In this document: positions 1-59,636 of the stretch, piece by piece
Numbering within the stretch: the stretch's first letter is position 1
Layout: each line of letters starts with the position of its first letter
Origin: Microcaldota archaeon
GTDB taxonomy: Archaea > Micrarchaeota > Micrarchaeia > Burarchaeales > JAKAKT01
Length of the DNA: 59,636 nucleotides
Direction: 5' to 3'
Assembly: GCA_021813385.1 (NCBI GenBank)
Contig: JAKAKT010000100.1
Location: 1 to 59,636 of the forward strand
Program-made: the position numbers and the translations under genes
Notes under the pieces: model-generated
The model's input: only the letters and a program-made list of their open reading frames with translations
Databases searched by the model: none
What the model was told of the DNA's origin: nothing

Positions 1-141
1 GCCGAGGCTGCCGGCCTCGTCCGATATCCGGAATGGATAAAAACCGAGAAGCAGAGGCTCGAGTATCTCCTTCGAGAGGCGACTTATTTTTTGTTATCGT
101 TCATCTCCCGAGAACTGGGACAGAACCTTAACAAAAACTAA
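1..141 (+). CDS. C-terminal end of a CDS truncated by the window start, unknown product
   Basis: Frame 1 reads AEAAGLVRYPEWIKTEKQRLEYLLREATYFLLSFISRELGQNLNKN* with stop at 139-141. Confidence 0.5.
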   Translation, partial: AEAAGLVRYPEWIKTEKQRLEYLLREATYFLLSFISRELGQNLNKN

Positions 142-182
142 GCGGAAAGCTTAAATAGGACAGAGAATTATAATGGAAACTC

Positions 183-800
183 GTGTTCAGGGTTCCTAAG
201 GTGCACCTATCCTTTCCTTTCAAAAAGGGAGCCGTGGGCATTGGAACGCTGATTATCTTCATTGCCATGGTGCTCGTGGCAGCCATCGCCGCTGCAGTGC
301 TGATAAGTACGTCCGGGATATTACAGCAAAGGGCGATGGCCACCGGCAAAGAGTCCATAGCCCAGGTTTCTTCCAACCTGGTGGTAGTCTCGATAACGGG
401 ATACACCAACTCAAACCTGACAGACTTAGACAATATGAGTGTCGCAATAACCGCTGCATCAGGTGCAGGCAGGATTGACGTGCGCTACCTAATACTCCGA
501 ATCTCCAATTCAGAGAATGAAACATATCTCGGTTACTCCTCAGGCAACCTATCAAACGGAACTTTCACGGCAAACACATTACGGGATCCGAGCAACCTGT
601 TCACTGCTTCCACGCCCGTCATAGACTCCTCATCATTAATCAGACTCTGGTTCCTTACATCATCGCAGACCCCCCAACTTACCCTTCCCCCTAGAATGAG
701 GATGCATCTTGAGCTAATACCCGAGCATGGAGCAACGATAACGATAGATACTATTATGCCAGCCTCGTTTTCTTCTTCAGTAGTAAACGTATACCCATAA
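183..800 (+). CDS. flaB: Archaellin (flagellin), GTG start; an alternative GTG start at 201 is possible
   Basis: [28 protein letters not shown] class III signal peptide and N-terminal archaellin helix, same as ORFs at 3064 and 3711. Confidence 0.88.
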
Positions 801-1040
801 ACGCCCAGTTTGTATCCCGAAGATTGCGACTTCTTGAGCATTCATGGGTACAGCAAATCGCAAAAACCTGAATCATCAACAAAGTGAAAACCAGCCCTCT
901 TCGAACAGAATCTGACTGCCAGAAGAGTTCTTTTCTTAGTCGAGATGCAGGGGCCTAGCCAACCAATAACCCAATGATTTACAGAGCCGGTTTAAAGTAA
1001 CATATTTTAAATACGGCTAGCCTTGTAATACCTGGTTCAC

Positions 1041-1736
1041 ATGGGAATCATGCAGGGGTTTAAAATACCGCGGGATGAGCTAGACAAAAAACTCGGAGGA
1101 GGGTTCCCCAGCGGCTCTCTCGTTTTAATAGATGGTGAGCACGGAAGCGGGAAAAGCGTATTGCTCCAGAGAATCGCTTTCGGCCTGCTTGAGAATGGCC
1201 AAAGTGTCACCTACCTCTCAACCCAACTGACAACACGGGATTTCATAAGCCAGATGTATTCGCTCAATTTCCCGGTATTGCCGTACTTGGCTTCCAACAA
1301 ACTTTTGTTCATCTCCGTTTATCCGCTCATTTCCGAAACAAAGCATGGCGACTTCTTTTTCACCAAGCTTATGGAAACAAGGGAATTGTATAACAATGAT
1401 ATCCTGATGGTTGACACGTTGTCTTCAATAATAAAATACAACAAGGACAATCAGAAACTATCGGACCTGATAGGCTTCTTCAAGAGAATAACTGGAACAG
1501 GAAAGACAATCGCCCTCGCAGTCAATAATGCCGACTTGGACGAAGATACCCTCAGCGTGCTCAAGTCAAGCGCCCACATATATATCTCAACCAAGCAAAA
1601 GACAGTTGGGGACAAGATAAAGCAGTCAATAGTGGTCAATAAATACCTGAGCGCCCAGGACCCTTATACGACCATAACCAACTTCCGCATAGTCCCCAAG
1701 ATAGGATTTATAATCGAGATTTCCTCAATCTCTTAG
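1041..1736 (+). CDS. flaH: FlaH-like archaellum accessory RecA/KaiC-family ATPase
   Basis: Walker A GEHGSGKS, Walker B-like ILMVDTLSS, RecA/KaiC-like layout; next to archaellin genes. Confidence 0.85.
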   Translation: MGIMQGFKIPRDELDKKLGGGFPSGSLVLIDGEHGSGKSVLLQRIAFGLLENGQSVTYLSTQLTTRDFISQMYSLNFPVLPYLASNKLLFISVYPLISETKHGDFFFTKLMETRELYNNDILMVDTLSSIIKYNKDNQKLSDLIGFFKRITGTGKTIALAVNNADLDEDTLSVLKSSAHIYISTKQKTVGDKIKQSIVVNKYLSAQDPYTTITNFRIVPKIGFIIEISSIS

Positions 1737-2044
1737 CGGCCTGCCAGCGCATCTCTTTATTTTAATGTCCAACATGCCTCGCAAATGATGAATATCGTGT
1801 GCAAATAAAATAATAAACAGTTAAATCCAGAAAAAAAATTGAAATATAGCAAAAAAGAAATAAAATTGGAGATATTCTTTTGAAAACACTGAAAAATACG
1901 ACAGAATAGCCGTGGCAGCGCCATCTACGTCGAAAATCTTCTTCTAATAATCGTGCAAACTTCCATTTTTTTTTAAAAATTTGCCCAAAACGAACAAAAT
2001 TACCAAAAATTGGTTGAAATGCCTTTTTTCGAAAAACTCCTCGA

Positions 2045-2061
2045 CCGAAACCTTTATAAAT
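2045..2061 (+). promoter_or_regulatory. Putative BRE/TATA element CCGAAACCTTTATAAAT upstream of the pilin-like gene
   Basis: Nearly identical 17-nt element at 2995-3011 upstream of an archaellin. Confidence 0.55.
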
Positions 2062-2139
2062 CAACATAATCAAAGAAATTTTGCGACGGTATTCACGATG
2101 ATGCCGCGTATATATGCATATATATGAGGTGATTGGGGT

Positions 2140-2748
2140 ATGAAAATGAAAAAAGGACAAGGCGCATTCGAATACATGATGAGTTACGGATGGGCCGTAT
2201 TGGTCATAGTGGTCCTTGCGGTGGTTCTCTGGAATCTAGGTGTATTCAATCCATCGCAGGCAACGCAGGCAACGGGTTTCTCAGTCATAAGGCCCGTAGC
2301 ATGGAACTTCCAGGGCGCTGGGTTTGGTGGGTCTAACAACCTCTACGTTTCCAACGCCACAGTAGCTTTCTCCAATATTGCAGGAGTTGACCTAACCCTT
2401 GCAATCAACGGGACGAGAAACTCGAACACAACCATTATCAAGTTCTCGAAGCCAGGTGCCGCCCTCTGTGGCTGGTACAATAACACGGCCGTTGTGGACG
2501 AGGTAGGAAACACAGTGTCCGTAACCTGGGACAGCGCGAACAACTACGGCAAGATTGGTCTTCCAGCTGGGAAGCAGGCCGTCGTGACTGGTCTCATAAC
2601 CGGTCCGGGCGGGATATCCGACACCAGCACAACCTGTGGAGGCCCAAGCGGTGGTGGATACAGGTATACGATCGCGTACCAGACAGCACTGGATCAGTAT
2701 AGCATCCAGCACTCTGACTCGGGTACGGTGACAGGAAAGTTCCAGTAA
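2140..2748 (+). CDS. Class III signal peptide / type IV pilin-like protein
   Basis: N-terminus MKMKKGQGAFEYMMSYGWAVLVIVVLAVVLWNLGVF: pilin-type signal plus hydrophobic helix. Confidence 0.8.
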   Translation: MKMKKGQGAFEYMMSYGWAVLVIVVLAVVLWNLGVFNPSQATQATGFSVIRPVAWNFQGAGFGGSNNLYVSNATVAFSNIAGVDLTLAINGTRNSNTTIIKFSKPGAALCGWYNNTAVVDEVGNTVSVTWDSANNYGKIGLPAGKQAVVTGLITGPGGISDTSTTCGGPSGGGYRYTIAYQTALDQYSIQHSDSGTVTGKFQ

Positions 2749-2759
2749 ACAAACGAACA

Positions 2760-2780
2760 GTGGGGCTGTCATGGCCCCAC
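2760..2780 (+). terminator. Hairpin GTGGGGC-TGTCATG-GCCCCAC followed by a T-rich tract
   Basis: 7-bp perfect stem just after the pilin stop codon. Confidence 0.55.
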
Positions 2781-2994
2781 ATTCATTTATTTTATCTTTA
2801 AGCTCTTGTTTTTGTTTTCTGCGAAAAATACTTACAAAAAAACTATTATTTTAATTAAAACCCAATAATAAAATAAAAAAGCAAACATTTTATTTTATCG
2901 TCGAAATAATTATTAAGATTTCTAGCAATTTAGCTAAATTATAGTTTAATTTCACCCAAATCAGTTTTTTTTCTTGAAAATGACATTTTTCTCA

Positions 2995-3011
2995 CCGAAA
3001 ACTTTATAAAT
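2995..3011 (+). promoter_or_regulatory. Putative BRE/TATA element ACCGAAAACTTTATAAAT upstream of an archaellin
   Basis: Matches 2045-2061; places the true start of the following ORF at 3064. Confidence 0.55.
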
Positions 3012-3063
3012 GCGGCAAAGTAAGAGGTTTAACGTCGGTTACACTCCATCCGGAGGGGATATT

Positions 3064-3648
3064 ATGAATGTGAAAACAAAGAAAGGCGCCGTGGGCATTG
3101 GAACACTGATTATCTTCATTGCCATGGTGCTCGTGGCAGCCATCGCCGCTGCAGTGCTGATAAACGTGTCAGGAATCCTGCAGCAGAAATCAATGGCAAC
3201 AGGGAAAGAGGCCATTGAGCAAGTCTCAGGAAACCTCATAGTTGTGAGCATAAGGGGCAACACAGGCAGCCTGATAAATATCATCAGCCTGAACCTGACG
3301 ATTACAGCAGCAGCAGGAGCGGGCAGGGTCGACTTGAGCCAGCTCGTCTTGAAAGTCGGAAACAACAACAACCAGAGCACATTGACTTACACTGCCCAAT
3401 CTGCTAGCGCAACAAGGTTCAATGCGACTGAAATAAGAGACCCGTCAAGCCTCTTCACCGCAGACACCCCAGTGATTGACGGTTCGGCTCTCGTGCAGCT
3501 TAATATTGACCTTAATGGAACCAACGTTAACCTGCCAGTGAGGACACAATATCACATAGAGCTGATTCCGGAGAGAGGAGCCTCGACAGTGATAGACGGG
3601 GTGACCAGTGCGTCTTACTCATCGCAAATCCAGCAGCTATATCCGTGA
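3064..3648 (+). CDS. flaB: Archaellin (ORF-track start 3010 overlaps the promoter; ATG at 3064 preferred)
   Basis: [50 protein letters not shown]. Confidence 0.9.
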
Positions 3649-3710
3649 GCTTTTTTCTTTTTTCTTTTGTTTTTTAGTATTTTAATATAATAGTTCAAAG
3701 GGGGGATATT

Positions 3711-4301
3711 ATGAATGTGAAAACAAAGAAAGGCGCCGTGGGCATTGGAACGCTGATTATCTTCATTGCCATGGTGCTCGTGGCAGCCATCGCCGCTGCA
3801 GTGCTGATAAACGTGTCAGGAATCCTGCAGCAGAAATCAATGGCAACAGGAAAAGAGGCCATTGAGCAAGTCTCAGGTAACCTGGTCGTTGTTAGCATAA
3901 GGGGCGACACAGATACAGGAAGAATAAACATAGCAGGTATGAACCTGTCGATTACAGCAGCAGCAGGAGCGGGCAGGGTCGACTTGAGCCAGCTCGTCTT
4001 GAAAGTCGGAAACAGCAACAACCAGAGCACACTGACCTACTCAAGTGGCACACCAGTCGATGCGACCCACTTCACAGCATATGAGGTAAGGGACCCGACA
4101 AACCTCTTCACCGCAGCAACTCCGGTGATTGACGGTTCGGCTCTTGTGACGCTTAATGTCAACCTCTCAGCAACCACGGTTTACCTGCCAGTGAGGACAC
4201 AGTACCACGTAGAGCTGATTCCGGAGAGGGGGGCGCCGACAGTGATAGATGGAGTAACGGCATCCTCGTACTCGACGACAATACAACAGCTATACCCGTA
4301 G
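3711..4301 (+). CDS. flaB: Archaellin, tandem duplicate of 3064-3648
   Basis: Near-identical N-terminal third to the preceding gene at nucleotide level. Confidence 0.9.
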   Translation: MNVKTKKGAVGIGTLIIFIAMVLVAAIAAAVLINVSGILQQKSMATGKEAIEQVSGNLVVVSIRGDTDTGRINIAGMNLSITAAAGAGRVDLSQLVLKVGNSNNQSTLTYSSGTPVDATHFTAYEVRDPTNLFTAATPVIDGSALVTLNVNLSATTVYLPVRTQYHVELIPERGAPTVIDGVTASSYSTTIQQLYP

Positions 4302-4323
4302 CGTCCCCATTTTTTGGGTTTCT

Positions 4324-4381
4324 GGAATTTGCAAAATTCCAACTGGCACGGCAAAGTTCTCTTGAACTTTGCCTAATGCCA
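4324..4381 (+). promoter_or_regulatory. Tandem hairpins between the last archaellin and the flaC-like gene
   Basis: GGAATTTtgcAAAATTCC and GGCAAAGTTC-TCTT-GAACTTTGCC (10-bp perfect stem). Confidence 0.5.
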
Positions 4382-4400
4382 AGTCCCAGGGGGTTCGCTA

Positions 4401-5054
4401 ATGTTTGACATCGGCAAAAGCATCGAGAGCATCACGAAACAACTACCCTTTGGGTTAGGCAAGGCATCTAAAAAGCAAGAGCCAGCAGCAGGGCAGCAAG
4501 CACCGGCGCAAGGGGAGCAATCCCCCACTCCCGATACCGGTCAAATCGAAATAGGGGTAGTTCAGGAATCTTCTTTTGACAATGCCCAAATTGAGGATAT
4601 GAAGAAGCAGATGGCATTGGCTACTGAGCGAGTGGCTGAGATGGAAGCGAGGGTGCTTAAAACCGAACGGCTTGCCGAAGCAGTAAAGAAAGAGAACGAG
4701 ATGCTCAAAGGCCGTATGGACCAGACGGACTCCAGAATTCTTGACATGCTCTCGGTTTACGAAGTAGTTTCGAACCAAATAAACCCGTTTGTTGGTTCTT
4801 CAAAAGTAATCAGTTCTACCATGGAGCAGATTCAGGAGGAGCTTAACTCCCTCAAAACGCAAGTTTCGACCATGAGTGCTGACCTGAAGATACTTTCGCG
4901 AGGAAAAATCGACATTAGCCGCCTTGTTCGCTCTTCAGTTAGTGATGTAGACGAGAAACGGCGGGTAGACCTGACAAAACTTATCCGGTCTGCTGTGCAA
5001 ACCAAGAAGACCGTTAGGGCAAAAAAAGGTAATGAACTTGAGTTCGGACCATGA
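4401..5054 (+). CDS. Coiled-coil archaellum accessory protein, FlaC-like
   Basis: Position between archaellins and a FlaD/E-domain gene; long coiled coil; repeated IDISRLVRSSV/VDLTKLIRSAV C-terminal motif. Confidence 0.6.
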   Translation: MFDIGKSIESITKQLPFGLGKASKKQEPAAGQQAPAQGEQSPTPDTGQIEIGVVQESSFDNAQIEDMKKQMALATERVAEMEARVLKTERLAEAVKKENEMLKGRMDQTDSRILDMLSVYEVVSNQINPFVGSSKVISSTMEQIQEELNSLKTQVSTMSADLKILSRGKIDISRLVRSSVSDVDEKRRVDLTKLIRSAVQTKKTVRAKKGNELEFGP

Positions 5055-5910
5055 AGGAACAAGCGGGGCGCCAGCACAAGGGCCATCCCTTACTTCAGAG
5101 CAGATAAAGGCCAAGCTCTCTCTTTACGTAGGGTCACTTCCTTCAACAGTTATTGAGGACTTGTTCCAAACACTCAAGCCAATGGGTCTTCCAGAACAGA
5201 AAGTGGATGAAATAATACAGAGAACCATCAAATCCTATACGGGCCAGGAATCAACTTCCCGCATGGATGAACTTGTGGAAAAGATGAACAACCTGGAAGA
5301 TACCCTCATCCGGGCACTCAAGTCAATGGAAACGAGGCAGGAACGCGCACCTGAACCCGAACCATCTCCGGAGCCAGCACCGTTGCCTCGACAAGCCCAG
5401 CAAGCAATGGATTATCCGGAGCCAGAGCAAAAACAGACCAATAATTATGATTATAACCGAGACCCAGCGGAGAGAGCGCCAAAGCAGCGCAAGAAAGAAG
5501 AGGAGGACGAGGACTTCAACTGGTTGGATGACGAGCAATCAGAGGAAATCGCTCAAGGGCACAGGATTCTCCTTCCTGACATCGCAGACAGCGCCATAGC
5601 GAACGCAGTGCTCTTAAAATGGGTCGAGTTCCTACTCGAGACAGTCGGGCACCAGAACCTTCCGGAAGTCCTTGACTATTACGTTGACATAGGCTGGATA
5701 AGCGAAAAAGTTACGATGAAGCTCCTGGCATACGCCAGCGGCATGGTCGCCCCAAGGGGCAGGGCTAAGGAGAAACTTTCAACAAAGGACCACCTCCGCT
5801 CCCTTCTCTTCATCGAGAAACTGCGAGGCCGTGCTTTTGACCAGAGCAAGCTGACCCGCCTCGAGCGGGAGATAGAATATACCATAGAAAAACGAATCCG
5901 CCACGATTGA
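5032..5910 (+). CDS. FlaD/FlaE-domain archaellum protein
   Basis: C-terminal module LLPDIADSAIANAVLLKWVEFLLETVGHQNLPEVLDYYVDIGWISEKVTMKLLAYASGM typical of FlaD/E; overlaps the upstream ORF. Confidence 0.75.
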   Translation: MNLSSDHEGTSGAPAQGPSLTSEQIKAKLSLYVGSLPSTVIEDLFQTLKPMGLPEQKVDEIIQRTIKSYTGQESTSRMDELVEKMNNLEDTLIRALKSMETRQERAPEPEPSPEPAPLPRQAQQAMDYPEPEQKQTNNYDYNRDPAERAPKQRKKEEEDEDFNWLDDEQSEEIAQGHRILLPDIADSAIANAVLLKWVEFLLETVGHQNLPEVLDYYVDIGWISEKVTMKLLAYASGMVAPRGRAKEKLSTKDHLRSLLFIEKLRGRAFDQSKLTRLEREIEYTIEKRIRHD

Positions 5911-6052
5911 CGCTACGGGGGCTGCGCCGGACTCCCCCTTCCCAAGACCACATTGGGTGCGCCCGGCGCCCCCGGTTCATTTCTGGGCCGCGGGGGTTCT
6001 CCCCCCGGCTTCAGAATGGTTCCATCTTATTCTTGGATCCTGAGAAAGTAGC

Positions 6053-7294
6053 TCATTCCTCAGGCCCGTTAATAGTCCTCTTCATCTCTTCAATATCATA
6101 CGCATGGCCTATCGTACCCTTGTCATCATCCACCGCCCCCCACTTTCTCGAAGTTGCAACTGTTTCTACCCTAGGGGGCTTCTTACCCTCGAGCTTGCTA
6201 GAGGCAATTCCTGCGAAAATACCGCTCAAGACCAGCATCGGGAGGGTGATGGACAATAGCTTAGATGCAATTCCGAGCCCCCCGGCTAATGCCATCTGCA
6301 CGATGATGGCCGCTGAGAGGCCCTTTGGGGCAAGTCCCGCCAGCCAGAAATTGAATCCCTCGTCTTCCAGCGAGAACTTTATCGAAACTGTCCTCAATAC
6401 CAGTACGATGACCCACAGTAAGGCTCCAGTCAAAACGAGACCGGAGTCAGCACCTGATACCGAAAGGCCCGTATAAAAGAAGAAGAAAGTCCCACCGGCC
6501 ATAAGGACATCCTCCTGAAATTTCAGCAAGCCCTCGAATTTTGCCTTTGCCTTGAGCAATCCCGCGTTTCCCATCGCGAGGCCGAAGAAAAATGCGCTTA
6601 TCATCCCGCTGTTTGGGAATATCACCTCACAAAGGGCAGCTATCCCGAGCACAATCGAAAGAGTAAGTGCGTCCCTGTGCGGGAAATCCGAGGCAAAGCG
6701 CATGAGCCTAACCCACACAATCCCGGCAAGGAGGCCGAAGACTAGCCCGAAAGCGAAAGCTTGAACTACCGAAACACCAGACGAGAGCCCATAGACGGTG
6801 AGTGCCAGAATGACAACAACCGCCTCGGTGAGAGAACTCTCGAGCATAATCCCATCAGCCACGCCATCGGCCAGATTCACTTCATCCGTTATGTGGAACA
6901 CGAAAAACGAACAGATGCTCGCCCCGATGGCCCCAACCAAAAGGGCCCCGCGGAAGTCGAACCCGAGGAAGACATGCGAAAACGCCCCAATGGCGAGCAG
7001 GGTTATGGGGATTGTGATGAAAGAGAGCCGCACAGAATGGGCATACGCCGCGATTCCGCGCAAATTCAGTTTGAGCCCGCAACTGAAAAGAATCGAACCC
7101 AAAAGTATGGGCGCTGCCAGAGTCACAGTTTCGAGAAGAGCCCCGGGCATCTTGCTCCCAAGAATAGAGAGGGCTGCTCCGAGTATCACGAACAGGGTCC
7201 CTGGCGGGAACCGCGTCAACCTGAAAACCGCCCAGCTCACGAAAACCAGTGCAATCGCAGAAGCGACTATTGCGAATACCTCGAAAGCGCCCAT
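6053..7294 (-). CDS. Cation/proton antiporter (CPA family)
   Basis: About 12 hydrophobic segments; antiporter-like GFDFRGALLVGAIGASICS and LAGLAPKGLSAAIIVQMAL segments. Confidence 0.8.
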   Translation of the reverse strand: MGAFEVFAIVASAIALVFVSWAVFRLTRFPPGTLFVILGAALSILGSKMPGALLETVTLAAPILLGSILFSCGLKLNLRGIAAYAHSVRLSFITIPITLLAIGAFSHVFLGFDFRGALLVGAIGASICSFFVFHITDEVNLADGVADGIMLESSLTEAVVVILALTVYGLSSGVSVVQAFAFGLVFGLLAGIVWVRLMRFASDFPHRDALTLSIVLGIAALCEVIFPNSGMISAFFFGLAMGNAGLLKAKAKFEGLLKFQEDVLMAGGTFFFFYTGLSVSGADSGLVLTGALLWVIVLVLRTVSIKFSLEDEGFNFWLAGLAPKGLSAAIIVQMALAGGLGIASKLLSITLPMLVLSGIFAGIASSKLEGKKPPRVETVATSRKWGAVDDDKGTIGHAYDIEEMKRTINGPEE

Positions 7295-7384
7295 TAATTA
7301 GGCTTTTGCAAAAAGTATTAATAAGCGTTAATCAGCCCGTCAAAATGCCCTTAAGCCAGTGCAAAATTAAACGGCGCTCGCATC

Positions 7385-7502
7385 GCAATTTTTTCCTGCG
7401 GGAAAAAATGCGCATTTTTTTGTTCGACAAAAAAATTGCGGCAATTGGCGGCAGCTCCCTCGAGGGAGCTGTCCGCGCACCGAGCGCGGATTCGAACCGC
7501 GC
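7385..7502 (-). ncRNA. Candidate structured RNA: five consecutive hairpins including a tRNA-like T-arm (GCGCGGTTCGAATCCGCGC)
   Basis: Perfect inverted repeats at 7385-7411, 7412-7439, 7452-7471, 7473-7489 and 7484-7502; TATA-like sequence upstream on minus strand and T7 run on minus strand. Confidence 0.35.
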
Positions 7503-7539
7503 CCTGCAAGCGCTACGAGGTAAAATGCACAGGCCCCCC

Positions 7540-7582
7540 TTAACAATGCAAAGATTTATATATAAGTATAAACAATTGTTAA
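7540..7582 (+). promoter_or_regulatory. Inverted repeat TTAACAAT...ATTGTTAA flanking the TATA box of the XRE-iscS-iscU operon
   Basis: Perfect 8-bp arms around gatttatatataagtata; right arm overlaps the palindrome AACAATTGTT. Confidence 0.5.
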
Positions 7583-7609
7583 CCATCTCGTTTCTACGGA
7601 GGTGTAAAC

Positions 7610-7975
7610 ATGAAAGTACCATGCCAAATAACACAATGGTATCTTCTCCCGGCTATAAGCGCGGAGATGGTTAAGGAGTTGAAGAAGAACGGCGTAAAGC
7701 AGGCTGAGATAGCGAGGCTCTTGGGGGTAACGCCAGCCGCGGTTTCACAATACGTGAAAGGGAAGCGCGGAAAAAGAGTTACGCTCCCGACGGAAATCCA
7801 GAAGAAGATTTCCGTCTCTGCAAGGAAAATCTCCACAAATGGGATTGCGGATGAGGAGCTCTCCCGTGAGATATGCGAGCTTTGCATACAGGCGAGAAAG
7901 GCCAGGGCAGTGTGCGAGTTCCACAAGAAGCTAGGCTACGCCGACAAGAACTGCACGCTTTGCACGGCGGTATAG
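7610..7975 (+). CDS. XRE-family HTH regulator with C-terminal Cys cluster
   Basis: HTH KQAEIARLLGVTPAAVSQYVKGKRG; C-terminus ELCIQARKARAVCEFHKKLGYADKNCTLC; abuts iscS. Confidence 0.8.
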   Translation: MKVPCQITQWYLLPAISAEMVKELKKNGVKQAEIARLLGVTPAAVSQYVKGKRGKRVTLPTEIQKKISVSARKISTNGIADEELSREICELCIQARKARAVCEFHKKLGYADKNCTLCTAV

Positions 7976-9196
7976 ATGAGCACGAGTCGCATCTACCTGG
8001 ACAATGCCGCGACCACGAAGGTCGACCCAAACGTCCTAGCCGAGATGCTGCCATATTTCTCAGATAAATACGGCAATGCCTCAAGCCCGCACTCTGCCGG
8101 CTCTGAAGCCAGGGAAGCTTTGGAGGAGTCACGAGCAAGGGTGGCAGCCCTCATAGGCGCAAGCCCGGAAGAGGTCATTTTCACTTCAGGCGGGACCGAA
8201 TCCGACAATCTCGCGATTTTTGGCGCAGCGATGAAGAAAGGCAAGGGCCACATAATAACTTCTTGCATCGAGCACCCGGCTGTCCTGAATTCCTGCGAAT
8301 ATTTGGAGAAGAATGGCTTTCAGGTTACTTACGCTCCGGCTGATTCAGACGGAATCGTGAAACTCGATGCCCTCGAGCGCTCAATCCGGCCAGGCACATT
8401 CCTTATCTCGGTGATGCAGGCGAACAACGAGATAGGCTCAATCCAGCCAATAAGAGAGATTTCGAACCTCGCGAAGGCGAAAGGGATTCTCGTTCATACG
8501 GATGCGGTCCAGTCTGCTGGAAAAATAGGCATTGATGTCAATTCCCTTGGCGTTGACATGCTTTCAATGTCCTCGCACAAGATACACGGCCCGAAAGGCG
8601 TTGGGGCGCTCTTCGTGAAGAAGGGAGTTCAGATTCTGCCAATTTCTCGAGGGGGCGGGCACGAGAAAGGCCTGCGCTCAGGGACTGAGAACGTTTCCGG
8701 AATAGTCGGCTTCGGGGCAGCTGCAAGGCTCGCGAAGGAAAGCATGGGCGAGATGGAGAGGGTAAAGAAGATGCGCGACAGGCTGATGGGCGGACTCCTG
8801 AAGGTTGAGGATACGTTGCTCAATGGCTCGAGAACCCAGCGCCTCCCGAACAACCTGAACATATCGTTTAAATTCATCGAGGGAGAGGGCCTTCTCCTCC
8901 TGCTTGACGCAGAAGGGATTTGCGTCTCTACTGGCTCCGCATGCTCTTCGAAATCCCTAAAGCCATCGCACGTCCTTCTCGCAATCGGGCGTTCCCCGGA
9001 GGATGCCCACGGCTCCCTCAGGTTAACGCTTTCAAAATTCAACTCCGATGGCGAGATGGGGAAAGTCCTAGATTCAGTCCCGAGAGCGGTCGAACGGCTC
9101 CGCTCAATGTCGCCCTTCAAATCCGATTCGCAAATGAAGCAGTTCTCAGATAAACACGCCACCCACGAGGATGATGAACATGCCGGCATACACTGA
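7976..9196 (+). CDS. iscS: Cysteine desulfurase
   Basis: IYLDNAATTKVDPNVLAEM, SSHKIHGPKGVGAL (PLP Lys), GSACSS active-site Cys loop. Confidence 0.95.
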   Translation: MSTSRIYLDNAATTKVDPNVLAEMLPYFSDKYGNASSPHSAGSEAREALEESRARVAALIGASPEEVIFTSGGTESDNLAIFGAAMKKGKGHIITSCIEHPAVLNSCEYLEKNGFQVTYAPADSDGIVKLDALERSIRPGTFLISVMQANNEIGSIQPIREISNLAKAKGILVHTDAVQSAGKIGIDVNSLGVDMLSMSSHKIHGPKGVGALFVKKGVQILPISRGGGHEKGLRSGTENVSGIVGFGAAARLAKESMGEMERVKKMRDRLMGGLLKVEDTLLNGSRTQRLPNNLNISFKFIEGEGLLLLLDAEGICVSTGSACSSKSLKPSHVLLAIGRSPEDAHGSLRLTLSKFNSDGEMGKVLDSVPRAVERLRSMSPFKSDSQMKQFSDKHATHEDDEHAGIH

Positions 9197-9557
9197 CAAG
9201 GTAATGGACCACTTCATGCACCCGCGAAACATGGGCGAACTAACTGATGCCGATGGGGTCGGGATGGTAGGGAACCCGACCTGCGGCGATGTAATGTATA
9301 TTTACATAAAGGTCAAGGGCAACCGAATCGATGACATACGGTTCAAGACGATGGGCTGTGCTGCTGCGATTGCAACAAGCTCGATGCTAACCGAGCTTGC
9401 GAAGGGAAAAACCATAGAAGAGGCGAAAAAAATCAGCAGGGGTGACGTGGCCTCTTCCCTCGGCGGGCTTCCACCGATAAAAATGCACTGCTCGAACCTC
9501 GCGGCCGATGCACTCCACAAGGCGATTGAGGATTACGAGAACAAGAAAAAGGCTTGA
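9171..9557 (+). CDS. iscU: Fe-S cluster scaffold
   Basis: YTDKVMDHFMHPRNMGEL, GNPTCGD, MGCAAAIATSSM, KMHCSNLAADAL. Confidence 0.95.
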   Translation: MMNMPAYTDKVMDHFMHPRNMGELTDADGVGMVGNPTCGDVMYIYIKVKGNRIDDIRFKTMGCAAAIATSSMLTELAKGKTIEEAKKISRGDVASSLGGLPPIKMHCSNLAADALHKAIEDYENKKKA

Positions 9558-9623
9558 ACTTGGGCCTAGATGCTCGAGATTACGAGAAGAAGAAAAATAA
9601 GGGAGTTTGAAAGAGGAGAGCGT

Positions 9624-10169
9624 ATGGTCACTTCTAAGCTATGGCAGCTAATACTATGCGCAGCAGTCGGCGCAGTTTTCGGCGCACTTGTGACTTCATC
9701 GGTACTGGATTCAGGCAGCAAGAGCCAGGACCAGATGATAACTGAATTTTATGCCACCGAGCAGGCAGTGAGCATCAGCCCGGCCGGCATCGCGAAAGCG
9801 TTGGACCAAGGGACGGAGTATGGCATATTGGTCGACCTGCGCTCCAAGAGCTCATTCGAGGCAGGCCATTTCAAAGGAGCGATAAACATCCCCGCTGAAG
9901 AATTGTCCCCCGAACAATTATTGGCAGCGTTCTCGGCCCTCCCGAAAGATAAGCCGATAATTACTTACTGCTACAGCAGTTACTGCATGCTCTCAAGGGA
10001 GGTCGGGAACTACCTGGCTGGAAAGGGAATTTATACAAAGCACCTTACCGCCGGGTGGTACGAGATTCAGCGGGACTACTCTGCCTACACAGAGGGAAGC
10101 TCGAACACCGGCAATTCGAGCGCCCCGAACAGCATCTGCCGGATTGACAACAAGGGATTCGGCTGCTGA
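9624..10169 (+). CDS. Membrane-anchored rhodanese-like sulfurtransferase
   Basis: N-terminal TM; LVDLRSKSSFEAGHFKGAINIP; active-site-like YCYSSYCM. Confidence 0.8.
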   Translation: MVTSKLWQLILCAAVGAVFGALVTSSVLDSGSKSQDQMITEFYATEQAVSISPAGIAKALDQGTEYGILVDLRSKSSFEAGHFKGAINIPAEELSPEQLLAAFSALPKDKPIITYCYSSYCMLSREVGNYLAGKGIYTKHLTAGWYEIQRDYSAYTEGSSNTGNSSAPNSICRIDNKGFGC

Positions 10170-10172
10170 CCC

Positions 10173-11117
10173 TCAGATATGCTTAATCTTATGGACCTTC
10201 AGGTAGATGAAATAGTTATAATCTGAAATGTTCTTCGAGAACTTCCCGAGAAACTCATCGAGGAAAGCCCTGAACTCCAGATGCGACTTGCAGGCAACGC
10301 TCACCTCGAGGTCCGCAAATCCGATGCTTTCATCCACGAATATCACGTTCGGGCGCTCGAGCGCATAGGCGAGCATCCGTCCCCTCGCCAAGAGGTCGGA
10401 TACCTGGAAATTCATCTTGTAAACTGCGTAGCCGAGAATAGAAAGGTCGAGCCTCACCCGGAACCCCTTTATGACCTCCTTCCCCCGAAGCCTCCTAAGG
10501 CACTCTTTTACCGTGAGTGGCGAGAGATTCAGTTTCGAAGCCAGTGAAACAGTCGTGGCCCGGGCATTCCCGGAAACCGCCTTCAGCACAGCAAGCTCGT
10601 TCTTCGTCACTTCGAGTTTCGAGTATCCCCCAACGTGGTGAATTTTTCTCTCGAGCGAGGGCTCGAGGAACCCGAACGTCCCGTCGTAAAGCCCAATGTA
10701 AGCGGAGACGCAGGCCCGGCCCAGGTATTTGTGGAACTTTCCCTCAAATTCCTTCCAGAAACTCTCGAACTCGAATGCTTCCCGAATCCACACCACAATC
10801 CCGACATCGAACTCACCCTCGACATTCCCGACCCACCACGTCATTTCATTCCCGACCAGGTAGTCCAGCAGTTCACCCCTTTTCCTTGGTGGGCACTGCC
10901 TCAGCTTAACATAAACTCTCACGCCCCGATACCCGAGCTTCCCAACGTCAATGACAGCGTAAAAGTCCTTAATCACGTCCGCTATCTTTAGCCTATCAAT
11001 CATCGCCGATACGGTGTTCTTGCTGATTCGGAGCTTCCTGGCGAGCCCGAGGTTGCTCTGCCTCGAGTTCTGGTCCAGTTCGAATAAAAGGCGGGCCTCT
11101 TTTCGAGTGAGTTCCAT
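10173..11117 (-). CDS. Lrp/AsnC-like regulator with two HTH units
   Basis: RLLFELDQNSRQSNLGLARKLRISKNTVSAMIDRLK and LAVLKAVSGNARATTVSLASKLNLSPLTVKECLRRL. Confidence 0.75.
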   Translation of the reverse strand: MELTRKEARLLFELDQNSRQSNLGLARKLRISKNTVSAMIDRLKIADVIKDFYAVIDVGKLGYRGVRVYVKLRQCPPRKRGELLDYLVGNEMTWWVGNVEGEFDVGIVVWIREAFEFESFWKEFEGKFHKYLGRACVSAYIGLYDGTFGFLEPSLERKIHHVGGYSKLEVTKNELAVLKAVSGNARATTVSLASKLNLSPLTVKECLRRLRGKEVIKGFRVRLDLSILGYAVYKMNFQVSDLLARGRMLAYALERPNVIFVDESIGFADLEVSVACKSHLEFRAFLDEFLGKFSKNISDYNYFIYLKVHKIKHI

Positions 11118-11221
11118 AAGCTTATTGGGAAGAAATGATAATTTAAAGCTTTCTTAAACTAGTTTTTTCCCAAATTTTTTCAATTAAATATTAATCTCCA
11201 ATAATTGAAAGTAATAGGTCC

Positions 11222-11965
11222 ATGGCAAATGGACAAAAAACGAAAGGCAAGACGCACGAGCAATACAACCTCTTGGCCGGGAGATTCGACCGGCTTATCG
11301 ACTGGAACGAGCGGCTGAGAATAAGCAACTTCTTCATCCGACTCCTCCGCGAGCACAACGCGAAAAAAATCCTGGACATGTCAACTGGCACCGGGCCTGA
11401 CAGCATAGCACTGTGCAAGAAAGGCTTCGAGGTGGTTTCTCTCGACGGGAGCCTCGACATGATTGAACGGGCCAAAATCAACGCAGAAAGATACGGGGTA
11501 AAACTCAGGACAGTTGTCGCAGACTGGAGAACCATCGGGAATGTCTTTTGCACGCAATTCGAGGGCGCAATATGCCTCGGGAACTCATTCACCCACCTGG
11601 AGCATCGCGAGAGGGAGGAGGTCGTAAAGCAAGTGAGGGGCCTTCTCGTGCAAAACGGGGTTTTCATAGCGGATTACCGGAACTATTCGCGCCTATCGCG
11701 CGGCCTTCCGATAAGGCTCGAGGACGGCGGGTACTACACCGGAAAAGGGGCGGAGATGAAAGCCGAATTGAGGGACGGCCTCGTGGTCCAGTCATACATT
11801 TTCGATGACGGCGCAAAATTCACGCTTTCATTCAAGCCGGTATTCATAGACGAGGCGATTGCAGAGTTCGAATCGAGCGGATTCGTGGTCAGGATTTTCA
11901 GCGACCGCAGGAAAGGATACAAAAAGAACGCATCTTTCTACCAGCTGGAGGGGAAAGCGAACTAG
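11222..11965 (+). CDS. Class I SAM-dependent methyltransferase
   Basis: ILDMSTGTGPDSIALCKKGFEVVSLDGS motif I region. Confidence 0.8.
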   Translation: MANGQKTKGKTHEQYNLLAGRFDRLIDWNERLRISNFFIRLLREHNAKKILDMSTGTGPDSIALCKKGFEVVSLDGSLDMIERAKINAERYGVKLRTVVADWRTIGNVFCTQFEGAICLGNSFTHLEHREREEVVKQVRGLLVQNGVFIADYRNYSRLSRGLPIRLEDGGYYTGKGAEMKAELRDGLVVQSYIFDDGAKFTLSFKPVFIDEAIAEFESSGFVVRIFSDRRKGYKKNASFYQLEGKAN

Positions 11966-12002
11966 CGAATCTGTTTTTAACGATTCCCACCAAACTTAAC
12001 CC

Positions 12003-15000
12003 ATGAAGAAGATTCGGGCAGCCCTCATCGAAGCCGACTACGTCACGAAGAATGATAAAGCGATAGTCCGCCTCACGCTGAAACGGAAGAAGTTCTTCAG
12101 GCTCTACGACGACAGTTTTGAGCCCTACTTCTACCTGCAGGCTGACGACCTTGGGCGGGCGACGGAATTGCTCGGGCAGCTCTCAGCCGAGGACAGGGGC
12201 AAGACAGTCAAGCTCAAGCGAATCGAGAGAGTCAAAAAACTTTTGCATAGCAAGGAAGCCGAGCTCCTGAAAGTCTTCTGCTTCCACCCCTCGCACGTTC
12301 CACTGTTCCGGGACAAGGCCAGGGAAATCGGGACCCCCTACGAGCACGACATCCGTTTCGCCCGCCGCTACATAATAGACAAGGGCCTCACCCCATTCAA
12401 CATACTCGAGATTGAGAAAGAGGGCAAGATGATTAAGTCTATCCAGGACACGGGCGAACCCGATACCCGGCTCAAGACCCTCGCCTTCGACATAGAAACC
12501 TACAACCCGCAGGGCCTTCCCAGGGAGAGGAGCGATCCGGCCGTTATGATAAGCTACGCTTCCAAGGATGAGGATGATAGGAAGGCCGGGGTCCTTACTT
12601 TCCGCGAGACGGGGAAGCCTTTCGCGAAAAAATTCGGAACCGAAAAGGAGATGATTGAGGGATTCCTGAAACTGGTCAAGGATTTCGACGCAGAACTCCT
12701 TCTGGGCTACAATTCCACTTCGTTCGATTTGCCATATTTGAAAGCCCGGGCTGAGGCCAATTCGATATCGTTTGGAATAGGGCGGGACAACACCTCATTC
12801 CGGGCGAGGAGAAGGGGGATGTTCAACGAGGCAAAGATAACCGGCAGGCTGCACATCGACCTCTACCCCGTTGTCCGGTTCCTAGGGATTATCGGCGCCC
12901 TTCGGATTTACAAGTTCACGCTCGAGAACGCATATGCTGAAATAACCGGCAAGAAAAAACTGATGGTGGAGAAACTAGGAATATGGCAGATGTGGGACAG
13001 CGATTCCGGAAGGGGGAAGCTTGCCGACTATTCGCTCGGGGACGCCCAATCCACAATTGAAATCGGGGAGCGCGTCCTCCCGATGGAAATTGAGATTTCG
13101 AGGCTTGTCCGGGTTCCCCTGTTCGAGGTTGCCGGCATCTCAACCGGCCACCTGGTCGAACTCTTCCTCATCCAGAGTTCCTACCAGAAAAACATCGTGG
13201 TCCCAAGCAGGCCGAGGGAGGAGGAAGTCCAATCGAGAGAGGGCTATATGCTCCAGGGAGCTTATGTCCGCATCCCGAACCCAGGAGTCTATGAAAATAT
13301 GGCAGTGTTCGACTTCAGGGGCCTGTATCCCTCGATAATCACCTCCTACAACATCGACCCGGACATGATAAACTGCGACTGCTGCACAGAGCAGGAGTCC
13401 AAGGTCTCTCCCTCGGGCTCCCGTTTCTGCACCAAGAGGACCGGCCACATACCGGAAGTCCTCGGGAACATCGTCGAGCACAGGACTCAGATAAAGAGGA
13501 AAATAAAGTCCATCCCGAAGGATTCTGAGGAGTACGCCATCTTGAATGCCCGCCAGCAGGCGCTCAAGGTTCTTGCTAACAGTTTTTACGGGATGCTCGC
13601 CTATGCCCGCTCCCGCTGGTATTCAAAAGAATGCGGGGAGGCGGTAACATCTTTCGGCCGCCACTACATCCAGGAGACCGCGAAAAAAGCCGAAGAAACA
13701 GGATTCGAAGTGCTTTACGGGGATAGCATCACTTCCGACAGATTCGTAACGATTCTCGACCAGCACGGGATCATCCAGATACAAAACATCGAGGAGTTTT
13801 TCGAGAAATACAAAAATAACGCAACGAAACGAGGGGAAAAGGAAGCAATCCCGCTTACGGGCTTCAAAGCACTTACGCTTAATCCGAAAACCAAGGGGTC
13901 CGAGTGGAAAGAAATAACCGAAATAATCCGGCACAGGGCGAACAAAAAGATATTCCGGATTTCGCAGAAATTCGGCGAAACGATCGTGACCGAAGACCAT
14001 TCGATAATGGTTGAGAAAGGAGGAAAACTAGTCGAAGCAACCCCGGAAGAAATGGGGGGGAATCCGTTTGTGAAGATAAACTCGGTCCCCGAAGTGAAAC
14101 GGATGCAGCAAATAGATGTCTACGGGTACTTGAAGGGAAATTCATACAAGATAACCTATAAGGGCAAAGAGAAAACAATCTCCGCAAAAGCCGACAGTAG
14201 CCACGTATGGTTCAACTGGACCGTTCGCAAGAACCCCGTAAAAGTGAAGCGCTTCATACCGCTCGATAGCCCGGATTTCGAAAGCCTTTGCAGGCTCCTT
14301 GGCGCCTACATCCCGGAGGGCAGTTCATCTACCCCAGAAACCACTTCGAGCAGATGGGGCGCTTCAATATCATCGGCAGACACCCGGTGGCTGGAGCAGT
14401 TGAAGCAGGACTACGAAAAGCTATTTGCCAACGCCCGCTCGTGCATAATCAAGTCCACCAAAAAAACCCGTGATCTGGAATATCTTACCCAAACATCAGT
14501 AAAACGCATCCGATACGAGGACCACACACATAAGCTGCAGATGATGAATCAGCTTTCAGCCATCCTGTTCAAGGCTTTTTGTGGGCAAAAGTCCATTGGC
14601 AAAAAGATCCCAGATTTCATTTTTCACGTTCCCGAAAAGCACAAGCTCCTACTGCTTGAGCAGATGTTAAAGGGTGACGGAACCCACACGGTGAACAACA
14701 AGCTCGGATATTCGAGAGAGTATATAGAAAGAAACTTCAGATACGCGACCCGTTCCCTCGGTCTTGTGGGCGGGCTTTCCCTCCTCCTAACGCAACTTGG
14801 GAGGAACCACTACATAACTTACCGGCCCGGCAAGAAACTTTACACTCTAGGCACTTCTGACCGAACGAACCAGAGCTTCGAGACGAAGTTAATCGAGGAG
14901 AAGTACAGTGGCTACGTGTATGACCTGTCCGTCAAAGACAACCACATGTTCGTTGATTCGTGCGGGCAAGTGTTGCTCCACAACACGGACTCGATTTTCC

Positions 15001-15782
15001 TCCTTTACAAGGGCAAAACAAAGCAGCAGGTCCTCGATTTCCTAACAAAGACCAACTCTGAACTTCCCGGGAACATGGAGCTCGAGCTCGAGGGCTTTTA
15101 CTCAAGAGGCCTATTCGTCACGAAGAAGACCGCCGGGAAGGGCAAGGAAGGGGAAACAGGGGCAAAGAAGAAGTATGCGCTCATGGGCGAGGACGGGAGC
15201 ATAAAGATACGGGGGTTCGAGCTTGTCCGGCGGGACTGGTCCCCGATTGCTAAGAAGACGCAGCAGAAAGTCCTCGAGGCGATTCTCAAGGATGGCAGCA
15301 AGGAGAAGGCAGTTTCGATTGTGAAGGAGACTATCGAGGCGCTCAGGGCAGGCTCGGTCCCGCTTGCCGACCTTGCAATCACGAACCAGATAAAGAAGAA
15401 GTTCGAGCAGTACGAGATTATCAGCCCGGAAGTCATCGTTGCCGAGAAACTCAAGGAAAAGGGAACCCAAGTCCCAATAGGCTCGATAGTCGAATACGTT
15501 GTCACTAGGAGCGGCTCGGTTTCCGAGGAATTGAGGCGAAAAATCGATGCGAAGAGAAGGGAGATTAGGCTGAAGAAAAACGTTAAAGCGAAAGATGACT
15601 CACGAGCCACCGAGCCAATCTCTTTCAAGGCCGAATCCCTCGAAGCCGCAAAGGACTACGATGCCGATTACTACATAAATAACCAGGTGATGCCGGCAGT
15701 TCTCAAGATTCTCAAGGAGCTCGGGTATGAAGAGGATGACCTGAAGTTCAAGGGCACGCAGAGCTCGCTCGGGGACTTCTAG
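12003..15782 (+). CDS. polB: Family B DNA polymerase precursor containing an intein
   Basis: Exo I TLAFDIETYNP, DFRGLYPSII, KVLANSFYGMLAYARSRWY, split YGD/TDS catalytic motif. Confidence 0.95.
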   Translation: MKKIRAALIEADYVTKNDKAIVRLTLKRKKFFRLYDDSFEPYFYLQADDLGRATELLGQLSAEDRGKTVKLKRIERVKKLLHSKEAELLKVFCFHPSHVPLFRDKAREIGTPYEHDIRFARRYIIDKGLTPFNILEIEKEGKMIKSIQDTGEPDTRLKTLAFDIETYNPQGLPRERSDPAVMISYASKDEDDRKAGVLTFRETGKPFAKKFGTEKEMIEGFLKLVKDFDAELLLGYNSTSFDLPYLKARAEANSISFGIGRDNTSFRARRRGMFNEAKITGRLHIDLYPVVRFLGIIGALRIYKFTLENAYAEITGKKKLMVEKLGIWQMWDSDSGRGKLADYSLGDAQSTIEIGERVLPMEIEISRLVRVPLFEVAGISTGHLVELFLIQSSYQKNIVVPSRPREEEVQSREGYMLQGAYVRIPNPGVYENMAVFDFRGLYPSIITSYNIDPDMINCDCCTEQESKVSPSGSRFCTKRTGHIPEVLGNIVEHRTQIKRKIKSIPKDSEEYAILNARQQALKVLANSFYGMLAYARSRWYSKECGEAVTSFGRHYIQETAKKAEETGFEVLYGDSITSDRFVTILDQHGIIQIQNIEEFFEKYKNNATKRGEKEAIPLTGFKALTLNPKTKGSEWKEITEIIRHRANKKIFRISQKFGETIVTEDHSIMVEKGGKLVEATPEEMGGNPFVKINSVPEVKRMQQIDVYGYLKGNSYKITYKGKEKTISAKADSSHVWFNWTVRKNPVKVKRFIPLDSPDFESLCRLLGAYIPEGSSSTPETTSSRWGASISSADTRWLEQLKQDYEKLFANARSCIIKSTKKTRDLEYLTQTSVKRIRYEDHTHKLQMMNQLSAILFKAFCGQKSIGKKIPDFIFHVPEKHKLLLLEQMLKGDGTHTVNNKLGYSREYIERNFRYATRSLGLVGGLSLLLTQLGRNHYITYRPGKKLYTLGTSDRTNQSFETKLIEEKYSGYVYDLSVKDNHMFVDSCGQVLLHNTDSIFLLYKGKTKQQVLDFLTKTNSELPGNMELELEGFYSRGLFVTKKTAGKGKEGETGAKKKYALMGEDGSIKIRGFELVRRDWSPIAKKTQQKVLEAILKDGSKEKAVSIVKETIEALRAGSVPLADLAITNQIKKKFEQYEIISPEVIVAEKLKEKGTQVPIGSIVEYVVTRSGSVSEELRRKIDAKRREIRLKKNVKAKDDSRATEPISFKAESLEAAKDYDADYYINNQVMPAVLKILKELGYEEDDLKFKGTQSSLGDF
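13725..14984 (+). mobile_element. Intein (420 aa) with LAGLIDADG endonuclease domain, in polB YGD/TDS
   Basis: Begins Ser (SITSDRFVTI), TEDHSIMV block B, LLGAYIPEGS and LLEQMLKGDGT dodecapeptides, ends VLLHN followed by TDS. Confidence 0.92.
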
Positions 15783-15829
15783 GGCTATATTTAAATACCT
15801 GTATTGTATAAACTTATACAAGTGATTGA

Positions 15830-16105
15830 ATGAGACAGCTGAACGTGCTCCACTACCCAAGGCTGGATACTGTGCTGATGGTAGAGGATGCGATAAGAAA
15901 GGCAAGCGAATACCCTACCCGCACGCAACTCTGGCGCTCCCTTCCAAAAGGAGTGCAATACCAGACCCTCCAGCTCATCCTGGCATACTTGCAGGAATCG
16001 AACAAGATTTTCGTTACTAAAGAAGGCAGGATAATGTGGGTGCTTGCGGAAAAACCGGCGGCGAAAAAGCTGCTGAAGGAAGGCGTGAAGTATGCACGAG
16101 GTTAG
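15830..16105 (+). CDS. Small winged-HTH-like protein, candidate antitoxin
   Basis: Overlaps the RelE/ParE-like ORF by 14 nt; RTQLWRSLPKGVQYQTLQLILAYLQESNKIFVTKEGRIMWV resembles a wHTH. Confidence 0.6.
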   Translation: MRQLNVLHYPRLDTVLMVEDAIRKASEYPTRTQLWRSLPKGVQYQTLQLILAYLQESNKIFVTKEGRIMWVLAEKPAAKKLLKEGVKYARG

Positions 16106-16433
16106 CCTCAGCCAAGAATTCAACAGGGAATTCATCGAACTCCGGGCGAAGGCGGAAAAGGGAGACGGCGAAGCCCGCTACCTGCTCGGAATCGTCGAAA
16201 AGGGGCTCGCCAAGCTAATGGCATCCCCGGAAGCGGGCAAGCACGTCCAAAAGCGCCTCATCCCAAAAGCATATATCTCGAAGTACGGGGTCACGAACCT
16301 CTGGAAGCTCAACCTCGACTCATACTGGCGCCTGATTTACACCTTGGAAGGGGACCGAGTCAAGCTTTACGCCATCGTTCTCGAAATGCTCGACCACAAA
16401 AAATACGACCGCAAGTTCGGGTATCGCTCCTGA
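16092..16433 (+). CDS. RelE/ParE-superfamily toxin
   Basis: C-terminal NLWKLNLDSYWRLIYTLEGDRVKLYAIVLEMLDHKKYDRKFGY. Confidence 0.75.
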   Translation: MHEVSLSQEFNREFIELRAKAEKGDGEARYLLGIVEKGLAKLMASPEAGKHVQKRLIPKAYISKYGVTNLWKLNLDSYWRLIYTLEGDRVKLYAIVLEMLDHKKYDRKFGYRS

Positions 16434-16492
16434 AGCAAGGCCAGGCTCCAGCACGCTAAGGTATTTATACATCCCAACAGAATGTTCTCTCT

Positions 16493-17320
16493 ATGAAGCC
16501 AGCTTATCTCCTGCTCGCGCTCTGTTTGCTTCTTGCTTTTGCTTATGCCTGCCAGCCGCCAGACGTTTGTACAATGCCGACTGGAATGAGCTGCGTAAGT
16601 GATTCCCTATCTCAAGAAACAAACAAGCTAAACATTACCCTAGTTCATGGCCTTGAGAAGACAATCATCGTAACAGGAATCACCTGCACAAAAGACCCGA
16701 ATCAATTCGAGCCTTGCGATGCCGAACGGTGCCCAGGATTTGTCGAAGGCAAACTAACGGTTGAGAAAGGAAAGGTTGCCAAGTTTTTTGTAAATTGCAA
16801 TGACGAAAATGGAAATCCCTTAAGATTTAATTACCGGGATGCCTTCATTGGAAAAATCAACGTTGAGTATTATTTCCTTGGCGAAGACCCGAGCATAAAA
16901 AGAACACTTAGCGGAAACATTTATGAATGTGCAGCTAAAGAGGGCTGCTTGGATACGTGCAGTATTGGTGCCTTCTTAACGTTCAATATAGTTCTATTAT
17001 TGATATCATTCGTCATCTCAATAATTATTTTTAAAGTCCCAGAGCATTTCTTGGAAAAAAACGCCAGGGTGCAACTTATCACTAGCATCCTGATTCCACC
17101 TGTATTTGTATTTTTAATTACCTTTATGGGCGTTGCCATGTTTGTCGATTCGAAAGTTATAGTCATCTTTTCATATTTTGCCACTATCGTTATAGCGGGC
17201 TATTTCCTAAATAAAAAAATTCCGACAGTTCACAATTACAAAATAAATCCATATGTACTCGGTATTCTTCTCTCTTCGGCAGTTTTATTATTCATGTTGC
17301 ATCTCACAGGTTCGATCTAA
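16493..17320 (+). CDS. Cys-rich secreted/membrane protein with pilin-ectodomain-like domain plus C-terminal TM segments
   Basis: N-terminal signal; CTMPTGMSC...LVHGLEKTIIVTGITC; paralogue at 44686. Confidence 0.6.
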   Translation: MKPAYLLLALCLLLAFAYACQPPDVCTMPTGMSCVSDSLSQETNKLNITLVHGLEKTIIVTGITCTKDPNQFEPCDAERCPGFVEGKLTVEKGKVAKFFVNCNDENGNPLRFNYRDAFIGKINVEYYFLGEDPSIKRTLSGNIYECAAKEGCLDTCSIGAFLTFNIVLLLISFVISIIIFKVPEHFLEKNARVQLITSILIPPVFVFLITFMGVAMFVDSKVIVIFSYFATIVIAGYFLNKKIPTVHNYKINPYVLGILLSSAVLLFMLHLTGSI

Positions 17321-17361
17321 TCCGGAGTTAATTATAAAACACCTCGCGACAAACTATTTTC

Positions 17362-18027
17362 ATGAAGCCAAAGGCAATCTTCTTCGACATCGACAACACC
17401 CTTTACGATACTGCGAAGTTTGCCGAAAGAGCCAGAAGGAACGCGATAAACGCGATGCGGGAAGCCGGCCTAAAAGCGAGCGAGGAAGAGGCTTACAAGG
17501 CGCTCCTGAAAGTGATAGCCAAACGAACTTCGAATTACGACAAGCATTTCGACGAGATGGTCCGGAACCTCGGCCAAAAACCCGACCCGCACATAATTGC
17601 TGCGGGAATCGGCGCCTATCACAATACAAAATCGAGCATCTTGCCATTTCCAGAAGTAAAAAGCGCGATACTCGAGCTTAGGGATTCTGGCTACAAGCTA
17701 TACGTCGCTTCTGAAGGCGATTCCCTGAAGCAGTGGGACAAGCTGATTAGGCTCGGCCTCGACCATCTTTTCCATGATGTCTTCGTGACTGAAGACGTTG
17801 GAAGGAAAAAATCGAAGGATTTTTACGCGGCGATAACGAGGAAGCTCAAGCTGGACCCAAAGAAATGCATCATGGTCGGGGACTCCGAGGAGAAGGACTC
17901 AACTCCAGCAGGCGAGGCGGGGATGAGAACAGTTCTCGTCACTCACGACGGGAAGGGCAGGGGAAACGCCGATTTTGTAATCCGAGACCTGTCAGAACTG
18001 AAAAAAACACTAGTTAAGCTCGAGTAA
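17362..18027 (+). CDS. HAD-superfamily hydrolase
   Basis: FFDIDNTLYDT motif I; IMVGDSEEKDSTPAGEAGMRTVLV motif IV. Confidence 0.88.
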   Translation: MKPKAIFFDIDNTLYDTAKFAERARRNAINAMREAGLKASEEEAYKALLKVIAKRTSNYDKHFDEMVRNLGQKPDPHIIAAGIGAYHNTKSSILPFPEVKSAILELRDSGYKLYVASEGDSLKQWDKLIRLGLDHLFHDVFVTEDVGRKKSKDFYAAITRKLKLDPKKCIMVGDSEEKDSTPAGEAGMRTVLVTHDGKGRGNADFVIRDLSELKKTLVKLE

Positions 18028-18096
18028 TTGTGATTCTTATGGCAATTGAAAATTACGAGAAATCAGCGAGCGAGAGGAAAACCGAGAGGGATTGGC

Positions 18097-18984
18097 ATGG
18101 GTCTTGAAGACTACGAGAAAGCAGGAAAAATTGCAAGGGAAGCTCTTGAAAACTGGTCGAAGAAGATAAAGCCAGGGGTGAAACTGCTCGAAATAGCGGA
18201 AGGGGCCGAGGGCGAGATTCGGGAGAAGGGCGCTGGGCTTGCTTTTCCAGTGAATATCTCGCTTAACGGGCAGGCGGCCCACTACACCCCGGAGCACAAG
18301 TGCGAGAAAGTCTTTGGGGACAAAGACATCGTCAAATTAGATGTCGGAGTCCACGTCAACGGATTCATCGGCGACACCGCGCTCACAATCGACCTCTCGG
18401 GCGAGCAGGGGAAGCTACTTGAGGCGAGCGAGGCAGGCCTGGAAGCGGCGATTGCGGGGATGAAGCCGGGAGTTGAGGTTGGAGAAATCGGAGCCCTAGT
18501 CGAGGCGGAGATAAAGAAACGCGGGTTCAAGCCAATAGAGAACCTCACGGGCCATCGGCTCGAGCAATTCAAGCTCCACGCAGGGACTGAAATCCCAAAC
18601 ATAAAGACTGCTTCCCCCCACCGCATCCAGGAGGGAGACGTTTTCGCAGTCGAGCCCTTCGCGACAAACGGGGCAGGCCACGTCTCAGACGGCTCACAGG
18701 TCGAGATTTTCATGTTTCTCGAAAAAAGACCCGTCAGATTGCGCGAGTCGAGAAGGCTGATGACTTATTCTGAGGAAAAATTCAGTGGACTTCCCTTCGC
18801 TGAGAGGTGGCTCTACAAGGATTTCAATTCGAAGCTTTTGCTCGCATCTGCGCTTCGGGAATTGGTAGGATTCGGGGTTCTCAGGGCGTACCCGATTCTG
18901 AGCGATTCCGGGAAAGGGCTAGTTTCCCAAGCCGAGAAAACCGTAATAATAGAAAAAGATGGCGCGCGAGTGCTGACCAACTAA
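18097..18984 (+). CDS. map: Type II methionine aminopeptidase (ORF track starts earlier at 18046)
   Basis: NISLNGQAAHYTP, KLDVGVHVNGFIGDTALTI, LTGHRLEQFKLHAGTEIPNI, FAVEPFATNGAGHV. Confidence 0.93.
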   Translation: MGLEDYEKAGKIAREALENWSKKIKPGVKLLEIAEGAEGEIREKGAGLAFPVNISLNGQAAHYTPEHKCEKVFGDKDIVKLDVGVHVNGFIGDTALTIDLSGEQGKLLEASEAGLEAAIAGMKPGVEVGEIGALVEAEIKKRGFKPIENLTGHRLEQFKLHAGTEIPNIKTASPHRIQEGDVFAVEPFATNGAGHVSDGSQVEIFMFLEKRPVRLRESRRLMTYSEEKFSGLPFAERWLYKDFNSKLLLASALRELVGFGVLRAYPILSDSGKGLVSQAEKTVIIEKDGARVLTN

Positions 18985-18995
18985 CGGCGACTGCG

Positions 18996-19415
18996 ATGGC
19001 TAAGCTCTTGAAGCTCGGGGATTTGCTCAAGAACCTACGCCCAGAATTGGACGAAGGCAAGTATTACTTTGCATCAGTTCCAGAATCCCAGCTCTTCGGC
19101 CTAGTCAACTACCTTTCATATGTCACGAGCATCCACCGCGAAGAGGAAGGCCTTTCAATCGTGTTTTCCGAAGAGATATTGGAAGAGATGAAAAGCTATG
19201 GTGAGGGGGAGCCAGCCGGGCCGTTTGCCCTCATAACCCTCAAAGTCGAATCGGACTTGATGGCAGTGGGACTCCTCGCGAAAATAACCGGGGAGCTTGC
19301 GAGGGAAGGCATAAGCGCGAATACAGTCTCGGCCTATCACCACGATTATCTCCTGGTTCCTTTCGGGAAAAAAGAAGCAGCGATGAAAGTTCTCAAGAAA
19401 CTGCAGAACCCCTGA
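18996..19415 (+). CDS. ACT-domain-like protein
   Basis: ESDLMAVGLLAKITGELAREGISANTVSAYHHDYLLVPFGKKEAAMKVL. Confidence 0.65.
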   Translation: MAKLLKLGDLLKNLRPELDEGKYYFASVPESQLFGLVNYLSYVTSIHREEEGLSIVFSEEILEEMKSYGEGEPAGPFALITLKVESDLMAVGLLAKITGELAREGISANTVSAYHHDYLLVPFGKKEAAMKVLKKLQNP

Positions 19416-19419
19416 CTTA

Positions 19420-19860
19420 CTAGGCAGACAGCTCCTCGGGCTTGAACAGCCTCTCGCAGTAGGAGCACCGGATCCCCCTCTCCTCAACCTTGAACTCGCT
19501 CTCCATCCTCTCGTGGTTGGTTATGCAGTTCGGGTTCGGGCAGGCAGCCACTGCAACGAGCTTGCTCCTGAGTTTAACCTGTCTTTTCTCAATAACTTCA
19601 AAGTTCTTTATGATGTTGAGGCTCGCTTCAGGGGCAATGAGCGCAATCTTGTCAGCAGTCTTATCGTCGATGTGCTTATCAGCTATCTTTACAATGTCTT
19701 TCTTCCCCATTTTTTTGCTTGTCGTGTTCATGAGGAGTGCGACCCTCCCAAGGTAACCGGCTTGTATGTTGAGAATCTGCAGCACCCTAAGTCCTTTCCC
19801 TGCCGGTATGTGGTCAATCACGGTCCCGTCAGCAATTTTCTCAACTTTCAGCATGCTCAT
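19420..19860 (-). CDS. pyrI: Aspartate carbamoyltransferase regulatory subunit
   Basis: VEKIADGTVIDHIPAGKGLRVLQIL; CPNPNCITNHE...CSYCER zinc site. Confidence 0.95.
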   Translation of the reverse strand: MSMLKVEKIADGTVIDHIPAGKGLRVLQILNIQAGYLGRVALLMNTTSKKMGKKDIVKIADKHIDDKTADKIALIAPEASLNIIKNFEVIEKRQVKLRSKLVAVAACPNPNCITNHERMESEFKVEERGIRCSYCERLFKPEELSA

Positions 19861-20768
19861 GCCCTCCCGAGAAGCTTCATTATAATCGCCATCCTCATCG
19901 GAACTCCCAGCTTCGCCTGTTCGAAATAAGTCGCATGCTTGCTGTTGTCTATTGCTGGGTCTATCTCATCAATCTTAGGCAACGGGTGCAGGATGACGAG
20001 GTCTTCCTTAACCCCCTTCAACTGCTCCTCGGTTATCTTGAACTCCTTCTGGAGCTTCTCCGCCTCATAGGGGTCGGCGAACCTCTCCTTCTGAATCCTG
20101 CAGACATAGGCAACATCCGCTCCTTTCAGGTCAAGTTCGTTCGTTTGCTTTATCTTCATCGAAAAAAGCGTTTTTGCCTCATCCACGACCCCCTTGTCCA
20201 TTTCGAGCCCTTTCGGGGAAACCAAAGTCACATCCGCCCCGAACATCCCAAGCCCATAGAGAAGAGAGCGCATCGTTCTCGCGTATTTCAGGTCGCCAAC
20301 AAGGTGAACGCATAAGCCATCGAGCTTTTTCTTGACCTTCCTTATCGTGTAAAGGTCTATGAGTGTCTGCGTCGGATGCTGGTTCCCCCCGTCCCCTCCA
20401 TTTGCAACTGGATGTTTAGCGACATTCGCAGCCAGCCTCGCAGAGCCCTCGAGCGAATGCCTTATCACGAGCAGGTCGGCATATCCGTCTACAATCTTAA
20501 TCGTATCCACGAACGTCTCGCCCTTTGCCATCGAAGTGAGCGCTACGGACTCAAAGTTTATCACGCTTGCCCCAAGCCTCTGTGCAGCAGCCTGGAAAGA
20601 GAGCCTTGTCCGAGTGCTCGGCTCGAAAAAAAGGGTCGCGATAATGCGGTTCTTCAGGGGCGACTTCTCCCCCCCGATTTCGCCTTCCATCTTCTCGGCG
20701 AGTGAAAACAGCCCCTCGATGTCCTTGCGTTCCAAATCCCGAATAGAAATAAGATCCTTGCCGTTCAT
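19857..20768 (-). CDS. pyrB: Aspartate carbamoyltransferase catalytic subunit
   Basis: FFEPSTRTRLSFQAAAQRLG, HPTQTLIDLYTI, ILHPLPKIDEI. Confidence 0.96.
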   Translation of the reverse strand: MNGKDLISIRDLERKDIEGLFSLAEKMEGEIGGEKSPLKNRIIATLFFEPSTRTRLSFQAAAQRLGASVINFESVALTSMAKGETFVDTIKIVDGYADLLVIRHSLEGSARLAANVAKHPVANGGDGGNQHPTQTLIDLYTIRKVKKKLDGLCVHLVGDLKYARTMRSLLYGLGMFGADVTLVSPKGLEMDKGVVDEAKTLFSMKIKQTNELDLKGADVAYVCRIQKERFADPYEAEKLQKEFKITEEQLKGVKEDLVILHPLPKIDEIDPAIDNSKHATYFEQAKLGVPMRMAIIMKLLGRA

Positions 20769-20824
20769 GGAACCCTCTCATCTTTAGAGTTAGTATTTAT
20801 ATAAACCTTTCCAAATTTGTGGAT

Positions 20825-21421
20825 ATGAGAGGAAAAATCATCTGCTTCGAGGGAATCGACGGTTCCGGGAAGGGGACGCAGGTCAAAAAAACAATCGACG
20901 CGATTCCCGGTGCCGTCCTGTTCACCTATCCAGACAAGAATTGGGCAGTCGGCCGGGTCATCGGCAGTTTTCTTGAGAAGAAAACGAGGCTTTCGCCACT
21001 CCACCAGTTCCTTCTCTATGCTTCAGACATCCAAAAGGACCAGGAGAAAATCAAACAGTTGCTCGAAGATGGGAGAACAGTTGTATTCGACCGCTACATT
21101 TTCTCGACCCTCGCTTACCAGGATGCTTCAGGATTTAGAATGAACAAAGGCCTTGGGATAGTTAAGGAACTTGAATTCCTCGCCCCGGACCTGACTATTC
21201 TTCTCGACATAGACCCGAAGACCTCGGTTGAGAGGAAGAAAAAGCAGAACAATTCGCTCGAGAGGTTCGAAAAAGAAAAGTTTCTCGGGAAAGTCAGGAA
21301 AAACTACCTGCTCCTGGCGAAGAAAAAATTCCTCTCGAAGAAGTGGTTTGTCCTGGATGGGGGGCGAAGCCAGGCAGAATTAGGCGAGGAGATACGTTTA
21401 TTAGTGTTAAACGAGCGATAA
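20825..21421 (+). CDS. tmk: Thymidylate kinase
   Basis: ICFEGIDGSGKGTQ P-loop; FDRYIFSTLAYQ. Confidence 0.9.
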   Translation: MRGKIICFEGIDGSGKGTQVKKTIDAIPGAVLFTYPDKNWAVGRVIGSFLEKKTRLSPLHQFLLYASDIQKDQEKIKQLLEDGRTVVFDRYIFSTLAYQDASGFRMNKGLGIVKELEFLAPDLTILLDIDPKTSVERKKKQNNSLERFEKEKFLGKVRKNYLLLAKKKFLSKKWFVLDGGRSQAELGEEIRLLVLNER

Positions 21422-21434
21422 GTCGCACGTCTGT

Positions 21435-21693
21435 GCTCCAGTAGTCTAGCTCGGTCAAGGATTCCGGCCTTTCGAAATCAGAAACCCCTACGGGTTTCCG
21501 ATACCTTCCCCCTTCGGGAGAAGAAAGCCGGTGACCCGGGTTCAAACATCCTTCCCTTTTCTTTCAGATTCGGGCTGGCGCCCGAATACGGGGAAAGTTG
21601 TTGGCAACTTTCCCTTCGGAAAAGAAAAGGTCTGGATCAACCCCAAAAGAAAAACGGTGAAAACCTAGGGGTTTGAAAATCCCGGCTGGAGCA
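21435..21693 (+). tRNA. tRNA-Glu(TTC) with two introns: about 21475-21525 in the anticodon loop and about 21547-21679 in the T-loop
   Basis: Acceptor GCTCCAG/CTGGAGC, anticodon stem CCGGC/GCCGG with loop CTTTCG..A, T-stem CCGGG/CCCGG all perfect once introns are removed; T-rich tract follows. Confidence 0.85.
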
Positions 21694-21707
21694 CTCTTTA
21701 TTTTTTC

Positions 21708-22571
21708 TCAGTTCTTCGCAGTTTTTATCAGGTAATCAATCATCTTTCCGGCGACATCGACTCCCATCGCCTGGAAGGAGTTCCGGAATTCGACTGCGTG
21801 GTTTATCTCATGAACGAGCAGCCCATGTTCGGATTCCATAAGGTCGACCCCGTAAATTCCTTCACCTACGATACCGGCAGCCTTAAGGCAGAGCTCCGAG
21901 AGCTCAGGGGTCACCTCGCACTTGCTGGCCAATCCTCCGCGGCTCGTGTTCGTTATCCAGCCGGACTTCTGCGTGGAGTTCCGGTACACTGCAGCGATTA
22001 CTTCTTCGCCCACAACGAGCGCGCGGATGTCTCTCCCGGGCTTGTTCACGTGCTCCTGCAGGTAGTAAATCTTCTGCAAGTGGTTGCCCATCTCCTCCCT
22101 TGACTCGAGTTCCGCGTCTAAGGCGTCGGCATCGTTTATCCTGTGCACCAATCTAGCCCAGGAGCCAACAACAGGCTTCATCACGAGCGGGAACCCCAGT
22201 TTCGAGGCTGCAGACCGAGCTGACTCAGGCACGAACGAAACATAAGTTTTTGGAGTCGGGATTCCCGCCTTGGCTAGTTCGAGAGAGCAGAGCATCTTGT
22301 CTCCGCAGATTCTCGCAGCATTGTAACTGTTCACAACTTTCGTCCCCGCGAGTTCGTAGTAATAACTCAGATAAAGGCCTCTCGAGTATGAGACCGAGCG
22401 CTGGACGAGAGCGTCGATTTCCCCTGCTCCTGGACCGTGCCCATTTCCGCTCAGCTCAAGAACAGCCTCGCCGTCTATCACCCTCTCTAGCTCCACCCCG
22501 CGCTCTTTCGCGGAATCCAGGAGCATCTTGTTCTCGGCAGAAACAAACGTGTAGCAGATTCCGATTTTCAT
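21708..22571 (-). CDS. lysX: ATP-grasp ligase, LysX/RimK family
   Basis: AGIPTPKTYVSF, FPLVMKPVVGSWARLV, GVDLMESEHGLLVHEINHAVEFRNS; adjacent LysW. Confidence 0.85.
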   Translation of the reverse strand: MKIGICYTFVSAENKMLLDSAKERGVELERVIDGEAVLELSGNGHGPGAGEIDALVQRSVSYSRGLYLSYYYELAGTKVVNSYNAARICGDKMLCSLELAKAGIPTPKTYVSFVPESARSAASKLGFPLVMKPVVGSWARLVHRINDADALDAELESREEMGNHLQKIYYLQEHVNKPGRDIRALVVGEEVIAAVYRNSTQKSGWITNTSRGGLASKCEVTPELSELCLKAAGIVGEGIYGVDLMESEHGLLVHEINHAVEFRNSFQAMGVDVAGKMIDYLIKTAKN

Positions 22572-22581
22572 GGCAACCAGC

Positions 22582-22758
22582 CTACTCGCCCCAGTCCTCC
22601 TCGACTACAGGCGCCACTGTGAGCTTTGGCGGATTAGCCGAATTAACTTCGAGCCTGGCCCCGCAGTCCTTGCAGCTCAAAATCCAGCCGATTTCCGTGT
22701 TTTCCTCCAATCCAACTTTTCCCGCGCATTCCGGGCATTCAGCTTCCGCCATCTCCAT
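22582..22758 (-). CDS. lysW: LysW-type amino-group carrier protein, 58 aa, absent from ORF track
   Basis: Translation MEMAEAECPECAGKVGLEENTEIGWILSCKDCGARLEVNSANPPKLTVAPVVEEDWGE*: two CxxC knuckles and C-terminal EDWGE. Confidence 0.92.
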   Translation of the reverse strand: MEMAEAECPECAGKVGLEENTEIGWILSCKDCGARLEVNSANPPKLTVAPVVEEDWGE

Positions 22759-22812
22759 CAGTCCCCCTAACCAGAGTTAGAAATATTGTGTGCCGGGCCC
22801 TTTATATCAATA

Positions 22813-22830
22813 TTGGTCAAAAATGGCCAA
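22813..22830 (-). promoter_or_regulatory. Inverted repeat TTGGYCA-N4-TGRCCAA upstream of the lysW TATA-like box
   Basis: ttggtca aaaa tggccaa; tttatatc lies just downstream on the minus strand. Confidence 0.4.
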
Positions 22831-22891
22831 TTTAGATAAAATTCAACCAAAAACAGAAAATTGATTTTCAACCCGCGCGTCTATCCCCTCG

Positions 22892-24247
22892 TCATATCTT
22901 CTCCCGCTTATCAACGAGCCTTTCCGATTCCTCAAGAAGGAACAGCGCCCCGTCGGCCAAATCAAGCGCTTCCTTTGGCTTTCCGGCCCAAACTGCTTCC
23001 TTCATTTCCGCAAGGCCTTTCCTCACATTCACGAGCACTGTTTCCTGTGATTTCGCAAAAAGATGAGCCAGCTCCAGAACCTTGGTCGCTATGTTCGATT
23101 TCTGTGGAACTGGCATAAGGCCATCGCGTTGCACATGCTCGAGATAATCTGACAGGTGTCCCCTTGCCAGCCTTATTTTTACTCCTTCGTTCCCTCCCCG
23201 TTCGATTGCTTGCTCAGCTTGGAGAAGCAGGTCCCGAACCAGCAGGAGCTCTCCCACCTTGCTGCCCTTGAACCACCCAGCGAGTTCCCCCACCCCGACA
23301 GGCCTCGGATGTTCGCCCTTCCTGTCGCTCTCGAGTTCATAGGAGAAATTGCTGTCAATTATCCTGAGCGCAAGCTCCAGCTTCTTCACCATCGTCTCCT
23401 TTATGTGCGCGGATTCCCGGAGCTGGCCCATTATCCCATGTCGCACGTCCCTCCCGACAAGCGCCTCCCTCACCCTCTCATTCCTCTCGTGCCTGCGCCT
23501 GATGATTTCCGATATGAGAAGCGCGCGCTCCTCGCTTTTCGTGAGAACGTGGGTCCTCACGTGCTCGAGCTTCTCTTTGAGGACATTTCTCGCAGCAACG
23601 AGCTTCGCGCACCCAATAGTTATCTCATCCCCATAGAAGGCGACAATAGCATCGCCTACGTAAATTTTCGTCTCGTCTGCCCAAGAATCGACTTTCGAAA
23701 CGATGTTCCTTCGCGCGAGCTTTTCTGAAATCTCCTCAAGTCTCCTAAGCTTTGCCCCGAGCTCTTGGTTGCCTACATGAACACTGTCCATCCTCAAGTT
23801 TATCGTGGTCAATTCATCGAGAAGAAGCTGGACCTTCACAGAAGAATTGGCCTTGTTTTTTGGAATATGCTCCCCAACAGCTCTCAAAGCGCTCGCGAGG
23901 TCATTGTAGGTAATCTCCCTGCCCACAATCGGCTCATAAAGCAAGCCAAGCATCCTCCTCCTCGTGGCGTTGGCGACTCCCCGGGCAAGCGTCCTTCTTG
24001 CATTCCTTGCCCTCACCCTGAGCCCGTCACTCTCATCGCCCATATCCCCCCAAATCTTGGAATCTAGGACGATGAACCTTATGCTCACTCCCGAGTCCTC
24101 AAGAATCCTGACCCCGAGCCGGCTCATCCTTTCAGAAAGAGTCTCGGGTTTGGCAGGGCCTTCAATAAGTGCGCTGCCTTTGAATCCTGCCCTTCTTGAT
24201 TCTCGGGAAGAAGCAGTTCTCTGGACTCCTGTTCCGACCCAGTTCAT
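22892..24247 (-). CDS. Hypothetical helical protein
   Basis: Long ORF on lysWX strand; no recognised motif. Confidence 0.6.
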   Translation of the reverse strand: MNWVGTGVQRTASSRESRRAGFKGSALIEGPAKPETLSERMSRLGVRILEDSGVSIRFIVLDSKIWGDMGDESDGLRVRARNARRTLARGVANATRRRMLGLLYEPIVGREITYNDLASALRAVGEHIPKNKANSSVKVQLLLDELTTINLRMDSVHVGNQELGAKLRRLEEISEKLARRNIVSKVDSWADETKIYVGDAIVAFYGDEITIGCAKLVAARNVLKEKLEHVRTHVLTKSEERALLISEIIRRRHERNERVREALVGRDVRHGIMGQLRESAHIKETMVKKLELALRIIDSNFSYELESDRKGEHPRPVGVGELAGWFKGSKVGELLLVRDLLLQAEQAIERGGNEGVKIRLARGHLSDYLEHVQRDGLMPVPQKSNIATKVLELAHLFAKSQETVLVNVRKGLAEMKEAVWAGKPKEALDLADGALFLLEESERLVDKREKI

Positions 24248-24336
24248 AAATCAATAGTTATGCCAGGGAAGGATAATAACCGTTACTCGAAACTGGGCGA
24301 TAGTGTTTTTTAACCACAGCTGCAAAGACCAGTCAT

Positions 24337-25020
24337 ATGTCCCACCCGGACCTCATCAAGTCGTATTTCGAGTCCCTCGACAACTATGACTACGTGGCAG
24401 AAAGAGTGGTCCCCTACAACAAGGAAATCCACGAAAAGATATTGAGCGAGGTTTCTATATGGGCGCCGAAGGACTTTGACCTAGTGGACCTCGGGATTGG
24501 GCCCGGCGAGGTTGATGAAAAAATACTCGAGAAATACCCGGGAGCCCACGTTACCGGTATCGACATATCCGAGAAGATGCTCGATTCGGCCAGGCTAAAG
24601 CTGCACAAGTTCAGCGAGAGGGCGAAGCTCGTCAAGGGGGACTTCGACTTCGCTGACCTCGGGCCAGAGCGCGATTTCATCATCTCCTCAATTGCAATCC
24701 ACAACTCGGCTGATGACGACAAGATGAAGCTTTTCGACAGGATTTACGACTCGCTTTCGGACAAGGGGCTGTTCATAAACGCCGACTTCATAGCCGGCGA
24801 GGACCCGCAGGACGATGAGCGGGACAGGCGCTGGTATTTCCACTTCCTCGAGCAGCATTTGAAGGGCACGGAACTCGAGACCTGGATAATGCACGCGTTC
24901 TACGAGGACAACCCGGCAAAGCTCTCGGACCAGTTCAAGTGGCTCGGGGAATCCGGGTTCAGGAAGGTCGAATGCACCTGGAAAAAGATGAATCTCGCGG
25001 TGTATGTCGCTTACAAATAA
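24337..25020 (+). CDS. Class I SAM-dependent methyltransferase
   Basis: FDLVDLGIGPGEVDEKILEKYPGAHVTGIDISEKML. Confidence 0.85.
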   Translation: MSHPDLIKSYFESLDNYDYVAERVVPYNKEIHEKILSEVSIWAPKDFDLVDLGIGPGEVDEKILEKYPGAHVTGIDISEKMLDSARLKLHKFSERAKLVKGDFDFADLGPERDFIISSIAIHNSADDDKMKLFDRIYDSLSDKGLFINADFIAGEDPQDDERDRRWYFHFLEQHLKGTELETWIMHAFYEDNPAKLSDQFKWLGESGFRKVECTWKKMNLAVYVAYK

Positions 25021-25031
25021 GAGGTGGGAAG

Positions 25032-25211
25032 ATGGGAAAAACGATTCTGAAGGCAGGGCAGGCGTCGCAATTGCTCTCGCTCTTGGCAAAGCAAGTCGGT
25101 TCCGAGACCACTCTTTCCAAGGCAATAGTGGCGCTGAACGGCGACCCGAAGCGGGATGTTGCAGTGATTTTCACCGACAGCTTCGGGAATGCGGACATCA
25201 AGCCGGTTTAG
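25032..25211 (+). CDS. Small conserved-looking protein, 59 aa
   Basis: ATG preceded by gaggtggg; starts 12 nt after the methyltransferase stop. Confidence 0.5.
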   Translation: MGKTILKAGQASQLLSLLAKQVGSETTLSKAIVALNGDPKRDVAVIFTDSFGNADIKPV

Positions 25212-25292
25212 GCTTATAGCTTAATTTATTCAAATTACGAAGGTTTATATACTGGTTTCACCCTATCCTATACTCTAACATGTGGTGAATTA

Positions 25293-25997
25293 ATGGCTGT
25301 CCAACAACTTCCAAGGAGCACTATTGATGCGATAAAAGGGGGTCAGCCGTTCCCTGGTTCAGCGAAATACAAAGTCATTAAGGCACACTTTGATGACATT
25401 GGCTTCTCGATTGCCTCTAAGCTGGGAATCGCACAACGATACGAGAGATTCTTTCTGCAGTTCTACTGCGCCCACGACGAACTGATAACAGGAGGGGAAG
25501 CGCCCGCCCAAATCCCACGGGACTTGCAGCTTGAGCTGACGGCTGCACGGATGGAGTTGCCGGTTATCGTAGGAGCCAAGTTCGGGTCTGACTCGACAAC
25601 AATAATCGAACTGGCAACACGGCACGAGGATTCAATCGCTCAGGTAATCATGGAAAATATGAAATCGACTCTCGGGGAAACGACAGTCTCCGAGTCATCG
25701 GAATTGAGGAAATTCGTGATAACAATCGCCAACTCGTTTGCCTGCCTGTTCGACTCCGTGGAAGGGGATAGGGAAACTGTGAATTCCACGAAATTGGCCA
25801 CTACCCTCACCACAAGAGATATGATTGAGCATTTTTCATTCACCACAGTTATTTCTGGGATGTATGTCAAAACCCAGTTAGACGATCTTCAGGGGGTATG
25901 GAGGAAGCTCGAGGCTAAAGGCATTCGCACTTCCGCTGAGGGCCTCCTCGCCTACAAAAGCGCGTTAAACAGCAAGATTATCGAACTATTCGCTTAA
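25293..25997 (+). CDS. Hypothetical protein
   Basis: Uninterrupted ORF with TATA-like ttatatact upstream; no recognised motif. Confidence 0.6.
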   Translation: MAVQQLPRSTIDAIKGGQPFPGSAKYKVIKAHFDDIGFSIASKLGIAQRYERFFLQFYCAHDELITGGEAPAQIPRDLQLELTAARMELPVIVGAKFGSDSTTIIELATRHEDSIAQVIMENMKSTLGETTVSESSELRKFVITIANSFACLFDSVEGDRETVNSTKLATTLTTRDMIEHFSFTTVISGMYVKTQLDDLQGVWRKLEAKGIRTSAEGLLAYKSALNSKIIELFA

Positions 25998-26016
25998 GCT
26001 TGCCAGTTCGAGCGAA

Positions 26017-27345
26017 CTACAGGACGTCAAAATACCTGTCGAGCTCCCATTTTGTCACCTGCCTCTTGTAGTCCTTCCAGTCCTCGAGCTGCGCAGCTGT
26101 CAATTTCTCGAAAACATGCTTCCCGAGAGCCTCCTGGAGGACCTTGTCGCCCTGCAATTCAGTCACCGCATCCTTGAGCGAGTGCGGAAGCGTCGGGATT
26201 CCCCTCTTCTCCAGTTCCTCGTTGCTAAGGTGATAAACATTTTCCTCTATTGGCTCAGGGGGCTCGAGCTTGTTTTCAACCCCATCAAGCCCGGCTGAGA
26301 GCATCGCTGCGAACACCAGGTATGGGTTCGAGGAAGGGTCAGGCGCCCGGTATTCGCACCTTGTCGCGCTCTTCTTCCCCTCGGTGTATCTCGGGATTCT
26401 CAGGAGAGCCGAGCGGTTTATCCTCCCCCAGCAGATATATACCGGAGCCTCGTATCCAGGGATGAGCCGCTTGTAGGAATTTATCGTAGGGGCCGCAATC
26501 GCCGAGAGGGCCCTCGCGTGCTTCAGTTGGCCGGCGATGAAATGCCGTGCGAGAGGCGAGAGATTGTACCTGTCCTTCTCGTCGAAGAACGCGTTCTGCC
26601 CGTCCTTCCAAAGGCTCTGGTGCACGTGCATCCCCGACCCGTTCACCCCGAAAAGGGGCTTAGGCATGAACGAGGCATAGAGCCCGTATTTCCTGGCAGC
26701 AGTCTTGACAGCAGTCTTATAAGTCAGAACCCAGCCAGCGACAGTCAGCGCCCTTCCGTACTTGAAGTCTATCTCGTGCTGCCCTGGGGCGACCTCGTGA
26801 TGGCTCATCTCTATCGAAAGGCCCATCGACTCCAGATGCGTCACCACGTCCCTCCTCACTTCAGCTGCCAAGTCCAGGTTCCCCAAGTCGAAATAGCTGG
26901 CCTTGTCGTGCGTCTCCATCCCGCACCCATTCTCTCTCCTGAAGAGGAAGAACTCAAGTTCAGGCCCGACCATGTACTCGAGCCCCATTTTTTTCGCCCT
27001 CTCAAGCGTCTTTCTCAATACATTCCTTGGGTCGCCCTCGAAAGGCCTCTGCTTCTCGTCATAAACATCGCATATGAACCTGGCGACTGTCCCGCCTGTC
27101 CAGGGAAGGACGGCGTAAGACCCCAGGTCAGGCTTCAGGAACATGTCGCTTTCGTAAATGCGGACAAAACCCTCAATCGAGGAGCCGTCGAACCACAGCC
27201 CCTCCCCGGCAACCTCCTTCATCTTCTCAACAGTTATCTCGCAGGCTTTCACTGTTCCCATGATATCCACGAACTCGAGGTCAACGAACTTCACCCCGTC
27301 CTTTTTCATCCTCTCGAAAATATCAGCAGAACCTTCCTTAGCCAT
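26017..27345 (-). CDS. glnA: Glutamine synthetase
   Basis: WFDGSSIEGF, NGSGMHVHQSLWKDG, RIPRYTEGKKSATRCEYRAPDPSSNPYLVFAAML. Confidence 0.96.
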   Translation of the reverse strand: MAKEGSADIFERMKKDGVKFVDLEFVDIMGTVKACEITVEKMKEVAGEGLWFDGSSIEGFVRIYESDMFLKPDLGSYAVLPWTGGTVARFICDVYDEKQRPFEGDPRNVLRKTLERAKKMGLEYMVGPELEFFLFRRENGCGMETHDKASYFDLGNLDLAAEVRRDVVTHLESMGLSIEMSHHEVAPGQHEIDFKYGRALTVAGWVLTYKTAVKTAARKYGLYASFMPKPLFGVNGSGMHVHQSLWKDGQNAFFDEKDRYNLSPLARHFIAGQLKHARALSAIAAPTINSYKRLIPGYEAPVYICWGRINRSALLRIPRYTEGKKSATRCEYRAPDPSSNPYLVFAAMLSAGLDGVENKLEPPEPIEENVYHLSNEELEKRGIPTLPHSLKDAVTELQGDKVLQEALGKHVFEKLTAAQLEDWKDYKRQVTKWELDRYFDVL

Positions 27346-27409
27346 GCCACACACCTCCCATTCTTCAGGGTTTGTCCCAGGCAAGATATATACTTATTTA
27401 AATTTTTTT

Positions 27410-27492
27410 GAACAAATGTTCATTTTAATTTGAAAATTAAGATAAAAAACCAGAAATCTCTCAAAAAACTCAAAATTGGTGAACAAATGTTG
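27410..27492. promoter_or_regulatory. Two copies of GAACAAATGTT in the glnA/lrp divergent spacer, one overlapping the lrp start codon
   Basis: gaacaaatgttc at 27410-27421 (near palindrome) and gaacaaatgttg at 27481-27492. Confidence 0.5.
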
Positions 27493-27933
27493 GATGACAC
27501 CGACAGGCGAATCATTTCCGAAGTCAAGCGCTCCTCAGCAGGCTCGTACAGGAAAATTGCGAAGAGGGTCGGAATCCATCCTGCGACATTGATTGAGCGG
27601 ATGAGGCGGCTCGAGAAGGACGGGGTGATTCTAGGCTACACTGCATTCCTCGACTACTCGAAAATCGGCTATGACTTCATGGCGTTCATCCAGGTCCGAA
27701 TCTCGAAGGGCAAGATGCTCGAGGTCCAGCAGAGCATAAGCAAATTGAAGGGAGTCGTCTCAGTCTATGACATCACCGGGGAATACGACTCGATAATCCG
27801 GGTCGCCTGCAAGAGCAGGAATGAGCTTTCGAGCCTTGTGAAAAAAATCCACTCGATGCAAGGAGTCGAGCACACGAACACGCAGATGATACTGAACGTG
27901 GTGAAGGACGGGCACGATTTCGTTCCGGAGTAA
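27487..27933 (+). CDS. Lrp/AsnC family regulator
   Basis: LDDTDRRIISEVKRSSAGSYRKIAKRVGIHPATLIERMRRLEKDGVI plus RAM-like C-terminal domain. Confidence 0.9.
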   Translation: MLDDTDRRIISEVKRSSAGSYRKIAKRVGIHPATLIERMRRLEKDGVILGYTAFLDYSKIGYDFMAFIQVRISKGKMLEVQQSISKLKGVVSVYDITGEYDSIIRVACKSRNELSSLVKKIHSMQGVEHTNTQMILNVVKDGHDFVPE

Positions 27934-27962
27934 TTTTATTCTTTAGACGCGAAGGGATAATC

Positions 27963-28847
27963 GTGAGAGAGCACACAATCCGGCTCCTCGGGGAGGAGCT
28001 CGCAAAGGAGGGCTTCACGGCCTTCATCTGCCCGACTTCGGGCGGGTGCTTCGACATAGTGGCGAGAAGGGAAGGCCTCCTCCTCATCAAGGTGCTCCAG
28101 AACATCGACGGCTACACGCGGGAGCAGGCGGAGGACCTCAAGAACATCGCGAGCATGGCTTCAGCAAAGCCATATCTCGTGGGCGAGCAAACTAAGGAAT
28201 TCCTGCTCGAGGAAAACACGCTTTACGAGAGGCACGGGATTCCGGCTGTGAGTATTTCAACTTTCAGGCAGATGGTTTTCGAGAAGTCGCTCCCCGAGAA
28301 GAGGAAGTTCAGGAAATTAGGGGTGAGCATAGACCCGGAGAAATTCGCTTCAAGAAGGAGGGAGCTCGAACTCTCGCTCGAGGAGCTTTCGGACAAGGCG
28401 GGAATAGGGAAGAAGACGCTTTACCGCTACGAGCATGGAATAACCCTGGTGGACGAGCAGAAGCTCAAGAAGCTCGAGGAGATTCTCGGGACAGGTCTGA
28501 GGAAGGGCATAAACCCATTTGACGGGCTTGCGCCGGGAAAGACATTCGAGTTCCATGGCTTTTCCGCAATAGAAGCAAGAGCAGCCCCGTTCCAGGTTCT
28601 CGGGAAGGAGGAGGAGAGGAAGCACGACAAGGTGATGATGGGCAAGGAGGCCGATAGGAGGACGATGCTCAAGAGGGCGGAAACATACAGCAGGATTTCG
28701 GGAATTTTCGAATCGTATTCGTGTTTCCTAGTCAAGAACTCAAATGCCAATTCCCTCGGTGGAATCCCGCTCATCCGGGAAGAGGAGCTTTCGGGCCTGA
28801 AGAAGGCAAAGGAGCTGTTGAAGCTTATTGAGGAAAGGGGAGAATAG
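27963..28847 (+). CDS. HTH regulator with N-terminal endonuclease-like domain (COG1395-like), GTG start
   Basis: N-terminal FTAFICPTSGGCFDIVARREGLLLIKVLQNI; HTH LEELSDKAGIGKKTLYRYEHGI. Confidence 0.8.
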   Translation: MREHTIRLLGEELAKEGFTAFICPTSGGCFDIVARREGLLLIKVLQNIDGYTREQAEDLKNIASMASAKPYLVGEQTKEFLLEENTLYERHGIPAVSISTFRQMVFEKSLPEKRKFRKLGVSIDPEKFASRRRELELSLEELSDKAGIGKKTLYRYEHGITLVDEQKLKKLEEILGTGLRKGINPFDGLAPGKTFEFHGFSAIEARAAPFQVLGKEEERKHDKVMMGKEADRRTMLKRAETYSRISGIFESYSCFLVKNSNANSLGGIPLIREEELSGLKKAKELLKLIEERGE

Positions 28848-28861
28848 CCGGACCAATCCAC

Positions 28862-30472
28862 TTGCGTGACTCCATGGAAAATTCAGATGTTTACGAAGAG
28901 CTGAACAAAAAATGGAAATCCACCTGCCACGTCCTCCTCGGGGGCGGGGTAGGCGAGCTCTCGTCATTCGCCGAATGGCTCAAGTCGGACCGCCCGCACG
29001 CCAGAACCGCGAAGTCATCGCTCAGCGGGAATAACGTGTCCTTCTTCGACTCGAGCTATCCGAAAAATGCGAGATGGATAGGCTTTGAGGAGATTGACTA
29101 TTCCGCCGCGGAGCAGCCGATAGACATCAACAGGATAAAGGACATCGACTCCATCCTCGAGGCCGTTTCCGAGAGGATCAGGTATTGCGGCAACATACTG
29201 CTAGGCGAATTCAGCGGCATCGAAAAGAGCACCACCATTCTGGATTCCCATTACGTGTATGCATCGCAATGGGTCTCGAAGTCAAAGTACATAGCCTACA
29301 CGACCAGCTGCGTATTGGGGGAGTGTCTTTTTGGCGGGCATTGGGTGAGCGGGAGCTACCAGATACGCTCGAACACTTTTATGAGCCACAGGTGCTTCGA
29401 AGTCGTTAAGGTTGACTACTCCTCCGACTGCTACTACTCCCACGGGCTTTCGGCCTGCCACGACTGCCTCTTCTGCTTCAACCTCAAGTCGAAAAGGAAC
29501 GCAATCGGGAACAACCCGCTTCCGAAGGACAAGTACCTGGCGCTCAAGGGCAAGCTTCTTTCCGAAATCAGGGAGGAACTCGAGAAGAACAAGCGGGTGC
29601 CCCACGTCTACGGGTTCGTGGCCGATGCGAAGCTGGACTATTCCAGAATGAAGGAGGCATTTTCCGGGATGCCCGGCCAACCCGAAACAAAGGCAGACCT
29701 CGCGCCTGTTGAGAAGGCGTTCACGAGCGCGGCGCGAGTGATATTCGAGACCGAGCTCAAGGGAATAATGAAATATTCGGAGTGGCTTTCTAGGAACATC
29801 CCGACGTTTGAGAACGGGGCTTCCTGCGCCTCCGGGAAGGGCCTGCTGGTTTCCGATTACGGGGATTTCCTGCAATTCCCGAGAAACCGTCTCATAAACG
29901 ACGCGGAGGCCGACTGGATTGGTCAGCGACTGACGCTTTCGGACGATGAGTGCGGATGCCTGTCGTTCTCAAGCGCCCCGGAATCGCTCTCGCCTATCGC
30001 CTACTACGACCCCGAATGGCAGGTGGGGAAACTCAACAACAACTTCGAATGTCCCGTCTCGGTGGACGTCTCCAACTCATACAGGACAATCATCGGAGTC
30101 TCGTCAAAGAAGTGCGCCATAGGGAGGTGGCCCAGGGAATCCGACAACATTTTCGGCCTGCACCGCGTCCGCCTTTCCTCCTTCTGCATCAGGTGCTTCC
30201 ATTCGGAGAAGCTGCAGAGGTGCTTCGAAGTCCTCGAGGGCAGGAACTGCAGCGACTGCCTCTATTGCCACAATATCGAGAATGTCCACGACTCGATGTT
30301 CTGCTTCAACACCAAGAACAAGAGGTATGCGATTGGGAACGTCGAGTTGCCCAAGGAAAAATACCTGGAGATAAAGAAGAGGGTTCTCGAACAACTCAAC
30401 GACGAGCTCACGAGGACCAACGCGATTTCGCTTTCAATCTTCAACCTCCTGGACAGGCCAAAAAAACAATAA
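28862..30472 (+). CDS. Duplicated Cys-rich protein of unknown function; paralogue of 49221-50846
   Basis: Two repeats ending DCxFCFNxKxKRxAIGNxxLPKxKYLxxKxxxL. Confidence 0.75.
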   Translation: MRDSMENSDVYEELNKKWKSTCHVLLGGGVGELSSFAEWLKSDRPHARTAKSSLSGNNVSFFDSSYPKNARWIGFEEIDYSAAEQPIDINRIKDIDSILEAVSERIRYCGNILLGEFSGIEKSTTILDSHYVYASQWVSKSKYIAYTTSCVLGECLFGGHWVSGSYQIRSNTFMSHRCFEVVKVDYSSDCYYSHGLSACHDCLFCFNLKSKRNAIGNNPLPKDKYLALKGKLLSEIREELEKNKRVPHVYGFVADAKLDYSRMKEAFSGMPGQPETKADLAPVEKAFTSAARVIFETELKGIMKYSEWLSRNIPTFENGASCASGKGLLVSDYGDFLQFPRNRLINDAEADWIGQRLTLSDDECGCLSFSSAPESLSPIAYYDPEWQVGKLNNNFECPVSVDVSNSYRTIIGVSSKKCAIGRWPRESDNIFGLHRVRLSSFCIRCFHSEKLQRCFEVLEGRNCSDCLYCHNIENVHDSMFCFNTKNKRYAIGNVELPKEKYLEIKKRVLEQLNDELTRTNAISLSIFNLLDRPKKQ

Positions 30473-30473
30473 C

Positions 30474-30579
30474 AAAAAAAGCGGGCCCGATCCCTAAACC
30501 GCAGGGGGAGCGCCCCCTTCAGTTTTAGGGCTAATCCTGATTCCCCCCTCGAACTCAACAACATATAATAAAAAAAAGC
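30474..30579 (-). repeat. Repeat of tRNA 3' acceptor plus terminator (CGGGCCCGCTTTTTTT) with an intervening strong hairpin
   Basis: aaaaaaagcgggcccga at 30475-30491 and again at 30571-30587; hairpin ccctaaa...ttttaggg with inner agggggagcgccccct-type stem. Confidence 0.5.
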
Positions 30580-30696
30580 GGGCCCGAAGGGATGTGCACC
30601 GCAGGTGCACAGACGATTGCGCTGTGCGCAAGCGGATTCGAACCCTTATCCCGAGGTCCGAAGCCTCGTCGGCTATCCGGATTACCACACGGGCCC
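30580..30696 (-). tRNA. tRNA-Arg(TCG) with a 44-nt T-loop insertion (about 30592-30635)
   Basis: GGGCCCG/CGGGCCC acceptor, CGAGG-CTTCGGA-CCTCG anticodon arm, AAGGG-TTCGAAT-[44 nt]-CCCTT T-arm; T-run downstream. Confidence 0.85.
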
Positions 30697-30699
30697 AGG

Positions 30700-30915
30700 T
30701 TATATACTCCATCTGTAAATTTTCAGTCTTTTATTGTCTTTCATCAATCTTACAACGCCCCAACGCCTCAACCGTCCAATAATCTCATTTGTTGTTCTCC
30801 AATTGGTTCTTGCTTCTATGGAGATTTGGCTGACTGAAGTGCCCTCTTTTCTGTATTTTTTAAGTGCGTTTACGACTGAAGATTCTATTTCATCATAAAT
30901 CCTTCTTTTTGGCAT
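30700..30915 (-). CDS. Small winged-HTH DNA-binding protein
   Basis: MPKRRIYDEIESSVVNALKKYRKEGTSVSQISIEARTNWRTTNEIIGRLRRWGVVRL; divergent from the HEG gene. Confidence 0.65.
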   Translation of the reverse strand: MPKRRIYDEIESSVVNALKKYRKEGTSVSQISIEARTNWRTTNEIIGRLRRWGVVRLMKDNKRLKIYRWSI

Positions 30916-30958
30916 ATCTATATTATCTATACGTAGATTTTTAAACATATCCTACTAA

Positions 30959-30972
30959 ATAGTTATAACTAT
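30959..30972. promoter_or_regulatory. 14-nt perfect palindrome ATAGTTATAACTAT between wHTH and HEG genes
   Basis: Direct reading; also ATCTA-tacg-TAGAT at 30926-30939. Confidence 0.5.
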
Positions 30973-30983
30973 ATAGTGATAAA

Positions 30984-31673
30984 ATGAAAAGGGAAGACCT
31001 CGCATATTTTGTTGGAGTTTTACATAGCGACGGATGCGTCTTCACCTACAGTTTCAGAAACAAAACAAGACACAGATATATTTTGGATGTCGGAAAAAAA
31101 TCTCTGCCAATGCTAAAAAAGGTCAATCAAATCTTTCGTGAAGAATTCGGCAGAACGCTCAAAATCCGCAAAAAATTCCATAAAAATGAAAACCCGACAT
31201 TTTTGATAGAAGTCGACATCGCGAATTTAAGAGGCGCATTTGCCAGATTGAGCATTGATAAAGAGAAATTAGCGCCCTGGATTAAAACTAATCAACATTT
31301 CTTTTGTGCATATCTTGCAGGCGTTATAGACGGTGATGGTGACATCTCTATCAAAAGACCGCAATACCCTCAGTGCCGGGTCAGAATTACTGCTGGCGAA
31401 AAACTACCCAGATTGATGAAACTAATACGTCGGCACCTCAAATGCCCCGGCAATATTGAACGGGCCATTGTTTCTACATATACTTTGCCAAGGCCAAAAA
31501 TAAAATTTGGCATAGGATATCGGCACTGTTTTTACTTGTCTCCGAAGAACATGAAAATATTCAAAAAATTTGTCTTGCCGCATATCAATATAATGCACAA
31601 ACGACGGAAGTTGCTCGAGTTTTACACGTCCAGGAAAAATGCGCTATCCGTTGCGCCACGGGCCCGCGAGTAA
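30984..31673 (+). CDS. Standalone LAGLIDADG homing endonuclease
   Basis: AYFVGVLHSDGC and AYLAGVIDGDGDISI dodecapeptides. Confidence 0.88.
   Translation: MKREDLAYFVGVLHSDGCVFTYSFRNKTRHRYILDVGKKSLPMLKKVNQIFREEFGRTLKIRKKFHKNENPTFLIEVDIANLRGAFARLSIDKEKLAPWIKTNQHFFCAYLAGVIDGDGDISIKRPQYPQCRVRITAGEKLPRLMKLIRRHLKCPGNIERAIVSTYTLPRPKIKFGIGYRHCFYLSPKNMKIFKKFVLPHINIMHKRRKLLEFYTSRKNALSVAPRARE
31640..31665 (-). other. tRNA-Arg-like 5' half (positions 1-26), antisense to the HEG 3' end
   Basis: GGGCCCGTGGCGCAACGGATAGCGCA; D-stem GCGC/GCGC; TATA-like TTTATAAAT about 25-32 nt upstream; no matching anticodon/T-arm follows. Confidence 0.6.
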
Positions 31674-31710
31674 AGGTAGGGAATCTCGGATTTATAAATG
31701 TGGGACACTT

Positions 31711-32325
31711 TCAGAAGAACAGGTACAATCCGCCAGCGACAACCATGAACGCAACCCAGAGCCTCTTGTCCCAGTCCCACACCTTGCTGCCATCGAGCGG
31801 GAAAATCGGAATCATGTTGAAAAGCCCAAGGAACAGGTTAATCTTAAACCCAATGCCGAAAGCGGTCCTCGCCAGGTTTAATACCCCCCCCTCCCCAGGG
31901 ATTACGAGCATCATGAGCCAGAAAACAATCGCGAGAGCCAGGTTCGTCACCGGCCCTGCGAGCGAGATTATCCCGTTCTCTTTCCGTGTGATATAATTCG
32001 AATAGATGTATACTGCCCCAGGAGCAGCGAAAAGTATTGGCGATGGGGAAAGCGCAAGGACAATCATCAAGATGAGGCCGGGGAGCCAGGCCTTGTATAT
32101 GGCGTAAGCACCGTAACTCTTAGCCACCTGCCTGTGGGCAAGTTCGTGAAGGATGAACCCGAGCCCAACGGTAACAAAAGTTATGAAGAACATCAGCCAG
32201 AAGACAGGGTCATTTATGGCTGACAGCCCCCTTCCCCCGACCGAGAACGCAAAAGAGATGGCCAATACTGAGACCGCTATTTCTTGAATCTCCACTGAAT
32301 CCATAGACATTACCAACAGCACCAA
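31711..32325 (-). CDS. Site-2-protease-like M50 membrane metallopeptidase
   Basis: GFILHELAHRQVAKSYGAYAIY (HExxH); GIISLAGPVTNLALAIVFWL. Confidence 0.85.
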   Translation of the reverse strand: MVLLVMSMDSVEIQEIAVSVLAISFAFSVGGRGLSAINDPVFWLMFFITFVTVGLGFILHELAHRQVAKSYGAYAIYKAWLPGLILMIVLALSPSPILFAAPGAVYIYSNYITRKENGIISLAGPVTNLALAIVFWLMMLVIPGEGGVLNLARTAFGIGFKINLFLGLFNMIPIFPLDGSKVWDWDKRLWVAFMVVAGGLYLFF

Positions 32326-32335
32326 GAAGTGCAGC

Positions 32336-32731
32336 TCATATGACAGTCACGCCATCGGCAGTTTTCGGCCTGACCTCCTGCACAATCCTCACTTTCGCAG
32401 GAGTTATCAGCCCTTCATACGAAATTATTACTGCTTGGGCAAGCGTCCCGTCTGGAAGCGTTATGCCGATCGTGTCCCCCTTCTTCCCGCCCTCAAGGGC
32501 CACACAGGAAGATGCGTTGAACAGGAGAAAAGGCTCAACGTTTCCCTTTATCACAAGCAGCCCGTCGCCCTTCTTGACCTTTCTGATATAGGGGTAAGCA
32601 AGTGGGACCAGGAGGGAAACTCCCGCAGCCCCGGCCAAGAGTTTCCACAGCTCAAGTCCTGGGACCAGGGCCCAGGCTAGAAAAGCCCCAGCAATGAGCC
32701 CAAGAAATGCCTTGATGAAAAGTCCTATCAA
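32336..32731 (-). CDS. NfeD-like membrane protein
   Basis: Two N-terminal TM segments and C-terminal OB-like beta domain. Confidence 0.5.
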   Translation of the reverse strand: MIGLFIKAFLGLIAGAFLAWALVPGLELWKLLAGAAGVSLLVPLAYPYIRKVKKGDGLLVIKGNVEPFLLFNASSCVALEGGKKGDTIGITLPDGTLAQAVIISYEGLITPAKVRIVQEVRPKTADGVTVI

Positions 32732-32785
32732 CCAATCCCCCTATTCCCCCGCTCTCCTTATTGCTGACGAACGCTCCCGAACCCC

Positions 32786-33997
32786 CTAATACCTGATGAA
32801 AACCTTGTCCCCGATGTTCGAGATGTTCTCGAGGCTGATGCTAATCCTCTGCCCGAAGGCAGTCTGGACCACGAGCACCCCCCGCTTCTTGTCGACTCCG
32901 ACGATTTTTCCTATATAAGCGCCTATCTGGTTCAGCACTTCCTTGTTCTCAAGCTTCATCGAGCTCGCAATATTCGCCCTTACCTCTTTCATGACAGCTA
33001 TCGAGACCGCGCTGAGAATCACTGAACCGATTATCGCGAGCACGAAATCAGAGAAATAAGCGTCCGCGACCACCCAATCACAAGCCACCGTGAATATGAG
33101 CCAGAGCACAAGGGTGCTGACAGCATAAAGCCCATACTTCACGAGTTCATACCGTTTTTTCTCATGCAGAAGGTCGATGACTTTTCCGATGAGTGCAAGT
33201 ATAACCGCCCAGGGGAACAAGAGAAGTGCCGCCCTTATCGTGTAAGCTACTACTTTCACTGCGTCATAGGTTCCTTGGACTTCAACATATTTTTCGACAC
33301 CGAGCCAGAGCGATATGAGTATAAGCGGTATCGCAGCGAGGTATAAGATGAAACCCATCCTTTCCACGGAAACCTTGAAGCCAGAGAGCGAGCCGAGAAG
33401 CCTTTCCTCGACCCCAAACCCCTTTGCGAGCAGGTAGAGCCCTATTATTATCCCAAGAGGCCTCCAGGACCAGTCACTCGCCCACAGCACAAGTATCGCA
33501 ATGCCGGGAATCCCGAAGACGAGCCGCTGGTAATATGGCTCCTTCAATTTCTCGAGCAGCACGAAATATGTCTTCTCAAGCTCCTTGGCCTGCTTCATTA
33601 CGACAATTTTTGTTGAGTTCACCTTAAGGCGCGACTGGATTATCGGAAGCGTCTCATCGTCCGATGCCCCATCAGACACGAATATGCAATGGTCTGCAGG
33701 GAACTCCCTGAGCACCGTGTCAAGCTGCCCGCTGACTGCCTTGTCCGCTTCATAGCCGAGCCTCTTGTGGCCTGTGAGTGTAACAACCTGCCCCGTTTCC
33801 TCTGAGCCCAATTTGTCCAATATTCTAACTGCCTCGAACATCGCATTCGCGTCAGTCTCTTCTGGGTCAGCTAGGGCCAGCTTTGCAGCTGCCTCAAGGT
33901 TTGCCTCCCGGCCAACTACGGGTCCGTTTATACCGGCCTTTTCGTGGAGGTCGTCGTCCCTGTCCACGCAGATAACCAGGACTCTCTTTTTTGCCAT
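32786..33997 (-). CDS. DUF373-family membrane protein
   Basis: KRVLVICVDRDDDLHEKAGINGPVVGREANLEAAAKLALADPEETDANA; several TMs. Confidence 0.8.
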   Translation of the reverse strand: MAKKRVLVICVDRDDDLHEKAGINGPVVGREANLEAAAKLALADPEETDANAMFEAVRILDKLGSEETGQVVTLTGHKRLGYEADKAVSGQLDTVLREFPADHCIFVSDGASDDETLPIIQSRLKVNSTKIVVMKQAKELEKTYFVLLEKLKEPYYQRLVFGIPGIAILVLWASDWSWRPLGIIIGLYLLAKGFGVEERLLGSLSGFKVSVERMGFILYLAAIPLILISLWLGVEKYVEVQGTYDAVKVVAYTIRAALLLFPWAVILALIGKVIDLLHEKKRYELVKYGLYAVSTLVLWLIFTVACDWVVADAYFSDFVLAIIGSVILSAVSIAVMKEVRANIASSMKLENKEVLNQIGAYIGKIVGVDKKRGVLVVQTAFGQRISISLENISNIGDKVFIRY

Positions 33998-34112
33998 ACT
34001 ACCACAGTAAACCTAATACGCGTCCTTCGACGGATAATAAGGGCGGTATAGAATATAAGGATAACTATTTAAATATTGTCGAAGAGAACTATCTGCTCGT
34101 TCTGAGTCAGGA

Positions 34113-34670
34113 ATGATGCTTATGAAAGCCCCAGGCGAATTTCTAGGGACTGAAGAGGAATATGTCCCAGGATACGGTTCATACCAGGATGGAAGCAGCA
34201 TACATGCCTCGCTCCTAGGCGACCTTACAGTCGACAAGGAAAGGCGCATGAACATAAGCACAACCTGCAATGTGCCGATTGGCATAAAGCCAGGAATGGT
34301 CGTTTATGGCAGGGTCGAGGAGATTTTTGAGCCTGTCGCGCTAATCAGGGCCCAGCCCATAGGGACCGGGCGGGAGAGACAGGTGATAGACCAATTCTAT
34401 TGCGTGCTCCACGTCTCCAGGGTGAAGATGGGCTATGCCCGCAGCATACGGGACGAAGTGAGGATTGGGGACATAATAAAGGCAGTTGTTGACGAGATAA
34501 GCAACAATGAAATTTATCTGAGCACGAAGAGGGGCGGAATGGGGGTTATAAAAGCATTCTGCGCAAGGTGCAGGGAACCACTCACACTTGCCGAAGGGCA
34601 ACTCCTCACATGCGGCCGCTGTGAGAACCAGGAGAGGAGGAAGCTCGGGTCCCCGTACGGAAGGATTTGA
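34113..34670 (+). CDS. csl4: Exosome RNA-binding protein Csl4
   Basis: MKAPGEFLGTEEEYVPGYGSY; S1-like domain; C-terminal FCARCREPL...CGRC zinc ribbon. Confidence 0.9.
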   Translation: MMLMKAPGEFLGTEEEYVPGYGSYQDGSSIHASLLGDLTVDKERRMNISTTCNVPIGIKPGMVVYGRVEEIFEPVALIRAQPIGTGRERQVIDQFYCVLHVSRVKMGYARSIRDEVRIGDIIKAVVDEISNNEIYLSTKRGGMGVIKAFCARCREPLTLAEGQLLTCGRCENQERRKLGSPYGRI

Positions 34671-34708
34671 AATAGGGCCACGACAAGAAATGCACATGGG
34701 GTGTTCTT

Positions 34709-35041
34709 ATGAAAGTGTCTGTTGCATCAAAAAAAGATAATCACCTTGAGGTTACAATGACGGGAGAAGACCACTCATTCTCGAATCTTTTGCGGGAAAC
34801 GCTTTCCGAGAATGATGATGTCGAGTTCGTTGCCTACAACATTGACCACCCGCAGCTAGGGCACCCCAAGCTTCAGCTTGTTACGAAGGGGAAGAAACCC
34901 CAGAAAGCCCTTTCAGAGGCCATAAAGAAGATTAGGAAAGAGATTTCCGAGTTCCAGAGTGCGCTTGATAAGGTGAAGGAAACAAAGAGCGAGAAGACGC
35001 ACAGGGAACACAAGGAGCACAAGGAAAAGAAGAAGAAATAA
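34709..35041 (+). CDS. rpoL: RNA polymerase subunit L
   Basis: LEVTMTGEDHSFSNLLRETLSENDDVEFVAYNIDHPQLGHPKLQLVTKG. Confidence 0.93.
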   Translation: MKVSVASKKDNHLEVTMTGEDHSFSNLLRETLSENDDVEFVAYNIDHPQLGHPKLQLVTKGKKPQKALSEAIKKIRKEISEFQSALDKVKETKSEKTHREHKEHKEKKKK

Positions 35042-35131
35042 AGGCTTATTCTCCGGGAAGCGAAGCTGCCAGCTCTGGTGAAGTGATGGGCTCGAAGAAG
35101 TCGATGGATGATTCCCGGGCCGGGGGTTTCC

Positions 35132-36643
35132 TTATTCTCTGGGTGCACTTAAACCTGCCCATCTCTGATTGAGATTGGCAAAATCCTGTTGTTTGTTCAT
35201 TATAGTACTTACTATAACCGCAATGCTGTCCGTGAGAGCATAACTAAATGTTGCACTTTGGTCTGTTCCATGTTTGTGGTCAAGTTCATGCACGTAAGTA
35301 GCCAACGCTTCATTGAACGGTTTCCCAAGGGTCTGCCTTGAAAGCCAAACGAAATCGCCATCATACTGGCCCTGGATTATGTTTTTTTCATCTTTAGCAT
35401 CATAAACCCAAATTTCTTTCTGCCCTTTTCCAAGCAGTGCTGCCGCTCCTTTTAAAACTTCCAGTCTCTGTGCCTCAGTTTCGGTAATTTCGACCCTATA
35501 ATGCGATTGGAGTTCCTTGTATCTTTGGCTTGCAGTTTTCATGCCTAGTTCCGCAAAAAATTTCGGCACAAGCTTGTACCCGGCTTCAGAAAGGCTTTTT
35601 TGAATGGAATAATCAAGGGGCAAATCATTAGCAAGATATTCATCTGAAAAAGTGCATTTCGCACCAGATTCAATCAAGCGTTCTGCGGTCTTTCTCATCA
35701 TCTTATACCCCACATCAAAAAAATCAGCTCTTTCCCATATCGGTTTAAGCGAGAATAACACCTTCTCAAGCATCTCTTGAGGGATATTCTCAACAAGATA
35801 ATCCACTGCCTTGTTCAATTCAGTGCGGGTAACCCGGCCTCGGTCCCTGTCCTTGGGCAGAATATCCGACCTGGAAAACCAGATATTGAAATGCTCAACG
35901 GTTTGCCATTTTTCCTCTTCGAAATGTGTTCTTTGGCCAGCAGCATAAAGATTGCCGTTTTTACTCTCTTTATCGCTGCTGATGAGCTTGAATCCGCCGA
36001 TTCCAGGCATATCCAGCGTCGGGTCTTTGAAATCCAGGTTATCCGGATGATAAAACAGTTCGCGCGCTTTCGAAAAAGCCTGTGCGGCCGCGTGGTCGGG
36101 AGTCACCAATTCAATATAGTTTCCTTTCAAACGCGATTTCGCTTCGGTTATGTGCGCAAAAAGGCCGCGTATAGGTTTCGGGTATTCGTCTTTAGGAAGC
36201 TCTGATAGCTGAAATTCAATCTGCCAGTCATTGGAGGCGTATTTCACGCTTTTGAATCCATAATCACGAAGAAGAACCAATGCGAGTATTTTGGCCCCTT
36301 CTCCAAACCCCCCAGCATCTTCCCCAGTTTTATCCGTAGCACCCAAGTGAAGGAGCATCCGGCGGTCATACTCGGCACCATTCGTTATTCTGACAACGTA
36401 ATCTCCTCCGCTTTTCTTTACCTCAAAGCGCACGTTTTCAAGGCTCTTCTTGTAATCATAAAAATTTTGCAGAACATCTCTCGCCGTTTTTTCAAGGCTC
36501 CACTTCACGCCATATGTCTCGAGTATGCCCATGTAATGGAAGTTGTCTCTGCTAGTCAGTAATCTCCTAGATTCATGAAAAGCGCTAGCCGGGTCTAACG
36601 CAGGGGCTTGGCTCGTTGTTTTTCGAAACCACCTTAATCCCAT
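35132..36643 (-). CDS. GHKL-type ATPase domain fused to a C-terminal HExxH putative metallopeptidase domain
   Basis: ARDVLQNFYDY N-box-like, GATDKTGEDAGGFGEGAKILAL; C-terminal EALATYVHELDHKHG. Confidence 0.65.
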   Translation of the reverse strand: MGLRWFRKTTSQAPALDPASAFHESRRLLTSRDNFHYMGILETYGVKWSLEKTARDVLQNFYDYKKSLENVRFEVKKSGGDYVVRITNGAEYDRRMLLHLGATDKTGEDAGGFGEGAKILALVLLRDYGFKSVKYASNDWQIEFQLSELPKDEYPKPIRGLFAHITEAKSRLKGNYIELVTPDHAAAQAFSKARELFYHPDNLDFKDPTLDMPGIGGFKLISSDKESKNGNLYAAGQRTHFEEEKWQTVEHFNIWFSRSDILPKDRDRGRVTRTELNKAVDYLVENIPQEMLEKVLFSLKPIWERADFFDVGYKMMRKTAERLIESGAKCTFSDEYLANDLPLDYSIQKSLSEAGYKLVPKFFAELGMKTASQRYKELQSHYRVEITETEAQRLEVLKGAAALLGKGQKEIWVYDAKDEKNIIQGQYDGDFVWLSRQTLGKPFNEALATYVHELDHKHGTDQSATFSYALTDSIAVIVSTIMNKQQDFANLNQRWAGLSAPRE

Positions 36644-36781
36644 GCTTAATTATACACAAAACCCATTAATAAAGGTTCGTGTTTTGTTATTTTTATGCCT
36701 AAAGGGAGACGAAGCTGACCGATTCATTTCGGATTCCAATTGGGCGCAAAGAAGAAGAAATAGGGCGTTCCTTAAGATTTC

Positions 36782-37348
36782 ATGAAGCCGGGAATCCGGG
36801 TCCTTGGAATTGACGACTCTCCTTTTCAAAGGAATGACAAGACTGCCCTAGTTATCGGGGTGGTCTGCAGGAAAGACGGGAGCATAGAAAGCCAAAGCCT
36901 TATAGTTGAGGGCGTCCTCAGCATCCACGTCCTTATCGATGGCGATGACGGAACAGAGAAACTTTGCGAGATGGTTTTGCGCTCGAGATTCAAGACCGAG
37001 CTAAGTGCGATAATGCTCAACGGAATAATGCTGGCAGGCTTTAACGTAGTTGACATAGCTGAACTTAACAAGAAGACAGGGGTTCCGGCTATTGCCCTGA
37101 CGAGAAAAAAACCTGACATGCCTGCGGTCGAGAAGGCAGTCAGGAAAACCCGAAACTGGGAGGAGAAGCTCCTGAGAATAACGTCTGCCGGCTCCTCAAA
37201 ACAGCTTGAAGGATGGAACGCCCAGGTCTCAGGAACAGATTTAAACGGTGCGCGCGATATAATCCGCATTTTCGGGAACGGGCCCGTGAGGCTTGCCCAC
37301 CTGATAGCGTCGGGAGTGATACGCGGGGAATCAAAGGGAAGGGCTTAG
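36782..37348 (+). CDS. DUF99-family protein
   Basis: GIRVLGIDDSPF...VIGVVCRKDGSIESQSLIVEGVLS. Confidence 0.82.
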   Translation: MKPGIRVLGIDDSPFQRNDKTALVIGVVCRKDGSIESQSLIVEGVLSIHVLIDGDDGTEKLCEMVLRSRFKTELSAIMLNGIMLAGFNVVDIAELNKKTGVPAIALTRKKPDMPAVEKAVRKTRNWEEKLLRITSAGSSKQLEGWNAQVSGTDLNGARDIIRIFGNGPVRLAHLIASGVIRGESKGRA

Positions 37349-37420
37349 AGCGTATATGGAACTGAAACGAGCAAAAACCGGGCGAGGAAAAGGCCTAACG
37401 GGCCAGAAAAGGTGAAATGA

Positions 37421-38395
37421 TTGGGCAAAGAGAAGAAGAAAGAAGACGGGATGATTTCCTCCCCAGAGGTCAAGCTTATGAAGCAGCTCCTTGAGAACAA
37501 GGCCATTTATGCCCTCATAATCCTCTCGTTCATCCTTTTCCTATTGACGCGCTCCTCGGTTTTCTCAATCCTCTCGGTGCTTCTGGTGGTGCTCCTCCTC
37601 ATTGGCGAATCGGTTGTGGGAATCGCCGAGCACGGGGTGAAAAAGGAGATTCTTGAAATAGGGTTAGCCATACTTGCTGCCCTCCTAATCTGGTTCGGTT
37701 CAGGCTTCCTGCTCTCGACGCCCGCTCCGCTCAACGCGATAGTCTCGTGCAGCATGCTCCCGAACCTAGAGAGGGGCGATCTCGTGATATTGCAAGGAGG
37801 GGAACCTAAGGGAACAGACATATACCTAGACAGTTTCGATTACACCAACGTTTCAGTGCTCGTGGAAGGGGTGGGGGAACTCGACACCAACATCTCGCTC
37901 TCCCAGTACTGCGGCTACTTCCCGGATACGATTACCTGCAAGACGTACTTCTTGGCCCCAGAGAAGATAACTGAAAAATATGGCCCGCTCGAGTTCAAGC
38001 ATGGATGGTGCACAGTTCAGGCAAGGGGCTTCTCAGGGCAGATCCCATGCGTCAAATCAGTCGTGGCAGATGGGAAGGAGTACCCATACGCCCTTTCCGG
38101 GGACACGATAGTCTACTCCACCCTTCCGACAGACCTATTCTCGAGAGCCTCCGGGCCGAAGGAGATAATCCACAGGGTAGTATACAAGGTCCATGCAGAT
38201 GGGCGGACTTACTACTTGACAAAGGGGGACAACAACGACCGCTTCGACATCCAGTTCGAGAACTCGCCCGCAGTCCCGCAAAGGATCTCGGGAAAAGTGA
38301 TTTTCCGCATCCCCTATCTCGGGTATTTCAAGCTCTTCCTGTTCGGCTATTTCGAGGACCCGGCTGGATGCGACAGATACTTCACCGAGAGATAG
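37421..38395 (+). CDS. Signal peptidase I-like membrane protease
   Basis: IVSCSMLPNLERGDLVILQG; EIIHRVVYKV...YYLTKGDNNDRFD. Confidence 0.85.
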   Translation: MGKEKKKEDGMISSPEVKLMKQLLENKAIYALIILSFILFLLTRSSVFSILSVLLVVLLLIGESVVGIAEHGVKKEILEIGLAILAALLIWFGSGFLLSTPAPLNAIVSCSMLPNLERGDLVILQGGEPKGTDIYLDSFDYTNVSVLVEGVGELDTNISLSQYCGYFPDTITCKTYFLAPEKITEKYGPLEFKHGWCTVQARGFSGQIPCVKSVVADGKEYPYALSGDTIVYSTLPTDLFSRASGPKEIIHRVVYKVHADGRTYYLTKGDNNDRFDIQFENSPAVPQRISGKVIFRIPYLGYFKLFLFGYFEDPAGCDRYFTER

Positions 38396-38461
38396 CGTTC
38401 AGACTTCTGCTCAGGGATGTGGGCGCTTTATAATGCAGGTTCCTGCTTTCGCTCGGCTCAT

Positions 38462-40159
38462 TTAGTGGGCCCCTACGGGCGCACCCGGGGACGGCAACAG
38501 CATCATCAACGTTGCCCTCGACACGATGGCGACAAGCGAGCCAATCCACACAAGCGCGACGAAGTGAATCATCGAGTTGAGCATGTGCCCTCCGTCCATG
38601 AACCGGACTGCGATGGCAGAAAGCAGTGCGTTTATGACTAGAGTCATAATGAGGAGCACACTCACAATCTGCATGCTCGATGCACTGGGAATCGTGATGA
38701 TGGAGTTCAGCACGCTCGAGGGCACGTCGAGCTTCGAGTAGATGTCGTTCATGTATATGACTACCCCCGCTGAGACATACAGGCAGAATGCCACTACGGC
38801 CTGGACGCCGTAAACTATCCCTATGAAACTGGTTGTCGAGTGATACCTCTCCCTCCTAAGCATCTGCAGGGTCATGAAGTTCTTGCTGATGATTTCGCTC
38901 GTGGTGTCCGGCCTCCCTCCCATCGATAGCGTCTCAACGAACATGTCCGTGAACTTGTTTATGAGGAAGCTTCCGCACTCAATCCTGTACAGCATCCAGG
39001 ACCTCGAGTTGCTAATCAGCGTCTTGATTCTCTCGTAAAGGTGCCTTATGGGCACGGTAAGCTCACCGAAATCGTGGAACGTCAGAACTTTCAAGGAGTC
39101 CTTCACTATCCCGCCGCGGGCAGCAGCCCCAAGCCCGAGAGAGATTATGAACTCGACATAGAACTGGTCCCGCCTTTTTATCTGCTCCTCAATGCTCCTA
39201 GCGATGTAGCCCACTACCACGAGCGGCGTGAGCACTATCGCAATCAGAATCTCAAGGGGGATATAGTTAAGGAAGAAATTTGATAAGAGCGATAGCAAAA
39301 TGCACCCTACTGCAGAGACGAGGAATGCCGGCATAAGCTCGCTCCTCATCTCCCGGTTCGAGAAGCTTTCGTACCACACCTTGTCGTTCGGAAGCACGCT
39401 TTTAATGTAATAAATGACCCCTACTTCGGAGGCCACGAAAAGGAACACGACCAGGAGCATCATCATCGCAGGGTCTATTGCGACAAGGTAGGGGATGATG
39501 ATGGCGAACGATATGAGGAACACGAGCGTTATCACGATTGACAGGTATATCTCCTTAAGCACGTCTATGTCATAGAGGGAGCCCTTGTACTTTATCGAGT
39601 AGTCATTCATCACATAATTCTGCTCGTCGAGCAAAAACTCCTCTATATTCTCACCGGAATCGAGCCCGTTCGCGAACCTGTCCAGGAAGTCGGCGAACAT
39701 AATGCTCGGGGTGGTTTTCGCCTTCAGCCTGCATGAGTCCGAGAGGGTCACATGCCACACCGCAAACCGCATGTATATCTCCCTGCAGGCGATAGCGAGA
39801 GCCCCGTACTCCTCCTTGGTTGACATAACCCTGAAGAGGTCGGCAGGCGGGGAGTTTGATGTCGACAAAATGCCTATGTTCGTGATGAAGAAGTGCATAT
39901 TGTCCTCAATGTTGTGCTTTATCCCCTCGGCCTGGAGCAAGGGATATACGAAAATTATGATTATGGCCAACGCAGGAACAACCGCAAGGAGGTATATTGC
40001 GAGAGGGCCGAAAAGGTCCGGAAGAATGACGATAAGTATGATGGGGACAACGAAGCTTGTGACTATCACCGGGATGGCGAACGTGAGGACGTACTGGTAT
40101 ACGCTCATCCCCATTGCCTGTATGAGCCCAATATAATCGTCAGTGTCCATCGAAACCAC
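38462..40159 (-). CDS. flaJ: FlaJ/TadC-like archaellum membrane platform
   Basis: Multi-TM T2SF-type protein; start adjoins the FlaI stop. Confidence 0.8.
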   Translation of the reverse strand: MVSMDTDDYIGLIQAMGMSVYQYVLTFAIPVIVTSFVVPIILIVILPDLFGPLAIYLLAVVPALAIIIIFVYPLLQAEGIKHNIEDNMHFFITNIGILSTSNSPPADLFRVMSTKEEYGALAIACREIYMRFAVWHVTLSDSCRLKAKTTPSIMFADFLDRFANGLDSGENIEEFLLDEQNYVMNDYSIKYKGSLYDIDVLKEIYLSIVITLVFLISFAIIIPYLVAIDPAMMMLLVVFLFVASEVGVIYYIKSVLPNDKVWYESFSNREMRSELMPAFLVSAVGCILLSLLSNFFLNYIPLEILIAIVLTPLVVVGYIARSIEEQIKRRDQFYVEFIISLGLGAAARGGIVKDSLKVLTFHDFGELTVPIRHLYERIKTLISNSRSWMLYRIECGSFLINKFTDMFVETLSMGGRPDTTSEIISKNFMTLQMLRRERYHSTTSFIGIVYGVQAVVAFCLYVSAGVVIYMNDIYSKLDVPSSVLNSIITIPSASSMQIVSVLLIMTLVINALLSAIAVRFMDGGHMLNSMIHFVALVWIGSLVAIVSRATLMMLLPSPGAPVGAH

Positions 40160-41773
40160 TCATACTCTGAATGGGAGAGCATTAATGCCGCCGCGGTAGA
40201 ACGCAACAATCGTATCCATCACTGCGAAGTAATCGAGGATGTTCTTCTCCACCATGATTTCAATTATCCTCGTTCGAGTATCAAGCTCGTCATATATCTT
40301 TCGCGGGTCGAGATAGCCCGCCTTGGGCGCTATCTTATCCTCAAGAATATAGCTGTTGTTGAGGCCCCCGAACTTGTGGGCATCGGTCGAGGCGTCCCAG
40401 GAAAACATCTGCCGCGTCACGACACCTCCCGCATCTTCGTTATAGCCCTCAACCTCCTCAACGGCCGTGCATCGCCTGAGGTATTTCCCTTTTACATAAA
40501 CTGCCTGCAGGAACATCGCCACGTTAAGGTTGTCCATGAATGTCAGCGGGACGTTTATCGGGTCACCGGCGAGCCTCTGAATCATCCTCCTGATACTTGA
40601 GGCGTGGAAGGTTGCCATGACCGAGTGCCCTGTCTGCATTGCCTGGAAGGCAACGAGCCCCTCCTTGCCTCTAATCTCCCCGACAATTATGTAGTTTGGC
40701 CTAGACCTGAGGGCCGCCTTCAGTATGATGAACATGTCCACCCTTCCTTCCTCGGGCCCGCTCTCCCTCGTCAGCAGCTGCTGCCAAAGCTGCTGCGATG
40801 GTCTCACCTCGGGGGTGTCTTCAGCGGTGAGTATCTTGGCATCCGGGTGGACGAAGACCAGCAGTGCATTCAGAATAGTGGTCTTCCCGCTCGCAGTCTC
40901 CCCGGCCACGAAGATGTTCATCCCGTTCTCAAGGCAAAGCCAGAGGTATGCGACTATCTGCGGGTTGACTGAGCCGAATTTTATCAGCTGGATGATGCTC
41001 GTCGGGATTGTTGAGAATTTCCTTATGGTGAAGCTGGAGCCCCTCAAGCTCACGTCCTCAGCATAAATGATGTTTATCCTGGAGCCATCAGGCAGGACTG
41101 AGTCGGCTATGGGCTTGGCAATGCTCACGGGCCTGCCTATCCTTTCGCTCAGGTTCCTAAGGAAGTCCCTCAAAACCTGGTCGTTCTCAAATGTAAGGTC
41201 TGTCTCCACAGCCTCGAAGACCTTGTGGATGACCCGGATGTTCCTTGCACCCACCTCGTGAATATCCTCAATGTAGGGGTCGCTGAGAATAGGCTGGAGC
41301 ATCGACTGGCCGATGACATCCCTTCGCACGTAATAGATGAACTTTTCGTATTCCTCATCGGTCACATAGACTTTCCTGACTCCGAAGTCCGTTATGGCGA
41401 GTGCGGATTTCCTCACGCTCATATTGAAAAGCTTGATGAGGGTGGCCTCGAGCTCCTTATCCCGCTCGGGCACCTTTTCGCGCGGTGCATTCTCGAGAAT
41501 TATATCGAGAATCTCATGGTATTTTTTCTTTTCCGGGTCCGTGAGCTTAGGCTCGATTGCGAAATACCTGTTCTGCTTTGGGTCCTTTAAGATATGCACG
41601 AACACCTTGTCCTCAAGGGTCGGGTAGATGATGTTCACGTTCTGCTCATCGCTCATCTCCCTCGGAATCTTATCATAGAACCTTGGGGCCCTCATGCCCT
41701 TTGATTTGAGCGCTTCCAGGTATAGCCGAAGGTGCGGGTATTTCTTGATAGCCTGTTCAAAGTCAATAGCCAT
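40160..41773 (-). CDS. flaI: FlaI-type secretion/archaellum motor ATPase
   Basis: FVAGETASGKTTILNALL Walker A; IIVGEIRGKEGLVAFQAMQTGHSVMATFHA. Confidence 0.9.
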   Translation of the reverse strand: MAIDFEQAIKKYPHLRLYLEALKSKGMRAPRFYDKIPREMSDEQNVNIIYPTLEDKVFVHILKDPKQNRYFAIEPKLTDPEKKKYHEILDIILENAPREKVPERDKELEATLIKLFNMSVRKSALAITDFGVRKVYVTDEEYEKFIYYVRRDVIGQSMLQPILSDPYIEDIHEVGARNIRVIHKVFEAVETDLTFENDQVLRDFLRNLSERIGRPVSIAKPIADSVLPDGSRINIIYAEDVSLRGSSFTIRKFSTIPTSIIQLIKFGSVNPQIVAYLWLCLENGMNIFVAGETASGKTTILNALLVFVHPDAKILTAEDTPEVRPSQQLWQQLLTRESGPEEGRVDMFIILKAALRSRPNYIIVGEIRGKEGLVAFQAMQTGHSVMATFHASSIRRMIQRLAGDPINVPLTFMDNLNVAMFLQAVYVKGKYLRRCTAVEEVEGYNEDAGGVVTRQMFSWDASTDAHKFGGLNNSYILEDKIAPKAGYLDPRKIYDELDTRTRIIEIMVEKNILDYFAVMDTIVAFYRGGINALPFRV

Positions 41774-41822
41774 TCAATCACTTTATATTCAGCATGATGC
41801 GCTCAAGACCCAAATCTCAAAA

Positions 41823-42695
41823 TCACATATACACAATCGCGTCCTCGCACTCGTAGAGGTTAACGAACGTATTCTTGAGGTCGGCCTGCATCTTCTCGGC
41901 CAGGTTGTTCATCACTGCCCTTTCGAGCTTCGAGCGCTCGACATCGAGAACCACAAACCCGGTCTCGCTCGCGTATCTGGCAATTTCCTCTGTAAGGCCC
42001 GATGAGATGAGCGCCTGGCAGCCCTTGCTGAAGAATTCCTCGACAACGTCGATGTTCGCAAGGCCCTCCCCTATGTAGCAGCCCATTGTCTCGAACTTCT
42101 TGTTAGTCTCAGGGTCCCCAACAACCCTAACGACGTCCAAGCCATACGAAGTCTTGAGATTCGCAACGATGTTCGCCAAGCTCGATTCAGGAATCCTGCC
42201 CCACCTTCCGCACTTGACTTTTCCGGAGATTTTCATCCCAAGGGCCTTTGCGAGTATGTCCGCTGTCCCGCCCTCGGTCTCGTCGAGGTTGCTGTGGGCC
42301 ACGTAGATGCAAATGCCCCTCATCATCAGGTCCTTGAGGCGCTTGAAGTTCGCCGGCTTCTCGAAGAACGAGAGCCCTGGGAACTGGTCAGGAAGCTCCT
42401 CGAAAAACGGATACTCGTGGAGAACAAGCATATCAACTGTCTCCTCCTCGCTCTCCTGCTTCTTCTTGTCGAACTTGAACTGCTTCTGCTTTGCGACCCT
42501 TCTCGTCTTCGCGAACGTGCTCGCGGAGAGGATTCCGGCCTGCTCGAAAACGTATTCAGTGGCTGCCCAAGCGACCCCGACCCGTTTTATCTCCCTCTCA
42601 GGGTCCCCGAAGACAAAGCCGATGAGGTCATCAGGATATGCGAGGTTGGGAGGAGCTATCTTTTCCATGTAGTTCATTATTTCGCGGGCGAGCAT
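41823..42695 (-). CDS. NIF3-like putative dinuclear-metal protein
   Basis: YVAHSNLDETEGGTADILAKALG; overall NIF3-like layout. Confidence 0.65.
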   Translation of the reverse strand: MLAREIMNYMEKIAPPNLAYPDDLIGFVFGDPEREIKRVGVAWAATEYVFEQAGILSASTFAKTRRVAKQKQFKFDKKKQESEEETVDMLVLHEYPFFEELPDQFPGLSFFEKPANFKRLKDLMMRGICIYVAHSNLDETEGGTADILAKALGMKISGKVKCGRWGRIPESSLANIVANLKTSYGLDVVRVVGDPETNKKFETMGCYIGEGLANIDVVEEFFSKGCQALISSGLTEEIARYASETGFVVLDVERSKLERAVMNNLAEKMQADLKNTFVNLYECEDAIVYM

Positions 42696-43029
42696 TGCAC
42701 CACCGAGAATGGTATGGGAAAGAGGTGTATATAAATGATGCTCTTCGAGGCAGAAATCTAGCGGGAACGCTCCTGCGCGGCGATTCGAACATCAGCTCGA
42801 GCTTGCTTAAAAGCTGCTCTGCGCCCAATTCTCTACGGGTATAAAGGGCAACATTTTCATCAACAAACGCAATACAATCGTAATCGATGAGTTCATGAAG
42901 AGTTGCCTGGTGCCCCCCAATGAAATTCTTTGAGGTAGAAACGCTTTGTATTTCGTTCGAGGAAAAAGGAAACGGGCTAGAAAAATCAAAATCGCAAATC
43001 TTATTAAACCCCTTTATGAACAATATAAT

Positions 43030-44634
43030 ATGCAAGTGAAACAGCGCCATTTTGTTATCGTCGCCGGCTCGCTCATGTCGGGCCTCGGCAAGGGGATTGT
43101 TACTTCTTCTATCGGGAGGATTCTGCAAAGCCGGGGCTTGAAAGTCGTTCCAATCAAGTTCGATGGCTACCTGAACGTGGATTGCGGGACGATGAACCCG
43201 TATCGGCACGGGGAGGTCTTCGTCCTCGACGACGGGACCGAGTGCGACATGGACTTCGGGACCTATGAACGATACCTGAATGTCAGGCTCAACTGCAACA
43301 ACTCATTAACTGGCGGGAAGATTTTCAGCACAGTCATCCAGAAGGAGAGGAAGGGGGAATATCTAGGTTATGATGTCCAAATCGTTCCCCACCTCACGAA
43401 TGAGATTAAGGCTTGGATTAAGAAAGTTGGCGATGATTTCGATGCCGATGTTGTGCTCGTGGAAGTCGGGGGAACTGTCGGAGACCTTGAAAACGGTTAT
43501 TTCCTAGAGGCGATGAGGCAATTGCATTACGAGGAGAAGCATGCTACTTTCATCCAATTGACTTATGTCCCGACACTGGTTTCAGGGGAACAGAAGACCA
43601 AGCCCACCCAGCACGCGAACAGGCTGCTCGCAAGCCTCGGGATAAACCCGCGCATCGTCATCTGCAGGGAGAGCGAGATGCTAGGCCCCGACTCGAAGAG
43701 AAAAATCAGCATGTTCTGCAATGTCCCTGAAATGAACATTTTCGATGACCCGGATATCGAGTCCATCTATGAGCTTCCTCTTTTCCTCGAGAAGCAGAAT
43801 TTCGGGGACATTTTGCTGAAAGAGCTCGACATAAAGTCGAAGGGGACTGATTTGGAGGAGTGGTCGGCAATAGTCAGGCGCATAAAGAAGCCGAAGAAAG
43901 TGCTCAAGATTGCGATTACAGGGAAATACACCCAGGTGAAAGACTCATATGTAAGCATTAAAGAGGCGCTTGTTCACGCAGGCGCGCACATCAACCACGG
44001 GGTCGAACTGAAGTGGATTGAGACGACGGACTTGGAAAAAGGGAACACGAGCGAGGAACTGCTCAAAGATTGCGATGGCATAATTGTCCCGGGTGGTTTT
44101 GGAGTTAGGGGGACAGAAGGCAAGATATCTTGTGCCGGCTGGGCGAGGGAGAACAAGCTCCCATATCTCGGCCTGTGCCTCGGGATGCAGATTGCGGTCA
44201 TATCATGGGCGAGGGACAAGTGTGGTTTCAAGGGGGCGAACTCGACGGAATTTGACGAGAAGACGCCCCACCCGGTCATCGACCTCCTGCCCGAGCAGAA
44301 GAAAATAAAGGACAAGGGAGCGACGATGAGGCTCGGGGCGCAGGACATCGAGGTGAAGGAAGGAACTGAAGCGCACAGGATTTACGATAGCAAGTCGATT
44401 CGCGAGAGGTTCAGGCACCGCTATGAGGTCAACCCGGAATATATCGAAAGGCTCGAGAAGGACGGCCTCGTCTTCTGCGGCAAGGCGCCCGGGACGAACA
44501 TAATGCAGCTCATGGAATTGAAGGGGCACCCGTTCTACATGGGGACGCAGTTCCACCCGGAATTCACATCCAGCCTCGAGAAGCCGAACCCGCTGTTTGT
44601 TGCGTTCCTGAAAGCCTGCGCGAAGGAGAAGTAA
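43030..44634 (+). CDS. pyrG: CTP synthase
   Basis: FVIVAGSLMSGLGKGIVTSSIG; GLCLGMQIAVI glutaminase Cys; FHPEFTS. Confidence 0.97.
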   Translation: MQVKQRHFVIVAGSLMSGLGKGIVTSSIGRILQSRGLKVVPIKFDGYLNVDCGTMNPYRHGEVFVLDDGTECDMDFGTYERYLNVRLNCNNSLTGGKIFSTVIQKERKGEYLGYDVQIVPHLTNEIKAWIKKVGDDFDADVVLVEVGGTVGDLENGYFLEAMRQLHYEEKHATFIQLTYVPTLVSGEQKTKPTQHANRLLASLGINPRIVICRESEMLGPDSKRKISMFCNVPEMNIFDDPDIESIYELPLFLEKQNFGDILLKELDIKSKGTDLEEWSAIVRRIKKPKKVLKIAITGKYTQVKDSYVSIKEALVHAGAHINHGVELKWIETTDLEKGNTSEELLKDCDGIIVPGGFGVRGTEGKISCAGWARENKLPYLGLCLGMQIAVISWARDKCGFKGANSTEFDEKTPHPVIDLLPEQKKIKDKGATMRLGAQDIEVKEGTEAHRIYDSKSIRERFRHRYEVNPEYIERLEKDGLVFCGKAPGTNIMQLMELKGHPFYMGTQFHPEFTSSLEKPNPLFVAFLKACAKEK

Positions 44635-44685
44635 GGTGATAAAATACAACTCCCGAAAAAGTATGTTTTCGAAACCGGAATCATT

Positions 44686-45324
44686 TTGGGACTGTTGTCC
44701 CTTCTCCTCGTGTTTCTATTGTCCCTCCGGACCAAATACTGCGAGTCGATTTTTCCAAAACCTTTTGACACCTACGCGTTCTACCTTGCGCTATTGACTT
44801 TCTTCGCGACATTCATCCTTTGGGGCATCGTGGCAGTGAACAGGCAGTACAAGCAGGGGACAGTTCTCGCGGTGCTGCTAGCTATCACATTCATTATTTT
44901 TGGAATGGGGATGTATTCATATTGCCCACTTGGGCCGGACGGAGAATGCACGATGCAAGTAGGAATGTCTTGCAAGAAGTTTTCCCTCTCCAGCGAAAAC
45001 GGAAAGCTTAGCCTCACACTCGTGAATGGGCTGCAAAAGAAAATCGTCGTAACCGGAGTCAGCTGCACAAGAATGGCAAGCCAATTTGAAAAATGCGATA
45101 TCGGCAGGTGTTTGGGTTATTCAGAAAACTCGGGAGGCGTCATAATCCAAATGGGCGAATCAACTGAACTCAGCCCGGGCTGCAATAACGAGAACGGGAC
45201 ACCGATAAGTTTCCGAAAAGGGGATACTTTCGAGGGCAAGCTCAATGTCCAGTACTACTTCGCGGACGAGGGTTCTCGCTCCATCAGAAACATGACGGGC
45301 AACGTCAACATTAGGGCGAAATAG
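44686..45324 (+). CDS. Membrane protein with Cys-rich pilin-ectodomain-like domain; paralogue of 16493 ORF
   Basis: CTMQVGMSCKKFSLSSENGKLSLTLVNGLQKKIVVTGVSCT; start uncertain. Confidence 0.6.
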   Translation: MGLLSLLLVFLLSLRTKYCESIFPKPFDTYAFYLALLTFFATFILWGIVAVNRQYKQGTVLAVLLAITFIIFGMGMYSYCPLGPDGECTMQVGMSCKKFSLSSENGKLSLTLVNGLQKKIVVTGVSCTRMASQFEKCDIGRCLGYSENSGGVIIQMGESTELSPGCNNENGTPISFRKGDTFEGKLNVQYYFADEGSRSIRNMTGNVNIRAK

Positions 45325-45400
45325 CATCCAGCTCCCACCCACGCCCTTTTTTAACCTTTAAGGAGAAGTCTTACTCTGTCGGGCTAGGTTTGTGGTCCAT

Positions 45401-46810
45401 ATGAGGCAATTCAAGATTTACGGGATATCCTCCACACTTATGGTGACAGTGCTGGCAGTCGGCTTCATAATCTACATAGTGTTCAACGACATCCTCGCTT
45501 TCCTCGTGTGGCTCCTGGTAGTTTTCTTCGTTGTCATTCTTGCTTATACCCTTTCCCCGAAGATTTTCAGGAAGATGTCCGATACAGTCGAATTGCGCGA
45601 TACAGCCATAAGCTCGAGGAAGACCGAGATAGCGGGGCTGATATGCCACGAATGCAAGACCGCGAAATCGCTCATCGAGAAGGTTTCAGCGGAAATCGAC
45701 ACCGCGAGCGCAAAAGGCGAGCTCGACAGGCTCGGGCAGGAGCTCGCTTCAATGAAGTGCTGCAGCTCATCTTTCGAAGTAATGCCTGACGAACTGGCTA
45801 ATGTCGACATGACTTTCCTCACCACCCGTTCTGCTGAAGTGAGGGACAGGCTCGGGGCGATGAAGCGGGCGCTTGCGGACAAATACAAGACCGTTTCAGA
45901 CAAGCGGGTTGCCGAATACGAAGTTGCGATGAAGAGCCTGCGCGAAGCAGGATACGGGATGGGCGGGCTTTATGCGAAATTCGAGGCTGAGCTGTCGAGA
46001 AGCGCCTCAACCCTTGACGAGATGGCTGAGAAGGAGGGGGAGCTGTCAGACCTCCTGAAGGATGCCCTAACCGACTGCCTTGAGGAGGCGAAAAGGATTG
46101 CTTCTGAAGAATCGGGCAGGAAAGGCGCATCCGAAGTCAGCTATGCACTCGGGAAACTAACCATATCGGACGGAGAGCTGATAGAAGCCGCCTCTGAACT
46201 CGCAGCGATGAGGAAAAAGCTCCAATCAATAATGGGCGGGGATTTCTTCGCTGCGAAGGAATCAATCATCGACTCGATGGATGCGGTCCTCTTAGCTGCT
46301 AACGGCCCGGGATTTTCCGATTTAAGGGAAAAGCTCGCGAAACTGCGCGATTCAGTGAACCAGCTTAAGGATCCCGGGAAGCTAGGCAGGCTCAAGGAGA
46401 CCGAGAAAGAATACCGGGAGCTGGCCAAGACATCCATTGAGGAACTGTCGGCAAAAGCACTTGCGATGAAGGACGAGCTCGATTCCTATAAGCCACCAAG
46501 GGAAATGCAAGCGAAGCTGCCTCAAAAAATAGTTGCACCTGGGGGCGGCACTTCAGAATTCACCAAGAAGATTTCCTCAATGCTAAAGGAGCTCTCTCCG
46601 GAAATCGAAGAGCTAATCCGCAACGTAAAAATAATGAGGAGCTACCAGAAGGCCGAAAGGCTCATCGACGCGAGGCTTGCCGAGAACAAAAAAGTCCAAG
46701 CCAGGGATTTAGACATAAAATACCCGGAGGTATTTTTCATGCTCTACAAGAAGAAGCACCCAAAAGTTAAACTAGTGGAAGGGCCTGAACCAAAACTTTT
46801 CGAGGAATGA
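45401..46810 (+). CDS. Two-TM long coiled-coil protein
   Basis: N-terminal paired hydrophobic segments, then about 380 aa predicted helical/coiled coil. Confidence 0.65.
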   Translation: MRQFKIYGISSTLMVTVLAVGFIIYIVFNDILAFLVWLLVVFFVVILAYTLSPKIFRKMSDTVELRDTAISSRKTEIAGLICHECKTAKSLIEKVSAEIDTASAKGELDRLGQELASMKCCSSSFEVMPDELANVDMTFLTTRSAEVRDRLGAMKRALADKYKTVSDKRVAEYEVAMKSLREAGYGMGGLYAKFEAELSRSASTLDEMAEKEGELSDLLKDALTDCLEEAKRIASEESGRKGASEVSYALGKLTISDGELIEAASELAAMRKKLQSIMGGDFFAAKESIIDSMDAVLLAANGPGFSDLREKLAKLRDSVNQLKDPGKLGRLKETEKEYRELAKTSIEELSAKALAMKDELDSYKPPREMQAKLPQKIVAPGGGTSEFTKKISSMLKELSPEIEELIRNVKIMRSYQKAERLIDARLAENKKVQARDLDIKYPEVFFMLYKKKHPKVKLVEGPEPKLFEE

Positions 46811-46913
46811 AAATGCCAAAGAAAATTAGGGACGAAGCGGGAGCGAACGGCTCGAGAACGAGCGAGCCGGGAATGAGGGAGCGAACCGAATTAATGTTTG
46901 TTTGGTTGATTTG

Positions 46914-48365
46914 ATGGCGAAAAAAGAGCGGGAAGGGACAGAGTGGGGGATGATTGCATCGGGCGAGGGAGCCAACAAGATAGCAATCCAGTACCTCGCG
47001 GAATTCCAGAGCAAATACATGAGCGACAGGATTCTTTTGTTGAATACTACGGCATCCGACATCCGGCCTGAGAAGGCATTTGGCGCGAGGCTGACTCCGG
47101 AGTTCCAGTCGATTCTCCAGAAGATAAAGAAGGAGAAGACCTGCATTTTCGGTTCTGCCCCATCGGGGGCAGGGAATGTCTGGAAGATAGGCGAAGAAGA
47201 GGCTGCGAAGGACTTCGAGACAATCAGGAGATATTTCGCGAACTCCCAGCTCGCCCAGGCAGACGTCATACTGGGCTTAGCAACACTTGGTGGAGGGACA
47301 GGGAACGGCAGCTTGCCTTACATCATAAGCCAGCTCAAGAACAAGATGCCGACAGCAGCCCAAAGCAACTACATCTCGCTCGGCATCTGGCCGTTGAACT
47401 CAGAGGCCTCCCAGAGGCACTTCAATGCGGTATGCGGATTCACGAGGCTCCTTAAGTATGGCGAAGGGGGAAAAAGGAACAGTGAGCTCGTGCTAATTGC
47501 TCACAACAGCCAGGTTGCGGACCTCGTGGGGTTGCAAGCACAGGGCCCTGCCCAAGACAAGTTCTACCTCATAAACCGCGAAATCATAAAGGCGATGGAC
47601 ATGATGGTGGCTCCGAGCGGGAAGGCTTCGGAAGCGACAATCGATGTGGCGGATTACTACCAGCTCCCGACGTCATTCGGAGTCTACCACTTCACCCCGT
47701 GCATCTCGTGGGACAACGACCCCGATGTCATCGGCCTCGAGGCAGGCGTGGAACTCGCCCTCAGGAGCCCGATGTGCCCCCTCGAGCCGAAGACTGCGAC
47801 GATGGCATACTTCATAGTCCGCGCCCCGGAGAAAAAGCTCAGGGACGGGACGTTCACACAGGAGGGTCTCGAGGATGCAGCAAGGAAGCTCTCCTCCAAA
47901 TTCATGGCTGGGAGCCAGGGCGGGCTTGTGCGCTACTGCAGCCTCACGTCGAAAGAAGGAGACGGGTTTGACGCCATGGTCCTCCTGGGCGGCTTCAGCC
48001 TGAAAAAATTGCTCGCAGGAAGCATAGGGAAATTCAAGTCATTCTCGGAGAACCTGAAAAGAAGCGGGGATGCACTCGAGCTCAAGGATGACGAGCACCC
48101 GAACATACGGGCGGCAATCAAGCCAGAGGAGCTTGAGATGATTGAGGGCTGGCTCCGGGACTATTCCAAGAAGACCGAGGAACTCATAAGCAAGGCAAGG
48201 AGGGGCGGCGGGCCTGACGAGGAGATGCTGGAAGGCTGGATGAGGGAAGAGGCTAAGGCAAGGCCGAAAGCCGATTCGCAAAGCCAAGCGCCCAAACCAG
48301 GCGACCAGGCGAAATCGCCAAAGGGCCCCGCACCCCAAAGAAAACCAAAAAAGAGGAACGGGTAA
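46914..48365 (+). CDS. Divergent FtsZ/tubulin-superfamily protein 1
   Basis: IASGEGANKIAIQYLAE; LGLATLGGGTGNGSLPYIISQLK (T4 loop); ATIDVADYYQLPTSFG (T7-like). Confidence 0.75.
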   Translation: MAKKEREGTEWGMIASGEGANKIAIQYLAEFQSKYMSDRILLLNTTASDIRPEKAFGARLTPEFQSILQKIKKEKTCIFGSAPSGAGNVWKIGEEEAAKDFETIRRYFANSQLAQADVILGLATLGGGTGNGSLPYIISQLKNKMPTAAQSNYISLGIWPLNSEASQRHFNAVCGFTRLLKYGEGGKRNSELVLIAHNSQVADLVGLQAQGPAQDKFYLINREIIKAMDMMVAPSGKASEATIDVADYYQLPTSFGVYHFTPCISWDNDPDVIGLEAGVELALRSPMCPLEPKTATMAYFIVRAPEKKLRDGTFTQEGLEDAARKLSSKFMAGSQGGLVRYCSLTSKEGDGFDAMVLLGGFSLKKLLAGSIGKFKSFSENLKRSGDALELKDDEHPNIRAAIKPEELEMIEGWLRDYSKKTEELISKARRGGGPDEEMLEGWMREEAKARPKADSQSQAPKPGDQAKSPKGPAPQRKPKKRNG

Positions 48366-48369
48366 TCCC

Positions 48370-49224
48370 ATGCAGCTCATACTGGTTATCGTCCTCCTTT
48401 CCCTTCTCGCCCTGATAATGCTCGCAGTGCTCGCCCTCATCTTCTTCGGGATAAGGAAATCAAAGGACACGAGAGTTCAGTTCTCAGTGCTGGTTGTTTC
48501 GAGCTCAGGAGCCCCGCTCGAGGGAGTCGATGTGAAGCTCGGTGATGAGATTGCGGTGACTGATTCATACGGGAAAGCCAATTTCGCAGCCGACCCGGGG
48601 GAGAAGGAGCTCCTCATAATAACTGACGGGCATGCGGAGTTCAGGCAAAAAATCAGGGTCGGTGAGGAGAAGCTTTTCCAGGCGAGGCTCGCAAAGGACA
48701 AACCGCTCCCAGAGGCAAAGGAGCTTGAGGAAGCGATTTCGTCTGCGAGGAGGGGGAGGCAGGAGATAGGCAACGGCTACAACCCCGCAATCCCAGACTA
48801 TCTGTTCAACATCTGCCTGGCGGTCCACAAGCTCGCGATTGATGAGGCGAAGAGCGAATCTGACTCAAAGGTCCGCTCGGAATCGCTGAAAAGCGCCGCA
48901 TACACGGTTTCCCAAACGTCGAAAGGGATGATTGAGAGAAGGAACCTCTCGCTCTATGCGAAGGCGAAAGGGAGGAAGACGAGGGCAGTCGAGTTGCCGG
49001 CCCCGCGCTCTCCCGACATATTCTCTGCAAAGCAAAAGCTCGGCCAGGTCGACCTCCTAATCACGCACAGCACCGGGAAAAGCTCAATCTTCCCCCCGCT
49101 GATTCTCTGGAAAACTGCGCAGAAGCTCCTTGCGAATCCGACAGTTTTCAACATACGGCTCGCGACATTTTTGCTCGATTCAGCTGAGAAAATGATTGCC
49201 GAACTTGGGGATTATCTGGTTTAG
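48370..49224 (+). CDS. Membrane-anchored protein with carboxypeptidase-regulatory/PEGA-like domain and helical C-terminus
   Basis: N-terminal TM; VSSSGAPLEGVDVKLGDEIAVTDSYGKANFAADPGEKELLI. Confidence 0.65.
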   Translation: MQLILVIVLLSLLALIMLAVLALIFFGIRKSKDTRVQFSVLVVSSSGAPLEGVDVKLGDEIAVTDSYGKANFAADPGEKELLIITDGHAEFRQKIRVGEEKLFQARLAKDKPLPEAKELEEAISSARRGRQEIGNGYNPAIPDYLFNICLAVHKLAIDEAKSESDSKVRSESLKSAAYTVSQTSKGMIERRNLSLYAKAKGRKTRAVELPAPRSPDIFSAKQKLGQVDLLITHSTGKSSIFPPLILWKTAQKLLANPTVFNIRLATFLLDSAEKMIAELGDYLV

Positions 49225-50846
49225 TAGCCAATCCTGACTCCTCGCTCCGCACCGACATCATATATGCTCAAGCCGAGCGCCTTTTCCCTCTCGAGAGTCT
49301 CAGCTATCTGAGCAAGGAGGCGCTTCTTAAGCGCCAAGTATTCCTCCCGCGGATATTCAACATTGCCGACAGCGTAGCGCAGGCTTTTCGCATTGAAGCA
49401 GAACATGCACTCCTGGAGGTTCTCGCAATTGTGGCAGAAGTAGCAGTCGCTGCAGGTGTTCGAGCTGTCAACCTCGAAACATCGGTTTAGCTTGCTTGAG
49501 TTATGGCACTTAATGCAGAATTTTGAATGAAAAAGCAGCTGGGAACCGAAAACATATTCGGAATTTCTCGGCCAATAGCAATAAGCCACATATCTACACA
49601 CATAGGCCAGCGAACTCCGAAAGGCATGGGAAGAGTTGTTGCCATAGTTGCTGCATTCCACAATGTCGAAATTGTTGGTGCCATGCACATCCTCGGTCGT
49701 CGTGTATTTCACGCCCTTCAGCTTTTCCCTTGCATTGGAAAAATCAAAATCCAGCAGGTCCGATTCCGAGATACTGCATTCCCCGAGTTCCAACGCCTCC
49801 TCCAACCCCACTGCGTTGTCTTTGATAGCAGCGAACGCAGGCACGGCAGCCAAGTATATGTCCTTGCCACTCACAGCGGATTTCGATGGTATGACACTAT
49901 CCACGTGCTCGCTCAGCCACTTCTCGAATGCAACGAGCGGAGCCAGTTTTTTGCCGAACAAGATTCCGCACGTATCTTTAAATGCGGAGTTTAGCTCGTC
50001 TGAAGGCCCTTTTTTGGAAACGCCGGGTTTGTTGGAAAGTGTGGGTTCGTTTTTCTTCAGCTTCGGCGCCGTTCCCGGGGCCGCGATTAGGTCCACTATT
50101 CCCGGAATCGTTTTTTTCTCCTTAAGCATCTCCCTGATTTCTCCAACGAGCTTATCCTTCAAGTCCAGGTATTTGTCTTTTGGAAGAGAAAGGTTTCCGA
50201 TGCCATAATGCCTGTTTCGCAGATTAAATGAGAACATGCAATTGGAGCACGACCTTAAGTTGGCGGTGAAATAACAGTCGGCCGAATCGAAGGTATTGAG
50301 GTTTTCCATGGAACGACTGAGCTGATAGATGTAATAACCGGCTATGACGAACCTGGACCCGACATCTTGGCTTATGCCGAAAGCGTACTCGGTATGGCGC
50401 GTTTGGTTGGAAAATGCCACGAATCTGCTTCCTTCATGGACCGTTCGTGACTTATAGACGAATGAAGAATCAATGCACTTGTCTGAAAGTTCAATCTCGC
50501 TGGAGTTTCCGAGAACCACGTCCCCGGCATAGTAAAATTTTTCCCTAAGCGCGGCCAGTATCGAATCGATGTCCTTTACCTGGTTTATGTCAAGCCTCGT
50601 GCCTTTGTCCATTTCATGGTACTCGGCATTCTCATCGTTGCTGATGTATTTTGCGTTGTCGTCCATTCCCTTGACTGGGGAGAACACCACCGGCTTTCCG
50701 GATATTGCGGATTTTTTTATGCTAAGCCCCCCAGCGTATCGGCCGAGGTATTTTTCAAAATCTTCGAGCCCCCCAATCTCATCTCCGAGCAGGGCCCTGC
50801 AGACATCCTCCCAGGCTTTTTCTAAAAGCTCGCGACTACGGTCCAT
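49221..50846 (-). CDS. Duplicated Cys-rich protein, paralogue of 28862-30472
   Basis: FCIKCHNSSKLNRCFEVDSSNTCSDCYFCHNCENLQECMFCFNAKSLRYAVGNVEYPREEY. Confidence 0.75.
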   Translation of the reverse strand: MDRSRELLEKAWEDVCRALLGDEIGGLEDFEKYLGRYAGGLSIKKSAISGKPVVFSPVKGMDDNAKYISNDENAEYHEMDKGTRLDINQVKDIDSILAALREKFYYAGDVVLGNSSEIELSDKCIDSSFVYKSRTVHEGSRFVAFSNQTRHTEYAFGISQDVGSRFVIAGYYIYQLSRSMENLNTFDSADCYFTANLRSCSNCMFSFNLRNRHYGIGNLSLPKDKYLDLKDKLVGEIREMLKEKKTIPGIVDLIAAPGTAPKLKKNEPTLSNKPGVSKKGPSDELNSAFKDTCGILFGKKLAPLVAFEKWLSEHVDSVIPSKSAVSGKDIYLAAVPAFAAIKDNAVGLEEALELGECSISESDLLDFDFSNAREKLKGVKYTTTEDVHGTNNFDIVECSNYGNNSSHAFRSSLAYVCRYVAYCYWPRNSEYVFGSQLLFHSKFCIKCHNSSKLNRCFEVDSSNTCSDCYFCHNCENLQECMFCFNAKSLRYAVGNVEYPREEYLALKKRLLAQIAETLEREKALGLSIYDVGAERGVRIGY

Positions 50847-50994
50847 GGTACATTATTCTTTTTTTAGTATTTAAGGGTTAGTTTCCCCCTAGTGGGTTAC
50901 AACAAAGAAAAAACGTCGTAAAAAACGCAACTTTCTTCTCCAAATCAGGTTACAGAAGGAAAAAGTTAAATAGCGACCCAACAAAATTCTTTCC

Positions 50995-51756
50995 ATGGAC
51001 GAGCAAATCCTCAGGAAGCTGGGCATGACAACTGGAGAGATAAGAACTTATCTCGCGATGCTCGAGCTCGGCTCAAGCACAACTGGCCCGATTGCAAATG
51101 CGGCCCAGATTTCAAGGTCGAAGGTTTATGTGGTTCTCGATAGGCTCGAGAAAAAAGGGCTTGCCTCCCACGTTGAACAGAATGGGATGAAATACTTCCA
51201 GGTCGCTGACCCAATAAGGATAAAGAGCTACATACGCGAGAGAGAAGAGGAACTGAAAGAAATAGGGAAGGAGTTCGATTCCTCTGTAGAAAACCTAAGA
51301 ACGCTCTATAAGGAAACTGGAAGAGTCAAGTCAGTTTCAGTTTACCAGGGGCTTAAGGGGCTCCAGACCGCGCACGAGCACACTTACCTTAAAGTGAAGA
51401 AAGGGGAGACCTACGATTACCTTGGCGGCCCGCGCTTCCAGCCAGAATCGCACCACCGATATTGGAAAAAAGACCACCTAAAGAGAGTTGCAGCCGGAAT
51501 AAAATGCAGGCTCTTGTTCAACAAGGGGACCCCGCGAGAAACGCTTAGGAACAGGAATTCGTTCTGGGGCTGTGATGCGAGGTATATGCCAATAGACATA
51601 TACTCTCCTGCGTATTTTTTGGTTTACAAGGATACGGTTATGATGACGGTTTCAGAAGAGAACCCAATCGTCATAGAAATAGTAAGCAAAGAAATCGCCG
51701 AGGCTTTCAGCACTTATTTCGAGGAGTTCTGGAAGAGGAGCGTTCCTTTCAAGTAG
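50995..51756 (+). CDS. TrmB-family regulator
   Basis: LRKLGMTTGEIRTYLAMLELGSSTTGPIANAAQISRSKVYVVLDRLEKKGLA. Confidence 0.88.
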   Translation: MDEQILRKLGMTTGEIRTYLAMLELGSSTTGPIANAAQISRSKVYVVLDRLEKKGLASHVEQNGMKYFQVADPIRIKSYIREREEELKEIGKEFDSSVENLRTLYKETGRVKSVSVYQGLKGLQTAHEHTYLKVKKGETYDYLGGPRFQPESHHRYWKKDHLKRVAAGIKCRLLFNKGTPRETLRNRNSFWGCDARYMPIDIYSPAYFLVYKDTVMMTVSEENPIVIEIVSKEIAEAFSTYFEEFWKRSVPFK

Positions 51757-53371
51757 CTTTCTTTTTCTTCTTTTCCGCTTTCGGCACAAGCTCGACCGTG
51801 CAGGTCGTCGAATCGCCCTCGCACGCCAATTCGGTCTCATAAACCTTGTAGTTCGGGTGAATGACGGTGAGCTTGTGGGCCCCAAGCTCGACCTCGAGGG
51901 AGCCCATCCCGCCCTCGCTTGTCCGTTCACTCTTCCTGCCGATAACCACTTCCGCATCCTTAATGGGCTTTCCTTCAGAAACCACTGTCACTTTGACTGT
52001 TCCAGTCCCGCCTTTTTTCGCCTGAAGCCCGACCGAGATGGCGGAGTGCTTCTCCACTTGCAAGGCTCCGATGTATGGCTCATGGTTCGGCGACAAGATT
52101 TTCATCTGGTGCCTCCCCTCCTTAAGTGCATAGAGGCTTCCAGCAGGCCTCCGTATGCCCTCAATCTCGATTTCAGCCTTTCCATCGGAGTCAGGAACAT
52201 CCACCCTGGTAAGGAACATCCTTGGTATTGACAAGGCATCCGCCTTCTCCTGCTTGTAGTGCGTCGCCTGCGAGCGGAGCTGCGCGATGCGCTCGACCTT
52301 CTCCTCCGGATAGGTGAAAAGGAGGACCGTAGAGACGATGTTCCGCTTTGTCACCGAGACCCCGAGATGGGTCTGCTTCATCGCGGAGCGCTCTGAAAGG
52401 AAAGCCCTGATGATGTCAATGGGAGCAAGCTCGCCCGAGCTCTCAAGATAATGGGGCGGGAGCCTCAGGAGGGCGAGATTCTTCTCGCATTCTTCAGGCT
52501 TTGCGCCCTCGACACTGAGCTTCAGGAACGATTCGTAAAGGAGCTTTATCACGTCGATTTTCTTCCATCCGCCGATAGGGACCAGGTAGTTGAACAGCCC
52601 CCTCGCCCTTTCGCTCGAGCGGGCAAGGCAGGCATAAGCAACTCGCCCCCGCAGGGTGGTCGCAGTTATTATGTCATTTATGTCGATTACAGGCGGGTTG
52701 CCTGCGAAGGCCGCCGGGTTTATCCGTTCAGTAGCGCTGCCGAGGGCGAGTTCGATTATTGCCCGGGCCACATAATCGTTGTATCTCCTGTAGGCATTGG
52801 CCATATTTCCCGTGTAAGCAATTCGCTGATTGTCCACGAGAATAATGGAATTTGCGATTTCTGAAAGCCTTTTCAAGCTAACGTATGCGTTGCTAGCAGC
52901 GAGGCTCCCCTCTTCGCCAGCAGGCAAAACGGCGATTGCGATGACGGGAATTCCGAGCGATTTGAAAGCAGCAGCCACCACCGGCCCGGCCCCGCTCCCT
53001 GTGCCGCCCCCGAGGCCGAAGAGCACGAAAGCGCAGGAAATCTTCTTCGCGTCGACTGTGTTCTCGAGGAAATGCCCGGCAATCGCTTCCTGGAGCTCCC
53101 CGTAATGGGCGAGCGCATCACGCTCGGCCTTGTCCCTGTTCTGGCCATACCCCCCTGCAATCAAGTCATCGAAGTTCTTCTCGCTCCCATTAACGAATCC
53201 GTTCTTTGAAAACCCCAGCCAATTCTCTCTCGAGATATTCTTCAGGTTAAGCAGGTCGCTCGTTGCCGAGTTTATCGCAAGGGGCTTTGAAGCGGCCCAT
53301 ACGTTCTTCTCCCAGAGCACAGAATCGAGGATTCCCCCCCCGCACTGCCCGACGGAGACAAACGCATACAT
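51749..53371 (-). CDS. Divergent FtsZ/tubulin-superfamily protein 2 with C-terminal carboxypeptidase-regulatory/PEGA-like domains
   Basis: MYAFVSVGQCGGGILDSVLWEKN; VLFGLGGGTGSGAGPVVAAAFKSLG; PPVIDINDIITATTLRG; VVSEGKPIKDAEVVIGRKSERTSEGGMGSLEV. Confidence 0.85.
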   Translation of the reverse strand: MYAFVSVGQCGGGILDSVLWEKNVWAASKPLAINSATSDLLNLKNISRENWLGFSKNGFVNGSEKNFDDLIAGGYGQNRDKAERDALAHYGELQEAIAGHFLENTVDAKKISCAFVLFGLGGGTGSGAGPVVAAAFKSLGIPVIAIAVLPAGEEGSLAASNAYVSLKRLSEIANSIILVDNQRIAYTGNMANAYRRYNDYVARAIIELALGSATERINPAAFAGNPPVIDINDIITATTLRGRVAYACLARSSERARGLFNYLVPIGGWKKIDVIKLLYESFLKLSVEGAKPEECEKNLALLRLPPHYLESSGELAPIDIIRAFLSERSAMKQTHLGVSVTKRNIVSTVLLFTYPEEKVERIAQLRSQATHYKQEKADALSIPRMFLTRVDVPDSDGKAEIEIEGIRRPAGSLYALKEGRHQMKILSPNHEPYIGALQVEKHSAISVGLQAKKGGTGTVKVTVVSEGKPIKDAEVVIGRKSERTSEGGMGSLEVELGAHKLTVIHPNYKVYETELACEGDSTTCTVELVPKAEKKKKKAT

Positions 53372-53468
53372 ACGTAGGGATTGGACGAATGTTTTATTAA
53401 TGGTAACCCAGCTGCAGAATTCAGTTCTTGCCCTGGCCCGTTATCTTCCAAAGACCAATTTATCCGGC

Positions 53469-54389
53469 TCAAGGTTTTTCTCTATTATCCACTCTATGCC
53501 ATTCAATCATTTTCTTAAGGCCTTCCTCAAGCGAATATTTCGGTTCCCAACCGAGAATCCGCTTTGCCTTCGAGATGTCAGCGCACCAGTGTTTCGGCTC
53601 GAAAGTCCGTTTCTGCGCAACTCCCCACGTAGGCATCAGCCTCGAGTCAAAAAGCTTTCTCACAGTTTCAGCGACTTGTTCAACCGAGTGCTCTTTTCCG
53701 CTCCCAATGTTGAATGCCTCTCCTGCGAGCCCGCTGTCGGATATCTTGACAACAGCATCGACCACGTCATCGACAAACACGAAATCCCTCACGTTCTTTT
53801 TAGATGCCAGCTGCGGGGACTGCCCTGCTGCGTAGGAGTTAATGAGCGTCGGAATCAGCCTGGTCGAGGCTTCGTAATAGCCATACACAAGAAAGAACCT
53901 CGCAATGTTTATCGGAAGGTCCAGCGCAACGGCCTCGTCAATAAGAAATGAAGAAGCCGCTGCCTTTGACAACGAGTACGGGTCTGGGGGCCGAAGCTCG
54001 TTGCTCTCAGTTATGGGCTTGTCGACAAGCCCATACTCGAAGCCAGAGCCAGAGAAAACAAAGCTCCTGAAACCTGTTTTTTTCACTGCTTTTAGGAGGT
54101 TAACGGTTCCTTGAACATTGCTCTGGAATATGGTGGAAATGTCGGTCTGAGTCGGGTAAACGCCATAGCCAGCGAGATGGAAAATCTTTTCAGGCTTTAT
54201 CTTGCTGACAGCTCGCTCAACAGAGGCGTAAACCGCCAGGTCAGCGTGGTGGGGCGTGTAACGGACTCCGGTCAATCTCCAGGTGTTGGCGCTTGGCCTA
54301 TGCACAAGGTGGACATCGTTATCTTTCGAAAGATGTCTTGCTAGGCATGCCCCTATGAAACCCGTTCCCCCAGTTATCAGAATGCGCAT
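53469..54389 (-). CDS. NAD-dependent epimerase/dehydratase (SDR)
   Basis: MRILITGGTGFIGACLARHL; YSLSKAAASSFLIDEA. Confidence 0.92.
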   Translation of the reverse strand: MRILITGGTGFIGACLARHLSKDNDVHLVHRPSANTWRLTGVRYTPHHADLAVYASVERAVSKIKPEKIFHLAGYGVYPTQTDISTIFQSNVQGTVNLLKAVKKTGFRSFVFSGSGFEYGLVDKPITESNELRPPDPYSLSKAAASSFLIDEAVALDLPINIARFFLVYGYYEASTRLIPTLINSYAAGQSPQLASKKNVRDFVFVDDVVDAVVKISDSGLAGEAFNIGSGKEHSVEQVAETVRKLFDSRLMPTWGVAQKRTFEPKHWCADISKAKRILGWEPKYSLEEGLKKMIEWHRVDNREKP

Positions 54390-54449
54390 GTCTTCACGGG
54401 CACTACTATTCGGTTGAATCAATATAAAGGTTATGACTCTTTTATCTTC

Positions 54450-55541
54450 ATGGACAAAATCTTGTCAATATGCATTCCAACCTATAACCGGAAGGAAAAG
54501 CTCTCAAGGCTCCTAAACAACATCAAGGACGAAATTCGCGGCCTTGAAGGCGAGATTGAAGTTTGCATATCAGACAATGGTTCTGATGATGGAACTGCCG
54601 ATTATCTAAAGACGGAATGGGGCAATCCAAATTTCGAGCTGAAATTCAACTTTTCTGAGAAAAACGAGGGTTTTGATGTTAATGTGTTGCGGGCAACAAG
54701 GATGGCGAGAGGGAACTATCTATGGACGCTCGGAGATGACGATGGGGTTGTCAAGGGTTCGCTGAAAAAGCTCCTTGCATTCTTGAAATCAATAAGGGAT
54801 GACCACGTAAAAGTTGTCTATCTGAATAGGACGGCGAACGAGGGGGTTCCTGGCAGTCAGCCCCGGAATGGGCAAGCATATTCATCAAGCCGGGAATTGT
54901 TTACTGCTCCTATGAGCTTTATGGGTTTCATCGTGTTCAGGCGGGCAGCTTTGGAGGAGCTGGACCAAAATGCTCTCGAGAGAGGAAGGGGCACGAATTA
55001 TATGCACGCCTGGGCTCTCAGGTTAATCTCCCTAGCGAATCCGGGCGCCAAAGCAATCCATTTCGAATTCCCAGCTTGCCTTACAGGAACAGAGTCAGAG
55101 CAATCGTCCACATTGAGGGCCCAGCTGGTATTCTCGAGGGCTTTTTTTCACCAGTTCTGGACTCTTCTCTGGCTGAACAAGTCCTCCAGCTACTTCATCA
55201 GAAATTACCTGAGCTTCACTATGAAAAAACTATTTTTCTCGGCGTTCTCTCCCTTTTTTGAAATATTATGCGAGCGGTCCTTCAGGGGCCGAAGCAAAAA
55301 CAGGCTCGGACCAACCTTTTTCATCCAAACCTTTTCAGTATTCGGCCCAATAATCTACACATACTACCTGTTTTTGAGAATTGTTCCTGACTTCGGAGCC
55401 AGCTTCCTCTTAGGGCTCATGCTCTGGCTTCTCAAAACCGCGCGCCTTACCCGGGAAACAGATTACGCGTATTGGAAGAAGTTCTGGTCAAAGAAAAACG
55501 GGTCTGACTTCTTGCGGCAAGATTCTAGCAAGGTTCAATAA
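54450..55541 (+). CDS. Family 2 glycosyltransferase
   Basis: LSICIPTYNRKEKLSRLLNNI; LWTLGDDDGV. Confidence 0.9.
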   Translation: MDKILSICIPTYNRKEKLSRLLNNIKDEIRGLEGEIEVCISDNGSDDGTADYLKTEWGNPNFELKFNFSEKNEGFDVNVLRATRMARGNYLWTLGDDDGVVKGSLKKLLAFLKSIRDDHVKVVYLNRTANEGVPGSQPRNGQAYSSSRELFTAPMSFMGFIVFRRAALEELDQNALERGRGTNYMHAWALRLISLANPGAKAIHFEFPACLTGTESEQSSTLRAQLVFSRAFFHQFWTLLWLNKSSSYFIRNYLSFTMKKLFFSAFSPFFEILCERSFRGRSKNRLGPTFFIQTFSVFGPIIYTYYLFLRIVPDFGASFLLGLMLWLLKTARLTRETDYAYWKKFWSKKNGSDFLRQDSSKVQ

Positions 55542-55588
55542 GCGATATACAACCAAACGTTATTTATTCTGTCTTTCAAAATACTGCC

Positions 55589-56563
55589 ATGACGAGAGAG
55601 ATAATAACCGTCCTCGGCCCGCACAGGGTTTACGGGTCAGTGAAATCAGTCCTCAATAACATTGCAGAGAGGAGGGGGATGGCCACGAAGGACATCTCTC
55701 CGGGGTCCCCTGGTGCAATTTCGTTGTATACCGGCAGGAAGACAATATGGCACACCCCAACGAATCCCAGCCGAGAAAACTTATACGTTACCAATTCACC
55801 ACTTTTTTCCCTCGAGGCATGGGAAATCCTGGCAAAGGGAGTCCCGTTGATGGTGTATGAGGAATATTTCCCAAGAGGGAGGCGTAAGGATTCCATCTCG
55901 AAAATGCTCCTCAAACCATTTAAGAACATTCCCTTCATCTGCCCAACAATGCGAACACACGAGTTCCTGCTGCAAACCGGCATAATGTCCTTCGCAATAC
56001 CTCCGGCCACAAGGAGAATAAAACAATCGAGGAGACGGGAGCACATCCTTTTCATCGGCAGGGCAGAGGAGACCAAAAACCCCATGTTTTTCTTCCGCTT
56101 GGCAAGGCTATTGAAAGACGAGCACTTCGTTTTTATCGGCCGCGGAGCCCTCTCGCAGAAACTGAGGGCAGAAGCAAAGGGCATAAGGAACCTGGAATAC
56201 CTTGATTTCGTAGAAAAGGATGAAGAACTAACGAAATATTATTCAAAGGCTAAGCTATTCGTCCACACTGCGACCAGCGACCCGATAGCATTCGTCATTG
56301 TTGAGGCCTTAAGCGCTTCAGTCCCGGTAATCACTTCCCCCGGAGTTGGGGCTTCCGATTTCCTTCCGGAGAATTGGGTGATTAAGGATTTCCTGGAGTC
56401 CAGCTGGGCAAGGAAAATCCGCGAAATTACCGAGAACCAGGATGCAAGCATCGAACTTGCGAGGCAGGCATACGAAAGCAACCACCTGGATATCGGGGAC
56501 CCGTATTTCAAGAAGATCGAGGGCGAGCTTGAACTCGCCATAAGCGAGCAATTGGGCTGCTAG
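55589..56563 (+). CDS. GT-B glycosyltransferase (group 1-like)
   Basis: LFIGRAEETKNPMFFFRLARLL; FVHTATSDPIAFVIVEALSASVPVI. Confidence 0.85.
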   Translation: MTREIITVLGPHRVYGSVKSVLNNIAERRGMATKDISPGSPGAISLYTGRKTIWHTPTNPSRENLYVTNSPLFSLEAWEILAKGVPLMVYEEYFPRGRRKDSISKMLLKPFKNIPFICPTMRTHEFLLQTGIMSFAIPPATRRIKQSRRREHILFIGRAEETKNPMFFFRLARLLKDEHFVFIGRGALSQKLRAEAKGIRNLEYLDFVEKDEELTKYYSKAKLFVHTATSDPIAFVIVEALSASVPVITSPGVGASDFLPENWVIKDFLESSWARKIREITENQDASIELARQAYESNHLDIGDPYFKKIEGELELAISEQLGC

Positions 56564-57594
56564 CAGCCGAGAAGATTCGAGTAGAATGTTTTCATCTTTT
56601 TCGCAATAATCGGCCAATCGTGGCCTTCAGAGCTCTTGAGGGCGTTTTTCGAAAGCAATCCAAGGAATTTCCTGTCATCCAAAAGCATTTTTGCACTCGA
56701 GCGAAGGGCTTCAGGCGTATTCTCTATCACGAGCCCATTGCCCCGGTTTTCCACAAAGTCAAGGGGTCCTCCCGCCATCTTATAAACAACCACCGGCTTT
56801 CCGAGCGCGAGCGCCTCGACCCCGACAATCCCGAACGGCTCGTATTTGGAAGGGAAAAGAAACACTTTTGAAGATTTTATCGCGCTCAGGACAACACGTC
56901 TGCTCGGGGCAACAATGCACTTTATCCCGCCCTTCCTGCATAGCTCCCGGACTTTTCTCTCAACAGCCTTCTCGCCATACCCCATAAGCATCACGTCCAG
57001 CCCTGTGCCCGAGAAGGCATTAATGAAGTCAAAAACCCCTTTCTGCTCGCTGAACCGGCCGACCATTATGGCATCGGAACGAAGGTCGTCCCGTTCAACC
57101 GCTTTCCTTATCTCCCCAAGGGGAACCCCATTCCCGATAACAGCCTTAACAGGAACGCCCCCCTGTTCAGCCTCATCCTTGATTTTTTTGCTGACAGCTA
57201 CAGTGTTGCCTATTCTCCTCAATGCGGTCTTGTACGGGGCAGCCATAACCATGCTCAAGGCCTTCATCCTGGGGGTAGTCTCAAACTCGTGGTGATAGAA
57301 TGCGTGGATTGTCGAAACAGCCTTGCCCTTAAACCTGCCGAGATTATAAAAAAGCGAGAATGTCGTGGCAGTTGAATGGAAATGGACGAGGTCTGCTTTG
57401 CTCTCGCGGAAGCACTTCCCAAGATTAAAAAGGCTGATTCGCCTTATCCCGCCAGCGTCTTCCCCCACTTTCCAGCTCCATCGCTCGACATCGATTCCGA
57501 GCTCCTCATAGCATCTCGAGATATGGTAGACATGCTGCTCGACTCCGCCCTCCTTCGGCTCTGGGTGGAAAGGCCCGACAATTGCCACTCGCAT
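56560..57594 (-). CDS. Family 4 glycosyltransferase
   Basis: PEPKEGGVEQHVYHIS; PSKYEPFGIVGVEALALGKPVVV. Confidence 0.92.
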   Translation of the reverse strand: MRVAIVGPFHPEPKEGGVEQHVYHISRCYEELGIDVERWSWKVGEDAGGIRRISLFNLGKCFRESKADLVHFHSTATTFSLFYNLGRFKGKAVSTIHAFYHHEFETTPRMKALSMVMAAPYKTALRRIGNTVAVSKKIKDEAEQGGVPVKAVIGNGVPLGEIRKAVERDDLRSDAIMVGRFSEQKGVFDFINAFSGTGLDVMLMGYGEKAVERKVRELCRKGGIKCIVAPSRRVVLSAIKSSKVFLFPSKYEPFGIVGVEALALGKPVVVYKMAGGPLDFVENRGNGLVIENTPEALRSSAKMLLDDRKFLGLLSKNALKSSEGHDWPIIAKKMKTFYSNLLGC

Positions 57595-57649
57595 AACCGG
57601 CTTTTCTCACCCAAAATTAAAAAAACAGTTGTTCGCGCAATCGGGCAAA

Positions 57650-58390
57650 CTACAGCCTCTTCTTGAAAATTCCAATGAGCTTCTGCACGCTGTCCGCAAC
57701 AAAATAAGGCAATACCGCGCCCTGCTCTTTTTTTATCAGCCTGACCTCAGGCTCGAACTTCTTTCGCTGCGACATCGTCTTAGAGCCAGGGTGCAGCCTA
57801 AACGCCCCGAGAATGACGCCCGGCAAATAGGCAATCTTGCACCTCTTGGACACCCTTATCAGGAAGTCGTAGTCAATCGCATAGTGGAATCGCTCATCCA
57901 AATACCCGACTTTCCCGAAAACCTCCTTCCTGAAAAATATGGTTTGCTGCGGAATCATCTGGAAATAATTGAGGTTCCTAAAATAACTGAACTCAGCAGT
58001 ATGCCAGATGGCGAGCCCCTTGTCATTCTCGTCTATGAACCGGCAATCCGAATACACCATGTCGACGTCGGGACGGCTCTCCAGATATTCGACAGCGGTT
58101 TTGAATGCCCCCGGCTCGAATGCATCGTCCGAGTTTATCCACCCGATTATGTCCCCCCGGGCATTTCTAAATCCCAAGTTAAGTGCTGCTGAAAGGGGGA
58201 ATCGCTCCCTCTTGGCAACCAATCGGATTTCAGGGTATTTTTTTATTATGCTGACCGTCTCGTCATCCGAGCAGTCGACAATGATGTGCTCGTAATTTGG
58301 GTAATCCTGGTTTTTTACTGAGAGTATCGTCCTTTCGATATACGCCGCCTGGTTGTAGGATGGGGTGACTATGCTTATCATTTTCATCAT
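57650..58390 (-). CDS. Family 2 glycosyltransferase
   Basis: ISIVTPSYNQAAYIERTILSVKNQDYPNYEHIIVD; GWINSDD. Confidence 0.92.
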   Translation of the reverse strand: MMKMISIVTPSYNQAAYIERTILSVKNQDYPNYEHIIVDCSDDETVSIIKKYPEIRLVAKRERFPLSAALNLGFRNARGDIIGWINSDDAFEPGAFKTAVEYLESRPDVDMVYSDCRFIDENDKGLAIWHTAEFSYFRNLNYFQMIPQQTIFFRKEVFGKVGYLDERFHYAIDYDFLIRVSKRCKIAYLPGVILGAFRLHPGSKTMSQRKKFEPEVRLIKKEQGAVLPYFVADSVQKLIGIFKKRL

Positions 58391-58426
58391 CTCACCCGTG
58401 GAATGTACTAAGTTGTTGTTTTTTCA

Positions 58427-59407
58427 TCAGTTCACCCGTTCGTTTTCAAGATATGGGCTGTAGCGGATGAGGCCCAGCTTCCTTTTGAAAAAAACTTCCA
58501 AGTACCCGGACCTGGCAAAATACATTGAGAGGTAGCCAGCTGATTTCACCCCTTCCCACCCGTCCAAAAACGCAAGATAGCGGGCAAGGCCATACAAGAA
58601 ATATACGGGGTATCCAAGGAGGATGAAGAACGTCATCACAAAAAAATTCTTTGATAAGTACTGTGCCTTCTGCCGCCTCTCAATCTGGATGTATACCTCG
58701 TGCTTTCTTCGTATCCTCTCCTCGCCTGGGGTGTAGTAAAGATGGTCATATTCCACGTTCGAGTAAAAGTGCCTTCCTTCTATCCTTGGCGGCTCATGGA
58801 TTATCACATTCCAATTTATTTTGCAGCGTTTCCTGTAAAAGCGCGGCTCCGGATGCGGCCTGTAAAACCCGTATCTGAACCACTTGCCAGGAGCATAAAA
58901 ATGCTTTGATATGAGCCATATGACGTCGTAATCGTCCTGCTTGGCGAGCTTTGGCAGCTCCTGGCGGGCTCCTCCAGTAAGCCGTTCGTCGGCATCTATG
59001 TGCAGTATCCATTCGTAACTTGCGTTGTCGTTCAGCAACGTCCTTTCAATATCGACCCAGCTCTTGCTTCCCTTCCCCTCGCTCTTGAAATTCCTCTCAG
59101 GGTCTTTCAGGGGTATTATCTTGGCTCCAGCCTTCCTCAGAATTTCCGCAGTGTGGTCGCTGCTCTCGTGGTCAATGGCAACTATCTCATCCACGACGCC
59201 CTTCAGGCTGTCAAGCATCCCGGGCAGGTTCTTCTCTTCGTTCTTCACCATAATGCATGCGGATATCCCGGGCTTGGGCTTTCCGGCCACGATGCTGTCA
59301 TTCGTGGTGCCAGCCGCATAATCGTCTCTTTTGGAATTCTCCTCCTGCTGTTCCAGCTGCCGAGCCTTAGGATTGGAAGCATTCAGTTTCATTTTTGTCT
59401 TAGCCAT
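58427..59407 (-). CDS. Family 2 glycosyltransferase
   Basis: ISACIMVKNEEKNLPGMLDSLKGVVDEIVAIDHESSDHT; WILHIDADERL. Confidence 0.9.
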   Translation of the reverse strand: MAKTKMKLNASNPKARQLEQQEENSKRDDYAAGTTNDSIVAGKPKPGISACIMVKNEEKNLPGMLDSLKGVVDEIVAIDHESSDHTAEILRKAGAKIIPLKDPERNFKSEGKGSKSWVDIERTLLNDNASYEWILHIDADERLTGGARQELPKLAKQDDYDVIWLISKHFYAPGKWFRYGFYRPHPEPRFYRKRCKINWNVIIHEPPRIEGRHFYSNVEYDHLYYTPGEERIRRKHEVYIQIERRQKAQYLSKNFFVMTFFILLGYPVYFLYGLARYLAFLDGWEGVKSAGYLSMYFARSGYLEVFFKRKLGLIRYSPYLENERVN

Positions 59408-59411
59408 CGTC

Positions 59412-59636
59412 TCAACCGTGCTTTGACAGGAATTGCTCGAAATTTTCCGCGACATACTCGAGCATCTTGCGCGAAAGGCCCGGGTAGACTCCCACCCAGA
59501 AAGCATTGCTCATAACCATGTCAGAATTCTTGAGGTCGCCGACGATATCGAACTTCTCTCTGAGATAGGCGGGCTGCCTCGCGAGGTTTCCTCCGAAAAG
59601 CATCCTTGTTGCGATTCCCTTCGACTCGAGGTATTC
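59412..59636 (-). CDS. C-terminal part of a DegT/DnrJ/EryC1-type sugar aminotransferase, 5' end outside the window
   Basis: EYLESKGIATRMLFGGNLARQPAYLREKFDIVGDLKNSDMVMSNAFWVGVYPGLS. Confidence 0.8.
   Translation of the reverse strand, partial: EYLESKGIATRMLFGGNLARQPAYLREKFDIVGDLKNSDMVMSNAFWVGVYPGLSRKMLEYVAENFEQFLSKHG

Follow-up and report, generated by a model that had tools for sequence, protein, structure and literature searches.

How a tRNA gene that is interrupted twice, once within its T-loop, can still give rise to a tRNA, and where the long insert in that loop came from, are the questions raised by the tRNA-Glu(UUC) gene at positions 21435-21693 (forward strand) of the 59,636-nt contig JAKAKT010000100.1 (assembly GCA_021813385.1), the whole of which is called the window here. 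The host, a Microcaldota archaeon of the Micrarchaeota, is represented by a MAG of 1.78 Mb in 105 contigs (labeled G000; 93% complete), in which several introns lie at contig ends. The comparison genome, labeled G001, belongs to another genus of the same family and is referred to below as the sister genus. On one side of the gene is an ORF that resembles thymidylate kinase and on the other an ATP-grasp ORF of LysX/RimK-like type (both named by eye), and the nearest named relatives of the ATP-grasp protein were found in two Micrarchaeota MAGs (72 and 68% identical). The window was also compared with Rfam at gathering thresholds, with no matches.

Exon 1 (21435-21474), as read from the sequence, carries tRNA positions 1-37, with the 5′ strand of the acceptor, the D-arm and the anticodon; exon 2 (21526-21546) carries positions 38-59, with the 3′ strand of the anticodon stem, the variable loop, the 5′ strand of the T-stem and TTCAAA; exon 3 (21680-21693) carries positions 60-73, with the 3′ strands of the T-stem and acceptor and the discriminator A. 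They are separated by intron 1 (21475-21525, 51 nt) at the canonical position 37/38 and by intron 2 (21547-21679, 133 nt) in the T-loop. The initial annotation had proposed that removal of exactly these two segments restores a full tRNA, and this held to the nucleotide: precise excision, as is expected of archaeal bulge-helix-bulge (BHB) introns, left a complete tRNA of 75 nt with a perfect 7-bp acceptor stem (GCTCCAG/CTGGAGC), a 5-bp anticodon stem and a 5-bp T-stem. With both introns removed, ARAGORN called tRNA-Glu(ttc), and when introns were allowed it did so with intron 1 alone left in as well; it reported no tRNA in the unspliced DNA or when only intron 1 had been removed, so that the gene became callable by this program only with the T-loop insert taken out. 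Work on tRNA-Glu identity has singled out U13-G22, A46 and the absence of base 47, and all of these were present in the spliced molecule, as in a standard archaeal tRNA-Glu.

The genome was further searched for an intact tRNA-Glu(UUC) elsewhere, a check called for in the initial annotation, using a pattern of the tRNA-Glu 5′ half that allowed up to 3 mismatches and tolerated CUC anticodons. The pattern matched 74 of 99 class genomes and gave one match in the host, no second tRNA-Glu(UUC) being found in the 93%-complete MAG. It missed the host's own tRNA-Glu(CUC) because the anticodon loop of that gene is interrupted, and a tRNA-Glu(UUC) interrupted within the matched stretch could thus be missed in the same way. 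By this search, the gene at 21435-21693 is the sole such gene detected in the genome. It is most improbable that the gene has recently been disabled by the T-loop insert and is silent. Such an insert would abolish an unspliced tRNA, but silence would cost the cell the only tRNA-Glu(UUC) gene found, all three exons are perfect, same-site inserts occur in most other tRNAs of the genome, and the tRNA-Glu(UUC) of the sister genus also has a T-loop intron.

By sequence alone, intron 2 could be placed anywhere from 56/57 to 59/60 because of the repeated A's. Only 59/60 gave a regular BHB on the exon side, consisting of the T-stem, the central helix UUCA/UGAA and the 3-nt bulges AA^C and AA^U; here TTCA of the T-loop (21541-21544) pairs with TGAA (21674-21677), which is followed by the bulge AA^T. 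Forcing this BHB cost 0.6 kcal/mol (-59.1 against -59.7 for the optimum). Position 59/60 corresponds in the T-loop to 37/38 in the anticodon loop, each falling between loop bases six and seven. Splicing at 56/57, which suits some relatives, was rejected for this intron because, by eye, the central helix does not hold at that position. The pairing of the intron ends (ttcaaac/gtttgaa), which had been put forward as the splice-site structure, is real over 7 bp and contains the 4-bp central helix, but it is a continuous helix that competes with the BHB and not the BHB itself. Intron 1 gave a BHB with the central helix CUUU/GAAG; this was assigned to the relaxed type, because it fits without being the best fold (-24.0 when forced at 37/38, against -27.3 unconstrained). 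The unspliced tRNA-Glu RNA folded 4.4 sd better than dinucleotide shuffles, and a fully paired (4/4) central helix was obtained in 33 of 46 introns as against 1.6% in shuffles. These folding data support the view of tRNA-Glu(UUC) as a gene with two introns of BHB type.

The enzymes that such splicing calls for, an endonuclease and the RtcB ligase, were both found in the host genome. The ortholog of the ARMAN-2 splicing endonuclease (epsilon2 EndA) matched 4FZ2 over its full length with all three units (461 bits), and the catalytic Tyr236, His251 and Lys282 as well as the loop Lys161 (numbering from PMC6379350) were kept. In review summaries, the loop lysine is linked to broad specificity (PMC6379350) and epsilon2 EndA is reported to accept relaxed BHB motifs (PMC4033280, PMC6379350); the ARMAN-2 enzyme has been crystallised with RNA (PMC12397907). 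Directly before tRNA-Thr(GGU), both genera carry a second EndA gene, a shorter paralog (L172 355-993 on contig C75 of G000; L174 255-749 on contig C64 of G001). It retains the Tyr and Lys, its catalytic His is apparently replaced by Ala or Pro (by eye), and it is possibly a structural partner subunit. The RtcB ORF (contig C73 of G000, 5225-7939) is split by an in-frame insertion of ~460 residues which ends in SNC after a splicing-type block and looks like an intein; RtcB matches in G001 and in a further genome (G004) were broken at the same point. With this equipment, epsilon2 EndA would excise both introns of tRNA-Glu(UUC) and RtcB would join the exons.

T-loop introns turned out to be the rule in this genome. 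One was present in about 31 of the 38 readable tRNA genes (26 tabulated, and five recognised by eye or at contig ends), the counts being drawn from individual loci with readable T-arms rather than from an exhaustive scan of the genome, and where ARAGORN misread an interrupted tRNA, its anticodon was labeled by eye. The introns ranged from 25 to 171 nt in the host and from 75 to 244 nt in the sister genus, so the statement of the initial annotation that T-loop introns of this size are uncommon does not apply to this lineage. Seven host tRNAs had no T-loop intron, namely Thr-UGU, Thr-GGU, Gln-UUG, Gln-CUG, Phe-GAA, His-GUG and Leu-CAA. In tRNA-Leu(CAA) (contig C39 of G000) the T-loop is intact and a D-loop intron bears a hairpin and a mirror-purine tail of the kind described below. 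Elsewhere in the window, tRNA-Arg(UCG) (30579-30696, reverse strand), for which ARAGORN gave a wrong 3′ end (30621), has a 44-nt intron of unrelated sequence at T-loop position 59/60.

Among aligned relatives, T-arm introns of 29-133 nt were seen at several T-loop positions in ~16 of the ~90 tRNA-Glu genes of the class that were read. Anticodon-loop introns of tRNA-Glu at three other loci, one of them the tRNA-Glu(UUC) of G001, apparently sit at 34/35, inside the anticodon, as compared with 37/38 in the gene of the window. The general tRNA family model scored above its cut-off at only 10 sites in the 93%-complete host genome, a warning that standard tRNA annotation misses most tRNA genes in such genomes. 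Contigs were also found to break inside repeated introns, in tRNA-Gly(UCC) and tRNA-Tyr(GUA) (ends of C57/C59 and C12/C68 of G000), and it is therefore probable that the repeats break up the assembly and conceal tRNA genes.

When the 133-nt intron was used as a blastn query, many copies were retrieved from its own genome, the best of them 87-92% identical over most of the length, and many more from G001. In the contexts that were read, TTCAAA or a sequence close to it precedes the copies in tRNA after tRNA. Judged by these matches, the 133-nt intron belongs to a repeated family with copies in most tRNA genes. The family has a core of ~55 nt, built on a hairpin (hairpin A), and an optional apical module of 54 nt. 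In the window copy (all forward strand) the base of the hairpin is formed by ATCC (21548-21551) and GGAT (21634-21637), and the stem by the pyrimidine arm CCCTTTTCTTT (21554-21564) and the purine arm GAAAAGAAAAGG (21619-21630). Between these arms lies the apical module (21565-21618), which contains two small hairpins and is present or absent depending on the copy.

The base of hairpin A covaries, with AU, UA, CG and GC all found at the outermost pair, and the pyrimidine/purine stem is nearly fixed. Overall, 95.5% of the cells were paired and 47 cells carried double changes, while none of 500 shuffles was as good. The apical module is enclosed by the inverted-repeat arms CCCTTTTCTTTC/GAAAGAAAAGGG and was found in both orientations in G001, the inverted form occurring there in two copies (contigs C113 and C151) between the arms of the inverted-repeat stem. 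The window copy and a few others can form a second helix, in which the linker CAACCCC pairs with GGGGTT close to the 3′ splice site. This was rejected as a feature of the family because, over 38 introns, their own pairs (4.26) were only slightly above swapped ones (3.94) and below the swapped maximum (4.42).

A covariance model of the core gave 21 matches in the host genome and 22 in G001, and about one third of the T-loop introns were without the core. For 28 introns, the orthologous tRNA of the other genome carries one too; here the closest relative was an intron of a different tRNA in the same genome in 25 cases and the ortholog in none (0/28); that is, these introns are closer to the introns of other tRNAs in their genome than to their orthologs, as is held to mark transposed introns. 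The introns of tRNA-Glu(UUC) and tRNA-Gly(CCC) within G001 are 99% identical, as against 47% likeness between the tRNA-Glu(UUC) introns of the two genomes. An empty and a filled site were also found at orthologous positions: tRNA-Thr(GGU), which stands after the same gene in both genomes, has no T-loop intron in G000 and one of 214 nt in G001. Such a pattern of nearest relatives would be expected from spread by transposition or by repeated gene conversion.

Gene conversion deserves particular attention, as it could account for the likeness without any mobile element: the introns would be ordinary BHB introns of the ARMAN type, kept alike by conversion and by shared structural demands. We consider this explanation rather unlikely. 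The exon flanks are alike in all T-arms, which makes conversion plausible, and T-loop introns at several positions in many other members of the class, together with introns that have a similar architecture without the core (in Ser, Leu, Gly-CCC and Ala-CGC), would sit well with it. On the other hand, the introns in orthologous tRNAs of the two genera are very different, and the core is found in places to which conversion of T-arms cannot carry it, as the following survey revealed.

The core model matched 68 of 247 genomes of the class and none of 22 genomes outside Micrarchaeota; these 22 were searched along with two Micrarchaeota MAGs, and the single match among the 24 was in one of those two. 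When ~70 loci were read, most core copies were found in tRNA introns, of the anticodon loop as well as the T-loop, and the others directly after tRNA genes or in intergenic positions. Essentially all strong copies in G000 and G001 are inside tRNA genes. In other Micrarchaeota, the core starts a few bases past the 3′ end of intact tRNA genes and in the same orientation (six loci), and intergenic copies were found in G002, G051 and G054. Three of the intergenic copies (L289 in G054; L291 and L249 in G051) abut direct repeats of 11, 13 and 39 bp, which exceed the shuffled maxima of 9, 8 and 11, respectively, and which count likewise against conversion between T-arms. These repeats resemble target duplications of variable length. 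At three further copies the repeats are made of tRNA 3′ ends and may be merely neighbouring tRNA genes, and most of the other non-tRNA copies showed no abutting direct repeats.

The intergenic copies and their flanking repeats, along with the inverted-repeat arms and the two orientations of the apical module, would also suit a MITE- or REP-like DNA transposon that inserts widely and persists within tRNA genes only at sites from which splicing can remove it. This alternative is tenable, with odds somewhat below even. Against it, strong copies in G000 and G001 are confined almost entirely to tRNA genes, and the flanking repeats vary between 11 and 39 bp and are missing at most non-tRNA copies. 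No autonomous partner was found either: in the subset of transposase families searched, Y1 transposase, a candidate mover and one to be expected in the genome of an IS200/IS605-derived palindromic element (PATE), was absent from G000 and G001, and one was present in G002. A group II or other retro-intron was likewise rejected, as no reverse transcriptase was found in 8 carrier genomes, G000 and G001 included, which speaks against an RNA route by way of an enzyme of the host itself.

Another feature of the family is an A-rich tract with G that lies ~10-16 nt past the stem. In 43 of the 51 informative hairpins (those that are asymmetric and have a stem core of at least 9 nt), this tract, read in parallel with the pyrimidine arm, complements it exactly, base by base, and so mirrors the purine arm. 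When the tails were swapped between hairpins, the rule was obeyed in 12.8 on average and never in more than 23 in 5000 trials, figures which give no strict probability since the sequences are related to one another; ordinary antiparallel copies numbered 3. The rule holds for 15 different stem sequences (e.g., TTTTTTCTTTCTT with AAAAAAGAAAGAA, or TTTTTCTTTCT with AAAAAGAAAGA), and some of these hairpins sit in introns otherwise unrelated in sequence. The tract of the window copy (AAAAGAAAAA, 21645-21654, forward strand) is uninformative because it fits both readings.

In triplexes of the purine motif, the third strand runs antiparallel and is held by reverse Hoogsteen pairs (PMC6115336). The mirror tail conforms to this scheme on paper: laid antiparallel to the purine arm as a third strand, it would set A above each U-A pair and G above each C-G pair. 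The mirror rule thus reads as the code of a purine-motif triple helix, other arrangements of the third strand being possible too, and we infer that the tail may form a triple helix in RNA or DNA. If it truly does, it would represent a natural third strand selected for the purine code.

Taken together, the reading that we favor, with a probability of roughly 80%, is that the sole tRNA-Glu(UUC) detected is matured by BHB splicing and that its T-loop intron represents a small structured element, copies of which have spread between the tRNA genes of this Micrarchaeota lineage. The success of the element in the T-loop would follow from the fact that TTCAAAT is nearly identical in all tRNAs: with UGAAAA at its end, an intron finds a matching UUCA in whichever tRNA it enters and can re-form a BHB open to cleavage, and insertion at 59/60 would therefore be tolerated regardless of the tRNA. 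Several points could be held against this account, namely that intron 1 folds better without its BHB, that the BHB of intron 2 faces the continuous 7-bp helix, that the likeness of nearest paralogs may reflect gene conversion, that neither a Y1 transposase nor a reverse transcriptase was found in G000 or G001, that about one third of the T-loop introns are without the core, and that the genome is a MAG in 105 contigs with several introns at their ends. The element would have moved as a discrete unit rather than by conversion between tRNA genes; candidate routes for the spread are insertion at DNA breaks, recombination after reverse splicing, and gene conversion. More tentatively, and with somewhat less than an even chance, it may be a tiny mobile element without an enzyme of its own, made up of the hairpin and a mirror-purine third strand. 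Such an element would insert in tRNA genes (above all in the T-loop), just after them and between genes, would survive in tRNA genes by virtue of the BHB splicing of the host, and might be aided in its movement or protected by the triple helix.

A literature search on Micrarchaeota tRNA introns and on triple helices in archaeal tRNA introns found nothing relevant, and the closest known systems come from other settings. Transposition of tRNA introns is known in Thermoproteales from work of 2010, as summarised in reviews (PMC4033280, PMC4090602), and a review of 2014 called the mechanism by which archaeal tRNA introns spread unknown (PMC4090602). As far as those summaries go, the present case differs from Thermoproteales in that the hosts are Micrarchaeota (DPANN), a single T-loop site (59/60) is close to saturation, a structured core found across the class and a mirror-purine tail are common to the introns, and copies also occur outside tRNA genes. 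ARMAN-1 and ARMAN-2 are described as having tRNAs with multiple introns and an epsilon2 EndA (Fujishima 2011; Hirata 2012; outlined in PMC6379350 and PMC4033280); they belong to the same phylum and have the same three-unit endonuclease and non-canonical intron positions, whereas a repeated family of homologous introns and saturation of the T-loop are not mentioned in the available text of the ARMAN reviews. In Caldiarchaeum, mobile elements disrupt a tRNA gene, and mobile DNA has been proposed as a source of introns in the archaeal population (PMC3293823), but that case concerns one tRNA locus and the present one many tRNAs and a tiny structured repeat. With a recognisable and countable element in many copies, orthologous filled and empty sites, flanked copies outside tRNA genes and an endonuclease whose ortholog has been crystallised, the gain, splicing and movement of introns become directly testable here. 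Set against these systems as the reviews portray them, the near saturation of one tRNA site by a homologous intron family in a DPANN lineage, its class-wide core, the copies outside tRNA genes and the mirror-purine rule look new.

Follow-up and report, generated by a model that had tools for sequence, protein, structure and literature searches.

Two divergent tubulin-superfamily proteins, here called TubA and TubB, are probably co-dependent GTPases of a membrane-tethered archaeal cytoskeletal module that acts outside ordinary division, as judged from sequence comparison. Both are encoded on a 59,636-nucleotide contig of a Microcaldota archaeon (JAKAKT010000100.1; this whole stretch is the window, and coordinates are window positions unless a locus is given). 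The names TubA, TubB, TubC, CC and g1 to g10 were coined in the present analysis. The usual scheme for archaeal tubulin relatives has the classes FtsZ1, FtsZ2 and CetZ, with a loose group of "others". Part of these "others" now resolves into two well-supported families, which stay together in several groups of archaea and are tied to particular membrane proteins. Because cultivated haloarchaea carry the module, Halobacterium salinarum R1 among them, its role is directly testable.

The TubA gene and its GTPase core

The original prediction had described a "tubulin-like protein 2" with a tubulin-style N-terminus, a GGGTGSG loop, an IDxND T7-like motif and extra C-terminal beta domains. The open reading frame and the quoted motifs are real, and map as follows.

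51749..53371, minus strand: TubA, CetZ-like tubulin-superfamily protein with two C-terminal beta domains, 540 aa
52247..53371, minus strand: tubulin core of TubA, residues 1-375, matching the core-only orthologs
53303..53362, minus strand: T1 segment FVSVGQCGGGILDSVLWEKN, residues 4-23
52991..53011, minus strand: T4 loop GGGTGSG, residues 121-127; G-G-G-T-G in 21/21 TubA
52673..52687, minus strand: T7 segment IDIND, residues 229-233; D230 and D233 in 21/21 TubA

A tubulin-superfamily GTPase core had been proposed, and it was recovered: Pfam PF00091 matches residues 4-185 at 1.2e-19 (71.8 bits, cut-off 33), and the motifs are conserved in a full-length ortholog. Alignment of the GTPase site, one of the checks suggested, found G-Q-x-G in T1, GGGTG in T4 and the acidic pair in T7 intact in all 21 TubA sequences, with an invariant T6 asparagine. 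The N-terminus is not specifically tubulin-like, as had been claimed. Residue Q9 is common to 21/21 TubA, 11/11 CetZ and beta-tubulin, while position 10 is C in 11 of the 21 TubA, A in eight and G in two. Because this position varies within the TubA clade, the tubulin-like C of GQCG is neither a family trait nor a tubulin signature. Nor is the protein closer to tubulin: it shares 24-26% identity with CetZ and 15% with beta-tubulin, and a sequence comparison with solved chains puts Haloferax CetZ2 and CetZ1 at the top, followed by Methanosaeta CetZ and FtsZ.

Structure prediction, also suggested as a check, gave a mixed answer. The TubA model, built from four sequences, contains a partial GTPase core, and the three top Foldseek matches are CetZ2, CetZ1 and CetZ, with low TM-scores and the second domain poorly modelled; residues 211-375 have a pLDDT below 50. 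The TubB model reaches a pLDDT of only 36. Given both results, the case for the second tubulin domain is one of homology, not of structure. A gene for a TrmB-family regulator (50995-51756, plus strand) is convergent with TubA and overlaps its 3′ end by 8 bases.

TubB and the other partner genes in the window

A protein numbered 2 implies a first one, and the window does encode a second divergent relative, TubB, next to two genes for membrane proteins; that it belongs with TubA to one conserved module was beyond the view of the original prediction.

45392..46810, plus strand: CC, membrane-anchored coiled-coil-like protein, 472 aa; recognised by family profile and hydropathy
46902..48365, plus strand: TubB, second divergent tubulin-superfamily protein, 487 aa; P-loop GGGTGNG, T7 IDVADYY
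48370..49224, plus strand: membrane partner, 284 aa; N-terminal TM segment, one CarboxypepD_reg-like beta domain, helical domain

Window TubB scores slightly under the PF00091 cut-off of 33 (32.7 bits, 1.1e-7) and is 48% identical to its ortholog at locus L028; the TubB of the haloarchaeal locus L118 reaches 48.1 bits. CC combines one or more N-terminal membrane segments with a helical body. The membrane partner matches CarboxypepD_reg in Pfam at 0.001 and a profile of its homologs from a phylum sampled by 23 species (that of L028; the 23-species phylum below) at 4e-19. TubA, on the opposite strand and with other genes in between, is not co-operonic with TubB. One intervening gene (49221-50846, minus strand, between the membrane partner and TubA) encodes a Cys-rich protein with repeated CHNC/CxFCFN motifs, which has a paralog at 28862-30472 (plus strand; hmmsearch 5e-92) and no match in Pfam or NCBIfam. 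In L027, a locus in another genome of the window's family, it is missing from that place, and a homolog of the membrane partner adjoins TubA.

TubB might be no active GTPase at all. Together with TubC, a third tubulin of haloarchaea (L118:5911-7533; also L117, L119, L120 and L130-L136; annotated FtsZ), it would then be a catalytically dead scaffold or regulator of a TubA homopolymer, and there would be no heteropolymer. The degenerate P-loop of TubC (TKGTGCG, 7/7) points that way, as do a variable T6 residue in TubB and its T4 loop, GGGTGNG in 17 of 18 sequences, where N replaces the S/T of GGGTG(S/T)G. The acidic pair of T7 is nevertheless intact in TubC and present in 18/18 TubB, one E included, and the motif alignment shows GGGTG, the T6 N and this pair kept in essentially all TubB members. 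We consider this reading rather unlikely.

Phylogeny and class assignment

In a maximum-likelihood tree of 62 rows, TubA (support 100/100), TubB (99/97), TubC (100/100), CetZ (100/99) and FtsZ (100/100) form separate clades. The references were CetZ and FtsZ sequences and, for tubulin proper, one beta-tubulin on a very long branch. TubA, with a stem of 1.17 changes per site, falls outside the CetZ clade, so that the phylogeny, which could have placed it with ordinary FtsZ or CetZ, gives it a clade of its own. Beta-tubulin did not join TubA; its grouping with TubB was discounted as a long-branch placement. The FtsZ equivalog model TIGR00065 gives TubA 64 bits against a threshold of 295, and PF13809 (Tubulin_2) has no match to window TubA or TubB and matches two relatives below cut-off only. 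From its sequence TubA is thus a divergent tubulin-superfamily GTPase family, neither ordinary FtsZ nor CetZ. L115 and one gene of L116, tried as FtsZ candidates, were rejected as such, since the tree places both in CetZ.

Orthologs and linkage outside haloarchaea

Scanning genome contigs with the single TubA sequence gave no match, and a two-sequence TubA alignment gave three loci. One ortholog (G001, L027/L008), from Candidatus Micrarchaeota archaeon isolate LacPavin on a 6,175-base contig, is full-length with both beta domains, conserves all TubA motifs and has 45% identity along the aligned length; this genome, a gapped MAG, gave no TubB match. The other two (L028 and L029) are 47% identical and end ahead of the beta domains; orthologs of this core-only kind, of 399-404 aa, are 45-48% identical to the TubA core. 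Downstream of TubA in both come first CC and then TubB, and homologs of these two genes are in the window.

The TubB profile detects TubB in 15 species of the 23-species phylum, and TubA is found in the same 15, whether full, truncated or as a contig-end fragment. The other eight have no TubB, and the TubA profile gives only CetZ/FtsZ-range scores there. In 14 of the 15 the genes are ordered TubA-CC-TubB and spaced by -4 to +20 bases; the remaining contig (G320, L061) begins at TubB and is too short to tell the order. Co-occurrence by chance would have a probability of 2e-6 if species were independent, which they are not, and this value is only a rough guide. The TubA-TubB distance correlation of 0.92 is expected from shared inheritance alone. 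Adjoining the module in this phylum are a membrane protein with a beta-propeller, a TM segment, a CarboxypepD_reg-like domain and a helical domain, and a divergent pair made up of g10 and a secreted protein that has NEW3-type domains. Elsewhere, TubA and TubB stand on separate contigs in two genomes: G468, which also has CC, and G572, where the neighbours of both genes are unrelated. A separate G468 locus (L106:8071-13295, minus strand) carries two further divergent tubulin relatives with three genes with hydrophobic N-termini between them.

The window's genome is the only one among 301 of its phylum with a TubB match, and TubA occurs in two of 60 near relatives, both of one family. Transfer into the window's family would therefore be the simpler reading. 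In the tree, window TubA and TubB are both placed nearer to the 23-species phylum than to haloarchaea.

These data bear on whether TubA could be a divergent CetZ that works alone in cell shape, its neighbours being incidental. CetZ2 and CetZ1 are its top PDB matches by both sequence and fold, its T1 has the CetZ-type GQxG, and a TubA-like gene occurs without TubB in G345. We nevertheless find this improbable: TubA lies outside a well-supported CetZ clade at low identity, the 23-species phylum carries CetZ beside the module (L115, L116), and TubA strictly co-occurs with TubB and CC and is tightly linked to them.

Haloarchaeal clusters

A tblastn search against plasmids returned orthologs at 31-34% identity in Halobaculum, Natrinema and plasmid pHS2 of Halobacterium salinarum R1. 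They belong to ten-gene clusters in which g2 is TubC, g4 is TubA, g7 is CC with an extra C-terminal domain and g8 is TubB, the last annotated as hypothetical, in H. salinarum R1 included; membrane segments are predicted for g1, g5, g6, g9 and g10. In four such clusters (L117-L120) the best profile E-values are 5.7e-83 (TubB) and 4.6e-23 (CC). Among 394 Halobacteriota genomes sampled, nine have TubB; CC adjoins it in all nine, and TubA is at the locus in eight.

The presence of the module on five haloarchaeal plasmid records raises the idea of a TubZ-like partition or maintenance system of plasmids or other elements, rather than a host cytoskeleton. In several sampled genomes, however, the contig with the module is 2.8-3.1 Mb long and hence a chromosome; in G313 it measures 1.9 Mb. 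Searches of phage and viral collections, made for a viral or phage origin, gave no match. The partners, moreover, are membrane proteins with ectodomains, and such proteins are not known to be needed for type III partition. A partition role is very improbable.

The C-terminal beta domains of TubA

The beta domains that had been predicted are real and, as had been said, unusual.

52034..52219, minus strand: TubA beta domain 1, residues 385-446; from the model, common only to the L027/L008 ortholog
51788..52006, minus strand: TubA beta domain 2, residues 456-528, CarboxypepD_reg/PEGA-like; from sub-cut-off Pfam matches, model and profile

Both are modelled as all-beta, with block pLDDT mostly 83-91. 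Pfam matches to the region stay below cut-off (PEGA 0.0013, CarboxypepD_reg 0.039), and on TubA such domains are limited to the window's family, i.e. window TubA and the L027/L008 ortholog. A profile of these two C-termini was run against all ORFs of the loci. It matches the membrane partner of the window at 2.8e-5, the partner membrane proteins of L138 at 1.5e-11 and 3.8e-9, and the CC of L138 at 2e-4; matches to g9 proteins from the 23-species phylum are weak, at best 4e-4. The L138 partners themselves exceed the Pfam cut-off for CarboxypepD_reg and PEGA (about 1e-19). Two L138 ORFs (2611-4335 and 4340-6508) that had been taken for tubulins were rejected, as their match to the TubA profile covers beta-domain columns only; they were excluded from the tree and are now taken to be membrane proteins with beta domains.

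In the membrane partners the beta domain comes after a TM segment and basic flanking residues, and because of this placement it is predicted to be cytoplasmic. The profile matches suggest that the beta domains fused to TubA are a cytoplasmic adaptor to the membrane partner. That TubA has gained domains of the partner's type hints, by Rosetta-stone logic, at contact between the two; since the domain class is common, this is no more than suggestive. The original proposal that these domains bind surface or membrane partners therefore survives, as a suggestion, for the membrane and probably not for the surface. CarboxypepD_reg/PEGA-type domains are indeed common on archaeal surface proteins, yet TubA lacks both a signal peptide and a TM segment (its sole hydrophobic stretch, 131-149, lies inside the GTPase core) and the related partner domain is predicted inside, which makes binding to outside surface partners barely credible. 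PEGA proteins are also found in Borgs (PMC9605863).

A model for the module

We propose that TubA and TubB bind GTP and assemble longitudinally, with the two acidic residues of each T7 loop placed against the nucleotide that the adjacent subunit binds. The filament would be tethered to the cytoplasmic side of the membrane, and connected to outside domains, by CC and the membrane proteins with a beta domain. In the window's lineage, the two partner-type beta domains fused to TubA would probably serve as a built-in adaptor. Such a module probably organises the envelope or cell shape and not division, because the genome has four other PF00091 loci with FtsZ-level scores. These loci (L001-L004, on contigs C47, C68 and C11 of G000) include two in tandem.

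More tentatively, TubA and TubB may form a heteropolymer within a machine that spans the membrane and bears extracellular domains for sensing or adhesion, built from two non-sister tubulins independently of alpha/beta. If true, this would be an archaeal cytoskeleton coupled across the membrane.

Comparison with known systems

CetZ (Haloferax CetZ1/CetZ2, PDB 4b46/4b45; Methanosaeta CetZ, 3zid) shares with TubA the GQxG of T1, the GGGTGSG of T4 and the acidic T7 pair, and is the top structural match, at low TM-scores. It differs by always having alanine where TubA has C, A or G; unlike CetZ, TubA forms its own clade, is linked with TubB and membrane genes, and has a beta-domain fusion. Two different subunits encoded together recall the bacterial and eukaryotic tubulins and BtubA/BtubB. 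TubA and TubB are not sisters, unlike alpha/beta tubulin, and have 15-16% identity to beta-tubulin. Other tubulin likenesses (GQCG in TubA, SGAGNNW in most TubB outside haloarchaea) are superficial and vary within each family.

FtsZl1 (Makarova and Koonin 2010, PMC2875224; Tubulin_2, PF13809), a divergent FtsZ relative with predicted membrane remodelling, resembles the module in its coiled-coil and membrane-associated partners. It has its own coiled coil in the same protein, whereas the module has a separate CC, and Pfam scans of the cluster genes found no vWA, kinase or GTPase partner, unlike FtsZl1 operons.

Santana-Molina et al. (2023, PMC9871819), in the sections used here, report Halo.Tub, tubulin-like paralogs "in a quasi-tandem disposition" amid unknown coiled-coil genes, as well as CetZ-like proteins in Altiarchaeota, and N-termini resembling eukaryotic ones. 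Haloarchaeal TubA and TubC, compared by description only, may well be the Halo.Tub paralogs. Absent from those sections are TubB, the constant TubA-CC-TubB order and the beta domain common to TubA and its partner, as is any mention of the 23-species phylum and the window's family as carriers. Patchy non-canonical tubulin-superfamily proteins of archaea, DPANN included, are covered by Brown and Duggin (2023, PMC9856176), who may list individual members of the present families; the portion of their paper considered here describes no gene module or families. Individual proteins of the module have probably been seen before. A search of the openly accessible literature returned nothing that describes TubB, the module or the beta fusion.

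Other features of the window

An Rfam search of the window gave zero matches. A family-B DNA polymerase ORF of 1259 aa (12003-15782, plus strand) has its YGDTDS motif split (YGD|SITSD...HN|TDSIF), as by an intein, and a free-standing 229 aa ORF (30984-31673, plus strand) has the look of a LAGLIDADG-type endonuclease. Several archaellin/pilin-like paralogs lie near one window end (183-4301, plus strand), and a secretion ATPase and membrane protein pair is encoded at 38462-41773 on the minus strand.
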